From positions 1 through 39,897 of the IMG/VR virus record IMGVR_UViG_3300047094_002208: 39,897 nucleotides of DNA. One strand, 5' to 3'. Below, piece after piece: positions 1 through 39,897 of the stretch; position 1 is the stretch's first letter, and each line of letters begins with the position of its first letter. The translations under genes and the position numbers were made by a program. The DNA is from a virus. The notes under the pieces were generated by a model. It did not search any database and had not been told where the DNA came from. It saw nothing but the letters and a program-made list of their open reading frames with translations.

Positions 1-584
1 ATTGCACATCGGTGCTGTAACGGAATTCCAAATATCCATCCGTGAGGTCTAGCGATAGTCAATGTATGCGTGAATCTAGCATATTCCCACGGACATTGCG
101 ACACATAACATGCATTAACAGGAATATGATCTGCGGTTTCGTAATCTGTGAAATTTTTTGGTGTTCCAGAGCACACCATAACATAATCAGCATCTATATT
201 ATCTGGGGTTATGTTTTCTTCGATAAGTTTGACTCTAGAGTTTTTTGAAACTTTTTCGAAAACATAATCTTGGAATGCTACAGCATTGAAGTGTATTCCT
301 ACTGCACCTACTGGAAATGAATGCGTAAAGGCTTTACCAATGCCCCAATTCTTTTTAAATATTCCTGTTTTTACTGTTGATCCTATTCTATTTAAATCTT
401 GAGAATCAAACCTTAAATTAGCATCTAGAGATCTTGGTAATACAAGAGTCGTACCTTCTCCAACAGTTGCAGGTAGTATTAATGGATCATAAATCCAATC
501 TATTTCCCAATCTGTCCATCGAAGGTAGTGAGCAACTGTCATACATCCTACTGTGCCTCTACCCAATACTGCTAGTTTTTTCAT
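1..584 (-). CDS. Flavin-dependent tryptophan-halogenase-like protein, C-terminus outside window
   Basis: The gene is open to the left edge, so only the first 194 residues are visible. The N-terminus carries a GxGxxG-type FAD-binding motif (GRGTVG, residues 8-13). A TVKTGIFKKNWG segment (residues 70-81) matches the family region holding the catalytic lysine (here K72). Residues 182-189 read HGWIFGIP, which matches the WxWxIP halogenase signature with the second Trp replaced by Phe. Known members use FADH2, O2 and halide to halogenate tryptophan or other electron-rich substrates, so halogenation is likely but the substrate is unknown. The ATG is the only good start. Distant flavin monooxygenases of the same family are the alternative. 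Confidence 0.75.
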   Translation of the reverse strand, partial: MKKLAVLGRGTVGCMTVAHYLRWTDWEIDWIYDPLILPATVGEGTTLVLPRSLDANLRFDSQDLNRIGSTVKTGIFKKNWGIGKAFTHSFPVGAVGIHFNAVAFQDYVFEKVSKNSRVKLIEENITPDNIDADYVMVCSGTPKNFTDYETADHIPVNACYVSQCPWEYARFTHTLTIARPHGWIFGIPLQHRCA

Positions 585-642
585 TTCTAAATACTGTTAA
601 AAGTGTCAAGCCACTAATCCTCATTAGCCCTTGACTGAGTAG

Positions 643-735
643 TTACCCTGTCCACACATTTGTACTTATGGCTAGAGCGTGAACTCCACCTACGATTTTT
701 CTTGCACCCATGTAAAGCGGGTTTTGAGGCGACAT
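643..735 (-). CDS. Possible 30-residue peptide
   Basis: A short ORF between the halogenase gene and tRNA-Thr, starting MSPQNPLYMGARK and ending STNVWTG. A weak AGGG lies 8-11 bases before the ATG. I recognise no family. The rest of the 585-806 gap holds no gene, and this stretch could instead be untranslated RNA of the tRNA transcript. Confidence 0.25.
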   Translation of the reverse strand: MSPQNPLYMGARKIVGGVHALAISTNVWTG

Positions 736-806
736 CGTATGAGCCCTGGCGTTCTGGTTAGTGCCAATCACCCCCTTTAATTACGCAGAAGGGACTGCGA
801 GGTTCT

Positions 807-880
807 TGGTGCCCTTTGACAGAATCGAACTGCCAATAGATGATTACAAATCAACTGTTATACCATTTAACTAAAAGGGC
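807..880 (-). tRNA. tRNA-Thr(TGT)
   Basis: Cloverleaf with acceptor GCCCTTT/AAAGGGC, anticodon loop TTTGTAA giving TGT, T-loop TTCGATT and an encoded CCA. It is the last tRNA of the minus-strand array. Confidence 0.9.
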
Positions 881-886
881 TTTAAT

Positions 887-1078
887 TTATTCTACTACAA
901 CTTCTTCAACTTTATGTCCATACTTAATTAAAGTCTGAATACGTCGTTGAATTTTCATTTTATGCTTAGGACGACAAGTATTAAGCATTTCATTAAGTTG
1001 TTTGATATTCAAAGGACCAAGACGGATTTTACCTGCTTTGGTCTTCATTGGATCACGTTTAAAACTTTTAGCTGCCAT
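887..1078 (-). CDS. Small basic phage protein, function unknown
   Basis: 63 residues, lysine/arginine rich, with a central KIRLGPLNIKQLNEML stretch followed by KHKMKIQRRIQTL and an acidic C-terminus. The composition suggests a nucleic-acid-binding or ribosome-associated protein, but I recognise no family; it is not bS21, which is encoded at 32214-32438. The start overlaps the stop of the upstream Cys-rich gene (TAATG), so the two are probably translationally coupled. Confidence 0.6.
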   Translation of the reverse strand: MAAKSFKRDPMKTKAGKIRLGPLNIKQLNEMLNTCRPKHKMKIQRRIQTLIKYGHKVEEVVVE

Positions 1079-1212
1079 TATTCGTCCTCAAATTCAGATT
1101 CTAGTTTTGCTTGCCACTCGTCTTCGGTTAGATTGTGTAGTCCAGTACAAAAACCACTGGCACTACGTCCACAACCGCAAGGTACTTGATTTTCATCTAA
1201 TTGTTCATTCAT
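1078..1212 (-). CDS. CDGSH-like small Cys/His protein
   Basis: 44 residues with C12, C14, C22 and H26 in the pattern CxC-x7-CxxxH (CGCGRS...FCTGLH). This resembles the CDGSH [2Fe-2S] motif (CxCxxS...CDGxH) but is one residue shorter between the second and third cysteines, and GLH replaces GSH. It may bind an Fe-S cluster or zinc. The C-terminus is acidic. The stop overlaps the start of the next gene. Confidence 0.55.
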   Translation of the reverse strand: MNEQLDENQVPCGCGRSASGFCTGLHNLTEDEWQAKLESEFEDE

Positions 1213-1214
1213 AA

Positions 1215-1388
1215 TTATCTTTCTAAGTCAGGAGTATTACGATCTGCTTTATTAGCTTTAGGCCTAATCGCTGCTGCTAGTTCTGCTTGAATCATAGCAC
1301 GTTTAAATTCATGACTATGTGGAGGTAGCATACTAGCCATGATCATCTTACTTTCTTTACTTAGCTTAAAAGATTTATTAGCTTTCAT
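1215..1388 (-). CDS. Small phage protein, function unknown
   Basis: 57 residues, basic, starting MKANKSFKLSKESK. The reading frame stays open for nine more codons upstream, but the ATG at 1388 has a GAGAG ribosome-binding site and overlaps the end of the preceding membrane-protein gene by 11 bases, so it is preferred. No family recognised. Confidence 0.5.
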   Translation of the reverse strand: MKANKSFKLSKESKMIMASMLPPHSHEFKRAMIQAELAAAIRPKANKADRNTPDLER

Positions 1389-1554
1389 ATTTGGGTCTCT
1401 CAGGAAAAAATTCATTTGCAGTTACAACTAACCAACCAGTAAATCCTGTAGTATATGCACTAAACATATTAGTATCATCATAATGTAATAGCATACCTAA
1501 CCCGGTAAACAATACCATTAACACAGGAGTCCATTTCTTCAAAAATAATAACAT
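1378..1554 (-). CDS. Small membrane protein
   Basis: 58 residues. After a short basic start (MLLFLKKW) comes one hydrophobic segment (about residues 9-23) and a second weaker one (about 36-50). The C-terminus reaches into the next gene. No Cys or catalytic motif and no family recognised. Confidence 0.5.
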   Translation of the reverse strand: MLLFLKKWTPVLMVLFTGLGMLLHYDDTNMFSAYTTGFTGWLVVTANEFFPERPKYES

Positions 1555-1576
1555 AATTTTCTTTCAAAAAAAAAAC

Positions 1577-1668
1577 TGGCGGAGACGGTTGGATTCGAAC
1601 CAACGGTAGAGTTTAATCCCTACGACAGTTTAGCAAACTGCTGCCTTAAGCCTCTCGGCCACGCCTCC
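1577..1668 (-). tRNA. tRNA-Ser(GCT)
   Basis: 92 bases with a long variable arm, acceptor GGAGGCG/CGTCTCC, anticodon loop TTGCTAA giving GCT, discriminator G and encoded CCA, all typical of serine tRNAs. Confidence 0.92.
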
Positions 1669-1676
1669 GTAAAACT

Positions 1677-1883
1677 TTAATCTTTGTATTTCTCTCGCAT
1701 CTCGTCCACTGTTTCATCAAACTTTAAACTAGCAAGTGCAAGATTATAAACTAATCCTAATGCAAATACAAGTACAAATATTCCTGCTACCCAATATGGC
1801 AGTTGACTCATAACAAGTCCTGTTAAAAATCCACTACCTATTACACCTAATGAAATTGCTGCTGCTTTAAGTTTAAGATTCAT
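1677..1883 (-). CDS. Two-helix membrane protein
   Basis: 68 residues with two predicted transmembrane helices (about residues 7-27 and 31-50) and a charged, coiled C-terminus (DETVDEMREKYKD). An AGGAAA ribosome-binding site precedes the ATG. It sits between two tRNA genes. The layout would fit a holin-like or inner-membrane accessory protein, but no family is recognised. Confidence 0.55.
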   Translation of the reverse strand: MNLKLKAAAISLGVIGSGFLTGLVMSQLPYWVAGIFVLVFALGLVYNLALASLKFDETVDEMREKYKD

Positions 1884-1968
1884 TTTTGTTTCCTTTCAAG
1901 AACTTAACTAATGAACCTATATTTTACTTTAAGTTCAAAGCAAAGTCAAGAAAAAGTATTACCAAATT

Positions 1969-2067
1969 TGGTGTGGTCGGTAGGCTTCGAACCTACAAGA
2001 GCTTGGCGTTGCCTGTGCCCATCCCCGACCCAACGAGTGGGAGCTTTTCCAGTTTGCTTACGACCAC
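1969..2067 (-). tRNA. Atypical tRNA, probably tRNA-Pro(TGG)
   Basis: Acceptor GTGGTCG/CGACCAC, a clear T-arm (GTAGG-TTCGAAG-CCTAC), an encoded CCA and a plausible D-arm are present. The middle does not fit a normal anticodon arm. The best fold is an extended stem (CCCA and CTCG pairing with CGGG and TGGG, with a GA bulge) closing a six-base loop TTGGGT, which would present TGG followed by G37 as in proline tRNAs. Proline is the only amino acid not otherwise covered in the array. At 99 bases it is too long for a normal proline tRNA, so it may be defective or processed. Confidence 0.5.
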
Positions 2068-2133
2068 AGTTAAGTATATAGTCGTAGATCGGAAAAGTCA
2101 AGTTTATTCGGCTGTGTATATCGATCATTAATT

Positions 2134-2736
2134 TTAAGTATTATATCTTACAAACTGACTTATACTATATCTTCCGAATCCTGGAGTTTTTGATAAAGTC
2201 TCTACGTCGGAAACAGAATGTATAACAGTGCTAGGAAAAATAACTAATCTGTTAGATCTGCCTTCTATGGATATACCATATTCTGGAAAAAATAAATCGC
2301 CGCCTTTTATTGAATTTGGATCTTTGTAAAAAATAGAAATAGCAGTAAAGATTCCATCATCCTCATGGGGTTTATAGAAACCTCCATTTTCATAATAATT
2401 TACCAAAGTATAATCTATATTAGATTTAGGATATAATTTATAAAATGTTCCGAAGTTTCTTTTAATATTATCTATAATTTCATTACAGAATATTTTTCGA
2501 TTTAATTGTAAAATGTTGCTTATTTCTCTCTTAGTATAACACTCGTCTAAGAAAATTCCTTTGTTATTTTTTAAAATTTTTCCTTCGATTGATCTGGCAG
2601 ACCCTGTATGTTCAGGATCTAATAATTTAGGGCGTAAAAAATCTAATTCTTGCCAAATAAGTTCTAACTCATTTTTTTCATAAAAATTATCCACAACTAA
2701 AAATTCTAGTGGAGTTTTATAAATTTGTATATTCAT
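2134..2736 (-). CDS. 2-oxoglutarate/Fe(II) oxygenase, prolyl-4-hydroxylase-like
   Basis: 200 residues. The iron-binding triad is visible as H124-E-D126 (YKPHEDDG) and H173 (STVIHSV), with R189 positioned to hold 2-oxoglutarate. The GGDLFF strand between them is typical of the P4H/PKHD class. Such enzymes hydroxylate protein side chains or small molecules using O2, Fe(II) and 2-oxoglutarate; the substrate here is unknown. It is one of six oxygenase-like genes in the window. Confidence 0.8.
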   Translation of the reverse strand: MNIQIYKTPLEFLVVDNFYEKNELELIWQELDFLRPKLLDPEHTGSARSIEGKILKNNKGIFLDECYTKREISNILQLNRKIFCNEIIDNIKRNFGTFYKLYPKSNIDYTLVNYYENGGFYKPHEDDGIFTAISIFYKDPNSIKGGDLFFPEYGISIEGRSNRLVIFPSTVIHSVSDVETLSKTPGFGRYSISQFVRYNT

Positions 2737-2749
2737 TATAAAAACTCTT

Positions 2750-2929
2750 TTACTCTGGTCTCCATTCTACTCTACCGTATTGATCAATATGAGCAATACT
2801 TTGTAGGCGTTTTACCTCAACATACTCTCTGCGATCTTCAACAATTGTTCCACCTCTCTGAACCAATTCAGAGATTTTAATTTTTGCAACCTGATTAGCT
2901 GGTTCAAATTTTTTGAATTTTAATTCCAT
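2750..2929 (-). CDS. Small protein, function unknown
   Basis: 59 residues, starting MELKFKKFEPANQV and ending VEWRPE, with balanced charge and no membrane segment. A strong AGGAGATAACA ribosome-binding site precedes the ATG, which makes it a convincing gene despite its size. It lies between the oxygenase gene and tRNA-Arg. Confidence 0.65.
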   Translation of the reverse strand: MELKFKKFEPANQVAKIKISELVQRGGTIVEDRREYVEVKRLQSIAHIDQYGRVEWRPE

Positions 2930-2943
2930 TGTTATCTCCTAAT

Positions 2944-3018
2944 TGGCCGGTCCTGACAGATTCGAACTGCCGACAGCTGGTTTCGAAGACCAGAACTCTT
3001 CCACTGAGCTAAGGACCG
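2944..3018 (-). tRNA. tRNA-Arg(TCG)
   Basis: Acceptor CGGTCCT/AGGACCG, anticodon stem CTGGT/ACCAG closing CTTCGAA, so TCG. Normal T-loop TTCGAAT and encoded CCA. Confidence 0.92.
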
Positions 3019-3023
3019 AAAGT

Positions 3024-3097
3024 TGGAGCGGGTAGAGAGAATCGAACTCTCAACTAAACCTTGGCAAGGTCTCGGGTTACCATTACACCATACCCGC
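3024..3097 (-). tRNA. tRNA-Gly(GCC)
   Basis: Acceptor GCGGGTA/TACCCGC with discriminator T, anticodon loop TTGCCAA and encoded CCA. Only five bases separate it from tRNA-Arg. Confidence 0.93.
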
Positions 3098-3103
3098 ATC
3101 ATT

Positions 3104-3186
3104 TGGTGCCCCAAGGGAGACTCGAACTCCCACACCGAAGTAGTGGCTTCTAAGACCACCGCGTCTACCAGTTCCGCCATCGGGGC
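3104..3186 (-). tRNA. tRNA-Leu(TAG)
   Basis: Long variable arm, acceptor GCCCCGA/TTGGGGC, anticodon loop CTTAGAA and encoded CCA. It is the only unambiguous leucine tRNA in the window. Confidence 0.93.
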
Positions 3187-3209
3187 ATAATTCTATTTAC
3201 TGCTATGTC

Positions 3210-3287
3210 TGGAGGTGCGGGTCGGATTTGAACCGACGGCTTTACGGTTTTGCAGACCGTTCCTTTGGACCACTCAGGCACCGCACC
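3210..3287 (-). tRNA. tRNA-Cys(GCA)
   Basis: Acceptor GGTGCGG/CCGCACC, anticodon stem ACGGT/ACCGT around CTGCAAA, discriminator T and encoded CCA. Confidence 0.92.
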
Positions 3288-3288
3288 A

Positions 3289-3924
3289 TTATAATCTTAG
3301 CGTATCACTTTGATAATCTATCGATAAAATTACTCTAGGATACTTAATTTCCTCTGATAATATAACATTATGAGGTATAATATAACTGAATAGCACAGGC
3401 TGTGTCAATACATAGTAACCTAAAGATGCTTCGATATCATCTGGGTCATAAAAAGTAGTAACTGGGCCTTTTATATTTTCTTCTCCTTTCGGAGGTACAT
3501 AAGATGTTTTTATAGTTTTATTTGTTTTTAATTTATAAAAATGTGTTTGTGTTCCTGTATCACAGTTATATATGGGCCAGTTAATTCGTAATGTCTGATC
3601 ATTGCCGCCTGCATCGGTATGCAATACACCATAATCTTTTGTTATAACAATAAGATTGAAACGAAACACTTCTATGTCCAACTTTTTAAAAATATTACTA
3701 AATTCTGGAATTTTTTCTAACACATCATTAGTATCTAAAAAATTCCAAAAGTTAGTATGTTTATGTATATCATACGGTCTTTGATTTTCGAATTTTTTAT
3801 TAAAACTAAAAATTACATTAAAATCTTTACTTACATTAAAGTATAAAGAATTTAAAAGTAAATCATTTAATTTTTTAGTAATTAATTCGTGATTTTCAAT
3901 ATCAAGATATCTAAATGGTATCAT
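3289..3924 (-). CDS. 2OG/Fe(II) oxygenase-like protein
   Basis: 211 residues. The HTDAGG motif followed by a conserved RINWPIYN strand, and later SYIIPHNVI, supply a likely H-x-D...H iron triad of the cupin-like dioxygenase fold. It shares this layout with the next gene (4023-4583), suggesting a paralogous pair. The substrate is unknown. The ORF ends one base from tRNA-Cys. Confidence 0.65.
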   Translation of the reverse strand: MIPFRYLDIENHELITKKLNDLLLNSLYFNVSKDFNVIFSFNKKFENQRPYDIHKHTNFWNFLDTNDVLEKIPEFSNIFKKLDIEVFRFNLIVITKDYGVLHTDAGGNDQTLRINWPIYNCDTGTQTHFYKLKTNKTIKTSYVPPKGEENIKGPVTTFYDPDDIEASLGYYVLTQPVLFSYIIPHNVILSEEIKYPRVILSIDYQSDTLRL

Positions 3925-3935
3925 AAGTTTAAAGC

Positions 3936-4012
3936 TGGTTGCGGGAAGCAGGAGTCGAACCTGATGTCTTTGGCTTATGAGACCAACGAGTAAACCGTTT
4001 CTCTCTCCCGCA
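3936..4012 (-). tRNA. tRNA with CAT anticodon (Met, or Ile with lysidine)
   Basis: Acceptor TGCGGGA/TCCCGCA, anticodon loop CTCATAA and encoded CCA. The CAT anticodon alone cannot separate elongator Met from Ile2, whose C34 is modified. A second CAT tRNA lies at 7533-7607. Confidence 0.88.
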
Positions 4013-4022
4013 ATTGATTATA

Positions 4023-4583
4023 TCACTTTGAATTAAAAATTTTTTCAAAGTTAAATGGTGTTTTAAATCTAATAGAAATTAATGCTCTTATAGTATCTCC
4101 AAAATTTTGAACCTTATGAGGAATCTGTGTATTAAAAAAACATGGTCTGTTACATACAAACTTATCTATTTCATCTACATCCGATCTTTCATAAGTCATC
4201 ATATCTACATCTTTCCATTTAATATCAAATTTTGGATTTCTTCCTTCTTTTAATTTATAAAAAAATGTATATGTATCTTCAAAATTTTTAATAGGAATGT
4301 TAAAAACAAATTTAGTAGTTTCGATAAATGGTCCTATATCTTTATGTATTTGATGATGAGAATATGGTTGAACAATTATTATTGCTACTTTATATACATC
4401 GTCCCAGTTATGAAATAAGTTAACAGCTTCTATTAAAGGTATAAAATTTCCAATACGATCAGTGTCTATTTCAATATAAGTTTGCTGACTTTTATATTCA
4501 AGAGGAATTTTGTCCCAAAATTTATTTTGTATAGCTTCTAAATTAGGTATATCAAAAAATTTATATGTAAAATCTTCTATCAT
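4023..4583 (-). CDS. 2OG/Fe(II) oxygenase-like protein
   Basis: 186 residues. The HQIHKDIGP motif followed by VFNIPIKN and, near the C-terminus, CFFNTQIPHKVQN gives the same H-x-D...H arrangement as the gene at 3289-3924. The C-terminal arginine (IRALISIRF) could bind the co-substrate. Its start overlaps the stop of the upstream small gene by four bases (ATGA). Confidence 0.65.
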   Translation of the reverse strand: MIEDFTYKFFDIPNLEAIQNKFWDKIPLEYKSQQTYIEIDTDRIGNFIPLIEAVNLFHNWDDVYKVAIIIVQPYSHHQIHKDIGPFIETTKFVFNIPIKNFEDTYTFFYKLKEGRNPKFDIKWKDVDMMTYERSDVDEIDKFVCNRPCFFNTQIPHKVQNFGDTIRALISIRFKTPFNFEKIFNSK

Positions 4584-4795
4584 TGTCTACGTTTTTTCCA
4601 ACTATAATTGTCTCCATTTGGAAGATAGCCGTGTTCAACACTGTCGACACCAAATTTACCTACTAATTGATTACCATCGAAGCTAATAGTAACAAATTTG
4701 TTTAATACTTTACTACGATTAATTGCTAGTGTTAAATTTTCAAATTCTTCACAACAGTTAACACCATCGACATCTTTATAATTTACTTCATACAT
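4580..4795 (-). CDS. Small phage protein, function unknown
   Basis: 71 residues with a soluble, beta-rich look, a CC pair near residue 14 and a basic C-terminus (SWKKRRQ). It overlaps both neighbours by a few bases and so belongs to a translationally coupled operon with the oxygenase gene downstream. Confidence 0.6.
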   Translation of the reverse strand: MYEVNYKDVDGVNCCEEFENLTLAINRSKVLNKFVTISFDGNQLVGKFGVDSVEHGYLPNGDNYSWKKRRQ

Positions 4796-5081
4796 CTTCT
4801 ATATCTTTTCCATTATCTCTATAAAATTTATCTTGTTTATGTTTACGTTCTTGCATAGTTTCTTCTTTAAACATCTTGCGAGGATTGCCACACATATAGC
4901 ACTTAGGATCACCACAGTTCAATATATGCTTTTTATGATTGCGATGTGGCTGTTCTAAATACTTCCAACGACCGTTATGATGCATGTAGTAATCTTTAGC
5001 AATACGAACCTGTCTATCAATGGCCACTTCGTCTTTATGAAGCCTCTTGCTATGGTGAAACTTATCTGCTTCTGTGCTCAT
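4788..5081 (-). CDS. Small His/Cys-rich protein, possible zinc binder
   Basis: 97 residues counted from the ATG at 5081, chosen because an AAGGAG site precedes it and any upstream start would run through tRNA-Ser. It is rich in His and Lys, and carries a CGDPKCYMCGNPRK motif that could bind zinc with nearby histidines. No catalytic domain is recognised. Confidence 0.6.
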   Translation of the reverse strand: MSTEADKFHHSKRLHKDEVAIDRQVRIAKDYYMHHNGRWKYLEQPHRNHKKHILNCGDPKCYMCGNPRKMFKEETMQERKHKQDKFYRDNGKDIEDV

Positions 5082-5095
5082 AACAATCTCCTTGT

Positions 5096-5185
5096 TGGCG
5101 GAAGTGGTAGGATTCGAACCCACGGAGCCTTTCGACTCGTCTGTTTTCAAGACAGGTGCAATAAACCGGACTCTGCCACACTTCC
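5096..5185 (-). tRNA. tRNA-Ser(TGA)
   Basis: Type II tRNA with a long variable arm, acceptor GGAAGTG/CACTTCC, anticodon loop CTTGAAA, discriminator G and encoded CCA. Confidence 0.92.
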
Positions 5186-5204
5186 ATAATACTTATACTA
5201 ATAT

Positions 5205-5297
5205 TGGTCCTTCGGGAAGGATTCGAACCTTCTCTAACCGCCCATCTAGCGAATCGAGGTTATAAATCTCGTCGTGCTACCGTTACACTACCGAAGG
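5205..5297 (-). tRNA. Type II tRNA with apparent TAT anticodon, identity uncertain
   Basis: Acceptor CCTTCGG/CCGAAGG, A73 and encoded CCA, and a normal T-arm. The anticodon arm is CGAGA-TTTATAA-CCTCG, giving TAT (codon AUA, Ile), with an A-C mismatch closing the loop. A 22-base variable region can form a CGC/GCG arm, which is normal for Leu, Ser or Tyr tRNAs but not for Ile. Charging by IleRS or LeuRS cannot be decided from sequence. Confidence 0.7.
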
Positions 5298-5302
5298 AAA
5301 TT

Positions 5303-5378
5303 TGGTAGGAAGTGACGGGTTCGAACCGCCGACATTCGCCTTGTAAGGGCGACGCTCTACCAACTGAGCTAACTTCCC
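5303..5378 (-). tRNA. tRNA-Val(TAC)
   Basis: Acceptor GGGAAGT/ACTTCCT, anticodon stem TCGCC/GGCGA around CTTACAA and encoded CCA. The first two bases lie inside the adjoining inverted repeat. Confidence 0.92.
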
Positions 5379-5457
5379 ATATTGAAACACACTAATGAAG
5401 GATTTATTTACCGCTGAATCTTGTCCTTCCCAGCGTCACTAATAATGTGTTTCAATA
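5379..5457 (-). ncRNA. Structured spacer between tRNA-Glu and tRNA-Val
   Basis: The spacer is closed by a perfect 15-base inverted repeat (5377-5391 with 5446-5460) that takes in the CCA of tRNA-Glu and the first two bases of tRNA-Val. Inside, the minus-strand RNA can form an H-type pseudoknot: CGCTG (5435-5431) pairs with CAGCG (5416-5412), and GAAGGA (5429-5424) pairs with TCCTTC (5402-5397). No known RNA family is recognised. It may be a processing element or an independent small RNA. Confidence 0.5.
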
Positions 5458-5533
5458 TGGCGTCCCGTACGAGATTCGAACTCGTGTACCCGCCGTGAAA
5501 GGGCGGTATCCTAGGCCTCTAGATGAACGGGAC
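5458..5533 (-). tRNA. tRNA-Glu(TTC)
   Basis: Acceptor GTCCCGT/ACGGGAC, anticodon stem CCGCC/GGCGG around CTTTCAC, discriminator G and encoded CCA. Confidence 0.92.
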
Positions 5534-5574
5534 GTAAAACTTAAATTGTTAAAGAAGCGTTAAACTATTTCATA

Positions 5575-5603
5575 ATTATATGTTCTAGTTTAATACTTGT
5601 CAA
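5575..5603 (-). promoter_or_regulatory. Consensus sigma70 promoter inside the tRNA array
   Basis: TTGACA at 5603-5598 and TATAAT at 5580-5575 with a 17-base spacer, both perfect matches. It lies just upstream of tRNA-Glu and would transcribe the downstream half of the array using host RNA polymerase. Confidence 0.8.
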
Positions 5604-5610
5604 GTCTTTT

Positions 5611-5686
5611 TGGTGCTGCCTCTTGGAATTGAACCAAGTTCAACGGCTCTTCAGACCGCCGCTATGACCACATCAGCTAAAGCAGC
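5611..5686 (-). tRNA. tRNA-Phe(GAA)
   Basis: Acceptor GCTGCTT/AGGCAGC, anticodon stem GCGGT/GCCGT around CTGAAGA and encoded CCA. Confidence 0.9.
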
Positions 5687-5688
5687 AT

Positions 5689-5764
5689 TGGGGTGTCCTA
5701 CCGGTATCGATCCGGTACTTCCAGTTTCACAGACTAGTATGCAGGCCACTACATTAAGGACACC
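5689..5764 (-). tRNA. tRNA-His(GTG)
   Basis: Acceptor GTGTCCT/AGGACAC plus the extra 5' G that pairs with C73, the histidine identity mark. Anticodon loop CTGTGAA and encoded CCA. Confidence 0.92.
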
Positions 5765-5774
5765 ATTGTTATAA

Positions 5775-5783
5775 TAATAAATA
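5775..5783 (+). promoter_or_regulatory. Late-type promoter box (TAATAAATA)
   Basis: A T4-late-like box only four bases before the ATG of the plus-strand hydroxylase gene, with no ribosome-binding site between. If T4 spacing applies, the transcript would be nearly leaderless. Confidence 0.5.
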
Positions 5784-5787
5784 TCGG

Positions 5788-6498
5788 ATGCAAACAACTA
5801 ATTTAACAGAACTCCCACAAAGAATTTACCGTAGACACGAAATACCTATAGCAGATTATCTTATGAGCTATCAGGATGCATTACGAGAAGAATTCTTAAA
5901 AGGGTTTAACAATCTAGAAGAAGCTGCTAAAAATACTCCGACTAATTTAAATAGTAGAGGAGATCTACCGCCTGCTGTTCAAAATTATCTTGTCCAAGAT
6001 AAAAACAAAACTCCAGACATTAGTCGCTGGCGTGTTCATAGTTTAAAGTATGAACATAGAGATGCAAATACTTTTTGGCAACAAACTGATGACGATATAA
6101 TTAAAAGATTTCCTACTGCTTTTAAATTAATGCATGAATATGGTGATGATTGTCCTATAGCAAACTATTCTATTCTTGCACCAAATTCTGTTATAAACAG
6201 ACATACTGGTATAGAAAATAGATCAGGAGAATTCATACGCATACACATTCCTTTAATCGTTCCTCAAGGAGAAATCTTCTTTGAAGTTTATGGAGAAGAA
6301 GTTCGTTGGGACGATATATTTGCGTTCAATAATCAATTTGTGCATTCAGCACACAATTATACCGACGAGTATCGATTGTGTTTTTTAATTGATATACGTA
6401 GAACACGAGCAGGATTACCTCCAGGAGTACCTTACGATGCTATTAGTCATTTAGATGAAGTTATGCGTAAGTTTCAATCTGGCGAATCCTTAATGTAA
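5788..6498 (+). CDS. Aspartyl/asparaginyl beta-hydroxylase-like enzyme
   Basis: 236 residues on the plus strand, against the flow of the tRNA array. The core matches the AspH/LpxO hydroxylase family: RHTGIENRS supplies the first iron ligand, IRIHIPLIVP and FAFNNQFVHSAHNYTDEYR supply the second histidine and a basic residue for 2-oxoglutarate. Members hydroxylate Asp/Asn side chains or lipid A acyl chains. It has no Shine-Dalgarno and a late box just upstream. It ends directly against tRNA-Arg. Confidence 0.75.
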   Translation: MQTTNLTELPQRIYRRHEIPIADYLMSYQDALREEFLKGFNNLEEAAKNTPTNLNSRGDLPPAVQNYLVQDKNKTPDISRWRVHSLKYEHRDANTFWQQTDDDIIKRFPTAFKLMHEYGDDCPIANYSILAPNSVINRHTGIENRSGEFIRIHIPLIVPQGEIFFEVYGEEVRWDDIFAFNNQFVHSAHNYTDEYRLCFLIDIRRTRAGLPPGVPYDAISHLDEVMRKFQSGESLM

Positions 6499-6501
6499 AT
6501 T

Positions 6502-6576
6502 TGGCATCGCCTAAGAGAATCGAACTCCTATTTCCAGGTTCGTAGCCTAGCGTATTATCCATTATACGAAAGCGAT
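6502..6576 (-). tRNA. tRNA-Arg(ACG)
   Basis: Acceptor ATCGCTT/AGGCGAT, anticodon stem CTAGG/CCTGG around CTACGAA and encoded CCA. The A34 would normally be deaminated to inosine. Confidence 0.9.
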
Positions 6577-6577
6577 A

Positions 6578-6651
6578 TGGCAGGGGCACTTGGAATCGAA
6601 CCAAGAATAACGGAATCAAAATCCGGTGTGATGCCACTTCACTATGCCCCA
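6578..6651 (-). tRNA. tRNA-Gln(TTG)
   Basis: Acceptor TGGGGCA/TGCCCCT with a T-T mismatch at the first pair (glutamine tRNAs often have a weak first pair), anticodon loop TTTTGAT, discriminator G and encoded CCA. Confidence 0.88.
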
Positions 6652-6657
6652 ATTGTA

Positions 6658-6731
6658 TGGTGGAGGATAACAGAATCGAACTGTTAATCTCGGCTTGCAA
6701 AGCCGATGTTATCCCATTTAACTAATCCCCC
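6658..6731 (-). tRNA. tRNA-Ala(TGC)
   Basis: Acceptor GGGGGAT/ATCCTCC containing the G3-T70 wobble that marks alanine tRNAs, anticodon stem TCGGC/GCCGA around TTTGCAA and encoded CCA. Confidence 0.93.
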
Positions 6732-6734
6732 AGA

Positions 6735-7013
6735 TTATTCTTTTATGTCTTTGGCATCAACACAAGTGTCGCCTTTGAACACATAGACATCACTGTCTAC
6801 TCTTAGTTGTTCAAAAACTTGATTGTTTACGCAAATATAAGGATCTTTATAATTCTGTGTCCAGAAATATATCCCGTAGCCTATACCTGCTAAAATCATA
6901 AGAATAGGAATGTACTTTAGAAATTGTACAATTTGTGGCATCATGCCTAGCAATTGCGGTAGTTTTTCTAACAGATCTTTCATATGTGTATTTAATCGGT
7001 CTAGATTGTTCAC
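6735..7013 (-). CDS. Small single-pass membrane protein
   Basis: Up to 92 residues from a GTG at 7013; an ATG at 6983 would give 82. Neither has a clear ribosome-binding site. A hydrophobic region (about residues 27-50) is followed by a domain with two cysteines (ICVNN and DTCVD). No family recognised. A GTTGAC/GTCAAC inverted repeat lies upstream at about 7044-7076. Confidence 0.5.
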   Translation of the reverse strand: MNNLDRLNTHMKDLLEKLPQLLGMMPQIVQFLKYIPILMILAGIGYGIYFWTQNYKDPYICVNNQVFEQLRVDSDVYVFKGDTCVDAKDIKE

Positions 7014-7086
7014 CGCACAATCTAGTAAAGCGGGGGTCTGTTGTTGACAATTTATCCTACTTTACGCGGTCAACAAACGCGAGTTT

Positions 7087-7160
7087 TGGTACCCTCAGAA
7101 GGTAACGCTCCTACGTCTTTCGATTATCAGTCGAGTGCTCTACTTTTGAGCTATGAGGGC
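7087..7160 (-). tRNA. tRNA-Ile(GAT) with abnormal T-arm
   Basis: Acceptor GCCCTCA/TGAGGGT, anticodon stem CTCGA/TCGAA around CTGATAA and encoded CCA are sound. The T-arm reads GTAGG-AGCGTTA-CCTTC, so the TTC bases expected at T54-C56 are missing and one stem pair is a T-T mismatch. It may be degenerate. Confidence 0.75.
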
Positions 7161-7169
7161 ATAACCATT

Positions 7170-7177
7170 TATAAATA
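7170..7177 (+). promoter_or_regulatory. Perfect T4-type late promoter box TATAAATA
   Basis: Exact TATAAATA five bases before the ATG of the HNH gene, with no ribosome-binding site between them. Confidence 0.6.
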
Positions 7178-7182
7178 ATCCG

Positions 7183-7449
7183 ATGGCAAAAGATAGAATA
7201 CCCTTTAACCTACGCCGAATGGTAATAGAACGTGATGGACTTCGTTGTGTCTACTGTGATGTAGACTTAACAAATTCAGAAGTACATTTAGATCATGTTA
7301 TACCAGAAAGTCAAGGCGGTAAGACTACTTATGATAATCTACAAGTAACTTGTAGAAAATGTAACTTAGAAAAAGGAATTCTAAGTGAAAGTGAATTTGT
7401 AAACAAACTAAGAACAAGAGCATTAAACATTCTTAGTCGTTTAGGTTAA
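7183..7449 (+). CDS. HNH endonuclease, small free-standing
   Basis: 88 residues. Two CxxC zinc knuckles (CVYC and CRKC) flank the LDHVIPESQGG active-site motif, followed by NLQVTCRKCN, the standard HNH layout. It may be a homing-type nuclease carried in the tRNA array, or a DNA-processing nuclease. It lies on the plus strand between tRNA-Ile and tRNA-Asn and has a late box directly upstream. Confidence 0.88.
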   Translation: MAKDRIPFNLRRMVIERDGLRCVYCDVDLTNSEVHLDHVIPESQGGKTTYDNLQVTCRKCNLEKGILSESEFVNKLRTRALNILSRLG

Positions 7450-7450
7450 T

Positions 7451-7525
7451 TGGCTCCGAGAGTAGGGATCGAACCTACGACCAATTGATTAACAGTCAAC
7501 TGCACTGCCGCTGTGCTATCTCGGA
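7451..7525 (-). tRNA. tRNA-Asn(GTT)
   Basis: Acceptor TCCGAGA/TCTCGGA, anticodon stem GTTGA/TCAAT around CTGTTAA, discriminator G and encoded CCA. Its end lies only two bases from the stop of the opposing HNH gene. Confidence 0.92.
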
Positions 7526-7532
7526 ATAAACT

Positions 7533-7607
7533 TGGTAGTAGTGGTAAGAGTCGAACTTACACTGTACACCGTATGAAGGTGCTGCACTACCATTATGCTA
7601 CACTACC
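7533..7607 (-). tRNA. tRNA-Met(CAT)
   Basis: Acceptor GGTAGTG/CACTACT, anticodon stem GCACC/GGTGT around TTCATAC and encoded CCA. It lacks the initiator marks, so elongator Met or Ile2 is likely. Confidence 0.88.
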
Positions 7608-7687
7608 ATATAGAAACACATTCTTGGATTCTCGTAACAGTAACCCATAGCTCCGGACGCCATTATGTGTTTGAATGTGTTTTTATA
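7608..7687 (-). ncRNA. Structured spacer between tRNA-Lys and tRNA-Met
   Basis: Closed by an 18-base inverted repeat with one mismatch (7606-7623 with 7673-7690) that includes the CCA of tRNA-Lys and the first two bases of tRNA-Met, the same architecture as the 5379-5457 spacer. The arms share the AAACACAT core. A GGGTT/AATCC hairpin can form inside. The interior sequence differs from the other spacer. Confidence 0.45.
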
Positions 7688-7764
7688 TGGTGGGTGCGGT
7701 GAGACTCGAACTCACAACTTATCGGTTAAAAGCCGATTACTCTAACCAGTTGAGTTACGCACCC
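7688..7764 (-). tRNA. tRNA-Lys(TTT)
   Basis: Acceptor GGGTGCG/CGCACCC, anticodon stem ATCGG/CCGAT around CTTTTAA and encoded CCA. Confidence 0.93.
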
Positions 7765-7814
7765 TAGCGTTTAGGACCGCCGTCCGTCTTGTCACTATCC
7801 ATAACAGGATCTCC

Positions 7815-7874
7815 TTATTTTAAATTTCTATCAATAAACAAAAGTAATGCGACTATCATCATCATAACTGCCAT
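7815..7874 (-). CDS. Possible 19-residue membrane peptide
   Basis: Starts MAVMMMIVALLLF and ends RNLK, a single hydrophobic helix. An AGGAG lies upstream at a somewhat long distance. A 12-residue ORF with a good AGGAG site follows it (7764-7802). Both could be leader-like or spurious. Confidence 0.25.
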   Translation of the reverse strand: MAVMMMIVALLLFIDRNLK

Positions 7875-7913
7875 TGCCCCATTTTCTTTCTCCTTGTAAA
7901 ATGTTGCTACTAT

Positions 7914-7988
7914 TGGCGACTCGTAGGGGAATCGAACCCCTGTGTCCGGATAGACAGTCCAGCATAATGACCTTTATATGAACGAGCC
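7914..7988 (-). tRNA. tRNA-Asp(GTC)
   Basis: Acceptor GGCTCGT/ACGAGTC, anticodon stem CTGGA/TCCGG around CTGTCTA, discriminator G and encoded CCA. Confidence 0.9.
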
Positions 7989-7993
7989 TTGTT

Positions 7994-8067
7994 TGGCTCC
8001 GGAGGAGGGAATCGAACCCCCACTAACGGTTTTGGAGACCGCCGCACTGCCATTATACTACTCCGGA
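7994..8067 (-). tRNA. tRNA-Trp(CCA)
   Basis: Acceptor TCCGGAG/CTCCGGA, anticodon stem CGGT/ACCG around CTCCAAA, discriminator G and encoded CCA. Confidence 0.92.
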
Positions 8068-8073
8068 ATTGTT

Positions 8074-8160
8074 TGGTGGGTGCTCTCCGATTCGAACAGA
8101 GAAGGCCAAAGACAACGAATTTACAGTCCGCCCCCGATACCATTACGGGACTAAACACCC
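8074..8160 (-). tRNA. tRNA-Tyr(GTA)
   Basis: Type II tRNA with a long variable arm, acceptor GGGTGTT/AGCACCC, anticodon loop CTGTAAA and encoded CCA. Confidence 0.92.
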
Positions 8161-8207
8161 TTAACACTCTCCCCTATGGTTTTAGACGCCGTCGAAGGGC
8201 GAATGAA

Positions 8208-8334
8208 GAATGTGTAGTAAAGTATACTATAGTGGGACTCGTACCCACATACCGACGAAGTCGTCGGATCTTCTACATAATATGTACTATTAGATCATAT
8301 AGTACACTTTACTACGCTACCATTTTACACATTC
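8208..8334 (-). ncRNA. tRNA-like long-stem RNA element
   Basis: An 18-base inverted repeat with one wobble (8214-8231 with 8298-8315), extended by a GAATGT/ACATTC helix at its base, encloses three hairpins. One (GTGGG-TACGAGT-CCCAC) looks like a tRNA T-arm, one is CCGACG/CGTCGG and one is TACAT/ATGTA, but no anticodon arm can be drawn. The base helix shares ACACATTC with the two tRNA spacers. A TATAAT at 8380-8375 lies upstream and may start the array. The rest of 8335-8435 shows no gene. Confidence 0.45.
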
Positions 8335-8435
8335 CCGTTACCGCCAGGAACTTATCATCCGGTAGGCCGCCCTCATTATAGCCGATGTTTAAAGTGCCAG
8401 CAGGGTCGCGTTCCCTATACACTCACTGCATAAAC

Positions 8436-8463
8436 AAAAACCCCAGGGTTTTTAATCCTGGGG
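8436..8463 (-). terminator. Rho-independent terminator
   Basis: Hairpin CCCCAGG/CCTGGGG followed on the minus strand by TTTTTGTTT. It closes the transcript of the 44-residue early gene. Confidence 0.85.
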
Positions 8464-8489
8464 TCCTTTGAAGTTTGTGTGTAATCTTG

Positions 8490-8624
8490 TTAACTTACAC
8501 GATCCTCCATGGACCCCATCCCTAGTTCACGATTAATAATGCAATCAATCGCTGACCAATAAGAGGGCACAAAGCTCTCCTGCTTGGCTATCGTTTTGAC
8601 TGTCATATGCTTCGTGAATTGCAT
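8490..8624 (-). CDS. 44-residue early protein, function unknown
   Basis: Starts MQFTKHMTVKTIAKQE and ends MEDRVS, with a central VPSYWSAIDCIINRELGMG segment. It has an AGGAA ribosome-binding site, two tandem consensus promoters upstream and its own terminator, so it should be strongly expressed early in infection by host polymerase. That pattern is typical of small phage proteins that redirect host functions. No family is recognised. Confidence 0.75.
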   Translation of the reverse strand: MQFTKHMTVKTIAKQESFVPSYWSAIDCIINRELGMGSMEDRVS

Positions 8625-8655
8625 TTTTGTTCCTAAAAAATAATTTATGTAACCT

Positions 8656-8684
8656 ATTATATAGGTAATTTATCTTGTTGTCAA
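8656..8684 (-). promoter_or_regulatory. Perfect sigma70 promoter, proximal
   Basis: TTGACA (8684-8679) and TATAAT (8661-8656) separated by 17 bases. The spacer resembles that of the distal copy at 8740-8768, suggesting duplication. Confidence 0.85.
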
Positions 8685-8739
8685 CAACTTTTTGCTTTTT
8701 TGGCAAAGTTGCTATCTGTGCAACAAGTAACTATGTCCT

Positions 8740-8768
8740 ATTATATGAGTATTTATATCTTATGTCAA
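8740..8768 (-). promoter_or_regulatory. Perfect sigma70 promoter, distal, with embedded late box
   Basis: TTGACA (8768-8763) and TATAAT (8745-8740) with a 17-base spacer. The spacer itself contains TATAAATA (8757-8750), so host and phage late polymerase forms could both use the site. Confidence 0.85.
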
Positions 8769-8813
8769 TAACTGCCCTGAAATGTGGCTTTTTTACAACA
8801 TTAGAAATTAACA

Positions 8814-8821
8814 ATTAAATA
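8814..8821 (+). promoter_or_regulatory. Late-type box ATTAAATA
   Basis: Ends four bases before the ATG at 8826, with no ribosome-binding site, as at 5775 and 7170. Confidence 0.4.
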
Positions 8822-8825
8822 AGTG

Positions 8826-9398
8826 ATGAATAATTTAACAGTATACGAAGATTGCATCGAATTGTCAATACCCGTTGATGTTATTGATTTAACAACATTG
8901 AATTGGGTTCGTTATAATCCTAGAAAAAAAATTGAACGATATGGTTGTAGTATTACCAGCATGGATGGCAACGACACTGGTGTTCCAGACCTGGACAGTG
9001 TACTAGAATATAATCGTGAAAATGGAACACATCTTCAGGAAAAAGACTTCGCTATTCAAACTAAACATTCATTTCCGTTTAAAGAATTTCTAAATAGATT
9101 TACTGTAGGAAGATGTCACTATATTAAATTACCACCTGGTGGCTTTTTTCCGTGGCATAGGGATGTAGATCCGAATACTTTTAGAATTATATATACCGTA
9201 GAACATTGTAGTCCAATCGACTTCGTTTGGTTGGAAGATGATAAAATTTTAGAATTACAGGATCAACGCTGGTATTATATTAACACTAGAAAGAAACATG
9301 CTGTATTCAGTTTTCAAACTGCTATATTTGCTGTGTTTAATGTTTTTACAACTGAACAAAATCTTCATCAGTTAGAACAACACTTTCATATAAAATAA
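8826..9398 (+). CDS. Aspartyl/asparaginyl hydroxylase-like protein
   Basis: 190 residues from the ATG; a GTG one codon earlier is possible. The motif IKLPPGGFFPWHRDVDP gives the first iron ligands (HxD), and NTRKKHAVFSF gives the second histidine, as in AspH-type or small phage 2OG hydroxylases. A terminator follows directly. The substrate is unknown. Confidence 0.7.
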   Translation: MNNLTVYEDCIELSIPVDVIDLTTLNWVRYNPRKKIERYGCSITSMDGNDTGVPDLDSVLEYNRENGTHLQEKDFAIQTKHSFPFKEFLNRFTVGRCHYIKLPPGGFFPWHRDVDPNTFRIIYTVEHCSPIDFVWLEDDKILELQDQRWYYINTRKKHAVFSFQTAIFAVFNVFTTEQNLHQLEQHFHIK

Positions 9399-9421
9399 AA
9401 GGACTCCGTAGAGTCCTTTTT
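9397..9421. terminator. Bidirectional terminator
   Basis: GGACTC-CGTA-GAGTCC flanked by AAAA and TTTTTA, so it can end both the plus-strand hydroxylase transcript and the minus-strand pqqA transcript. Confidence 0.85.
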
Positions 9422-9438
9422 AACTGTGTGTATACTAA

Positions 9439-9510
9439 TTAACGATTAGCGATATACATAGTGATTTCAAAACCGAAACGCATATCAGTTGCTGTTGGCT
9501 TAGTCCACAT
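9439..9510 (-). CDS. pqqA: PqqA, pyrroloquinoline quinone precursor peptide
   Basis: 23 residues, exactly the usual length of gamma/betaproteobacterial PqqA. It starts MWTKP, has D9, R11 and G13, and carries E15 and Y19 in the E-x3-Y spacing whose side chains PqqE cross-links to make PQQ. It ends YIANR, like the YISNR of Klebsiella PqqA. An AAAGGAAAC site precedes the ATG. No pqqB-E genes are in the window, so the peptide would have to feed the host PQQ pathway. That implies a host with PQQ enzymes such as methanol or glucose dehydrogenases. It has its own terminator. Confidence 0.88.
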
Positions 9511-9618
9511 AATGTTTCCTTTCAAATTAAACATACTACAATTGTATGTATCTGTATTTTACCTTAAAAAACGGTAAAAATACATACTGATAATCATTAA
9601 AAGAATCTAAGTAAAAAT

Positions 9619-9924
9619 TTAGCTTAATTTAATTACTGTTAGTAATGCTTCGTCTCGACTCCAAAATGCCCAATACCATTTTCCATGCGTGTCACGTTCT
9701 AAAAATATCGGAGCCATCTTATATCCTGTATCTACAATTTGATTGTGACAAGTATCCCAATTACTCCAATTGATGCCGTTCTTTAGATTAGTTTCTACTC
9801 TGTCTATAGGATTTATAATTAGGATTACTTCGGGCGGGTTATCCAAAAATCTACTACGTTGCCTATCGATTTCGTAATAGGGGATATACTTTTCTAACCA
9901 ATCATGCCAAGATACTATTTTCAT
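9619..9924 (-). CDS. Protein of unknown function
   Basis: 101 residues, starting MKIVSWHDWLEKYIPYY, rich in Trp and Tyr, soluble. It overlaps the end of the DUF3501 gene by 23 bases with an AAGGA site before its ATG, so the two are coupled. No family recognised. The 108 bases between it and pqqA hold a TTTTTACC/GGTAAAA inverted repeat and possible pqqA promoter sequence. Confidence 0.6.
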   Translation of the reverse strand: MKIVSWHDWLEKYIPYYEIDRQRSRFLDNPPEVILIINPIDRVETNLKNGINWSNWDTCHNQIVDTGYKMAPIFLERDTHGKWYWAFWSRDEALLTVIKLS

Positions 9925-10498
9925 TAAAATCCTTGACTAACATTTCCTTAGTCAAAGTATTTACTCTAGTGTACTCATTATAGGTAGGGTGGTCAACTCC
10001 TACAGTAAACGCAGTATCTGAATCACACATGTCTTTGATCATTTCTGGTGTTAGTTCAAAACGTAAAAAATGTACAGCAGCAGTTTTAGTATCGTTTGAA
10101 CGATCCATATCTTCATCCGCAATAGCATACACTGGTTGATGTCCTTCTACTTTGATATAGATTTTATCTTCTACACGATGTAATTCTTCTAATTTAGCCG
10201 CACGTATTTCTGGATTGCTATACTCTATAGTCAAAGTCGCTTTTAGATTAGTACCAGTAGGTATGAGAGGATTATATGCATCTAATTCATCCTGAATACC
10301 TTCAGAGGTAAATGTTTTTTCAATTAGCAGCATTTCTTGTATTTGATATTTGACAGTTACACGATCCTCGAAATGTAAGGTCATATGATTACCTAATTGT
10401 ACCTGTCGATGCTTACGATGGTTTACTGCTATACGTTTAAAGTCGTTACGGATTCGACTGTATTCTTCTAATGAGTGTAAATCACTGTGTGTTAACAT
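9902..10498 (-). CDS. DUF3501 family protein
   Basis: 198 residues matching the DUF3501 pattern as I recall it: an N-terminal LHSLEEYSRIRNDFK, then FEDRVTVKYQIQEML, then DAYNPLIPTGTNLKATL and a C-terminal AVHFLRFELT. In bacteria, DUF3501 genes commonly sit beside rubrerythrin and an Fe-S oxidoreductase, and are thought to act in oxidative or peroxide stress. Here too the neighbour upstream is rubrerythrin, so the pair was probably acquired together. Confidence 0.75.
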   Translation of the reverse strand: MLTHSDLHSLEEYSRIRNDFKRIAVNHRKHRQVQLGNHMTLHFEDRVTVKYQIQEMLLIEKTFTSEGIQDELDAYNPLIPTGTNLKATLTIEYSNPEIRAAKLEELHRVEDKIYIKVEGHQPVYAIADEDMDRSNDTKTAAVHFLRFELTPEMIKDMCDSDTAFTVGVDHPTYNEYTRVNTLTKEMLVKDFNENSILA

Positions 10499-10513
10499 TT
10501 TTATTCCTTAGAG

Positions 10514-10535
10514 AAAAAAAGGGGACTAGGTCCCC
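10514..10535 (-). terminator. Rho-independent terminator after rubrerythrin
   Basis: GGGGAC/GTCCCC hairpin followed on the minus strand by seven T. It lies between rubrerythrin and DUF3501, so DUF3501 depends on read-through or its own promoter. Confidence 0.85.
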
Positions 10536-10551
10536 TATTAAATACTACAAA

Positions 10552-10989
10552 TTAAGCGTTGTCTGCTTTGTAAGCGTCAAGAGTTTTCTGAAACTTACCA
10601 GCGTGGCTACGTTCTGCTTTAGCAAGAGTATCGAACCAGTCAGCAATTTCATCAAAGCCTTCTTCACGTGCATCACGTGCCATACCAGGGTACATATCAG
10701 TATACTCGTGTGTTTCGCCATGAATAGCACTTTCAAGAGCTTGTACAATATCTTTAGCTGGTAATCCAGTTTCTGGATCGCCGCTGCCACCTTCGATCAA
10801 ATATTCCATATGACCATGAGCATGGCCTGTTTCACCTTCTGCGGTATGACGGAAGATGTTGGCTACATCAGTAGCACCTGCAATGTCAGCCATGTTTGCG
10901 AAATACAAATAACGACGGTTAGCTTTTGATTCTCCTGCGAATGCATCCTTTAAATGCTGTTCGGTTTTAGTTCCTACTAGTTTTTCCAT
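10552..10989 (-). CDS. Rubrerythrin-type diiron protein without rubredoxin domain
   Basis: 145 residues forming a ferritin-like four-helix bundle. Iron ligands are visible as E20 (FAGES), E53 and H56 (EGETGHAH), and a second set in HGETHEY and KAERSHAGK. The C-terminal rubredoxin CxxC domain of classical rubrerythrin is absent. Members reduce hydrogen peroxide or handle iron. An AAGGAG site and a near-consensus promoter precede it and a terminator follows, so it can be expressed on its own. Confidence 0.9.
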
Positions 10990-11035
10990 TTTGGTCTCCT
11001 TGTGTGTAAATGGTGCAGTTTAAAACTGTCTTAAT

Positions 11036-11064
11036 ATTATACTTTTATTTAATCTATAAATCAA
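11036..11064 (-). promoter_or_regulatory. sigma70 promoter of rubrerythrin
   Basis: TTGATT (11064-11059), 17-base spacer, TATAAT (11041-11036), followed by a CAGTTTTAAACTG palindrome in the leader. Confidence 0.75.
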
Positions 11065-11113
11065 GCGATTTCAATAGATTCTTTATGGTATTTTTCTATA
11101 GGAGCAATAGACA

Positions 11114-11144
11114 AAATTAAAGGGCCTTGTGAGCCCTTTAATTT
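11114..11144 (-). terminator. Rho-independent terminator
   Basis: ATTAAAGGGC/GCCCTTTAAT hairpin with a following T-run on the minus strand, directly after the coiled-coil protein gene. Confidence 0.8.
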
Positions 11145-11145
11145 A

Positions 11146-11769
11146 TTAGTTGGCTAATGGGTTATCCAAGGCCTTTTTGATTTTATCATCTACTTCTCGT
11201 CGAAGTTGTTTGATTTCTTGTTGTGTTTCTTTTTGATTACGAGTTAGCTCTTGATTAATTTCTTTAATAGTTTGATCTGAATAACGACGTATATCTTTAA
11301 TAGCATTATCACTTTCTTTACGTATTTCCTTAACCGCTAAATCTACTTCTTTTTTAGTCGAGTTAACAGTTTGGTCAGCATCGCGAAGACCGCTCTTACT
11401 ACTACGCTCTACATTTTCGACTACAGTTTCTAAACGACGTATATCATTTTTTAAATCGTTTTTGATATCTTGAGTATACTCCGTACTCTTGTTTACATTA
11501 GCTTCTATAACTTCTAACTTTTTCTCAAGCTCACTTAAATCAGGCGCTACATAGTTAGCAATCTTATCTTTCATATCCATATAGTCTTTGTATACTTCAA
11601 ATGCACCGTAAAGTCCGCCAAGTATTGTACTGACTATAGTACCTGCAATCATTAACTTTGCCGGAGTAAAACTATAGCCGCCAATACTAATCACAGTATT
11701 AGCACTGGCATATTTTTCTGCGGCCTCTTCTAATTTATCTACTTGTTCGTCTATATTTTTGTCGCTCAT
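11146..11769 (-). CDS. Membrane-anchored coiled-coil protein
   Basis: 207 residues. One hydrophobic segment (about residues 33-55) is followed by about 140 residues of heptad-like, highly charged helix with repeated KEI/DIRR units. It could be a membrane-attached structural or lysis accessory protein. Its start overlaps the stop of the upstream two-helix gene (ATGA). Confidence 0.65.
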   Translation of the reverse strand: MSDKNIDEQVDKLEEAAEKYASANTVISIGGYSFTPAKLMIAGTIVSTILGGLYGAFEVYKDYMDMKDKIANYVAPDLSELEKKLEVIEANVNKSTEYTQDIKNDLKNDIRRLETVVENVERSSKSGLRDADQTVNSTKKEVDLAVKEIRKESDNAIKDIRRYSDQTIKEINQELTRNQKETQQEIKQLRREVDDKIKKALDNPLAN

Positions 11770-11990
11770 TTTTTATCCTTGTTTACAAATTTTTCCGAAG
11801 CAGTAAATCCTAACCCGCCTAATACTATGTACACAATAGCATCAAACATTTGCGTACTTACTTTTAATTGAAAAAATAACTCTGCAAAGAATCCTACTAC
11901 AATTAAAAGAAAAGCCAAAAATGTAATGACTCTCTTACTACTTAGATTTTGTTCGCCTTCACCTGAAAGCATTTTAATTATGAAATTCAT
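11766..11990 (-). CDS. Two-helix membrane protein, holin-like
   Basis: 74 residues with two hydrophobic helices (about 22-42 and 48-64) and a charged C-terminus (KFVNKDKK). This size and layout match class II holins, though nothing in the sequence proves lysis function. It is coupled to the coiled-coil protein downstream. Confidence 0.5.
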   Translation of the reverse strand: MNFIIKMLSGEGEQNLSSKRVITFLAFLLIVVGFFAELFFQLKVSTQMFDAIVYIVLGGLGFTASEKFVNKDKK

Positions 11991-11999
11991 ACTGCTCCT

Positions 12000-14006
12000 T
12001 TAATTTCCTATGTTATACTGTTGTTCAATCATCATTTGATGTAGAACGTCGCTCTTGCCGTTTAAGAAACGCTCGGCTCTTGCGTTATCTACTGTTCGTT
12101 GACCCTTATATATTTCCTTAGGTGCGTAAAATTGTCCGTCACGCATACCATTCATATATAATTCAAAACCTTGAGGCGTTTGTGCTATAGCGGCAATATC
12201 GACATTGCCAGCAGCCTGATTAGGTTGTACATTTTTATTTACAGAACTTCCTGAAGTTTCTTTACTAGTAGTTTCTGGTAGTCGAGGTTGTAAATTATTT
12301 TGAATATTATTAGTAGGTCCAAATACACTAAAGTTTGCACCACTTGGATCCTCGTTCTTATTCTGCTGCTGTTCTGAATTTTGTCTACTTGAATTAGTTG
12401 TTATACTTAGAGCAGATGACACAGTGGCAGCTAATGCTATACTCTGACTTTGTTCTTGTGTTTTACTAACTAAATCTCCTACTAATGCATCTTGATTAGC
12501 ACGAGTTTGCAATGCTGCTGTTTCATTTTTTTGCAGAATATCTCTTACAATACTTTGTTCTCTTTCTGCATTACGTCTTACAGTATTAAGAGCAGTCGTT
12601 AATGCATTAGGATTTACTTCTCTTTTTTCTCTTTCTTGTGTCTGACTTTGATTATTAGCTGTAGATACTGCTTCACGGCTTACAGTAGGAATTCCGTCTG
12701 GAGCTGTAATAGTTCCGGTAGTAGTTAGTTCTACACCTCCAGCATTTTGTACTGTAGGGTCTGTTCTTGTACTATCGGGTGCAAGTGCTATACTAGTATA
12801 ACCTGAACTTGTATTGTAAGTCACTGTAGGTATACTAGTAGAAGAACTACTTGTTGCTATTGAAGCAGCATAAGCTGCATTATATCCTGGACAAGTTGGA
12901 CTGCTTAAAGGATTAATAATACATTGATCTGGAGTATACAGTATAGTAGCCCACATATTGCTTATGCCGGCGTTGTCTGCTGCATATCCTGTAAAATTAA
13001 AATTACCTAATGTGCCTAACGTCTTACTAGTAGGAAATCTATATTGGTAACTAAAGTCCGTAGGATTAATATCAGAATGTGTTCTGGTTATGCTATATAA
13101 ACTTTGTCCGGTGTTTGACGTAATGTTTACGTTTATCTGTGCATACGGATCTCTATTATCGAAACAAAATATTGCCCAAAAAGCGCAGTATGGTCCTCCA
13201 CTGTTAGCACGATAACCATAATTAAAACCGTGAACTAGTAATCCAGTACCTCCTTGAGCTAATGCTGTCTGTATAGCAAAACTATTATCAATAAAAGCAT
13301 TCCAACTGACTGCTGCGGTAGGATTAGGTACCTGGTTAGTAGTTTCTAATACTGAACTAAATCCTGAACAGCTGGTACTATAGGCAGGATTAGTAGCACA
13401 AGGATCTACGCCATAGTTTAGACTAAGTCCAACATTACGTACTTGTGGTCCATAGTAACCTGCCCAGAAACCGCCGTCTTTGCCGCTAAATGTAATACTT
13501 AAATTACCACTAGATGCTAATGCCGAAGCAGACGTTAGTGTACGTGAACCACTAAATGTAGTCCAATCAAATTGTGTATTGTAGGTATTGATAACTTGAT
13601 CTAATGTACTACCTGTGTTGTTGGTCATCCTAACAGTGGCAGTTAATGTGTCTGTACCGGCCTGTCCTCCTGCCCAACCGTTCATATTTCTAATATCATA
13701 TGTATAGTTGTAACCAGTAACTGTAATTCCACTACCTGAATTAGCCAAAGCAGATTGTATTCCTATGCTTTGACTTACATTAGCCTGTCCATAGCTAAAG
13801 TGTATTGTTCCTGTACTGTTTTCATAAAGAGCACCTGCTCCTCCAGTACAGCAATTGTAAGGATGACTACCGTAGGTAACTCCTGACCAACTGTTATTGT
13901 TGATCAGGTTACCTGTAGTATAGTCTACCTGTGCATTAGAGACCGAACAGTGCAAAGACAGCAGCGCCAATAAGAGCGCCGAAGCCCAATTTCTTATATG
14001 TATCAT
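12000..14006 (-). CDS. Large secreted beta-repeat and coiled-coil protein
   Basis: 668 residues. A signal peptide (residues 1-25, ending SNA before QVDY) is followed by two related beta-rich repeats (about 26-210 and 220-360). Each contains a GxNY/GFNYGY strand, a TNNTG or TSNTG turn and a cysteine-bounded end. Then come a Ser/Thr-rich linker, a helical region (about 445-530) and a conserved-looking C-terminus (MNGMRDGQFYAPKEIYKG). The start lies inside the preceding gene. It may be an exported virion or host-surface protein; I recognise no named family. Confidence 0.65.
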   Translation of the reverse strand: MIHIRNWASALLLALLSLHCSVSNAQVDYTTGNLINNNSWSGVTYGSHPYNCCTGGAGALYENSTGTIHFSYGQANVSQSIGIQSALANSGSGITVTGYNYTYDIRNMNGWAGGQAGTDTLTATVRMTNNTGSTLDQVINTYNTQFDWTTFSGSRTLTSASALASSGNLSITFSGKDGGFWAGYYGPQVRNVGLSLNYGVDPCATNPAYSTSCSGFSSVLETTNQVPNPTAAVSWNAFIDNSFAIQTALAQGGTGLLVHGFNYGYRANSGGPYCAFWAIFCFDNRDPYAQINVNITSNTGQSLYSITRTHSDINPTDFSYQYRFPTSKTLGTLGNFNFTGYAADNAGISNMWATILYTPDQCIINPLSSPTCPGYNAAYAASIATSSSSTSIPTVTYNTSSGYTSIALAPDSTRTDPTVQNAGGVELTTTGTITAPDGIPTVSREAVSTANNQSQTQEREKREVNPNALTTALNTVRRNAEREQSIVRDILQKNETAALQTRANQDALVGDLVSKTQEQSQSIALAATVSSALSITTNSSRQNSEQQQNKNEDPSGANFSVFGPTNNIQNNLQPRLPETTSKETSGSSVNKNVQPNQAAGNVDIAAIAQTPQGFELYMNGMRDGQFYAPKEIYKGQRTVDNARAERFLNGKSDVLHQMMIEQQYNIGN

Positions 14007-14838
14007 CTGATTTTACCACTTCTACTTTAGGAATCTTATTAGGATTTTGTTCCCATAATTCTCTTGCCGCATCACCAATTTTTCCATCATATGGACAAGG
14101 TGTGCCTGCACTCCACATTGCATCGAACACACGACGATCCTGACACATTGTTGCCACAGCAGCAACCTTCATTCCCATATCGTAAAGTGTTTTGCTTAAC
14201 TTTAATCTTTCACAATTCATATCACGAACAGTTCCACCAGAACTAATACCTAATATTTGTGTTTGTAATGCTCCGCTGGTTCCTGTGGTACAAAGGTCAT
14301 TATTACCTCCGCTCATCATTGCTGGTGCAATTGCTGTAGGAGGAGGTTGTATAACTTTCTGTGTAATGGTACTATCGTTGATATTACGATTAGTCATATC
14401 ACCAGTATTGATATTATTATTAGTATTAACATTAGTATTGTTTAAGCCACCACTTTGTACATTACGATTGGTCATATCACCAGTGTTGATATTACGATTG
14501 GTCATATCACCAGTATTAACATTTGTATTAGTGTTAGTACTAGTAGTAGTGTTCACATTATTATTATTAAAAGTTTGAGTACCGCTGTTTACGTTATAGT
14601 TTGTGTTAGTGTTTGTACTAGTACTGGTATTATTGTTATTATTGGTATTTGTACTTGTACTGTTTACGTCTGTGGTGTTTACATTTGTGCTGGTACTCGT
14701 ACTGGTACTATTAGAATTAACTGTACTAGTACTTGTACTTGTGCTATTTGTATCTACTAAACTGCTACTGTCATATGTTTGGGCATAGGTGTTTGCCATA
14801 AATGCCCATATTGTTATTGTTATAATTTGCTTCTTCAT
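13936..14838 (-). CDS. Secreted low-complexity Asn/Ser/Thr repeat protein
   Basis: 300 residues. A signal peptide (through TYA) leads into about 130 residues of alternating Ser, Thr, Asn and Val, with three TGDMTNRN units. A folded domain with four cysteines (about 185-260) follows, and a C-terminal hydrophobic helix (GFGALIGAAVFALFGL). The alternating pattern suggests an extended or beta-fibrous region. A GGGAG site precedes the ATG. It overlaps the next secreted protein by 71 bases, and the two probably act together. Confidence 0.65.
   Translation of the reverse strand: MKKQIITITIWAFMANTYAQTYDSSSLVDTNSTSTSTSTVNSNSTSTSTSTNVNTTDVNSTSTNTNNNNNTSTSTNTNTNYNVNSGTQTFNNNNVNTTTSTNTNTNVNTGDMTNRNINTGDMTNRNVQSGGLNNTNVNTNNNINTGDMTNRNINDSTITQKVIQPPPTAIAPAMMSGGNNDLCTTGTSGALQTQILGISSGGTVRDMNCERLKLSKTLYDMGMKVAAVATMCQDRRVFDAMWSAGTPCPYDGKIGDAARELWEQNPNKIPKVEVVKSDDTYKKLGFGALIGAAVFALFGL
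14385..14520 (-). repeat. Tandem-like repeat coding TGDMTNRN units
   Basis: The stretch ATTACGATTGGTCATATC and close variants occurs three times within about 130 bases, twice directly in tandem. It encodes the repeat units of the low-complexity protein and could expand or contract by slippage. Confidence 0.7.
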
Positions 14839-14906
14839 AGTTGATTCGCTCCCAACTTATTATATTTAATAGGTAGTTCTCAAATATTGTATATGTGTAT
14901 AATCGT

Positions 14907-14930
14907 AAAAAAAGACCCAGAGGGTCTTTT
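14907..14930 (-). terminator. Rho-independent terminator after porin
   Basis: AAAAGACCC-TCT-GGGTCTTTT hairpin followed by further T on the minus strand, 45 bases past the porin stop. Confidence 0.85.
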
Positions 14931-14974
14931 ATGCGGGTTACGAGTTCCCGCAGCACTCTATATGTGTGCTCGAT

Positions 14975-16384
14975 TTAGAAGTTTAGCTGACTACGGAACA
15001 TTACTGCTCTGTCGCCATTTACTCGACTACCTGAACTGCCTACTAAACTATCAAATTTAGTATCAACGTAGTTCAACATAAAGCGAAGATTATCAGTTGC
15101 AAACCAAGTTAGACCATAGGTCATTGCTGTAGCACGATTGGTTTTACCAGTAGCAACAGCGATGTCACCGGCATCAAACTCACTCATACGCACACCAACT
15201 TGCCATGCACCACGACCACCTTTATCTAAAGCATTTGCTGGCTTGATTGAACTAAATGCACCATCTTTGTAGTTAAATGATTCACCAGTTAGATTGTACA
15301 CGGCTTGTACATAGTAACCTTTAATTTCTTGATTGCTACCTGTGGTAGGATCATATTTGAAATTAAAATATTCACTCTGTACTTTAAAGGCATTGTAAGC
15401 GATAGCCGCTTCCAGACCTTGGCGTGTGCGTTCAGTCACACCACTTAGAGCAGTACCTGTGAAGAACGCATTAGCTGAACGAGATTCTGTTCTACCACTT
15501 GCAGGAGTTACTCCGCCTTTGATTTCTCCGGTACTATAAGCTGCACCTAAGTGAGCAATGTATGCCTTACTACCTTGCAATTCAGCGATGTTGGTGGTAA
15601 CACGACCGATGTAATCAAAGCCATCGGATACTGCGTCTTTGTTGGCACGACCACGACTTGCTGCAACGGCATAGGTTAAACCAGCCTTAGGCACACCATG
15701 TATCATAAAACCAGTTTCTTTACCAGGAATAAATTCCCCCTCTACTTGACCAACTAGGCTACGTTCCATGAAGTCAATGTTATTAGAACTAGTTAACTGT
15801 TCAAGACTGAACGGCATTTTAAATAAACCAAATTGGTATTGTAGTTCTGGGTTGGCTGCATAGTTTACCCAGGCCACATCCATCGTAGTCGATGTTGAAG
15901 ACATTCCTACATCGTTACCGAAGTTACCAGAAAATTCATATTTGAAATCCTTTTGGAATTGTCCACGTACACCAAATCTAGCACGACGAACTTCTGCTAA
16001 GTTCTGATACGAATCTGTGGTTTGACCTGTACCGTAATCTGGGGAGTACTGACGATAGTCCATGTGTAATCGACCTGTAACCTGCAAGGTATTGTTTCCA
16101 TCCTTGCTTTTAAGTCCGACTCCGTTTTCTGTAACTGATCCGTCGTTGGCTCTTGCAAATCTGTAGTTAAAGTTTTCACGGAGGTCTTTGTCAATTCTTT
16201 GTTCCGCGAACTTTTTGTTTTCTGATCGTTCTTCGTATGCTTGGATTTTAGCATTATATTCCTTTTGTGTTAAGATACCCTTATCGCGAAGAATATTAAG
16301 TGTGTCAATGTATTCGTCTGCCTGTGCCGCACCAAAACAAAATGTCAAAGCGATGGCAAGACTTAATTTTTTTAAGTTTTTCAT
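14975..16384 (-). CDS. OprO/OprP-type phosphate-selective porin
   Basis: 469 residues from the ATG at 16384, chosen for its AAGGACAC site and because it begins a clean signal peptide (MKNLKKLSLAIALTF...AQA). A short helical domain (residues about 23-60, with GILTQKEYNAKI) precedes a 16-strand-type beta-barrel ending in an outer-membrane C-terminal Phe (SQLNF). Family members are trimeric outer-membrane channels that favour phosphate or polyphosphate. It sits 10 bases after pstS, so outer- and inner-compartment phosphate capture are linked. Confidence 0.85.
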   Translation of the reverse strand: MKNLKKLSLAIALTFCFGAAQADEYIDTLNILRDKGILTQKEYNAKIQAYEERSENKKFAEQRIDKDLRENFNYRFARANDGSVTENGVGLKSKDGNNTLQVTGRLHMDYRQYSPDYGTGQTTDSYQNLAEVRRARFGVRGQFQKDFKYEFSGNFGNDVGMSSTSTTMDVAWVNYAANPELQYQFGLFKMPFSLEQLTSSNNIDFMERSLVGQVEGEFIPGKETGFMIHGVPKAGLTYAVAASRGRANKDAVSDGFDYIGRVTTNIAELQGSKAYIAHLGAAYSTGEIKGGVTPASGRTESRSANAFFTGTALSGVTERTRQGLEAAIAYNAFKVQSEYFNFKYDPTTGSNQEIKGYYVQAVYNLTGESFNYKDGAFSSIKPANALDKGGRGAWQVGVRMSEFDAGDIAVATGKTNRATAMTYGLTWFATDNLRFMLNYVDTKFDSLVGSSGSRVNGDRAVMFRSQLNF

Positions 16385-16394
16385 GTCTGTGTCC

Positions 16395-17420
16395 TTATTT
16401 CCAAATTGGGTTATTGTCTGGGCCACGGAACTCCTTCTTCCAATTTTCCTGAACAAGTTTGATTACATCAGCTGGCATGTGAACATATTCTAAGTCTGCT
16501 GCCATTTGACCGCCATTTTTATATGACCAGTCGAAGAATTTGAGAACTGCACGACCTGTCAGTGTGTCTGCTTGTTGCTTGTGCATGATAATAAAACTAG
16601 CACCTGTGGCTGGCCAAGCATCTTTACCTGTTTGCCAAGTTAGCAACAAATACATGCCAGGAGCATTTGCCCAATCTGCATTGGCTGTTGCTGCTTTGAA
16701 TGTGCCATCATCTGGCAATACAAAGTTACCATCACGGTTTTTTAATGCAGCATAAGGAATCTTGTTTCTCTTTGCAAATGCGTATTCGACATATCCAAAT
16801 GCACCTTTGATACGTTGCACTTGTGCGGCAACACCTTCGTTACCTTTGCCTCCTACGCCTACTGGCCACTTAACAGCTGATCCTTCGCCAACACCTTTAG
16901 CAAAATCAGCATTGGCTTTGCTTAAGAAGTTAGTCCAGATAAATGTAGTGCCGGAACCATCTGCACGATGAATTACCACGATAGGAATAGCAGGCAGACT
17001 GATGCCTGGATTTAAATCTGCGATTGCTTTATCATTCCATTTATTGATTTTGCCAAGATGAATGTTAGCAATGATGTCTGGTGTGAGTTTGAGTTGTCCT
17101 GGTGCAATACCGTCTAGATTGAACACTGGTACAACACCACCTATGATAGCCGGGAATTGCACAAGACCTTCTTTGTCCAATTCTTCTTTTTTCAACGGCA
17201 TGTCACTGGCACCGAAGTCAACTGTCTTGGCCTTGATTTGACGAATACCGCCACCACTGCCAATTGATTGATAGTTTAGACCAATACCAGTTTGAGCTTT
17301 ATAGGCTTCTGCCCACTTAGCGTAAATTGGGAATGGGAATGTAGCACCTGCTCCAGTAAATTCTGCTGCTGATGCTAACGAGGATACTGCTAGTAAAACG
17401 GTTGCGATTAAATTTCGCAT
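16395..17420 (-). CDS. pstS: Periplasmic phosphate-binding protein PstS
   Basis: 341 residues: signal peptide (to SLASA), then the mature start EFTGAGATFPFPIYAKW. The phosphate-binding loops are recognisable as GSGGGIRQIKAKTVDFGASDMP and HRADGSGTTFIWTNFLS. Length and order match PstS of the PstSCAB transporter. Phage PstS is thought to raise phosphate uptake by the host transporter during infection. A TAGGAGAC site precedes the start. A candidate Pho-box lies upstream. Confidence 0.95.
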   Translation of the reverse strand: MRNLIATVLLAVSSLASAAEFTGAGATFPFPIYAKWAEAYKAQTGIGLNYQSIGSGGGIRQIKAKTVDFGASDMPLKKEELDKEGLVQFPAIIGGVVPVFNLDGIAPGQLKLTPDIIANIHLGKINKWNDKAIADLNPGISLPAIPIVVIHRADGSGTTFIWTNFLSKANADFAKGVGEGSAVKWPVGVGGKGNEGVAAQVQRIKGAFGYVEYAFAKRNKIPYAALKNRDGNFVLPDDGTFKAATANADWANAPGMYLLLTWQTGKDAWPATGASFIIMHKQQADTLTGRAVLKFFDWSYKNGGQMAADLEYVHMPADVIKLVQENWKKEFRGPDNNPIWK

Positions 17421-17468
17421 AGTGTGTCTCCTATTTGAGTATTATGAAGCGACTCTGCTTCAAGCAAA

Positions 17469-17503
17469 TATTTAAGCATACAAATATTACAAGCGTGTTA
17501 CAA
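17469..17503 (-). promoter_or_regulatory. Candidate Pho-box and late-like box upstream of pstS
   Basis: On the minus strand TTGTAAC-ACGC-TTGTAAT (17503-17486) has two 7-mers with 4-base spacing, as in PhoB boxes, each matching the CTGTCAT consensus at about five positions. It runs into TTGTAATATTTG and CTTAAATA (17476-17469), an arrangement repeated upstream of the PlcP gene. Confidence 0.45.
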
Positions 17504-17540
17504 ATTACAACTTTTTTACTCAAATATTACACAAATATGA

Positions 17541-18260
17541 CTATGACCAATACTTATTATGAATTGTTTTTTTCCAATATGAAGGATTTTTTAAATTAAT
17601 AAAATTTTTTATCATATACCATGCCATTCCAAAATAACCCATTTTTTTGAATCTGCGACTGTCCTGGCCATAATAATGATTAATAATTCTAAATTTTTTC
17701 ACATCATATTTTGATGATAAAAAAAAGTCTTCTGATGTTGTAAACTGTTCAGGAAATCCTCCGAACTCATCAAATTTGTCTTTTCTAGTAAGCATAAAAG
17801 CACCTACTGCGAAAGGTGAAAAGTGTTTCAAAATATGATTGAGTTTATTAAAAATAAAAAAACTAAGTTCTGCTTTCCAGTCGTTTTCATAGCATCTTAT
17901 GTTAGCACCTATTAAGTCTAGATTGTCTAACTCAAGTTCAAATACAGCATCACGAATTGTAAAGCTGTCAAAAAATATCACATCGGCATCTATAAACAAA
18001 ATATAAGGTGTAGTGACTAACTTGGCTGCATTGTTTCTTGCTACAGAAACAGGACCACCATCGATGATTTCTATATTAAGAAATGAACGATTATTTGTTA
18101 TTATATCTCTGGTGCCATCAGTTGAACAGTCGGCAATAATTACTCTTGTGTTGCCTATCTTTTGTAGTCGCAGTGAATCAAGCAAATGGCCTATGTATTG
18201 TTCTTCATTTTTACAGGGAATTATAATAGTGAGTTTTTCACTTAGGGTATCTTTTGACAT
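17541..18260 (-). CDS. Family 2 glycosyltransferase
   Basis: 239 residues with the GT-A fold: LTIIIPCKNEEQYI at the nucleotide-sugar site, DCSTDGT, then the metal-binding D91-A-D93 (LFIDADVIFF), and a later TSEDFFLS acceptor motif. The C-terminus is hydrophobic and aromatic, which may hold it at the membrane. Next to a PlcP-like phosphoesterase, a role in making glycolipids from diacylglycerol is possible. Modification of host surface sugars is the alternative. Confidence 0.82.
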   Translation of the reverse strand: MSKDTLSEKLTIIIPCKNEEQYIGHLLDSLRLQKIGNTRVIIADCSTDGTRDIITNNRSFLNIEIIDGGPVSVARNNAAKLVTTPYILFIDADVIFFDSFTIRDAVFELELDNLDLIGANIRCYENDWKAELSFFIFNKLNHILKHFSPFAVGAFMLTRKDKFDEFGGFPEQFTTSEDFFLSSKYDVKKFRIINHYYGQDSRRFKKMGYFGMAWYMIKNFINLKNPSYWKKTIHNKYWS

Positions 18261-18415
18261 TTACCTTCTACCTTAAAATTTTCAAATTTTAACCAATATT
18301 CCATAGTACTTAATACCTGTTCGCATTGCTGTTGTGTTTGAAGTTGCAATGTAATTCTTCCAGGTATATCTTTAGAATCGTTGATGTGTACCGCTATCAA
18401 TATCATCAGCCACAT
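18242..18415 (-). CDS. Small protein between PlcP and glycosyltransferase genes
   Basis: 57 residues, starting MWLMILIAVHINDSKD, with a short hydrophobic N-terminus that may act as a signal or anchor, and two cysteines. A strong AGGAGAG site precedes the ATG. It overlaps the end of the PlcP gene by 44 bases and the start of the glycosyltransferase by 19, tying the three into one operon. Confidence 0.65.
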   Translation of the reverse strand: MWLMILIAVHINDSKDIPGRITLQLQTQQQCEQVLSTMEYWLKFENFKVEGKCQKIP

Positions 18416-19169
18416 TATCGCTCTCCTGTGTCCATATTACTATTTCCCAACGTCCATCGTGATGCTCTACAAGTGCTGTACAACTTTCGACCCAGTCGCC
18501 GTCGTTCATATATGTAACACCATCTATTTCTTTGATTTCCGCATGGTGTATGTGACCACAGATCACTCCATCGAACCCACGCTTTTTACAATAACCTGCT
18601 AGATTTTTTTCAAATTGAAAAATAAAATCTACTGCCTTTTTTACGCGGTGCTTAAGAAAACGGCTAAGGCTAAAATAACCAATACCAATTCTATGTAAGA
18701 ACCAATTAAGCTTACTATTAGTTGATAAGATAAAATCATATGCTTTGTCTCCTAAAAATGATAACCATGGTGCTAATCTGGTAATTCCATCAAACAAATC
18801 GCCATGAATGACAAGATAGTGTTTTCCATCGACACCTGTATGCTCGCATTGATTTGTCATTTCTATCATGCCGAAATTTAAATTGTATTGCAGAAATGGT
18901 CGTAAAAATTCGTCGTGGTTACCTAACACATAGATAACTTTAGTATTACGTTTAGCATGACCTAAGATTCTTCGTACAACGTTTGTATGACTTTGTTTCC
19001 AACGCCATTTATTTTGTGTAATTTTCCATCCGTCAATTATATCGCCTATAAGATATAAAGTATGACAAGTATTATGTTTAAGAAAATTATTCAGCACTCC
19101 TGCTTTACAATCTTTAGTTCCAAGATGTATATCAGAGATAAAAATAGATCTGTAAGTCCTAGCAGTCAT
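18372..19169 (-). CDS. plcP: PlcP-like metallophosphoesterase (lipid remodelling)
   Basis: 265 residues with all calcineurin-type metal motifs: D13-x-H15 (SDIHLGTK), GDIIDGW, GNHDEF, HGD and GHIHHA. The stretches CKAGVLNNFL, GNHDEFLRPF and GDWVESCTALVEHHDGR closely resemble bacterial PlcP, which removes phospholipid head groups under phosphate limitation to leave diacylglycerol. LpxH (UDP-diacylglucosamine pyrophosphatase) is the related alternative, since these families are often confused. The pstS neighbourhood and shared upstream motif favour PlcP. The ATG follows a late-like box by five bases. Confidence 0.75.
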   Translation of the reverse strand: MTARTYRSIFISDIHLGTKDCKAGVLNNFLKHNTCHTLYLIGDIIDGWKITQNKWRWKQSHTNVVRRILGHAKRNTKVIYVLGNHDEFLRPFLQYNLNFGMIEMTNQCEHTGVDGKHYLVIHGDLFDGITRLAPWLSFLGDKAYDFILSTNSKLNWFLHRIGIGYFSLSRFLKHRVKKAVDFIFQFEKNLAGYCKKRGFDGVICGHIHHAEIKEIDGVTYMNDGDWVESCTALVEHHDGRWEIVIWTQESDNVADDIDSGTHQRF

Positions 19170-19174
19170 GCTAG

Positions 19175-19200
19175 TATTTAAGTGTGCAAATATTACAAAT
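19175..19200 (-). promoter_or_regulatory. Motif shared with pstS upstream region
   Basis: TTGTAATATTTG, four variable bases, then CTTAAATA: the same arrangement as upstream of pstS. It ends five bases before the PlcP ATG, so it may combine activator binding and late-promoter function. Confidence 0.45.
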
Positions 19201-19203
19201 AGA

Positions 19204-19848
19204 TTACTTTTGCATTAATTGATTAACAAAGTCCAACAGTAATTTATGATGTGTACCTTTGTGCCAATGTTTAGGCATCCAAGTATAATCATCATACCAA
19301 TGTTTTTGACTTTCCATATGACAGCCAATTAATCCAACGTTGTTTTGAATTATGGCCATAGGATCACCGTTAGCATAAGTTGCTATGGTTTTAAATTTTG
19401 TACGATCACCTACAATAGCACAACCGTCATAGAAGAATGCCTTGTAAGGTTTACGCTGCCATTTTATATCTATGGCTTTAGCGTGTGGTCTACGTGTGTC
19501 TGTGCCAGGACGTTTAATATATTGTACAGTTCTTGCTCCGTCTAATATATTAAAGTAGTCTTGATCTGCCCAATAAGCTCCCATACAGATACCAAGATAT
19601 TTTCCACCACGTTCTACGAATCTTCTTATTGCTCTGGTGTGATGTGTTAGAAGATAGTCATAACTATCAGCATCGCCTATACCACCAGGAAAACATATAC
19701 AATCCACATCTTTAAAAAATCCTCTTTCGAGTTCATGTTTAGTAAACATTTTGAATTCGTATTCGGAGGATAATGCAGAAATTATACCATTACCACTTTG
19801 GATACTAGCTTTGGGTTGGTGCAAGAAAATTGCTATTTTTGGTTTCAT
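19204..19848 (-). CDS. Class I glutamine-amidotransferase-fold protein (BPL-N-like)
   Basis: 214 residues. The nucleophile elbow GICMGAY places Cys88, and a downstream GCHMESQKHW gives the histidine and acid of a GATase triad. The early CFPGGIGDADSY strand is typical of the biotin-protein-ligase N-terminal-like (BPL-N) subgroup. The reaction is unknown. It precedes the PlcP gene on the strand and follows two radical SAM genes, so it may supply ammonia or a modified small molecule in the same pathway. Confidence 0.65.
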   Translation of the reverse strand: MKPKIAIFLHQPKASIQSGNGIISALSSEYEFKMFTKHELERGFFKDVDCICFPGGIGDADSYDYLLTHHTRAIRRFVERGGKYLGICMGAYWADQDYFNILDGARTVQYIKRPGTDTRRPHAKAIDIKWQRKPYKAFFYDGCAIVGDRTKFKTIATYANGDPMAIIQNNVGLIGCHMESQKHWYDDYTWMPKHWHKGTHHKLLLDFVNQLMQK

Positions 19849-19870
19849 GAGTTATATTAGCACATAACTG

Positions 19871-19878
19871 TATTTATC
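19871..19878 (-). promoter_or_regulatory. Late-type box GATAAATA
   Basis: Lies over the stop of the upstream radical SAM gene, 22 bases before the start of the GATase-like gene. Confidence 0.5.
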
Positions 19879-21364
19879 ACTTATCGTAGTTCAATTTGTT
19901 AATTACGTACTTTTTTAAGTATTCGTATACTCCTGGTTGTTTCCAAAAGTCCGAATCTCGATTGGCATAACCGATAGTAGTTTCTCTAGTGTCTATCCAT
20001 TTTTTATTAGCTGCTTCTTCAAATGAAAGATCGTTAATTAATTGTTGTTCGCCTATTAACCAATTGCTTACTAAAGATTCAGACTTATGACAAAGCGGGT
20101 GATTAATAACGATGTCATATGCTTCCTTAAAACTTGTTCCTGTTTCGTAATTTACCCAGTCTATAATATCGTCTACATCATTATCTTCTTTTAAATTTGT
20201 ATATCCGTATTTTTCATAAGCTTCTGAAATTGCATTAGAATCTTTACCTATTAATTTATTTCTATTAAAAATATTTAAAGGAAAAAATGCCGGTGAACAA
20301 TATTTTAAATTTTCTCTAATCCATTTAATTCCACTCAAAAAGCTATCAAAAGTTTCATAAGGTAACCCGCAAATAAAAGATGTTCTACATCTATAGAAAC
20401 TTCTTTCAGAAAAATATTTTTCTATATCTAATAAACCTTGCTTGACTTTATCAGGATGCATACCTTTTTTAATTGCCTTACCGCTTTTATGATTAAATGT
20501 CTCGATTCCGTATGTATGACTTACATAACCCATGGCAATCATATCTTCCCAAGTCTCGGGATGACTTATCATTAAGTCTACTCTTGTAAAGGCAGTAATC
20601 CAAGGTTTAAATTTAATTTGTTGTTGTGTAGCTTCTGCTAGTAATTTAAGTTTTTCAGGATTCACATTAGCTGTACTATCTGCACTGAAAAAAGTAGTTA
20701 CGCCAAAATTATCATAGAGATAATTCATATTATCTACATAATTTTGTACTTCTCTAAAGTTATCTCCTTTAACTCCTAAAGGTTGATATCCGCAAAAGTC
20801 GCACATGAACTTACATCCTCTACTCCATTCAATACCTAATTGTTCTTGAGGTTGAATGAAATCTCTATCTTCATATCTTAAAGTTAGATCTTTCATAAAA
20901 ATTGAAGGATAATCATAGGTTGCTCTGACAAGTTTTCCTTTTCCAAATAATGTATATTTCAATCTTTCTGTATTAGTACCAAGTATATTTTTTATCACTT
21001 CTAGCATAGCATGTTCTCCATATCCTTCTATATAATAGTCGGCTGGCATAGATACTTGTGTAATTTTTTGACCGCCTGTGATAATTTTTACTCTAGGATA
21101 TTCTTTCTTCAACCATGTTGTAAGTTCAGAAAAATCAAGATTATGTACAGTACCCCATGTATCACTAAATCCTAAAAAAACAGTGTCTTTGTTTATTCGA
21201 GTTTTAACAATTTTAGTAATATATTCAACTGGTATTAACCCGGCATAATCGATGACTTCTACATCCCAATCTTGCTGTCTCAAAAAACTGGCAATTTTGT
21301 GAGCACCAAGATTTCGTGTTATGTATACAGTTTGTATGCTTATGATTACTGCATGATTCATCAT
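19877..21364 (-). CDS. B12-binding-type radical SAM protein
   Basis: 495 residues. The N-terminal 150 residues form a Rossmann-like cobalamin-binding-type domain (GAHKIASFLRQQDWDVEVIDY, then ITGGQK), but without the classic DxHxxG. C184-x3-C188-x2-C191 (GCKFMCDFC) is the radical SAM 4Fe-4S site, and the TIM-barrel motif YVSHTYGIETFNHKSGK follows. Related proteins are methyltransferases or cyclases. It is paralogous to the next gene. The substrate is unknown. Confidence 0.85.
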   Translation of the reverse strand: MMNHAVIISIQTVYITRNLGAHKIASFLRQQDWDVEVIDYAGLIPVEYITKIVKTRINKDTVFLGFSDTWGTVHNLDFSELTTWLKKEYPRVKIITGGQKITQVSMPADYYIEGYGEHAMLEVIKNILGTNTERLKYTLFGKGKLVRATYDYPSIFMKDLTLRYEDRDFIQPQEQLGIEWSRGCKFMCDFCGYQPLGVKGDNFREVQNYVDNMNYLYDNFGVTTFFSADSTANVNPEKLKLLAEATQQQIKFKPWITAFTRVDLMISHPETWEDMIAMGYVSHTYGIETFNHKSGKAIKKGMHPDKVKQGLLDIEKYFSERSFYRCRTSFICGLPYETFDSFLSGIKWIRENLKYCSPAFFPLNIFNRNKLIGKDSNAISEAYEKYGYTNLKEDNDVDDIIDWVNYETGTSFKEAYDIVINHPLCHKSESLVSNWLIGEQQLINDLSFEEAANKKWIDTRETTIGYANRDSDFWKQPGVYEYLKKYVINKLNYDK

Positions 21365-21370
21365 TATCCT

Positions 21371-22798
21371 TTATGCTTTTGATTTTAGTAGTAATTTATA
21401 CTCTTCAAACAATTTTTGTTCTAAATCATATAAATCGCCTGTTAAAGCAATAATATCTTTTATTTTATGATTAACAATCTGTTCTATTTTAAGTCCTGCT
21501 GTAGTATATGCACCTAAACTAAATCCAAACGGTCGTTCATGTACTTTAAATTCTCTATTAAGTTCACATGTTAATTGAAAAGCCTCTAAATAAGTATATT
21601 CACCCCATTTCCAAAAAAAAGGTTCAGAATCATCTGGCCATTCTATTTTTAAATTTTTAGCATTATCTTCCCAAGTACTTTGATAACTTTCAGATCCTTT
21701 TATCATAACTAATGGTTTCCAGGTAAAAAATCCAATTTCTGATTTTGAAAACCATTCGCCTGTTTCAAAATGATGTTCTCTAGATACACCTGGTAATCCT
21801 CCTATGAGACTACAATCAATGTGTACTTTTTGCCATTTTTCTCTTAGTTCCAATAAAAAGTCTTTGCCTCTTCTTCCACTCCAAGGTTTTAAAACTAATT
21901 TAGATGCTTCAGGATGAAAAGTTTCCATGCCTAATAATGTAGCTCTAAGACCTGACTCTTGTAAAAGATCTATAGTATGAGGATGTTTATCTAATAAATC
22001 CGGCCTATTGTATGAAATAAATTCTAATTTAAATGGCAGTTGTTGACTAACTTTGTGTAATGTTTCTAATCGTTCGTTATCTGCATTAAAAGTTTCATCT
22101 AAAAAATAATAGCTAGTTGTCCCGTATCGTTCATACATCTCTGTTAGGACATCAACCATCAAGCTACCATCTTTTTCATTTGTACCTGCTTTTTTTCCTA
22201 AATTTGGATATTTACAGAAAGGACATTTAAAAATACATCCTCTTCCCCATTCTAAAGGAACTGTTTCATTAGGTAATAAGCAATCATGATCTTTAAAAAT
22301 AAATCTATGATGATTAAAGTCAAATTTATTTCTTTTTAATCTTGTGCCTATTTTTTTGTTTGACAACTCATCTAATAAATTTAGTAACCAATCTTCTCCC
22401 CAATCAATAACACATTTAAAGTCAAAAACTTCCATACCTTGCATATCATGGTAACCTCGATGACCACCTACTGCGGTTTTAATTTTAGGAAATTCTTTTT
22501 TAATTTCTTTTAAGGCATTGTATATATTATCAGGAACACTTCTTGCATGGACGTTCATCATTAACTCAGAACGATAAGTTGACCACATATTACTGCTTGC
22601 ACCTATTAATATAGTGTCATCGTCTACGAACATCTTTGTATATTCGTATAATTCCTGAGGATCAAATAGGTGTGTAAATTCTATTACTTGGCAAGTATAG
22701 CCATTTTCTTCAATCCATCTGGCCAACAAATAGCAACCTATCGTTCTCCAAACTAAGGGTCTATAACCTAATTGATTATATAAAATAACATTTGCCAT
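21371..22798 (-). CDS. B12-binding-type radical SAM protein
   Basis: 475 residues with the same two-domain plan as its neighbour: N-terminal GCYLLARWIEENGYTCQVIE and VGGHRGYH, then C188-x3-C192-x2-C195 (GCIFKCPFCKYP) and SGLRATLLGMETFHPEASK. The two are separated by six bases and probably act on the same pathway. Its start is preceded by TATAAGTA (late-like) and no Shine-Dalgarno. The terminator of the tmRNA lies immediately upstream. Confidence 0.85.
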   Translation of the reverse strand: MANVILYNQLGYRPLVWRTIGCYLLARWIEENGYTCQVIEFTHLFDPQELYEYTKMFVDDDTILIGASSNMWSTYRSELMMNVHARSVPDNIYNALKEIKKEFPKIKTAVGGHRGYHDMQGMEVFDFKCVIDWGEDWLLNLLDELSNKKIGTRLKRNKFDFNHHRFIFKDHDCLLPNETVPLEWGRGCIFKCPFCKYPNLGKKAGTNEKDGSLMVDVLTEMYERYGTTSYYFLDETFNADNERLETLHKVSQQLPFKLEFISYNRPDLLDKHPHTIDLLQESGLRATLLGMETFHPEASKLVLKPWSGRRGKDFLLELREKWQKVHIDCSLIGGLPGVSREHHFETGEWFSKSEIGFFTWKPLVMIKGSESYQSTWEDNAKNLKIEWPDDSEPFFWKWGEYTYLEAFQLTCELNREFKVHERPFGFSLGAYTTAGLKIEQIVNHKIKDIIALTGDLYDLEQKLFEEYKLLLKSKA

Positions 22799-22812
22799 TT
22801 ACGTACTTATAG

Positions 22813-22840
22813 AAATTAAAAGGCACCGAAGTGCCTTTTA
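22813..22840 (-). terminator. Rho-independent terminator of tmRNA
   Basis: AAAAGGCAC-TTCG-GTGCCTTTT hairpin followed by AATTTCT on the minus strand. Confidence 0.85.
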
Positions 22841-23225
22841 GACTATTTTTGGTAACAAGGCATAGTTGCCCCGAAGTTCTGCTGTTTCTTAAGCAGCTAA
22901 AGCAAAAGCTTCATCGTTAGCGGCTACGCTAACTGGGCTTTGCCAGAACTTGAATGTAGATACGTTTGCATCTATAGTTTTGCTTGATTTACGGTCATCG
23001 CCTACCGTGTTGTCCATATCCTTACTCATTACCCTGTCGAAACCAAATTCAGGCCCATCAGAATAAATCACAATTTCGTTCTTTTTCTTTGTCCAAAGTT
23101 TTATCACGAGCAATATATACTGCTCCAAACACTACTAACGATAAGATAAAAATATAATATATCATAATTTATTTTGGTGGACCTGCCCGGGGTCGAACCG
23201 GGGTCCAGAATACCTTTCATTCAAC
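22841..23225 (-). ncRNA. ssrA: Circularly permuted tmRNA (two-piece ssrA)
   Basis: The acceptor piece comes first on the minus strand. It has a T-arm (CCCGG-TTCGACC-CCGGG), the 3' strand CAGGTCC, A73 and encoded CCA ending at 23175. About 118 bases later the coding piece begins at 23056 with GGGCCTG, which pairs with CAGGTCC over seven bases (one G-T), followed by the tmRNA hallmark TTTGGTTTCGACAGGG. AGGGTA can pair with GTATTCT of the acceptor piece as helix P2. The resume frame encodes AANDEAFALAA and stop (22924-22889), a classic proteolysis tag. Exact piece ends are uncertain. tmRNA rescues stalled ribosomes and tags the nascent chain. Confidence 0.9.
23058..23165 (-). CDS. 35-residue membrane peptide inside the tmRNA spacer
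   Basis: The ORF fills almost the whole interval between acceptor and coding pieces: it starts ten bases after CCA and its stop ends one base before GGGCCTG. It begins MIYYIFILSLVVFGAVYIA, a single hydrophobic helix, and ends in a charged tail (DKTLDKEKER...). There is no clear ribosome-binding site. The spacer is normally removed in processing, so expression is uncertain. Confidence 0.4.
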   Translation of the reverse strand: MIYYIFILSLVVFGAVYIARDKTLDKEKERNCDLF

Positions 23226-23366
23226 TTCATACAACAATTCTTTTAACTTTTGAACATACTTTTGACACTCACCGCATTGATGATCTACTTGCATTATACG
23301 TTCTATTAGATCTTCTTGTCTACTAAAATCGGATTCTTTTATATTGCGACAAATACAAATTATCAT
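23217..23366 (-). CDS. bfd: Bfd-type [2Fe-2S] ferredoxin
   Basis: 49 residues. Cysteines C4, C6, C31 and C34 (ICICRN and CGECQKY) reproduce the C-x-C...C-x2-C pattern of bacterioferritin-associated ferredoxin, whose cluster donates electrons to release iron from bacterioferritin. It is shorter than E. coli Bfd (64) because the C-terminal tail and part of the middle are missing. The 3' end overlaps the likely start of the tmRNA acceptor piece. It follows a small membrane-protein gene with TAAAATG spacing. Confidence 0.82.
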   Translation of the reverse strand: MIICICRNIKESDFSRQEDLIERIMQVDHQCGECQKYVQKLKELLYEVE

Positions 23367-23367
23367 T

Positions 23368-23490
23368 TTAATTTTTTTTTGATTCTTCTAACCATTCGTA
23401 GTAAATTATCAGTCCAGCTATGAATAAACATCCTGTAAGTAACACACCTAACAAAAAACCAACTAAAAAATAAAGTTGTTCTATACCCAT
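23368..23490 (-). CDS. Small single-pass membrane protein
   Basis: 40 residues: MGIEQLYF, a long hydrophobic helix (residues about 7-31, VGFLLGVLLTGCLFIAGLII), then an acidic-basic tail. A late-type box four bases upstream replaces a ribosome-binding site. It lies directly before bfd. Confidence 0.55.
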   Translation of the reverse strand: MGIEQLYFLVGFLLGVLLTGCLFIAGLIIYYEWLEESKKN

Positions 23491-23494
23491 AAAA

Positions 23495-23502
23495 TATTTA
23501 TT
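23495..23502 (-). promoter_or_regulatory. Late-type box AATAAATA
   Basis: Ends four bases before the ATG of the small membrane protein, overlapping the stop of the upstream oxygenase gene. Confidence 0.45.
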
Positions 23503-24034
23503 TTTTAATTTTTATGCTAGAAGAGATTTCATCAAAATGATTTTTGTCCCATAAAAATCTTAAAATTCTTCTTACATTATGTACTGATCGTTTTTTTACA
23601 GAATGAATTTTAGAAATGTCTAATAAGTACAGACTATTTGCTTCTGCACAAAATGAACCAATGGAGATTAATTCATGTTCGAAGTAAGTTTTAACTTGAG
23701 ATTGTTTATTAATCTGATTTTGACACAAAAATCCGCTATCATCATTTTTTGTAGTCCAAAATAATGTCTCTGCTTCACAGCCTTCAAAATAATAATTTAA
23801 GCTAGTTTTAGATTCATCTATGTGCGGACCAGCACCTTCTTTTGTAACTTCGACATAGAAATAAAAATCAGGAAGTATAGTAAAATCTAGAATTTTTGAA
23901 AATTCTGATAAAACATAGTCAACATCTTTTACAAAATAAGATGTAAAAGTATCTCCATATTGTTCTACATAATCACCCTTAATTCTGCTTACATCTAATG
24001 AAGGCATCTTAACATCAAATTTTTGAAATGGCAT
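23498..24034 (-). CDS. 2OG/Fe(II) oxygenase-like protein
   Basis: 178 residues. EGAGPHIDESKTSLNYYF provides an HxD pair and SKIHSVKKRSVHNVRRILRF the distal histidine and arginines, in the order expected of the double-stranded beta-helix dioxygenases. It resembles the genes at 3289 and 4023 in size and motif order. An exact TATAAATA late box lies 38 bases upstream. Confidence 0.6.
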   Translation of the reverse strand: MPFQKFDVKMPSLDVSRIKGDYVEQYGDTFTSYFVKDVDYVLSEFSKILDFTILPDFYFYVEVTKEGAGPHIDESKTSLNYYFEGCEAETLFWTTKNDDSGFLCQNQINKQSQVKTYFEHELISIGSFCAEANSLYLLDISKIHSVKKRSVHNVRRILRFLWDKNHFDEISSSIKIKK

Positions 24035-24072
24035 ATAACATCCTGCGGAAATAAATACAGTCTCTAGGAGTG

Positions 24073-24080
24073 TATTTATA
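24073..24080 (-). promoter_or_regulatory. Perfect late box TATAAATA
   Basis: Serves the minus-strand oxygenase gene. A plus-strand AAATAAATA at about 24048-24056 lies in the same short interval, so this is a divergent late promoter pair. Confidence 0.6.
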
Positions 24081-24239
24081 ATGCATGTTTTTGAAGATAA
24101 TATGTCTTACATTAAACCAAATAAATGCTCTTGTGGATGTCATAAACATTGCGGACATAGTTGTTTAACAGACGATTGCGATTGTAATGAATGCCTATGT
24201 CCAGATTGCAAAGATAACGAAGGGGAAATAAATGGCTAA
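24081..24239 (+). CDS. Cys-rich metallothionein-like protein
   Basis: 52 residues with ten cysteines and four histidines. The spacing is CxCxC-x3-C-x3-C (KCSCGCHKHCGHSC) and, after an acidic step, CxCxxCxCxxC (CDCNECLCPDC). The density and CxC clusters match metal-thiolate proteins; zinc, copper or cadmium binding is likely. It is not homologous to any metallothionein I can name. It may start at an internal ATG (residue 8). A plus-strand late box and an AGGAG precede it. The last codons overlap the next gene. Confidence 0.65.
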   Translation: MHVFEDNMSYIKPNKCSCGCHKHCGHSCLTDDCDCNECLCPDCKDNEGEING

Positions 24240-24372
24240 AGCAAAAGGTACCGGAGTAGCAGCTCATACTCCTATTGTAAAACTAAGCAAACAAGGCGGT
24301 AAAATTAAAACAAGCACTATGAATAAACAAGAAAAGAAAAGTTTTAAACGATACCGCGGTCAAGGTAGATAA
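24232..24372 (+). CDS. Small basic protein, function unknown
   Basis: 46 residues, very basic (MAKAKGTGVAAHTPIVKL... KRYRGQGR), with no cysteines. It overlaps the metallothionein-like gene by eight bases and ends seven bases before the desaturase gene, with an AGGGGAAAT site. Composition suggests nucleic-acid or ribosome binding. Confidence 0.6.
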   Translation: MAKAKGTGVAAHTPIVKLSKQGGKIKTSTMNKQEKKSFKRYRGQGR

Positions 24373-24379
24373 GTAACTA

Positions 24380-25093
24380 ATGTATACAATTATTGCAACA
24401 CTGGTGATGACACATATCACCATAGTCTGCGTCACTCTCTTTTTACACCGTAGTCAAGCACATAGAGGAATCGAATTTCATCCTGTGGCAAAACACTTTA
24501 TGAGATTTTGGTTATGGCTTACCACTGGCATGATAACTAAACAATGGGTAGCCGTACATCGAAAGCATCACAGATTTACCGATGGATTAGAAGATCCACA
24601 CAGCCCAAAAGTATATGGTATTTTTTATGTACTTTTTTATGGTGCATTCCTTTACAGTCAAGCTGCTAAAGATAAAGATATGATCAACTCGTATGGAGCA
24701 GGTACTCCAGACGATTGGATAGAACGTAACATTTATACTCCCCACAACTGGTTAGGGATTCTTTTGATGTTGGTCATTGACCTTGTTCTTTTTGGCCTTG
24801 CTGGTTTTATTGTGTGGGGAGTACAAATGTTATGGATTCCTCTTTGGGCTGCTGGTGTTATTAACGGCCTAGGACATTATTTTGGTTACCGTAACACCGA
24901 TACTGACGATTCAAGCACTAATATTGTTCCATGGGGAATCATAATAGGTGGCGAGGAATTACATAATAATCATCATGAAAATCCAGCTAATCCTAAACTA
25001 AGTTCTAAGTGGTGGGAATTTGATATAGGTTGGATGTGGTTTAAGATATTAGAATTCTTTAATCTTGCGTGGCGTAGGCAAGCACTCGTTTAA
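24380..25093 (+). CDS. Membrane fatty-acid desaturase (acyl-CoA delta-9 type)
   Basis: 237 residues. The three histidine boxes that bind the diiron site are present: HRSQAH (23-28), HRKHH (60-64) and HNNHH near residue 200, with the following NPANPKLSSKWWEFDIGW typical of bacterial stearoyl-type desaturases. Four hydrophobic segments surround them. It introduces a double bond into acyl chains and would raise membrane fluidity during infection. It is the last gene of a three-gene plus-strand operon and overlaps the convergent zincin gene by 35 bases. Confidence 0.9.
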   Translation: MYTIIATLVMTHITIVCVTLFLHRSQAHRGIEFHPVAKHFMRFWLWLTTGMITKQWVAVHRKHHRFTDGLEDPHSPKVYGIFYVLFYGAFLYSQAAKDKDMINSYGAGTPDDWIERNIYTPHNWLGILLMLVIDLVLFGLAGFIVWGVQMLWIPLWAAGVINGLGHYFGYRNTDTDDSSTNIVPWGIIIGGEELHNNHHENPANPKLSSKWWEFDIGWMWFKILEFFNLAWRRQALV

Positions 25094-25667
25094 CAATTCT
25101 TTCATATCCAGGATATTCTGTTAGTTTCAATTCATCTAACATATCTTTAATTTCGGGCCATAACTCTTTTATACTGGCTCCTGGATTATCTCTTTTAATA
25201 TAATCTACATTGTGCAATGCTTGTTGAACACGAGCATTTATTTCACTGGGTTTACTCCAGTAAGGTTCATCTTTATTTTTAGGCTGCTGATATCTATCTT
25301 GTGCTGCCCAGTAACTTACATGATGTTTACCTTTAAATTTCACATCGTCTAATGCGTGTCTTAATTCATGTGCTACATATTCGGCAATGCTGGCATAATC
25401 TTCATCGTGCCATTCATCAAGATTTACAACAATCATAGGTTTACTTTCGTGTTCTCTATGATATTCTGCTACTGTATCTTTTTCTAGGTAATCAAATGTA
25501 ATTCCTAATTTACTTAAAGGAGTATCTTTAATACCTGTCATTTTTCCAATAGATTGAACAGGATATTCTGCTGGTTCATTTTGATACATCCATTTGGCCA
25601 CAGCATTGGCCAAACGATTGATCATTGAACTGTCTTCTACAGTTTCTTTAATTTCACTGAATCTCAT
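25059..25667 (-). CDS. Zincin-type metallopeptidase-like phage protein
   Basis: 202 residues. The VAHELRHALDD segment supplies a HExxH zinc motif, preceded by the beta-strand MIVVNLDEWHDE. The C-terminal third is helical. The substrate is unknown. The ATG lies four bases after an AATAAATA late box with no ribosome-binding site. Confidence 0.65.
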   Translation of the reverse strand: MRFSEIKETVEDSSMINRLANAVAKWMYQNEPAEYPVQSIGKMTGIKDTPLSKLGITFDYLEKDTVAEYHREHESKPMIVVNLDEWHDEDYASIAEYVAHELRHALDDVKFKGKHHVSYWAAQDRYQQPKNKDEPYWSKPSEINARVQQALHNVDYIKRDNPGASIKELWPEIKDMLDELKLTEYPGYERIVKRVLAYATQD

Positions 25668-25671
25668 TCAG

Positions 25672-25679
25672 TATTTATT
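25672..25679 (-). promoter_or_regulatory. Late-type box AATAAATA
   Basis: Four bases before the ATG of the zincin gene. Confidence 0.5.
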
Positions 25680-25760
25680 TTATCTTTGCGGTGTTCTGTG
25701 TGGCTCTGGGGGTGAGGGTGGTACTGGGTATTTTTTAGGTCTATGTGCGAACCATGTCAT
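25680..25760 (-). CDS. Possible 26-residue proline-rich peptide
   Basis: Starts MTWFAHRPKKYP and continues PVPPSPPEPHR. A GGAGTGAAAT site precedes it. Nothing else occupies 25680-25770. Confidence 0.35.
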   Translation of the reverse strand: MTWFAHRPKKYPVPPSPPEPHRTPQR

Positions 25761-25770
25761 ATTTCACTCC

Positions 25771-25797
25771 AAAAAAAAGCCTGGAATTTCCAGGCTT
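25771..25797 (-). terminator. Rho-independent terminator
   Basis: AGCCTGG/CCAGGCT hairpin with eight following T on the minus strand, overlapping the stop of the small periplasmic protein gene. Confidence 0.85.
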
Positions 25798-26137
25798 ACT
25801 TATAAATTATTCTTGTTCCTTTCACAGAGTCCTGTTTAAGCGGACTATCATCTGGAATGTGTATAGCTTTACCTACGCCGACCATACAATATTCGTCTGT
25901 TCGTAAATCATGTAAAATCCAGCTTGAAGTTTGTGTTTCTAAATTTACATAAAGTATGTTTACAGTTAGTTCGTTAGGAGCTTGTGTAGCTATAACCATT
26001 TTTTCACCGTATCTTTCTATGGTCGCTTCAAGATCTTCAAAACTTGCACACACGAACTTAACTTGTTTTGATCGAGGTTCAGCTGTAGCTGCCACGGCTG
26101 TAGTGGCCAGTAAGATGGCAGCTAGTAGTGTTTTCAT
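25796..26137 (-). CDS. Small secreted (periplasmic) protein
   Basis: 113 residues with a clear signal peptide (MKTLLAAILLATTAVAATA) and a beta-rich mature part with two cysteines (VCASFED and EYCMVGV). No family recognised. A GTAAATAA late-like box lies just upstream of the ATG. Confidence 0.65.
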   Translation of the reverse strand: MKTLLAAILLATTAVAATAEPRSKQVKFVCASFEDLEATIERYGEKMVIATQAPNELTVNILYVNLETQTSSWILHDLRTDEYCMVGVGKAIHIPDDSPLKQDSVKGTRIIYK

Positions 26138-26145
26138 AATTTTAT

Positions 26146-27549
26146 TTACTTAGATTTCTTAAATCTATTATATGCTGCTAATTCCTTTAGCAACGACCCA
26201 GGCTCAATTATATGATTAGCATAATTTCCTCTTGCCCTGTATCTAATCTCAACTAATTTTCCAGCTTTACCAGGAGTATTTTTATCATAAAAAATTATTC
26301 TAGGCATAGAGCCTTCCTGAATTTTGGATGAAACTCCTGCAGAATAATCAATAGCTACATCTATATTATTTTTAGCAAAAACTTGTTTTAACCCTTTGTA
26401 GTTTAACAATCTATAGTCACCGCCAGGGCTTTGTTCGATTACTTGTATTTCAGGGTCATTTGCTGTGGCATGATAGTCTGTTAATTTTGCAACTCGTTGT
26501 GCTAAGGACACATCATTTTTTTCTCCCTTAGCAATTCTAGATAACTGATTAGCAGCTTCTTTATATGCAACTTCCATTGCACCTGCAAATTGATTATGTA
26601 TGCCTGATGTCAATGCTGCTTTTAAAATTTTAGCTTTCTTTAAAGATAAATCTACACCTAAAGGATCAAATAATTTTTCTAAATTAACATATACTTCTTC
26701 GTGTGTTTTACCTCTTGCTTGTTGACCAATTAGACTGTCAGATAATTTAACACTTAACTTTACTTGTGCTAATTTTTTAGTTGGACGACCTTCTTTGTCA
26801 AGAACATTTATCAGCACATCGACCTTGCCGCCTTCTTTACCTGCTAATCTAATAGTAACGTTATCTGGTCTATTATTTTTGTACAAAGTGTCTGCATATT
26901 TTTGTGAAAGATCTGCATTCACATAGTTACACCAACTCTGGACTTTTTCTTTAAACATCGACTGATATTTTGGATTCGTTAAAACTTCTTGAATATCTGT
27001 TGCTAGAGTAATAACAAGGCTTATAGAATCTGAAACTTTATTATCAATGTCTTTTACGTTGTCTACTAAAGAATCTGATCCTTGTGGTTTAATTCTACCT
27101 ACAATATTCCAGACATCCTCTGAAGTAATTTCTGCTGTAAGGTCACCGCCTCTTGAAATTAATTTGGCATACATGGCTACACCAAGTAGTGCTTCTGCTA
27201 CTAATCCAGCAGTTCTTGTTTGAAGAGCAGGAATAGCATCTGTTGAACCTTTAAGTCCAGGACTTTTAAATATATGACTTATTTTTGCCTGTGTTCCATT
27301 GGTAAAAGTTAAAACAGTATTTGCTATTTGCAGAGCATATTGCCCTTTGTCTGTTGCAGTATAAACTCCATCAATTAGTGATTTAACTGCATTTTTAGAT
27401 TCTAAATCTAATTCTAAACCTTGTGCTTTTTCACCCGAAGTACCTAAACTTATGTTGCCGGATAAAAGTCCTTGAAGATATGTTGGCCAACTAGTGAAAG
27501 TTGTGCCGCTAGATAGGGTAGCTTCTACTAAGAATTCATTTGCTCGCAT
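26146..27549 (-). CDS. Large soluble phage protein, function unknown
   Basis: 467 residues, starting MRANEFLVEATLSSG, a type of N-terminus I associate with marine T4-type phages. It has no signal or membrane segment. It is helix-rich with a beta-rich C-terminus (RIIFYDKNTPGKAGKLVEIRYRARG). A CTAAATA box lies seven bases upstream. A structural role or an inhibitor-type role are both possible; I recognise no domain. Confidence 0.6.
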   Translation of the reverse strand: MRANEFLVEATLSSGTTFTSWPTYLQGLLSGNISLGTSGEKAQGLELDLESKNAVKSLIDGVYTATDKGQYALQIANTVLTFTNGTQAKISHIFKSPGLKGSTDAIPALQTRTAGLVAEALLGVAMYAKLISRGGDLTAEITSEDVWNIVGRIKPQGSDSLVDNVKDIDNKVSDSISLVITLATDIQEVLTNPKYQSMFKEKVQSWCNYVNADLSQKYADTLYKNNRPDNVTIRLAGKEGGKVDVLINVLDKEGRPTKKLAQVKLSVKLSDSLIGQQARGKTHEEVYVNLEKLFDPLGVDLSLKKAKILKAALTSGIHNQFAGAMEVAYKEAANQLSRIAKGEKNDVSLAQRVAKLTDYHATANDPEIQVIEQSPGGDYRLLNYKGLKQVFAKNNIDVAIDYSAGVSSKIQEGSMPRIIFYDKNTPGKAGKLVEIRYRARGNYANHIIEPGSLLKELAAYNRFKKSK

Positions 27550-27559
27550 AGTCTAATAT

Positions 27560-28240
27560 TTAGCGTATTTCAGGGAACAAGCAGTCCTGTATAAAAACAC
27601 GCACATCTTCTTCATCGAGCCCTAAACTAGCCATAACTTTGGGTGTATGCGGGTTTTGTTTTTGATTTTCGCAGTAATAGTTCTGATTAGGTATAGTGTT
27701 TTTATGTGTAAAATTAGATTCGGCTACACAATTCAGATAGTGTCTTATACTACGATTTGCGATATCAAATATCTGATTTAGTTCATTCTCGTCTTGAACG
27801 TTGCCCGCAGCTATCATACTACCAGTAAAAATACGCTCTGCCCAATCTGGTAATTTTCTAGTTTTATTCCACCGTAATTTGGCCGCTTCAGCAGAGAACC
27901 AATCTATTAAGGGATGTTCGTGATCGCCTGCTGGACTGAAATCGTGAAAACAACCGGTAATTTTGTTCTTACCGGCTATTACATCAAATCCATATATTGG
28001 AGCAGGATTATGGATATGTGGAAAAACACAGCAATGCATCATCCAAAGACCTTTTGTTTCTCTGGCATCAACGACATCTATGTGTGCTCTGCGATAACGT
28101 TCGCCACTCCATACGCGATTAACCCAACCAGGCTGGTTAAAACGATCCATGCCAGGCTCATGTATTTCTCTGCCGGTTTCATTAAATTTGTCTTCTAGTA
28201 AATTCTGTATGCCAATTAGTGTATTCCAAACATCACTCAT
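27560..28240 (-). CDS. pcyX: Ferredoxin-dependent bilin reductase, PcyX-type
   Basis: 226 residues matching the PcyA/PebS/PcyX family: LWMMHCCVFPHIHNP, then PIYGFDVIAGKNKITGCFHDFSPAGD (the DxSP region bears the catalytic Asp), then FTGSMIAAGNV and a C-terminal QKQNPHTPKVMASLGL. These enzymes reduce biliverdin, with ferredoxin as electron donor, to coloured bilins. PcyX, described from oceanic phage contigs, makes phycoerythrobilin. It overlaps the heme oxygenase gene by eight bases, so substrate production and reduction are coupled. No phycobiliprotein or phytochrome acceptor is in the window. Confidence 0.88.
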   Translation of the reverse strand: MSDVWNTLIGIQNLLEDKFNETGREIHEPGMDRFNQPGWVNRVWSGERYRRAHIDVVDARETKGLWMMHCCVFPHIHNPAPIYGFDVIAGKNKITGCFHDFSPAGDHEHPLIDWFSAEAAKLRWNKTRKLPDWAERIFTGSMIAAGNVQDENELNQIFDIANRSIRHYLNCVAESNFTHKNTIPNQNYYCENQKQNPHTPKVMASLGLDEEDVRVFIQDCLFPEIR

Positions 28241-28775
28241 CTTTTACCAAAGCTTTCATAATTTTAATTGCCCATTGAAAAGCAACTTTGGCTTCGTCGC
28301 CTAAGTCATCTGTTAACTCTGCTCTTATAGCAGTTTTCAAATTTTCAGCATCTTTGAATTGATAAAAGCGGCCTTGGCCTGGACATTTTTTAGCAATAAT
28401 TTGTCCGCCAAATAAATCACCCATATGACGACAATACAAGTGTGCTTTAACTAAATGACGTCTTTCAGTGTCATAGTTAAGAGCTAGTACATATTGATAA
28501 TATTCAATAGTTTCTGGCAACCACTTAAGATTATGATTATTACCTACTAGTTCGATACAGTCTTGATAGATTTTGTGTGCTCGTTCAATGTCAGGTAAGT
28601 TTTTTAACATACCTTGACTATTTGCCGAAGTTTCTATTCCGTTATAAACGAGAACCATTTGCCAAAGATAGTTAGCATATTCTTCTTTAGTAAATGATCC
28701 TGTTACAAGTTTTTTAGCAAATATAGTTCTTTCTGCGTCTGCATGTAACTCTTTGGTTATTTCACGTAAACTCAT
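28233..28775 (-). CDS. Heme oxygenase
   Basis: 180 residues. The axial heme ligand is H11 (ELHADAE), and the distal-helix GDLFGGQ lies at residues 119-125 in RHMGDLFGGQIIAKKCPG. It splits heme into biliverdin, CO and Fe2+. Its 3' end overlaps pcyX and its 5' end overlaps clpS (ATGA), so the three are co-expressed. Besides feeding PcyX, it would free iron for the phage's many iron enzymes. Confidence 0.93.
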   Translation of the reverse strand: MSLREITKELHADAERTIFAKKLVTGSFTKEEYANYLWQMVLVYNGIETSANSQGMLKNLPDIERAHKIYQDCIELVGNNHNLKWLPETIEYYQYVLALNYDTERRHLVKAHLYCRHMGDLFGGQIIAKKCPGQGRFYQFKDAENLKTAIRAELTDDLGDEAKVAFQWAIKIMKALVKDE

Positions 28776-29077
28776 TCTTCTTCCATTTTAACTTGGAGTG
28801 GGAATCCTTGTGATCTAGCAACTGTGGTTACTTCGACAGCTTTGGCTTCTGCTATGTCGAATGTATAAACACCTGCAATACCACTACCACTATTATGTAT
28901 CTCCATAGTGATCTCTTTTGCAGTTTCTTGGCTATGTTTAAAAACTTCTGTTAATACTTCTATAACGAAATCCATCGGAGTGTAATCGTCGTTTAGAAAT
29001 ATGACTTTCCACTTTTTCGGTTCTTGATATTTTTGTTTAATTTTTTCGTCGATTTTTACATCAGAATCTACTGCCAT
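28772..29077 (-). CDS. clpS: ClpS adaptor of the Clp protease
   Basis: 101 residues from the ATG at 29077, which has a GGAGG site five bases away. The core WKVIFLNDDYTPMDFVIEVL is the ClpS signature: the ND-D-TPM region binds N-degron substrates, and GVYTFDIAEAKA completes the fold. ClpS delivers N-end-rule substrates to ClpAP. A phage copy could steer host proteolysis. Confidence 0.93.
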   Translation of the reverse strand: MAVDSDVKIDEKIKQKYQEPKKWKVIFLNDDYTPMDFVIEVLTEVFKHSQETAKEITMEIHNSGSGIAGVYTFDIAEAKAVEVTTVARSQGFPLQVKMEEE

Positions 29078-29090
29078 CACTGCCTCCATA

Positions 29091-29120
29091 AAAATTAGGG
29101 GAAAGTTAAACTTTCCCCTT
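29091..29120 (-). terminator. Rho-independent terminator after Hsp20
   Basis: GGGGAAAG/CTTTCCCC hairpin followed by TAATTTTT on the minus strand, between Hsp20 and clpS. Confidence 0.8.
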
Positions 29121-29126
29121 ATTATA

Positions 29127-29576
29127 TTACTTAACTTCTACAATGTCAATTACTCGAGCTTTCTTTTCTTCTGGAATAATATATTCAAGGCTAATAGTTA
29201 AGATTCCGTCTTTAATCTCGGCTCCATTTACAACCATATGTTCTGCTAGTTGCCAACTTCTTACAAAACTTCTGCTACTTAAACCTCGGTGTAGGTATTG
29301 TCTAGTTAAAGTTTCGTTAGTTGCTTCTGATTCTCCCCTCACTGTTAGCATGTCTTGTTCAACTTCAACATTTATCTCATGTTTTTTGAAACCAGCAACT
29401 GCTATTTCAATTTGATAATGTGTGTCGTCAGTTTTAACAATATTATGCGGAGGATAGTTAGTAGATAACTGATTTGCAAATCTTGATTCGAAAGTATCGA
29501 ACAATCTGTCAAATCCTACTAAAGCTTTGTTTAATGCTGTTGTATCAAAACGTGCTACTGTACCATTCATTGTCAT
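29127..29576 (-). CDS. Small heat-shock protein (Hsp20/IbpA-like)
   Basis: 149 residues from the ATG at 29576, which has an AAGGAG site; the ORF runs eight codons further upstream. An N-terminal ALVGFDRLFD leads into an alpha-crystallin domain (about 45-135) with YQIEIAVAGF, DMLTVRGE and a beta-8 DGILTISLEY. It holds unfolded proteins for refolding by DnaK, which is encoded directly upstream. Its leader TCTTGCTTAATTTAAGGAGAAA closely repeats that of dnaK. Confidence 0.92.
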   Translation of the reverse strand: MTMNGTVARFDTTALNKALVGFDRLFDTFESRFANQLSTNYPPHNIVKTDDTHYQIEIAVAGFKKHEINVEVEQDMLTVRGESEATNETLTRQYLHRGLSSRSFVRSWQLAEHMVVNGAEIKDGILTISLEYIIPEEKKARVIDIVEVK

Positions 29577-29637
29577 TTGATTTCTCCTTAAATTAAGCAA
29601 GATACAATATTTGACCCAAAGGCGTCAAATATAAGTC

Positions 29638-31515
29638 TTAAGTGGTTTCCTTGAATTCTGCATCAACTACAACTTCGTCGGAATTTCCACTTGAAGATTC
29701 GGTTTTACTTTTCGCTGTTGCAATGATTTGTTGAACTTCGAAAAGCTTTGAAATACATTCATTAATTTTTTCTTTATCTGTGCCTTTATGTGCCTCTTCT
29801 GCTGCCTGACAAGCCTCGTTAATCTTTGTTTTTTCTTCTTCGGTAAGATTTGATTCTACTTCTTTCATATCATTACGAAGATTATGTACTATACCTTCGG
29901 CGTTGTTACGTGCCTCGATTAATTCACGTTGTTTACGATCCTCTTCTGCATTAACTTCTGCATCTTGTACCATACGTTCGATTTCTTCAGCAGTTAAACC
30001 ACTGTCACTCTTAATGGTAATCTTATTTTCCTTACCTGTGTTTTTATCTTTAGCACTAACATGCATAATGCCGTTGGCATCGATATCAATTGTAACTTCG
30101 ATTTGAGGAACACCTCTACGTGCAGGTGCAATACCTTCTAAGTTAAATTCGCCTAATGATTTATTATAAGCGAACATTTCACGCTCACCCTGTGCAATTT
30201 TGATAGTAACTGCTGGCTGATTATCTTCCGCAGTACTAAACACTTGACTAGCTTTGGTAGGAATAGTTGTATTCTTAGTAATTAATTTAGTAAAGATACC
30301 GCCCATAGTTTCAATACCAAGACTTAATGGAGTGACATCTAATAGTAGAACGTCTTTACGATCTCCTCCTAGCACAGCACCTTGTACCGCAGCACCAGCA
30401 GCCACTGCCTCATCAGGGTTAACATCTTTGCGTGGTGTCTTGCCAAATAGTTTTTCAACTTCTTCTTGCACCTTAGGCATACGTGTTTGACCACCAACTA
30501 AAATAACTTCATCGATATCGGCGGCAGTTACTTTTGCATCATTTAATGCTTGACGACAAGGAGCAAGACTACGTTGAATCAAATCTTCGACTAAGCTCTC
30601 TAATTTTGCACGAGTTACTTTAATATTAAGATGTTTAGGACCTGTAGCATCTGCGGTAATATAAGGAAGGTTAACGTCAGTTTGTGTGCTATTACTTAAT
30701 TCAATCTTTGTACGTTCTGCTGCTTCTTTTAGACGCTGTAGTGCCATAACGTCTTTACTCAAATCAATTCCTTGTTCCTTTTTAAATTCGGAAACAAGAT
30801 GATCCATAATACGATTATCAAAATCTTCGCCACCAAGGAATGTATCACCATTTGTGCTTAGTACTTCGATTTGTTTATCGCCATCTACATTGGCGATTTC
30901 AATAATGGAAACATCAAAAGTACCACCACCTAGATCATAAACAGCAACTTTACGATCTTTCTTGTCAGTCTTATCTACACCATATGCAAGAGCTGCTGCG
31001 GTAGGCTCGTTAATAATACGTAGAACTTCTAATCCAGCAATCTTACCAGCATCTTTAGTTGCTTGACGTTGACTGTCGTTGAAGTATGCAGGTACGGTGA
31101 TAACTGCTTGAGTAACTTCTGCACCAAGATAGTCTTCAGCAGTTTTTTTCATTTTACGTAGAACTTCTGCTGAAATTTGAGGAGGTGCTAATTCTTTGTC
31201 GTTAGCACGAATCCATGCATCGCCATTTTTAGCCTCTGTGATTTCGTAAGGCATCAAATCGATATCTTTTTGTACTGCTTGTTCTTTAAATTTGCGGCCG
31301 ATTAAACGCTTGGCTGCATAGATTGTGTTTTTAGGATTAGTTACTGCTTGACGTTTAGCTGGTGCTCCAACTAAAATTTCTTCGTTTGTGTATGCGACGA
31401 TACTTGGAGTAGTTCTGGCACCTTCACTGTTTTCAATAATTTTAACTGTGCCATTTTCAATTACTGCTACACAACTGTTTGTTGTACCCAAATCGATACC
31501 AATGATTTTGCTCAT
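29638..31515 (-). CDS. dnaK: DnaK (Hsp70) chaperone
   Basis: 625 residues, full length (E. coli 638). ATPase-domain signatures [25 protein letters not shown] and [11 protein letters not shown] are intact, followed by a linker [19 protein letters not shown] and the substrate domain to a short acidic C-terminus ending FKETT. No DnaJ or GrpE gene is present in the window, so host cochaperones must serve. The nearby IscU carries an LPPVK motif that HscA/Hsp70 chaperones bind. AAGGAG site. Confidence 0.98.
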
Positions 31516-31589
31516 ACATTTTCTCCTTAATTAAGCAAGATTGTTTGGACTCATGTCCTTTGTATAACCCGTATGGCGATATACAATTT

Positions 31590-31597
31590 TATTTATC
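31590..31597 (-). promoter_or_regulatory. Late-type box GATAAATA upstream of dnaK
   Basis: Lies about 75 bases before the dnaK ATG, over the end of the exonuclease gene. It suggests late expression of the chaperones. Confidence 0.45.
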
Positions 31598-32174
31598 TCT
31601 GATTAGCCAAGGGCTGAATCAGTTTTCCATTAAATTGTGTGCTGCTGCGTAACCTTTGAAATACATTTTGTACGCCTACTGCTTGATTCCAAGCATCTTC
31701 TAAAGCATGGTGTTTAAGCACTGGAGGTCTTTGAGGGTCAATCCCTAAATCAAAAAGCGTCCTAGTATCCCTAACTTCCCAGAAGTTCCAAGGGACTGCC
31801 TTATTAAGTTTTCTAAAAACGTTTTCGCAAATAACAATGTCAAAAGCGGCACCATGACTCCAAACACGCTTGGCTCCCCAACAAAATTTATACAATTGAT
31901 TAAATGCTTCTCTTATATGAATTCGATTGTCTGTACTGAAAGCTTCTTCCTGTGCTTCTTTACTTTGTTTACTCCACCATTCTAATGTATCTTCGCTTAC
32001 ATCTAAGCCTAGTGCATCACAACTATCTAAGTCTACTTTTAGATAAAACTTCTCGCAAGTAGAATTATCGATATCGTTGTTGAACGGATCAAATTTTACA
32101 GCACCGATAGTTAATATCGATGCATTTGTTGAAGTAGACAAGGTCTCCAAATCTATCATTATATCAGATAGCAT
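31593..32174 (-). CDS. DEDDh 3'-5' exonuclease, DexA-like
   Basis: 193 residues. The first motif is D8-x-E10 (MIDLETLS), the second includes HGAAFDIVICENVF, and the third HHALEDAWNQA has the H-x(4)-D of DEDDh nucleases. Together with TNASILTIGAVKFDP, this fits the T4 DexA-type exonucleases, which degrade single-stranded DNA or RNA ends. The start may be internal (Met6). Confidence 0.85.
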   Translation of the reverse strand: MLSDIMIDLETLSTSTNASILTIGAVKFDPFNNDIDNSTCEKFYLKVDLDSCDALGLDVSEDTLEWWSKQSKEAQEEAFSTDNRIHIREAFNQLYKFCWGAKRVWSHGAAFDIVICENVFRKLNKAVPWNFWEVRDTRTLFDLGIDPQRPPVLKHHALEDAWNQAVGVQNVFQRLRSSTQFNGKLIQPLANQR

Positions 32175-32213
32175 AAATTCTTTCTAAAATTTTATTGTAC
32201 TAGATTTTGTTAA

Positions 32214-32438
32214 TTAAAACAACTTTTTTGGTAATTGTTCTTTTTCTAATTTCTTTAAGAAACGTGCTCTGCCAGCAGCTTTTTTACGCTTTCGAGCAGT
32301 TGTGGGTTTTTCGTAATGTTCTTTCTTTTGAAGAGCTTTTAATGCTCCGCCTTCTTCGACTTTGTTTTTTAATTTTCTTAGAGCCTTGTTTACATCGTCT
32401 CCATCTCTAAGGATTACTGTAGTTCCTTTTTTAGGCAT
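32214..32438 (-). CDS. rpsU: Ribosomal protein bS21
   Basis: 74 residues from the ATG at 32438, which has a GAGGAAG site and overlaps the preceding stop. VNKALRKLKNKVEEGG followed by HYEKPTTARKRKKAAGRARF is the bS21 core. bS21 sits on the 30S platform near the anti-Shine-Dalgarno, and phage copies may alter which mRNAs are translated. It fits the window's large set of translation genes. Confidence 0.93.
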   Translation of the reverse strand: MPKKGTTVILRDGDDVNKALRKLKNKVEEGGALKALQKKEHYEKPTTARKRKKAAGRARFLKKLEKEQLPKKLF

Positions 32439-32832
32439 CGTCTTCCTCGTCATCTCCATTTAAAACTTCTAATACCCAGTCCAAATTAAAAATCCTATTC
32501 CTACTTATTAAAGACCAAGGAGTAGATTCGTCACTAGTTAGGTAGTAAGAATTTGGTTGAATCAGCAAAAGCGATATAAACAATTTTGTTTGATAATCAC
32601 AATTATCTATATCTACAATAATGAAATCTGCAATCTTGCCTACACTTAACAGCCAATCGATGTCAGTTTCTGTATCATCAAAAATGTAAACATTAACATC
32701 GTCATCTATTTGTTTTAGATTATGCTGAAATTGAATTTTCAGTTTGGCACTAGGTTTCACCAAAAGGTACGAAATATTCGAATTATATAATCTGTCAGGT
32801 GCTGTGATTAAATTAATTTTTCCAATATGCAT
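32431..32832 (-). CDS. Protein of unknown function
   Basis: 133 residues with alternating beta-strands and helices (VNVYIFDDTETDIDW, ADFIIVDIDNCD) that suggest a Rossmann-like or receiver-like fold, and a very acidic C-terminus (NGDDEEDDA). It overlaps rpsU by eight bases. No family recognised. Confidence 0.6.
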   Translation of the reverse strand: MHIGKINLITAPDRLYNSNISYLLVKPSAKLKIQFQHNLKQIDDDVNVYIFDDTETDIDWLLSVGKIADFIIVDIDNCDYQTKLFISLLLIQPNSYYLTSDESTPWSLISRNRIFNLDWVLEVLNGDDEEDDA

Positions 32833-32839
32833 CTTTTAC

Positions 32840-34420
32840 TTAGCTTTGATTTTTCTTAATTTGCTGCCAAATTGATTCTTGATTCTGTTCTTGGTTCTGA
32901 ACATATGTTATTTTATCAGCAGTTTTTTCTTCGTCAAATTTTTCTATGGTTTCCCAAGGAAGATGATCAATTAAACCTTTTTCATATAATGCTCGTTGTC
33001 TTTTAATTGTGTCATTAGGATTTTCTAATTTCCATTGACGTTTTGCATCTGTGTCTTCGGGATCATCCTGCTCATCTATAACTCTTTGAGTCCAAGTTTC
33101 TTCATTTTCTAAAACAGGCATACTATTAATAATGTCCTGTTCTAACTTAGCATCTCCTTCTATAGGACGTTGCATAGGGAAAGGATATGGTTCTTGATTC
33201 TCTTCGAACAAGTTATCAGTTTTAACTATATCGCCTTTAGGAAGATCTTCTTCGGCTTGTTCACGTAATTGAGCAATTTGCTCATCAGTCAATGGACCAT
33301 CATCGGCTTCATATTTGCCTTCGTCTATTTCTTTGGCCGTTTCTCTTAAATGAGCGAAGAAAGCATCAACTTCTGGATTGCCTGATTTATTATATTCACA
33401 TTCTTTATCAGGACAGAATGTATCAATACCAGGAGCGACAATTAAATGCTTGCCACAATGTGGACAAGGACCAGGACTTGTATATTCTACACGTTGAGAT
33501 TCAACTATTGGCTCTGCGGATTCTTCGACGGGTTGTTCGATAGGTTGTTCAACCACGGGTTCATTTCCAACCACAGGTCCACCCACAGGTACACTATCAG
33601 GTGCGGTAATAATATCGGCAGCAGCATCTTCTTCCTCCTTGACTCGTCTAAAGTATTGGAAACTATACTGACTAGCTAATAACATCACAACTGCCAGTGG
33701 ATCAAAAATGATAACAATTAAAATTATTACCCAACGTACAGCACGTTCTAAAACATTTTGATCCGGATTATCACCATAAAGTAAAGCCGCAATATATTTA
33801 ATCGGGCCTACTTCGGCTTCTACTTTGCGTAACTCGCTAGCGATTGGAGCACGTTCAACGTTTAATGCTGCAATAGCTTTTTGACTCTTTGCAATATCTG
33901 CTTGTAAGCTGGCACGTTCTTTGGCCTGTGCTTTACGAATTTGTACTGCACGTTCTGCACCACGTTCATCGTCACTGCGACTTAGTCTAGCATCGACCTG
34001 TGCATCCATTTGCAGTAGTGCTTTTTTAGCAACATCAATGTTATCACGTTCTGTTTTAATCTTTTCATCTATTAATGCGACTTTGGCAACAACATCGCCT
34101 GTAGGTACTGCTTGATCTAAATGGGCCTTGGACAAATAACCAAAGATACCCATGGATGTAATTACCATTAAAATGGTAACTGCAATTAATAGATATGCCT
34201 TAATTAATCTTGGTGCAATGAACCAGTTTTGTTTTAACCAAACAGTGGCTACTAATTTGCTGAGTTCAAGCACTATTCCCATAATAGCAATAGGAATCGC
34301 CGCGGCGGCGAAAATACTAATCAGTCCTGCGACTGAATAGTAAACTGCAACAGCAGAAATGGAAAGGCCGCTTAATAAGGCAAGCCATGCTATACCTTTA
34401 TCGGCAAATGTAATTTTCAT
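32840..34420 (-). CDS. Polytopic membrane protein with coiled coil and zinc ribbon
   Basis: 526 residues. Four N-terminal transmembrane helices are visible (about residues 10-100), then a coiled coil (about 110-210), a further helix (about 230-255), and a long hydrophilic tail. The tail has a CPHCGKHLIV...CPDKEC zinc ribbon (about 318-342) and many acidic residues. The N-terminus resembles a conserved membrane protein that I associate with marine T4-type phages; its function is unknown. GATAAATA lies six bases before the ATG. Confidence 0.65.
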   Translation of the reverse strand: MKITFADKGIAWLALLSGLSISAVAVYYSVAGLISIFAAAAIPIAIMGIVLELSKLVATVWLKQNWFIAPRLIKAYLLIAVTILMVITSMGIFGYLSKAHLDQAVPTGDVVAKVALIDEKIKTERDNIDVAKKALLQMDAQVDARLSRSDDERGAERAVQIRKAQAKERASLQADIAKSQKAIAALNVERAPIASELRKVEAEVGPIKYIAALLYGDNPDQNVLERAVRWVIILIVIIFDPLAVVMLLASQYSFQYFRRVKEEEDAAADIITAPDSVPVGGPVVGNEPVVEQPIEQPVEESAEPIVESQRVEYTSPGPCPHCGKHLIVAPGIDTFCPDKECEYNKSGNPEVDAFFAHLRETAKEIDEGKYEADDGPLTDEQIAQLREQAEEDLPKGDIVKTDNLFEENQEPYPFPMQRPIEGDAKLEQDIINSMPVLENEETWTQRVIDEQDDPEDTDAKRQWKLENPNDTIKRQRALYEKGLIDHLPWETIEKFDEEKTADKITYVQNQEQNQESIWQQIKKNQS

Positions 34421-34422
34421 AG

Positions 34423-34830
34423 TCAATATTTATCGATAAAATTCCAACTATTTGTTGTATTATTATAACAGGCAGTATCTTGAAAACTTTTTTCGTCTGC
34501 ACCGAACCTTACCCAACTATGTACTCTGCGGCAAATGTTGCCACTACCTGGATAAGTGTAAACGATTCTAGTTTTGCCCTGTGCATCTGTTCTATGATTA
34601 AACCATTCGACCAGTTCACCATTTTCTAGATTGTTCAATGCATGATATACACTTTGAGTATGCATTGCTGCATCTTCAGGTTTTAATCTTTTTGAAAACC
34701 ATTTAGTAATGTTAAAGAAAAATCCAGGAAGATTGTCAGAACGTTGCCAATTTTCGTAAACTGGTGTTTCCCAACTTTGAGCAAAACTATTGGTACATAC
34801 TAGGATGAGGCACAATTTCGTAAGTACCAT
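34423..34830 (-). CDS. Small secreted protein, surface-antigen-like C-terminus
   Basis: 135 residues from the ATG at 34830, chosen because it starts a clean signal peptide (MVLTKLCLILVCTNSFA). The C-terminal half (WFNHRTD, YPGSGNICRRVHSW, DTACYNNTTNSWNF) resembles the C-terminal fold of 17-kDa-type surface antigens, where Arg/Cys motifs recur. It overlaps the lipoprotein gene upstream. The late box of the next gene lies over its 3' end. Confidence 0.55.
   Translation of the reverse strand: MVLTKLCLILVCTNSFAQSWETPVYENWQRSDNLPGFFFNITKWFSKRLKPEDAAMHTQSVYHALNNLENGELVEWFNHRTDAQGKTRIVYTYPGSGNICRRVHSWVRFGADEKSFQDTACYNNTTNSWNFIDKY
34427..34434 (-). promoter_or_regulatory. Late-type box GATAAATA
   Basis: Lies six bases before the ATG at 34420 of the polytopic membrane protein, with no Shine-Dalgarno between. 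Confidence 0.5.
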
Positions 34831-35128
34831 CAAATTTTTTGCAGGCATATCCTCTCCGTTCTACTGGTCGATTATTAAGTGTCATAAAATATTTGTATTC
34901 GCCACAATTTTGTGCCATACCACTTTGTGCATGAAACAATCTGTCTACCTGATTATCATTACACTTCATAACCTCGATAGTTCTCTCATCCTGAACTTGT
35001 CCGTGTTTACCTTTAATGACCACTGTTTCCGATTTAAGGTCGCAGTATTGTTCAGATTGAGCACGTGGAGAATATGTAGTGCAAGCCGCGAGACTCACAC
35101 TACATACTAGAACAAGATAGCGTACCAT
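34787..35128 (-). CDS. Small lipoprotein
   Basis: 113 residues with a signal peptide and lipobox (SLAAC, cysteine 16). The mature part has four more cysteines and ends FDGTYEIVPHPSMYQ. It overlaps the LPP20-like gene (TAATG) upstream and the secreted protein downstream, forming a three-gene envelope operon. Confidence 0.7.
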   Translation of the reverse strand: MVRYLVLVCSVSLAACTTYSPRAQSEQYCDLKSETVVIKGKHGQVQDERTIEVMKCNDNQVDRLFHAQSGMAQNCGEYKYFMTLNNRPVERRGYACKKFDGTYEIVPHPSMYQ

Positions 35129-35724
35129 TATTTTCTCGCTTGTTCAAGAACTTCTCTAGCAGTTTCGTCTACAGTTTTGCCTGCTACTCGATTCTGTAGT
35201 TTGACCTGTTTGCTTTGATCATATTGTGCTGCCATAGTTTCTACATCTTTTTTACTAATTTTCATTAGTACAAAAGCACGATAGTTTCTTAGTTCTGGAT
35301 TCCAAATTACCATCTTCTTTTCTAGACCATAAGTTCTAAGAACACTTTCTGCAATAAGGTTAACAATAACATCTTGTGATTCGGCACGACCAATAGGAGC
35401 ATCTGGAGAACCAGATTCACCATATACCAAAGTTGTGCGGTTGTTCATTTCACCGTTGACTCGGTCTACAATTTTGGCCTTTGCTTTCAGCGTAGCTTTT
35501 TTCAATGCCATTTCCATACTTGGACTAACATCTTCTGCTACTGCATAAAACATGCCTTCTCGATCCCAAAACTTTAATCCTTTAGATTCAGTTCCAGTAT
35601 CGGCATGTTCTAGATACCAAGTGGGTACTTGTTTCTTTTCAACATTTTCGGTTTGAAGAGTACTCATGCTTGAACAAGCGGTAAGGGTAAGTGCTACAGT
35701 AGTAACTACAAATGCCTTTTTCAT
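35128..35724 (-). CDS. LPP20-like lipoprotein
   Basis: 198 residues from the ATG at 35724, which has an AAAGG site and begins a lipoprotein signal (MKKAFVVTTVALTLTACSS). The mature protein has a WYLEH motif near its start, an alanine-rich helix (ALKKATLKAKAKIVDR) and YRAFVLMKISK, as in LPP20/LpoB-related outer-membrane lipoproteins. A consensus-like promoter lies upstream. Confidence 0.65.
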   Translation of the reverse strand: MKKAFVVTTVALTLTACSSMSTLQTENVEKKQVPTWYLEHADTGTESKGLKFWDREGMFYAVAEDVSPSMEMALKKATLKAKAKIVDRVNGEMNNRTTLVYGESGSPDAPIGRAESQDVIVNLIAESVLRTYGLEKKMVIWNPELRNYRAFVLMKISKKDVETMAAQYDQSKQVKLQNRVAGKTVDETAREVLEQARK

Positions 35725-35743
35725 ATGTGCCTTTCTGTGTGTT

Positions 35744-35799
35744 AAAAATAAAAAACCTTCTACAGTACATATAATACTATAGAAGGTTTCAAATGTCAA
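35744..35799 (-). promoter_or_regulatory. Overlapping terminator and sigma70 promoter
   Basis: TTGACA (35799-35794), 17 bases, TATTAT (35776-35771) would drive the lipoprotein operon. The same bases hold an ACCTTCTA/TAGAAGGT hairpin with a T-run that ends the upstream lysis-gene transcript. Confidence 0.7.
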
Positions 35800-35809
35800 C
35801 AACTTTTGG

Positions 35810-36118
35810 TTATTTAAAGAAAATCAACATCATTAATACACTTTGAATGATAAATCCAAAACCAATTGTTGCAACATTGAGCATATCTTTGATAATCACT
35901 GCCTTGGCAAATAGCAAAGTCAATGCACCCCAAGTAAGTAAAACCAAATCTACACTAGGTAGTTTATCTGTAAGACTCATGCTAACTGCTAACAAACTAG
36001 GAATAGTTGCAGCATGTAACATGATATTGGCCAACCAAGCCATAGTTTCTGAACTAATTACACCAATTCGTTTAGTAAACACAAATTTAGTGTGTTCGAT
36101 CCATCTATTAACTCTTGA
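35810..36118 (-). CDS. Three-helix membrane protein, possible holin
   Basis: 102 residues from the ATG at 36118, which has an AGGGA site. Three hydrophobic helices are visible after a basic N-terminus (MSRVNRWIEHTKF). It overlaps the endolysin gene by 11 bases, and that neighbourhood makes a holin role plausible. Confidence 0.55.
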   Translation of the reverse strand, partial: SRVNRWIEHTKFVFTKRIGVISSETMAWLANIMLHAATIPSLLAVSMSLTDKLPSVDLVLLTWGALTLLFAKAVIIKDMLNVATIGFGFIIQSVLMMLIFFK

Positions 36119-36683
36119 CATTTCGATCCCTATAAAAAACATGATTACCGATTACACCAATCCGTTCCTTACCCCAATTTGGGTTAACATAAACGGCATG
36201 AAAGTACATAGCATCTTTCATTGAAGATAAGCGGAAGTTTTCCAAAAGAACTTTTTTAGCAACTTCATAACTTTCTTTGTACAACTCAGGATGCTTAATT
36301 TTTGGTCTGCCACCATTCTCGCAGTACCAACTAAATTGGCAAACAACATACTTGTCAAAATATGTTTTTTGGTAGACTACTTGGCAAATATCATTTGGGA
36401 AGTTAGGATGCTTTGATCTATTCAAAGTAACCTGGGCCACTGCCACTTTTCCTTCGAAACTTTCTGATCCAGATTCGAAATAAACATTTCTTGCCAAACA
36501 TTCTAATTGACGCTCTCTATCTTTTAGAGCAACAAGTTCTCGATTTTTAGCTTCAATTTTTGCTTGAGTAGCTATTTCGACTTGTTTATAGTAGGCTATA
36601 CGATTTTTGGTAATAGCCTGTATTGCTGATCCTACTAAGAATACGCCCAGCACGAGCATACCAATTCTTAGATATTTTTCCAT
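36108..36683 (-). CDS. SleB-type cell wall hydrolase (endolysin)
   Basis: 191 residues. An N-terminal hydrophobic helix (about 8-25) could be a signal-arrest-release anchor. The catalytic domain shows ECLARNVYFESGSESFEGKVAV, TLNRSKHPNFPNDICQVVYQ, FSWYCENG and a C-terminal GNHVFYR, the order seen in hydrolase_2/SleB lytic enzymes, which cut peptidoglycan. The E of YFESG is the likely catalytic acid. Confidence 0.88.
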   Translation of the reverse strand: MEKYLRIGMLVLGVFLVGSAIQAITKNRIAYYKQVEIATQAKIEAKNRELVALKDRERQLECLARNVYFESGSESFEGKVAVAQVTLNRSKHPNFPNDICQVVYQKTYFDKYVVCQFSWYCENGGRPKIKHPELYKESYEVAKKVLLENFRLSSMKDAMYFHAVYVNPNWGKERIGVIGNHVFYRDRNVKS

Positions 36684-36824
36684 AGTTAAATCCTCCTATT
36701 AGTTAATGTGTATCGCTACACACCAGCCGTCCAAAAAATATTAAAAACTGCTGTGGGCTGAAATCCGAGGGCCATAAGTTCTCTTTTTTCAAACCGTTAA
36801 TTAATTATCTCGATTGAAAATGAA

Positions 36825-37214
36825 TTATCTACGCATTTTGCTAATGTCAACTGCTTCTTCATCACTGAAGATAGGAACTGCATTAGACTTGTGCATAGTA
36901 CCGATTCCTTTTACTTTTGTACCTGTATAAACCTTTTGTTCAGGCTTAGTACAAGCACCACCAGTAAATGGTAAACTTGGGATTTTGGGCTGATCTGCAC
37001 CTCTATGAAACGGTTTCGGTGCTACGTAAGTACTTGCTGACATCGCACGTTTTTTACGCTTCTGTTCAGCTTCAAAGCCCCATTTTTTCTGTAATTCTTT
37101 CCAATCTTCGTCCAATTGTCTTGCCTTTTGTGCCTCTTCGGAATTTCTAAATTTCTGTTTGCCTTTTCGCTTGCCTGTAGTTGATAGCCACGGGCCTTCC
37201 AAATGCATAGTCAA
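36825..37214 (-). CDS. Basic phage protein, function unknown
   Basis: 129 residues from a TTG with an AGGAG site seven bases away; the ATG two codons later is the alternative. The N-terminus (PWLSTTGKRKGKQKFRN) is basic, followed by a helix (QKARQLDEDWKELQKKWG) and a Pro/Thr-rich tail. This type recurs in marine phages as I recall. A perfect sigma70 promoter lies directly upstream, so it is probably early. The 36684-36824 gap holds only a possible 19-residue ORF. Confidence 0.65.
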   Translation of the reverse strand: MTMHLEGPWLSTTGKRKGKQKFRNSEEAQKARQLDEDWKELQKKWGFEAEQKRKKRAMSASTYVAPKPFHRGADQPKIPSLPFTGGACTKPEQKVYTGTKVKGIGTMHKSNAVPIFSDEEAVDISKMRR

Positions 37215-37243
37215 AATATGTCTCCTGAAGTGTTAAAACATGT

Positions 37244-37272
37244 ATTATATTACAAATTTTGGTAAATGTCAA
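37244..37272 (-). promoter_or_regulatory. Perfect sigma70 promoter
   Basis: TTGACA (37272-37267) and TATAAT (37249-37244) with a 17-base spacer. It drives the basic protein at 36825-37214. Confidence 0.85.
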
Positions 37273-37595
37273 TCTTCAGCGAAATTTTTGCACACTTTAT
37301 ATAGCAATGATTCGTGATCGAGGTCTTGAAATTCTATACCCAATTCATATAAGTCGTTCGAAAAATCAGGCTGTTCGAATCCTAAAATTTCAAATACTTC
37401 TGTTTTGGTTAGTTTTTCGCCTCTCATATAACTGACCCAAACAATGGTCATTGTGTAGCACATAAACAACTGTGCATCGTTGATGATGCCATGAAGCTCG
37501 CACCAATTTTCGGTTTGTTTTAGATAATATTCAAAATCTTCTATCCTATGCTCTATTTGAAATAACCAATTTTTGGTATCTTCTCTAGTCCACAT
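37269..37595 (-). CDS. Protein of unknown function
   Basis: 108 residues, starting MWTREDTKNWLFQIEHRIEDFEYYL, helical and acidic, with three cysteines. It lies two bases after iscA and is probably in the same operon. No family recognised. Confidence 0.6.
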   Translation of the reverse strand: MWTREDTKNWLFQIEHRIEDFEYYLKQTENWCELHGIINDAQLFMCYTMTIVWVSYMRGEKLTKTEVFEILGFEQPDFSNDLYELGIEFQDLDHESLLYKVCKNFAED

Positions 37596-37597
37596 AG

Positions 37598-37924
37598 TCA
37601 GATTCTAAATGATTCACCGCAACCGCATCGGTCCTTTTCTTTACTGTTAATAAAATCAAAACCTTCATTGAGACCTTGACGTCGCCAATCCATAGTCATT
37701 CCATCAATGTATGGTAAGTCTCGGCCGTTGACCCAAATTTTTATTCCATTGCTATCGTATGTCATATAATCACGTGTTACCGGAGGATTATCAACATACT
37801 CTAATTTATAGGCGAGGCCTGAACAACCGGTGGTTCTTACACCAATCATTATGCCAAGGCCTCGACCTCTTTTAGATAGTTGTTGCTGTACCTTCTTCGC
37901 TGCTATTTCTGTTAGCTGTATCAT
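37598..37924 (-). CDS. iscA: IscA/ErpA-type Fe-S carrier
   Basis: 108 residues. The A-type carrier cysteines are present: C34 in TTGCSGLAYKLEY, and C100 and C102 in CGCGESF. It accepts clusters from IscU and passes them to target proteins. The start overlaps iscU by 53 bases in another frame, an unusually long overlap. Confidence 0.95.
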   Translation of the reverse strand: MIQLTEIAAKKVQQQLSKRGRGLGIMIGVRTTGCSGLAYKLEYVDNPPVTRDYMTYDSNGIKIWVNGRDLPYIDGMTMDWRRQGLNEGFDFINSKEKDRCGCGESFRI

Positions 37925-38294
37925 TTTTTGATTTATAATCTGCTAATGCTGCTTTAATTGCATCTTCCGCCAATATGGAACAGTGGATTTTGACAGGAGG
38001 TAACGCGAGTTCTTCCGCAATGTGGGTATTCTTAATCGAATTCGCCTCATCCAGACTCTTTCCCTTAAGCCACGTAGTGACAAGCGACGAAGATGCGATC
38101 GCCGAACCGCAACCATATGTCTTAAATTTAGCATCTGTGATAACATTGTCCTCTACCTTGATTTGAAGTTGAAGTACATCTCCGCAAGCAGGTGCACCAA
38201 CTAACCCGGTGCCCACGCTTGGATCATCTTTATCAAGTTTTCCAACATTACGTGGATTTTCGTAGTGGTCTACAACTTGATCCGAATAAGCCAT
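37872..38294 (-). CDS. iscU: IscU Fe-S cluster scaffold
   Basis: 140 residues. Cluster ligands C37 and D39 (GAPACGDV), C62 (YGCGSAIASSS) and H104-C105 (VKIHCSILAEDA) are all present, as is the LPPVK site (98-102) that HscA binds. The C-terminus is about 15 residues longer than usual because of the overlap with iscA. No IscS is in the window, so sulfur must come from the host desulfurase. Confidence 0.96.
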   Translation of the reverse strand: MAYSDQVVDHYENPRNVGKLDKDDPSVGTGLVGAPACGDVLQLQIKVEDNVITDAKFKTYGCGSAIASSSLVTTWLKGKSLDEANSIKNTHIAEELALPPVKIHCSILAEDAIKAALADYKSKNDTANRNSSEEGTATTI

Positions 38295-38377
38295 TATTTG
38301 CTCTTCTTTCTTCTCGTAGTTTTAGCTCTTGATGCTGCTTTTGTTTTTGCTGCTCTTTCTCTAAGTATTTTAGCCAT
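38294..38377 (-). CDS. 27-residue Lys/Arg/Ala-rich peptide
   Basis: Starts MAKILRERAAKTKAAS and ends RRKKSK. About 40% of residues are Lys or Arg. It overlaps the iscU start (TAATG), and a GGAAG lies just upstream. With the preceding 23-residue peptide, it resembles the basic tail of histone H1-like proteins, cut off as separate peptides. Confidence 0.5.
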   Translation of the reverse strand: MAKILRERAAKTKAASRAKTTRRKKSK

Positions 38378-38378
38378 T

Positions 38379-38450
38379 TTAAATTCTTCCTTTTCTACGT
38401 AAAACACGTCTTGCTGCTGCTTTGGTTTTTGTTTTAGCTCTATAACCCAT
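38379..38450 (-). CDS. 23-residue basic peptide
   Basis: Starts MGYRAKTKTKAAARR and ends RKGRI. A strong AGGAGG site precedes it, supporting translation. Very high Lys/Arg/Ala content, as for its neighbour. Nucleic-acid binding is likely by composition only. Confidence 0.55.
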   Translation of the reverse strand: MGYRAKTKTKAAARRVLRRKGRI

Positions 38451-38466
38451 ATTGGCCTCCTATAAA

Positions 38467-38661
38467 TTATTTAGTTTTAGATTCTTTACGTTCGTTTTTG
38501 ACAGCAGTTACATCGTTACGCACATCTTTACAAAACTTAGATAATTCTTGTAGTCCTTTACGCACACGAGTGCCAGCACTGCCTACACCTTTGTCATAAA
38601 ACTTTTCGAAGTCGCCTTCCATTGATTCTACTAATGCTACTAATTCTTGATACTTACTCAT
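38467..38661 (-). CDS. Histone H1-like (Hc1-type) small protein
   Basis: 64 residues: YQELVALVESMEGDFEKFYDKGV, then AGTRVRKGLQELSKFCKDVRND and a basic end (KNERKESKTK). This matches the folded N-terminal part of Hc1-type histone H1-like proteins. The basic tail is short here; two basic micropeptides follow. It could compact or coat DNA. Confidence 0.75.
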   Translation of the reverse strand: MSKYQELVALVESMEGDFEKFYDKGVGSAGTRVRKGLQELSKFCKDVRNDVTAVKNERKESKTK

Positions 38662-39253
38662 TATTTTCTCCTTGGGTTATAATGTTATATATATCTTTCC
38701 AATTTTTTACAATTGGATAAGAACACGCATGATTCATATTATGTCCGTGTTCCATTAAAATAGATCTTAAACCTAATTTGTATCCAACATCTGCGTTTTC
38801 TGGCTTATCTTCAATCCAGAATAAGTTGCTGTCTTTATAATTAGATAAAACCTCGTCTTTATCTCCGCCAGTATCTAAAAAAATAAATTTTTCAAATGTG
38901 TTAGATCCAAAGATTTTTTTTATATTCATTTCTCTAAGACGCTGTGCATTTTCATCTTTACTTAGACTAGTGATTAAATGAAATTGATAACCATGTTCTT
39001 CATGTAGTCTCTTAACATAGTGTGCAGCGTCTCTTAATGCAGGAAGGAAACCTATGGCAGCACTTTCGTTAAAAGTTCTTACCATTTTCTTAGAATCTTC
39101 TTGAGTTAAATTTTCGAAATGATCGTGAAAGTGATAGCTGTAATGCCCATTAGGGATAAGTTTATATCCTCGTTCTTGCATCCAAATTCTAAATGCCCAT
39201 TCCCAGTCTAAAATTACACCGTCGGCATCAGTTAAAATAATTTTTTTCTTCAT
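38654..39253 (-). CDS. HAD-superfamily phosphatase
   Basis: 199 residues. HAD motif I is DADGVILDWEW (nucleophile and acid Asp), motif II ITSLS, and motif III/IV FWIEDKPENAD. The size and the long cap (residues about 15-95) fit 5'-nucleotidase-like or phage nucleotide phosphatases. The substrate is unknown. Overlaps the H1-like gene by eight bases. Confidence 0.8.
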   Translation of the reverse strand: MKKKIILTDADGVILDWEWAFRIWMQERGYKLIPNGHYSYHFHDHFENLTQEDSKKMVRTFNESAAIGFLPALRDAAHYVKRLHEEHGYQFHLITSLSKDENAQRLREMNIKKIFGSNTFEKFIFLDTGGDKDEVLSNYKDSNLFWIEDKPENADVGYKLGLRSILMEHGHNMNHACSYPIVKNWKDIYNIITQGENNE

Positions 39254-39289
39254 GAATTAAACATAACGATTTGTTGGTCGAAAGTCAAC

Positions 39290-39586
39290 TTAATTGGCAA
39301 ATACATTTGGTGATCCGGATGTAATAGCACCGGCATCGGCTGAATCTCCAACTCTTCCGATTGCTTTATTGTTTACAAACACGTTCCCAGATCCTACATT
39401 TATAACGGCAGTATGAGTGACTGAACAACCTCTACCTGTTAAACGATGAACGACAGTAGGGTCTCCCTGTCTTTCTATACCTTTACTATTAGCAAATACG
39501 TTAGTTGATGGACTGGTTAATGTAGTTGTTCCATCACACCCGTGCCCAGTTGATATAGTATCCCCGATTCTAGCTACTGATGGCAT
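39290..39586 (-). CDS. PAAR-repeat tail-spike tip protein
   Basis: 98 residues forming two PAAR-type repeats: PSVARIGDTISTGHGCDG, VFANSKGIERQGDP, then CSVTHTAVINVGSGNVFVNNKAIGRVGDS. PAAR proteins cap the central spike of contractile tails (gp5.4 in T4) as a metal-binding cone. This supports a myovirus-like tail. It overlaps the upstream gene by one base. Confidence 0.92.
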   Translation of the reverse strand: MPSVARIGDTISTGHGCDGTTTLTSPSTNVFANSKGIERQGDPTVVHRLTGRGCSVTHTAVINVGSGNVFVNNKAIGRVGDSADAGAITSGSPNVFAN

Positions 39587-39897
39587 TATAAAACTATCCC
39601 TCCGTTAGTTACAGGTTGAATACCTGTAGTTTGATATATGTACTGTTTAGCAATTTCGTCATCTGAATGTGCGGCAACTATAACTGCATTTTTATTGAAT
39701 CTTAATTTTGTTTCTGGATTCACGGTGACTAGTATAGGAGCCATTCCTATTCCTTTTTGACTCATAGCTAACATTAAAGGCCTATCCAATGTAAAATGTT
39801 TTTCATCATCACTGACAAATTTACCTATAACTTCTTCGCCTGACATTAACTTAATTGTAACTACATCGTTTTCATCAAATCTTGTTTTTTCTAATAA
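39586..39897 (-). CDS. Phage structural-type protein, N-terminus outside window
   Basis: The frame stays open to the right edge, giving at least 103 residues including KTRFDENDVVTIKLMSGEEVIGKF. The internal ATG at 39846 is probably not the true start because the upstream codons read on in the same beta-rich style. This type of protein (xKLMSGEEVIGK, then PLMLAM) occurs next to tail-tip genes in marine T4-type phages as I recall. Function unknown. Confidence 0.55.
   Translation of the reverse strand, partial: LLEKTRFDENDVVTIKLMSGEEVIGKFVSDDEKHFTLDRPLMLAMSQKGIGMAPILVTVNPETKLRFNKNAVIVAAHSDDEIAKQYIYQTTGIQPVTNGGIVL

Follow-up and report, generated by a model that had tools for sequence, protein, structure and literature searches.

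A probable 26-residue tag in a phage-borne permuted tmRNA gene and its extended family in viral contigs

What would a phage gain from a tmRNA gene of its own, and what peptide would such a gene add to the products of stalled ribosomes? The question is raised by a locus in the IMG/VR virus record IMGVR_UViG_3300047094_002208, all 39,897 bases of which are called the window here. A preliminary description, made from the letters alone, proposed that the locus encodes a circularly permuted tmRNA and suggested a covariance search with permuted tmRNA models. That identification is borne out. ARAGORN reports a permuted gene (tmRNA*) at 22798-23267 on the minus strand, and cmscan on the window finds both RF04321 tmRNA_permuted (124.5 bits, E 4e-24, 22889-23236 minus) and RF01850 beta_tmRNA (104.5 bits, E 6e-31, 22816-23279 minus, full length), above the curated cut-offs of 47 and 84 bits. 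The acceptor and T-arm half lies upstream, followed by an insert and then by the coding half. The beta model is the top model in the tmRNA clan, which makes the gene one of the betaproteobacterial type; its tag, at 26 amino acids, departs from the 10-residue ANDExFALAA-like tag by which that type is recognized. The parts of the gene, all on the minus strand, are as follows.

About 22817 to 23286, minus strand: permuted tmRNA (ssrA) transcription unit, from the ARAGORN tmRNA* prediction with RF04321 and RF01850
23293 to 23322, minus strand: candidate sigma70-like promoter TAGACA-18-TATAAT, from an 11/12 consensus match only
23175 to 23236 (5' end approximate), minus strand: acceptor piece with P2 strand, T-arm, acceptor 3' strand CAGGTCC, A and encoded CCA, from the RF04321 alignment and the sequence
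23057 to 23174, minus strand: 118-nt intervening sequence between the CCA and the coding piece, expected to be removed, from the sequence
22841 to 23056, minus strand: coding piece with acceptor 5' strand GGGCCTG, D-loop TGGTTTCGAC, PK1 region, tag and 3' domain, from the sequence and Rfam
22889 to 22969, minus strand: tag reading frame of 26 amino acids and TAA, from ARAGORN, its retention in the L067 and L119/L207 alleles, and pN/pS
22943 to 22969, minus strand: conserved N-terminal tag block ANVSTFKFW, of the family AN-x-[STND]-TF-[EK]-[YF]-[FYW], from 24 distinct long-tag frames in viral contigs
22892 to 22921, minus strand: C-terminal ANDEAFALAA, from the sequence and ARAGORN
22916 to 22933, minus strand: 7-bp hairpin GTTAGCG-TAGC-CGCTAAC within the tag frame, from the sequence
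22881 to 22897, minus strand: helix bracketing the stop codon, GCTG..TAAGAAA..CAGC, from covariation in the long-tag set
22817 to 22840, minus strand: intrinsic terminator

The landmarks given earlier are exact: 23175 is the last base of the encoded CCA, and GGGCCTG at 23056 opens the coding half. The proposed pairing of CAGGTCC with GGGCCTG is also intact, with 7/7 pairs and the G3.U70 alanine signal at pair 3:70, and the CCA and a TTCGA T-loop are present as well. Pairing of the acceptor strands across the insert, with G3.U70, is retained in diverse tmRNA sequences, in a comparison that took in only genes with at least six pairs. An automatic stem parser put acceptor pairing at 0.865, where shuffles reached 0.763 at most; it missed 65 of the 118 genes and mis-registered some, so the acceptor-stem point rests on the six-pair comparison and the Rfam alignments. 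Promoter-like sites number four in the window against 3.9 expected in shuffles, and the site upstream of the gene is the sole one to match at 11/12 positions. Taken from its sequence, the window tmRNA is very likely functional.

The tag is where the gene parts from its known relatives. The preliminary description read it as ANDEAFALAA, which turns out to be only the last ten residues of ANVSTFKFWQSPVSVAANDEAFALAA, a frame of 26 amino acids that begins at the resume codon GCA at 22969, the choice of both ARAGORN and RF04321. This frame follows PK1, and its last codons before the TAA encode a small hydrophobic degron. A second in-frame look-alike of a resume site is found at 22921, and for this reason the tags of relatives were compared. 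Three alleles of distinct sequence, from different metagenomes, share this tag or depart from it by a single V-to-I change: the window type, L067/L127 (one and the same contig) and L119/L207. From one allele to another, DNA identity is 94-97% in the tag, against 61-79% for the 90 nt upstream and 71-87% for the 70 nt downstream. The L119 tag differs from the window tag by synonymous changes only, and among similar tags pN/pS is about 0.32, indicating purifying selection on the frame. The hairpin within the window tag is no general feature of the long-tag family; its pairing is kept in L067 through one compensatory two-sided change (GTTAGCA-TCGC-TGCTAAC). A tag of 10 residues was rejected since the 26-residue frame is conserved across alleles and the wider family, and we hold the longer tag with high confidence.

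That family is made up of tags of 22-30 amino acids with the common head AN-x-[STND]-TF-[EK]-[YF]-[FYW]. In a covariance-model search, 35 of 50 related virus records score above cut-off, and several of the 50 have tags of 23-30 residues with the same start as the window tag; this set was not chosen by the long-tag motif, and a few of its records entered through matches to the window-type tag. A motif scan then yields 32 viral contigs, among which 24 different long-tag frames can be told apart, examples being ANASTFEYFTVEGFTADNGLVAA, ANANTFEYFKVPASVAFSANDADFAMAA and ANTSTFEYFTVDFDISAMNDEQFEMVA. The constancy of the head is partly due to the design of the scan, the head having first been noticed in the set not selected on the motif. 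Conservation is highest in the N-terminal block, the middle and end segments are variable and mixed-looking, and the C-termini drift (LVAA, LVA, MVA, IAA), all of them still small-hydrophobic and ssrA-like. Covariation preserves the helix around the stop codon in 24/24 frames, as GCAG/CTGC, GCTG/CAGC, GTTG/CAAC, GTAG/CTAC or GCGG/CCGC.

Long tags were seen only in viral contigs, of sizes up to 383 kb. The motif is absent from 399 genomes of the order of one Burkholderiales MAG, and the window-type tag from the 84,980 bacterial and archaeal genomes searched. A tblastn search of 50,697 phage records gave no match to the long tag, the 28-aa query being a weak one, and no tag-like peptides were found inside or at the ends of phage proteins among the phage loci screened. 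In a tmRNA tree of 221 columns, some rows of which are doubtful, long tags do not form one clade and at least four changes are forced. The pattern is consistent with exchange of tags between tmRNA backbones, and we give it little weight.

One allele of the family has an unusual elbow. In L119 (6080-6640, minus) and L207, the usual T-loop TTCGA is lost and reads GGCGGTA, and the usual D-loop GGTTTCGAC is lost and reads AGTATCGAT. The 7/7 acceptor stem, G3.U70 and the 26-aa tag are kept despite both losses, and the elbow of this tmRNA is possibly remodelled. The alpha model is the best fit to the L119 allele, at only 62.7 bits.

Permuted tmRNAs with ordinary tags are common in phages. A scan for ANDExFALAA finds at least 120 contigs, most of those listed being permuted tmRNAs with 10-aa tags by ARAGORN; beyond the published cases, IMG/VR holds at least roughly 100 phage permuted tmRNAs. 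Among related phages, L215 and L222 have an unusual 13-aa tag, ANDAFFGETRLAA, and others have ANAANDEVFALAA. At about 1850-2395 of L013, in the 331-kb record G041, the ANDExFALAA pattern is accompanied by tmRNA model matches that are two-piece and sub-threshold only; a long insert may separate the pieces, or the copy may have decayed.

To what kind of phage does the window belong? The preliminary description called it T4-type. No T4 core gene was seen in the window fragment itself; the support comes from its best syntenic relative, G001 (364,554 bases), which has the same tag and encodes a T4-type portal. Such a portal is found in long-tag records of 364, 383, 278, 270 and 356 kb. The window and G001 share the order tmRNA - ClpS - Hsp20 - DnaK, with identities of 90.5% for DnaK, 86% for Hsp20 and 77% for ClpS. 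The three protein genes lie in the window as follows, and the ClpS match upholds the earlier report of that adaptor.

28772 to 29089, minus strand: ClpS adaptor, from PF02617 (109.5 bits) and ClpS structures
29127 to 29576, minus strand: Hsp20 with an ATG start at 29576, from phrog_432 and the sequence
29638 to 31515, minus strand: DnaK, from NF001413 (986 bits) and PF00012

The window also contains a tRNA cluster at 807-8067 (minus) that covers most amino acids, with 22 genes by ARAGORN and 23 with an Rfam addition at 7090-7160. Host-type genes at 9902-10989, 14975-18260, 19877-22798, 24380-25093 and 37872-38294 include DUF3501, rubrerythrin, a phosphate porin, a PstS-like protein, two radical SAM proteins (one B12-binding), a fatty acid desaturase and NifU. 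From the IMG sample numbers, the habitat is presumably of freshwater type. Directly upstream of Hsp20, at 29565-29631 (minus), there is a candidate ROSE_3-type RNA thermometer (30.6 bits, E 0.0018, below cut-off), for which a single-strand fold does not clearly show the expected pairing. Before a phage Hsp20 in L067 (1145-1211) and L127 (13860-13926), the same contig, ROSE_3 scores 44.4 bits with a cut-off of 43. An RNA thermometer on a phage heat-shock gene would be unusual, if true.

The relatives carry more of the Clp machinery than the 39.9-kb window fragment, which has ClpS. Besides ClpS, DnaK and Hsp20, G001 encodes a ClpP of 195 aa, with the catalytic Ser/His/Asp intact in an alignment with solved ClpP, and a ClpA-like protein of 750 aa that has an IGF loop as well as a pair of Walker A motifs. 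ClpA, ClpP and ClpS are also present in the long-tag records G014 (383 kb), G462 (356 kb) and G452 (212 kb), and ClpA and ClpP in G454 (270 kb). The ClpA proteins tested score 878-885 bits against the NCBIfam cut-off of 993 and are thus ClpA-like rather than certified ClpA. Phages with ordinary tags of 10-13 residues likewise carry ClpA, ClpP and ClpS, so the Clp genes alone do not explain the long tag.

ClpX was not found in the five long-tag records with ClpA, where a very diverged copy could escape, and tblastn for ClpX over the sequence of G001 and G014 returned only the cross-match to ClpA. A ClpX-like protein of about 400 aa occurs in the large records G020, G026, G027, G041, G045 and G048, which have 10-13-aa tags or no clear tmRNA match; the G045 copy exceeds the NCBIfam ClpX cut-off. 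These phages are related to each other, so the association of the long tag with the absence of ClpX is not independent evidence. In G045 (352 kb, with a 10-aa tag tmRNA), positions 6-2347 of L294 hold an apparent operon ClpX - Hsp20 - ClpS. SmpB was found in none of 38 and none of 20 related virus records, nor in G001, and SspB was not found in the relatives searched, G001 included.

Taken together, this is probably the working two-piece tmRNA gene of a huge T4-like phage, one that performs trans-translation and whose tag head is best explained as serving ClpAP-type degradation. The precursor RNA would be transcribed from its own promoter, and the 118-nt insert would be excised by an RNase, with the two pieces remaining paired. 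Alanyl-tRNA synthetase would charge the CCA end via G3.U70. Since these phages lack a detected SmpB, the phage tmRNA would depend on its host, whose SmpB may bring it into stalled ribosomes. The ribosome would then resume at the GCA at 22969, adding Ala and the 26-residue tag. Most likely, host SmpB is used in this way so that stalled proteins receive a longer Clp degron as their tag. We infer all of these steps, from RNase processing, alanine charging and the use of host SmpB to tagging and the Clp degradation of tagged proteins.

Within the tag, the C-terminal FALAA would act as an ordinary Clp degron. The conserved head ANxSTF[EK][YF][FYW] corresponds in position to the part of the E. coli tag that SspB and ClpA contact, and for this reason it is proposed to be an additional segment, for engagement or as an adaptor, that most likely serves a protease of the ClpAP type. 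Degradation of the ClpAP type is favoured because members of the phage family encode ClpA, ClpP and ClpS themselves. That the phage ClpAP itself reads the tag is suggested by co-occurrence only and is possible, if somewhat doubtful. A simple model in which ClpS assists the tag is complicated by E. coli ClpS, which inhibits ClpAP degradation of ssrA-tagged proteins.

Other readings of the gene can be weighed against trans-translation with the long tag. Should the ribosome resume at the GCU at 22921, after UAGCC, the tag would be an ordinary ANDEAFALAA and the 48 nt upstream an insertion. UAGCC-GCUAACGAUGAA does resemble a normal beta resume site, and the RF01850 alignment places its model tag there. 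However, it is the first site, at 22969, whose spacing from PK1 is normal and which RF04321 and ARAGORN choose; the frame from it is protein-conserved across the family, most members of which are without any ANDE, which makes the shorter tag highly improbable. There is a similarly slim chance that the gene is a decaying copy of a host ssrA acquired by the phage, or the remnant of an integration site. The loop losses in the L119/L207 allele would fit decay, but the window gene has all its parts, the tag changes in L119 are synonymous beside a 7/7 acceptor stem, and synteny is kept across phages at 90% DnaK identity.

The RNA could also be turned against its host, titrating out SmpB or taking up stalled ribosomes rather than tagging. 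The tmRNA of phage DS6A, which has no CDS, inhibits host tmRNA (PMC11915505), and the present phages are without SmpB. A pure decoy is not expected to maintain a 26-aa frame under purifying selection, and this role is very unlikely. Somewhat better placed, and still unlikely, is the idea that the extended tag mainly labels proteins for something other than degradation, such as sequestration, transport to a phage compartment or stabilization, or that it is a ribosome-stress signal that times lysis. The better conservation of the N-terminal block over the drifting C-termini would suit such a label, yet every C-terminus remains ssrA-like, and phage Clp genes co-occur.

How new, then, is the two-piece gene with the long tag? 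With betaproteobacterial permuted tmRNA (RF01850; RF04321), it shares gene order, G3.U70 acceptor stem, CCA, T-arm, insert, resume context, tag end helix and 3' domain; it differs in being phage-borne and in having a tag of 26 residues instead of the usual 10 (ANDExFALAA). The preliminary description knew of no permuted tmRNA in a T4-type phage. This is contradicted by the T4-like aquatic OM43 myophage Melnitz, which has a two-piece tmRNA; permuted structures are predicted for about 53 more tmRNAs from publicly available phage genomes (PMC9004378). A claim to the first such gene in a T4-type phage was rejected on the strength of Melnitz and the others, and with the ordinary-tag contigs this report means that phage-borne permuted tmRNA is neither rare nor new. 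Unlike the window gene, the Melnitz ssrA is of the alphaproteobacterial type with a glutamine riboswitch, and an extended tag family is not mentioned in the part available (PMC9004378). A survey of huge phages describes tmRNAs, some with SmpB, whereas SmpB was not found in the present phages; the accessible portion of the survey does not mention permutation or tag sequence, and its text contains no Clp term (PMC7162821). Individual ClpP, ClpS, ClpA and ClpX genes are known from jumbo phages and are not tied to a phage tmRNA in the excerpted text of that source (PMC7824862), while here ClpA, ClpP, ClpS and tmRNA share one genome.

Phage carriage of a permuted tmRNA is thus known, and the extended tag family is new within the tools and open literature searched. 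The unusual feature, missed in the preliminary description, is this family and its co-occurrence with phage ClpA, ClpP and ClpS. Long tags as such have a parallel in the Mycoplasma-type ssrA tags, which are well over 20 residues, but those are unrelated in sequence and their tmRNA is one-piece.

A broader and more tentative proposal is that a class of tmRNA tag peculiar to them has evolved in huge T4-like phages. Such tags, of 22-30 aa, would join the conserved head ANxxTF[EK][YF][FYW] to tails that can be exchanged, and may be read preferentially by phage ClpA-ClpP(-ClpS), routing the products of stalled ribosomes to phage-controlled rather than host proteolysis. The degradation tags of tmRNA are among the most conserved peptides of bacteria. 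A phage-only family of long tags, beside the phages' own Clp unfoldase, peptidase and adaptor, suggests that quality-control proteolysis has been rebuilt by phages. With it, the question of why phages carry tmRNA becomes testable, and an orthogonal pair of degron and protease could result.
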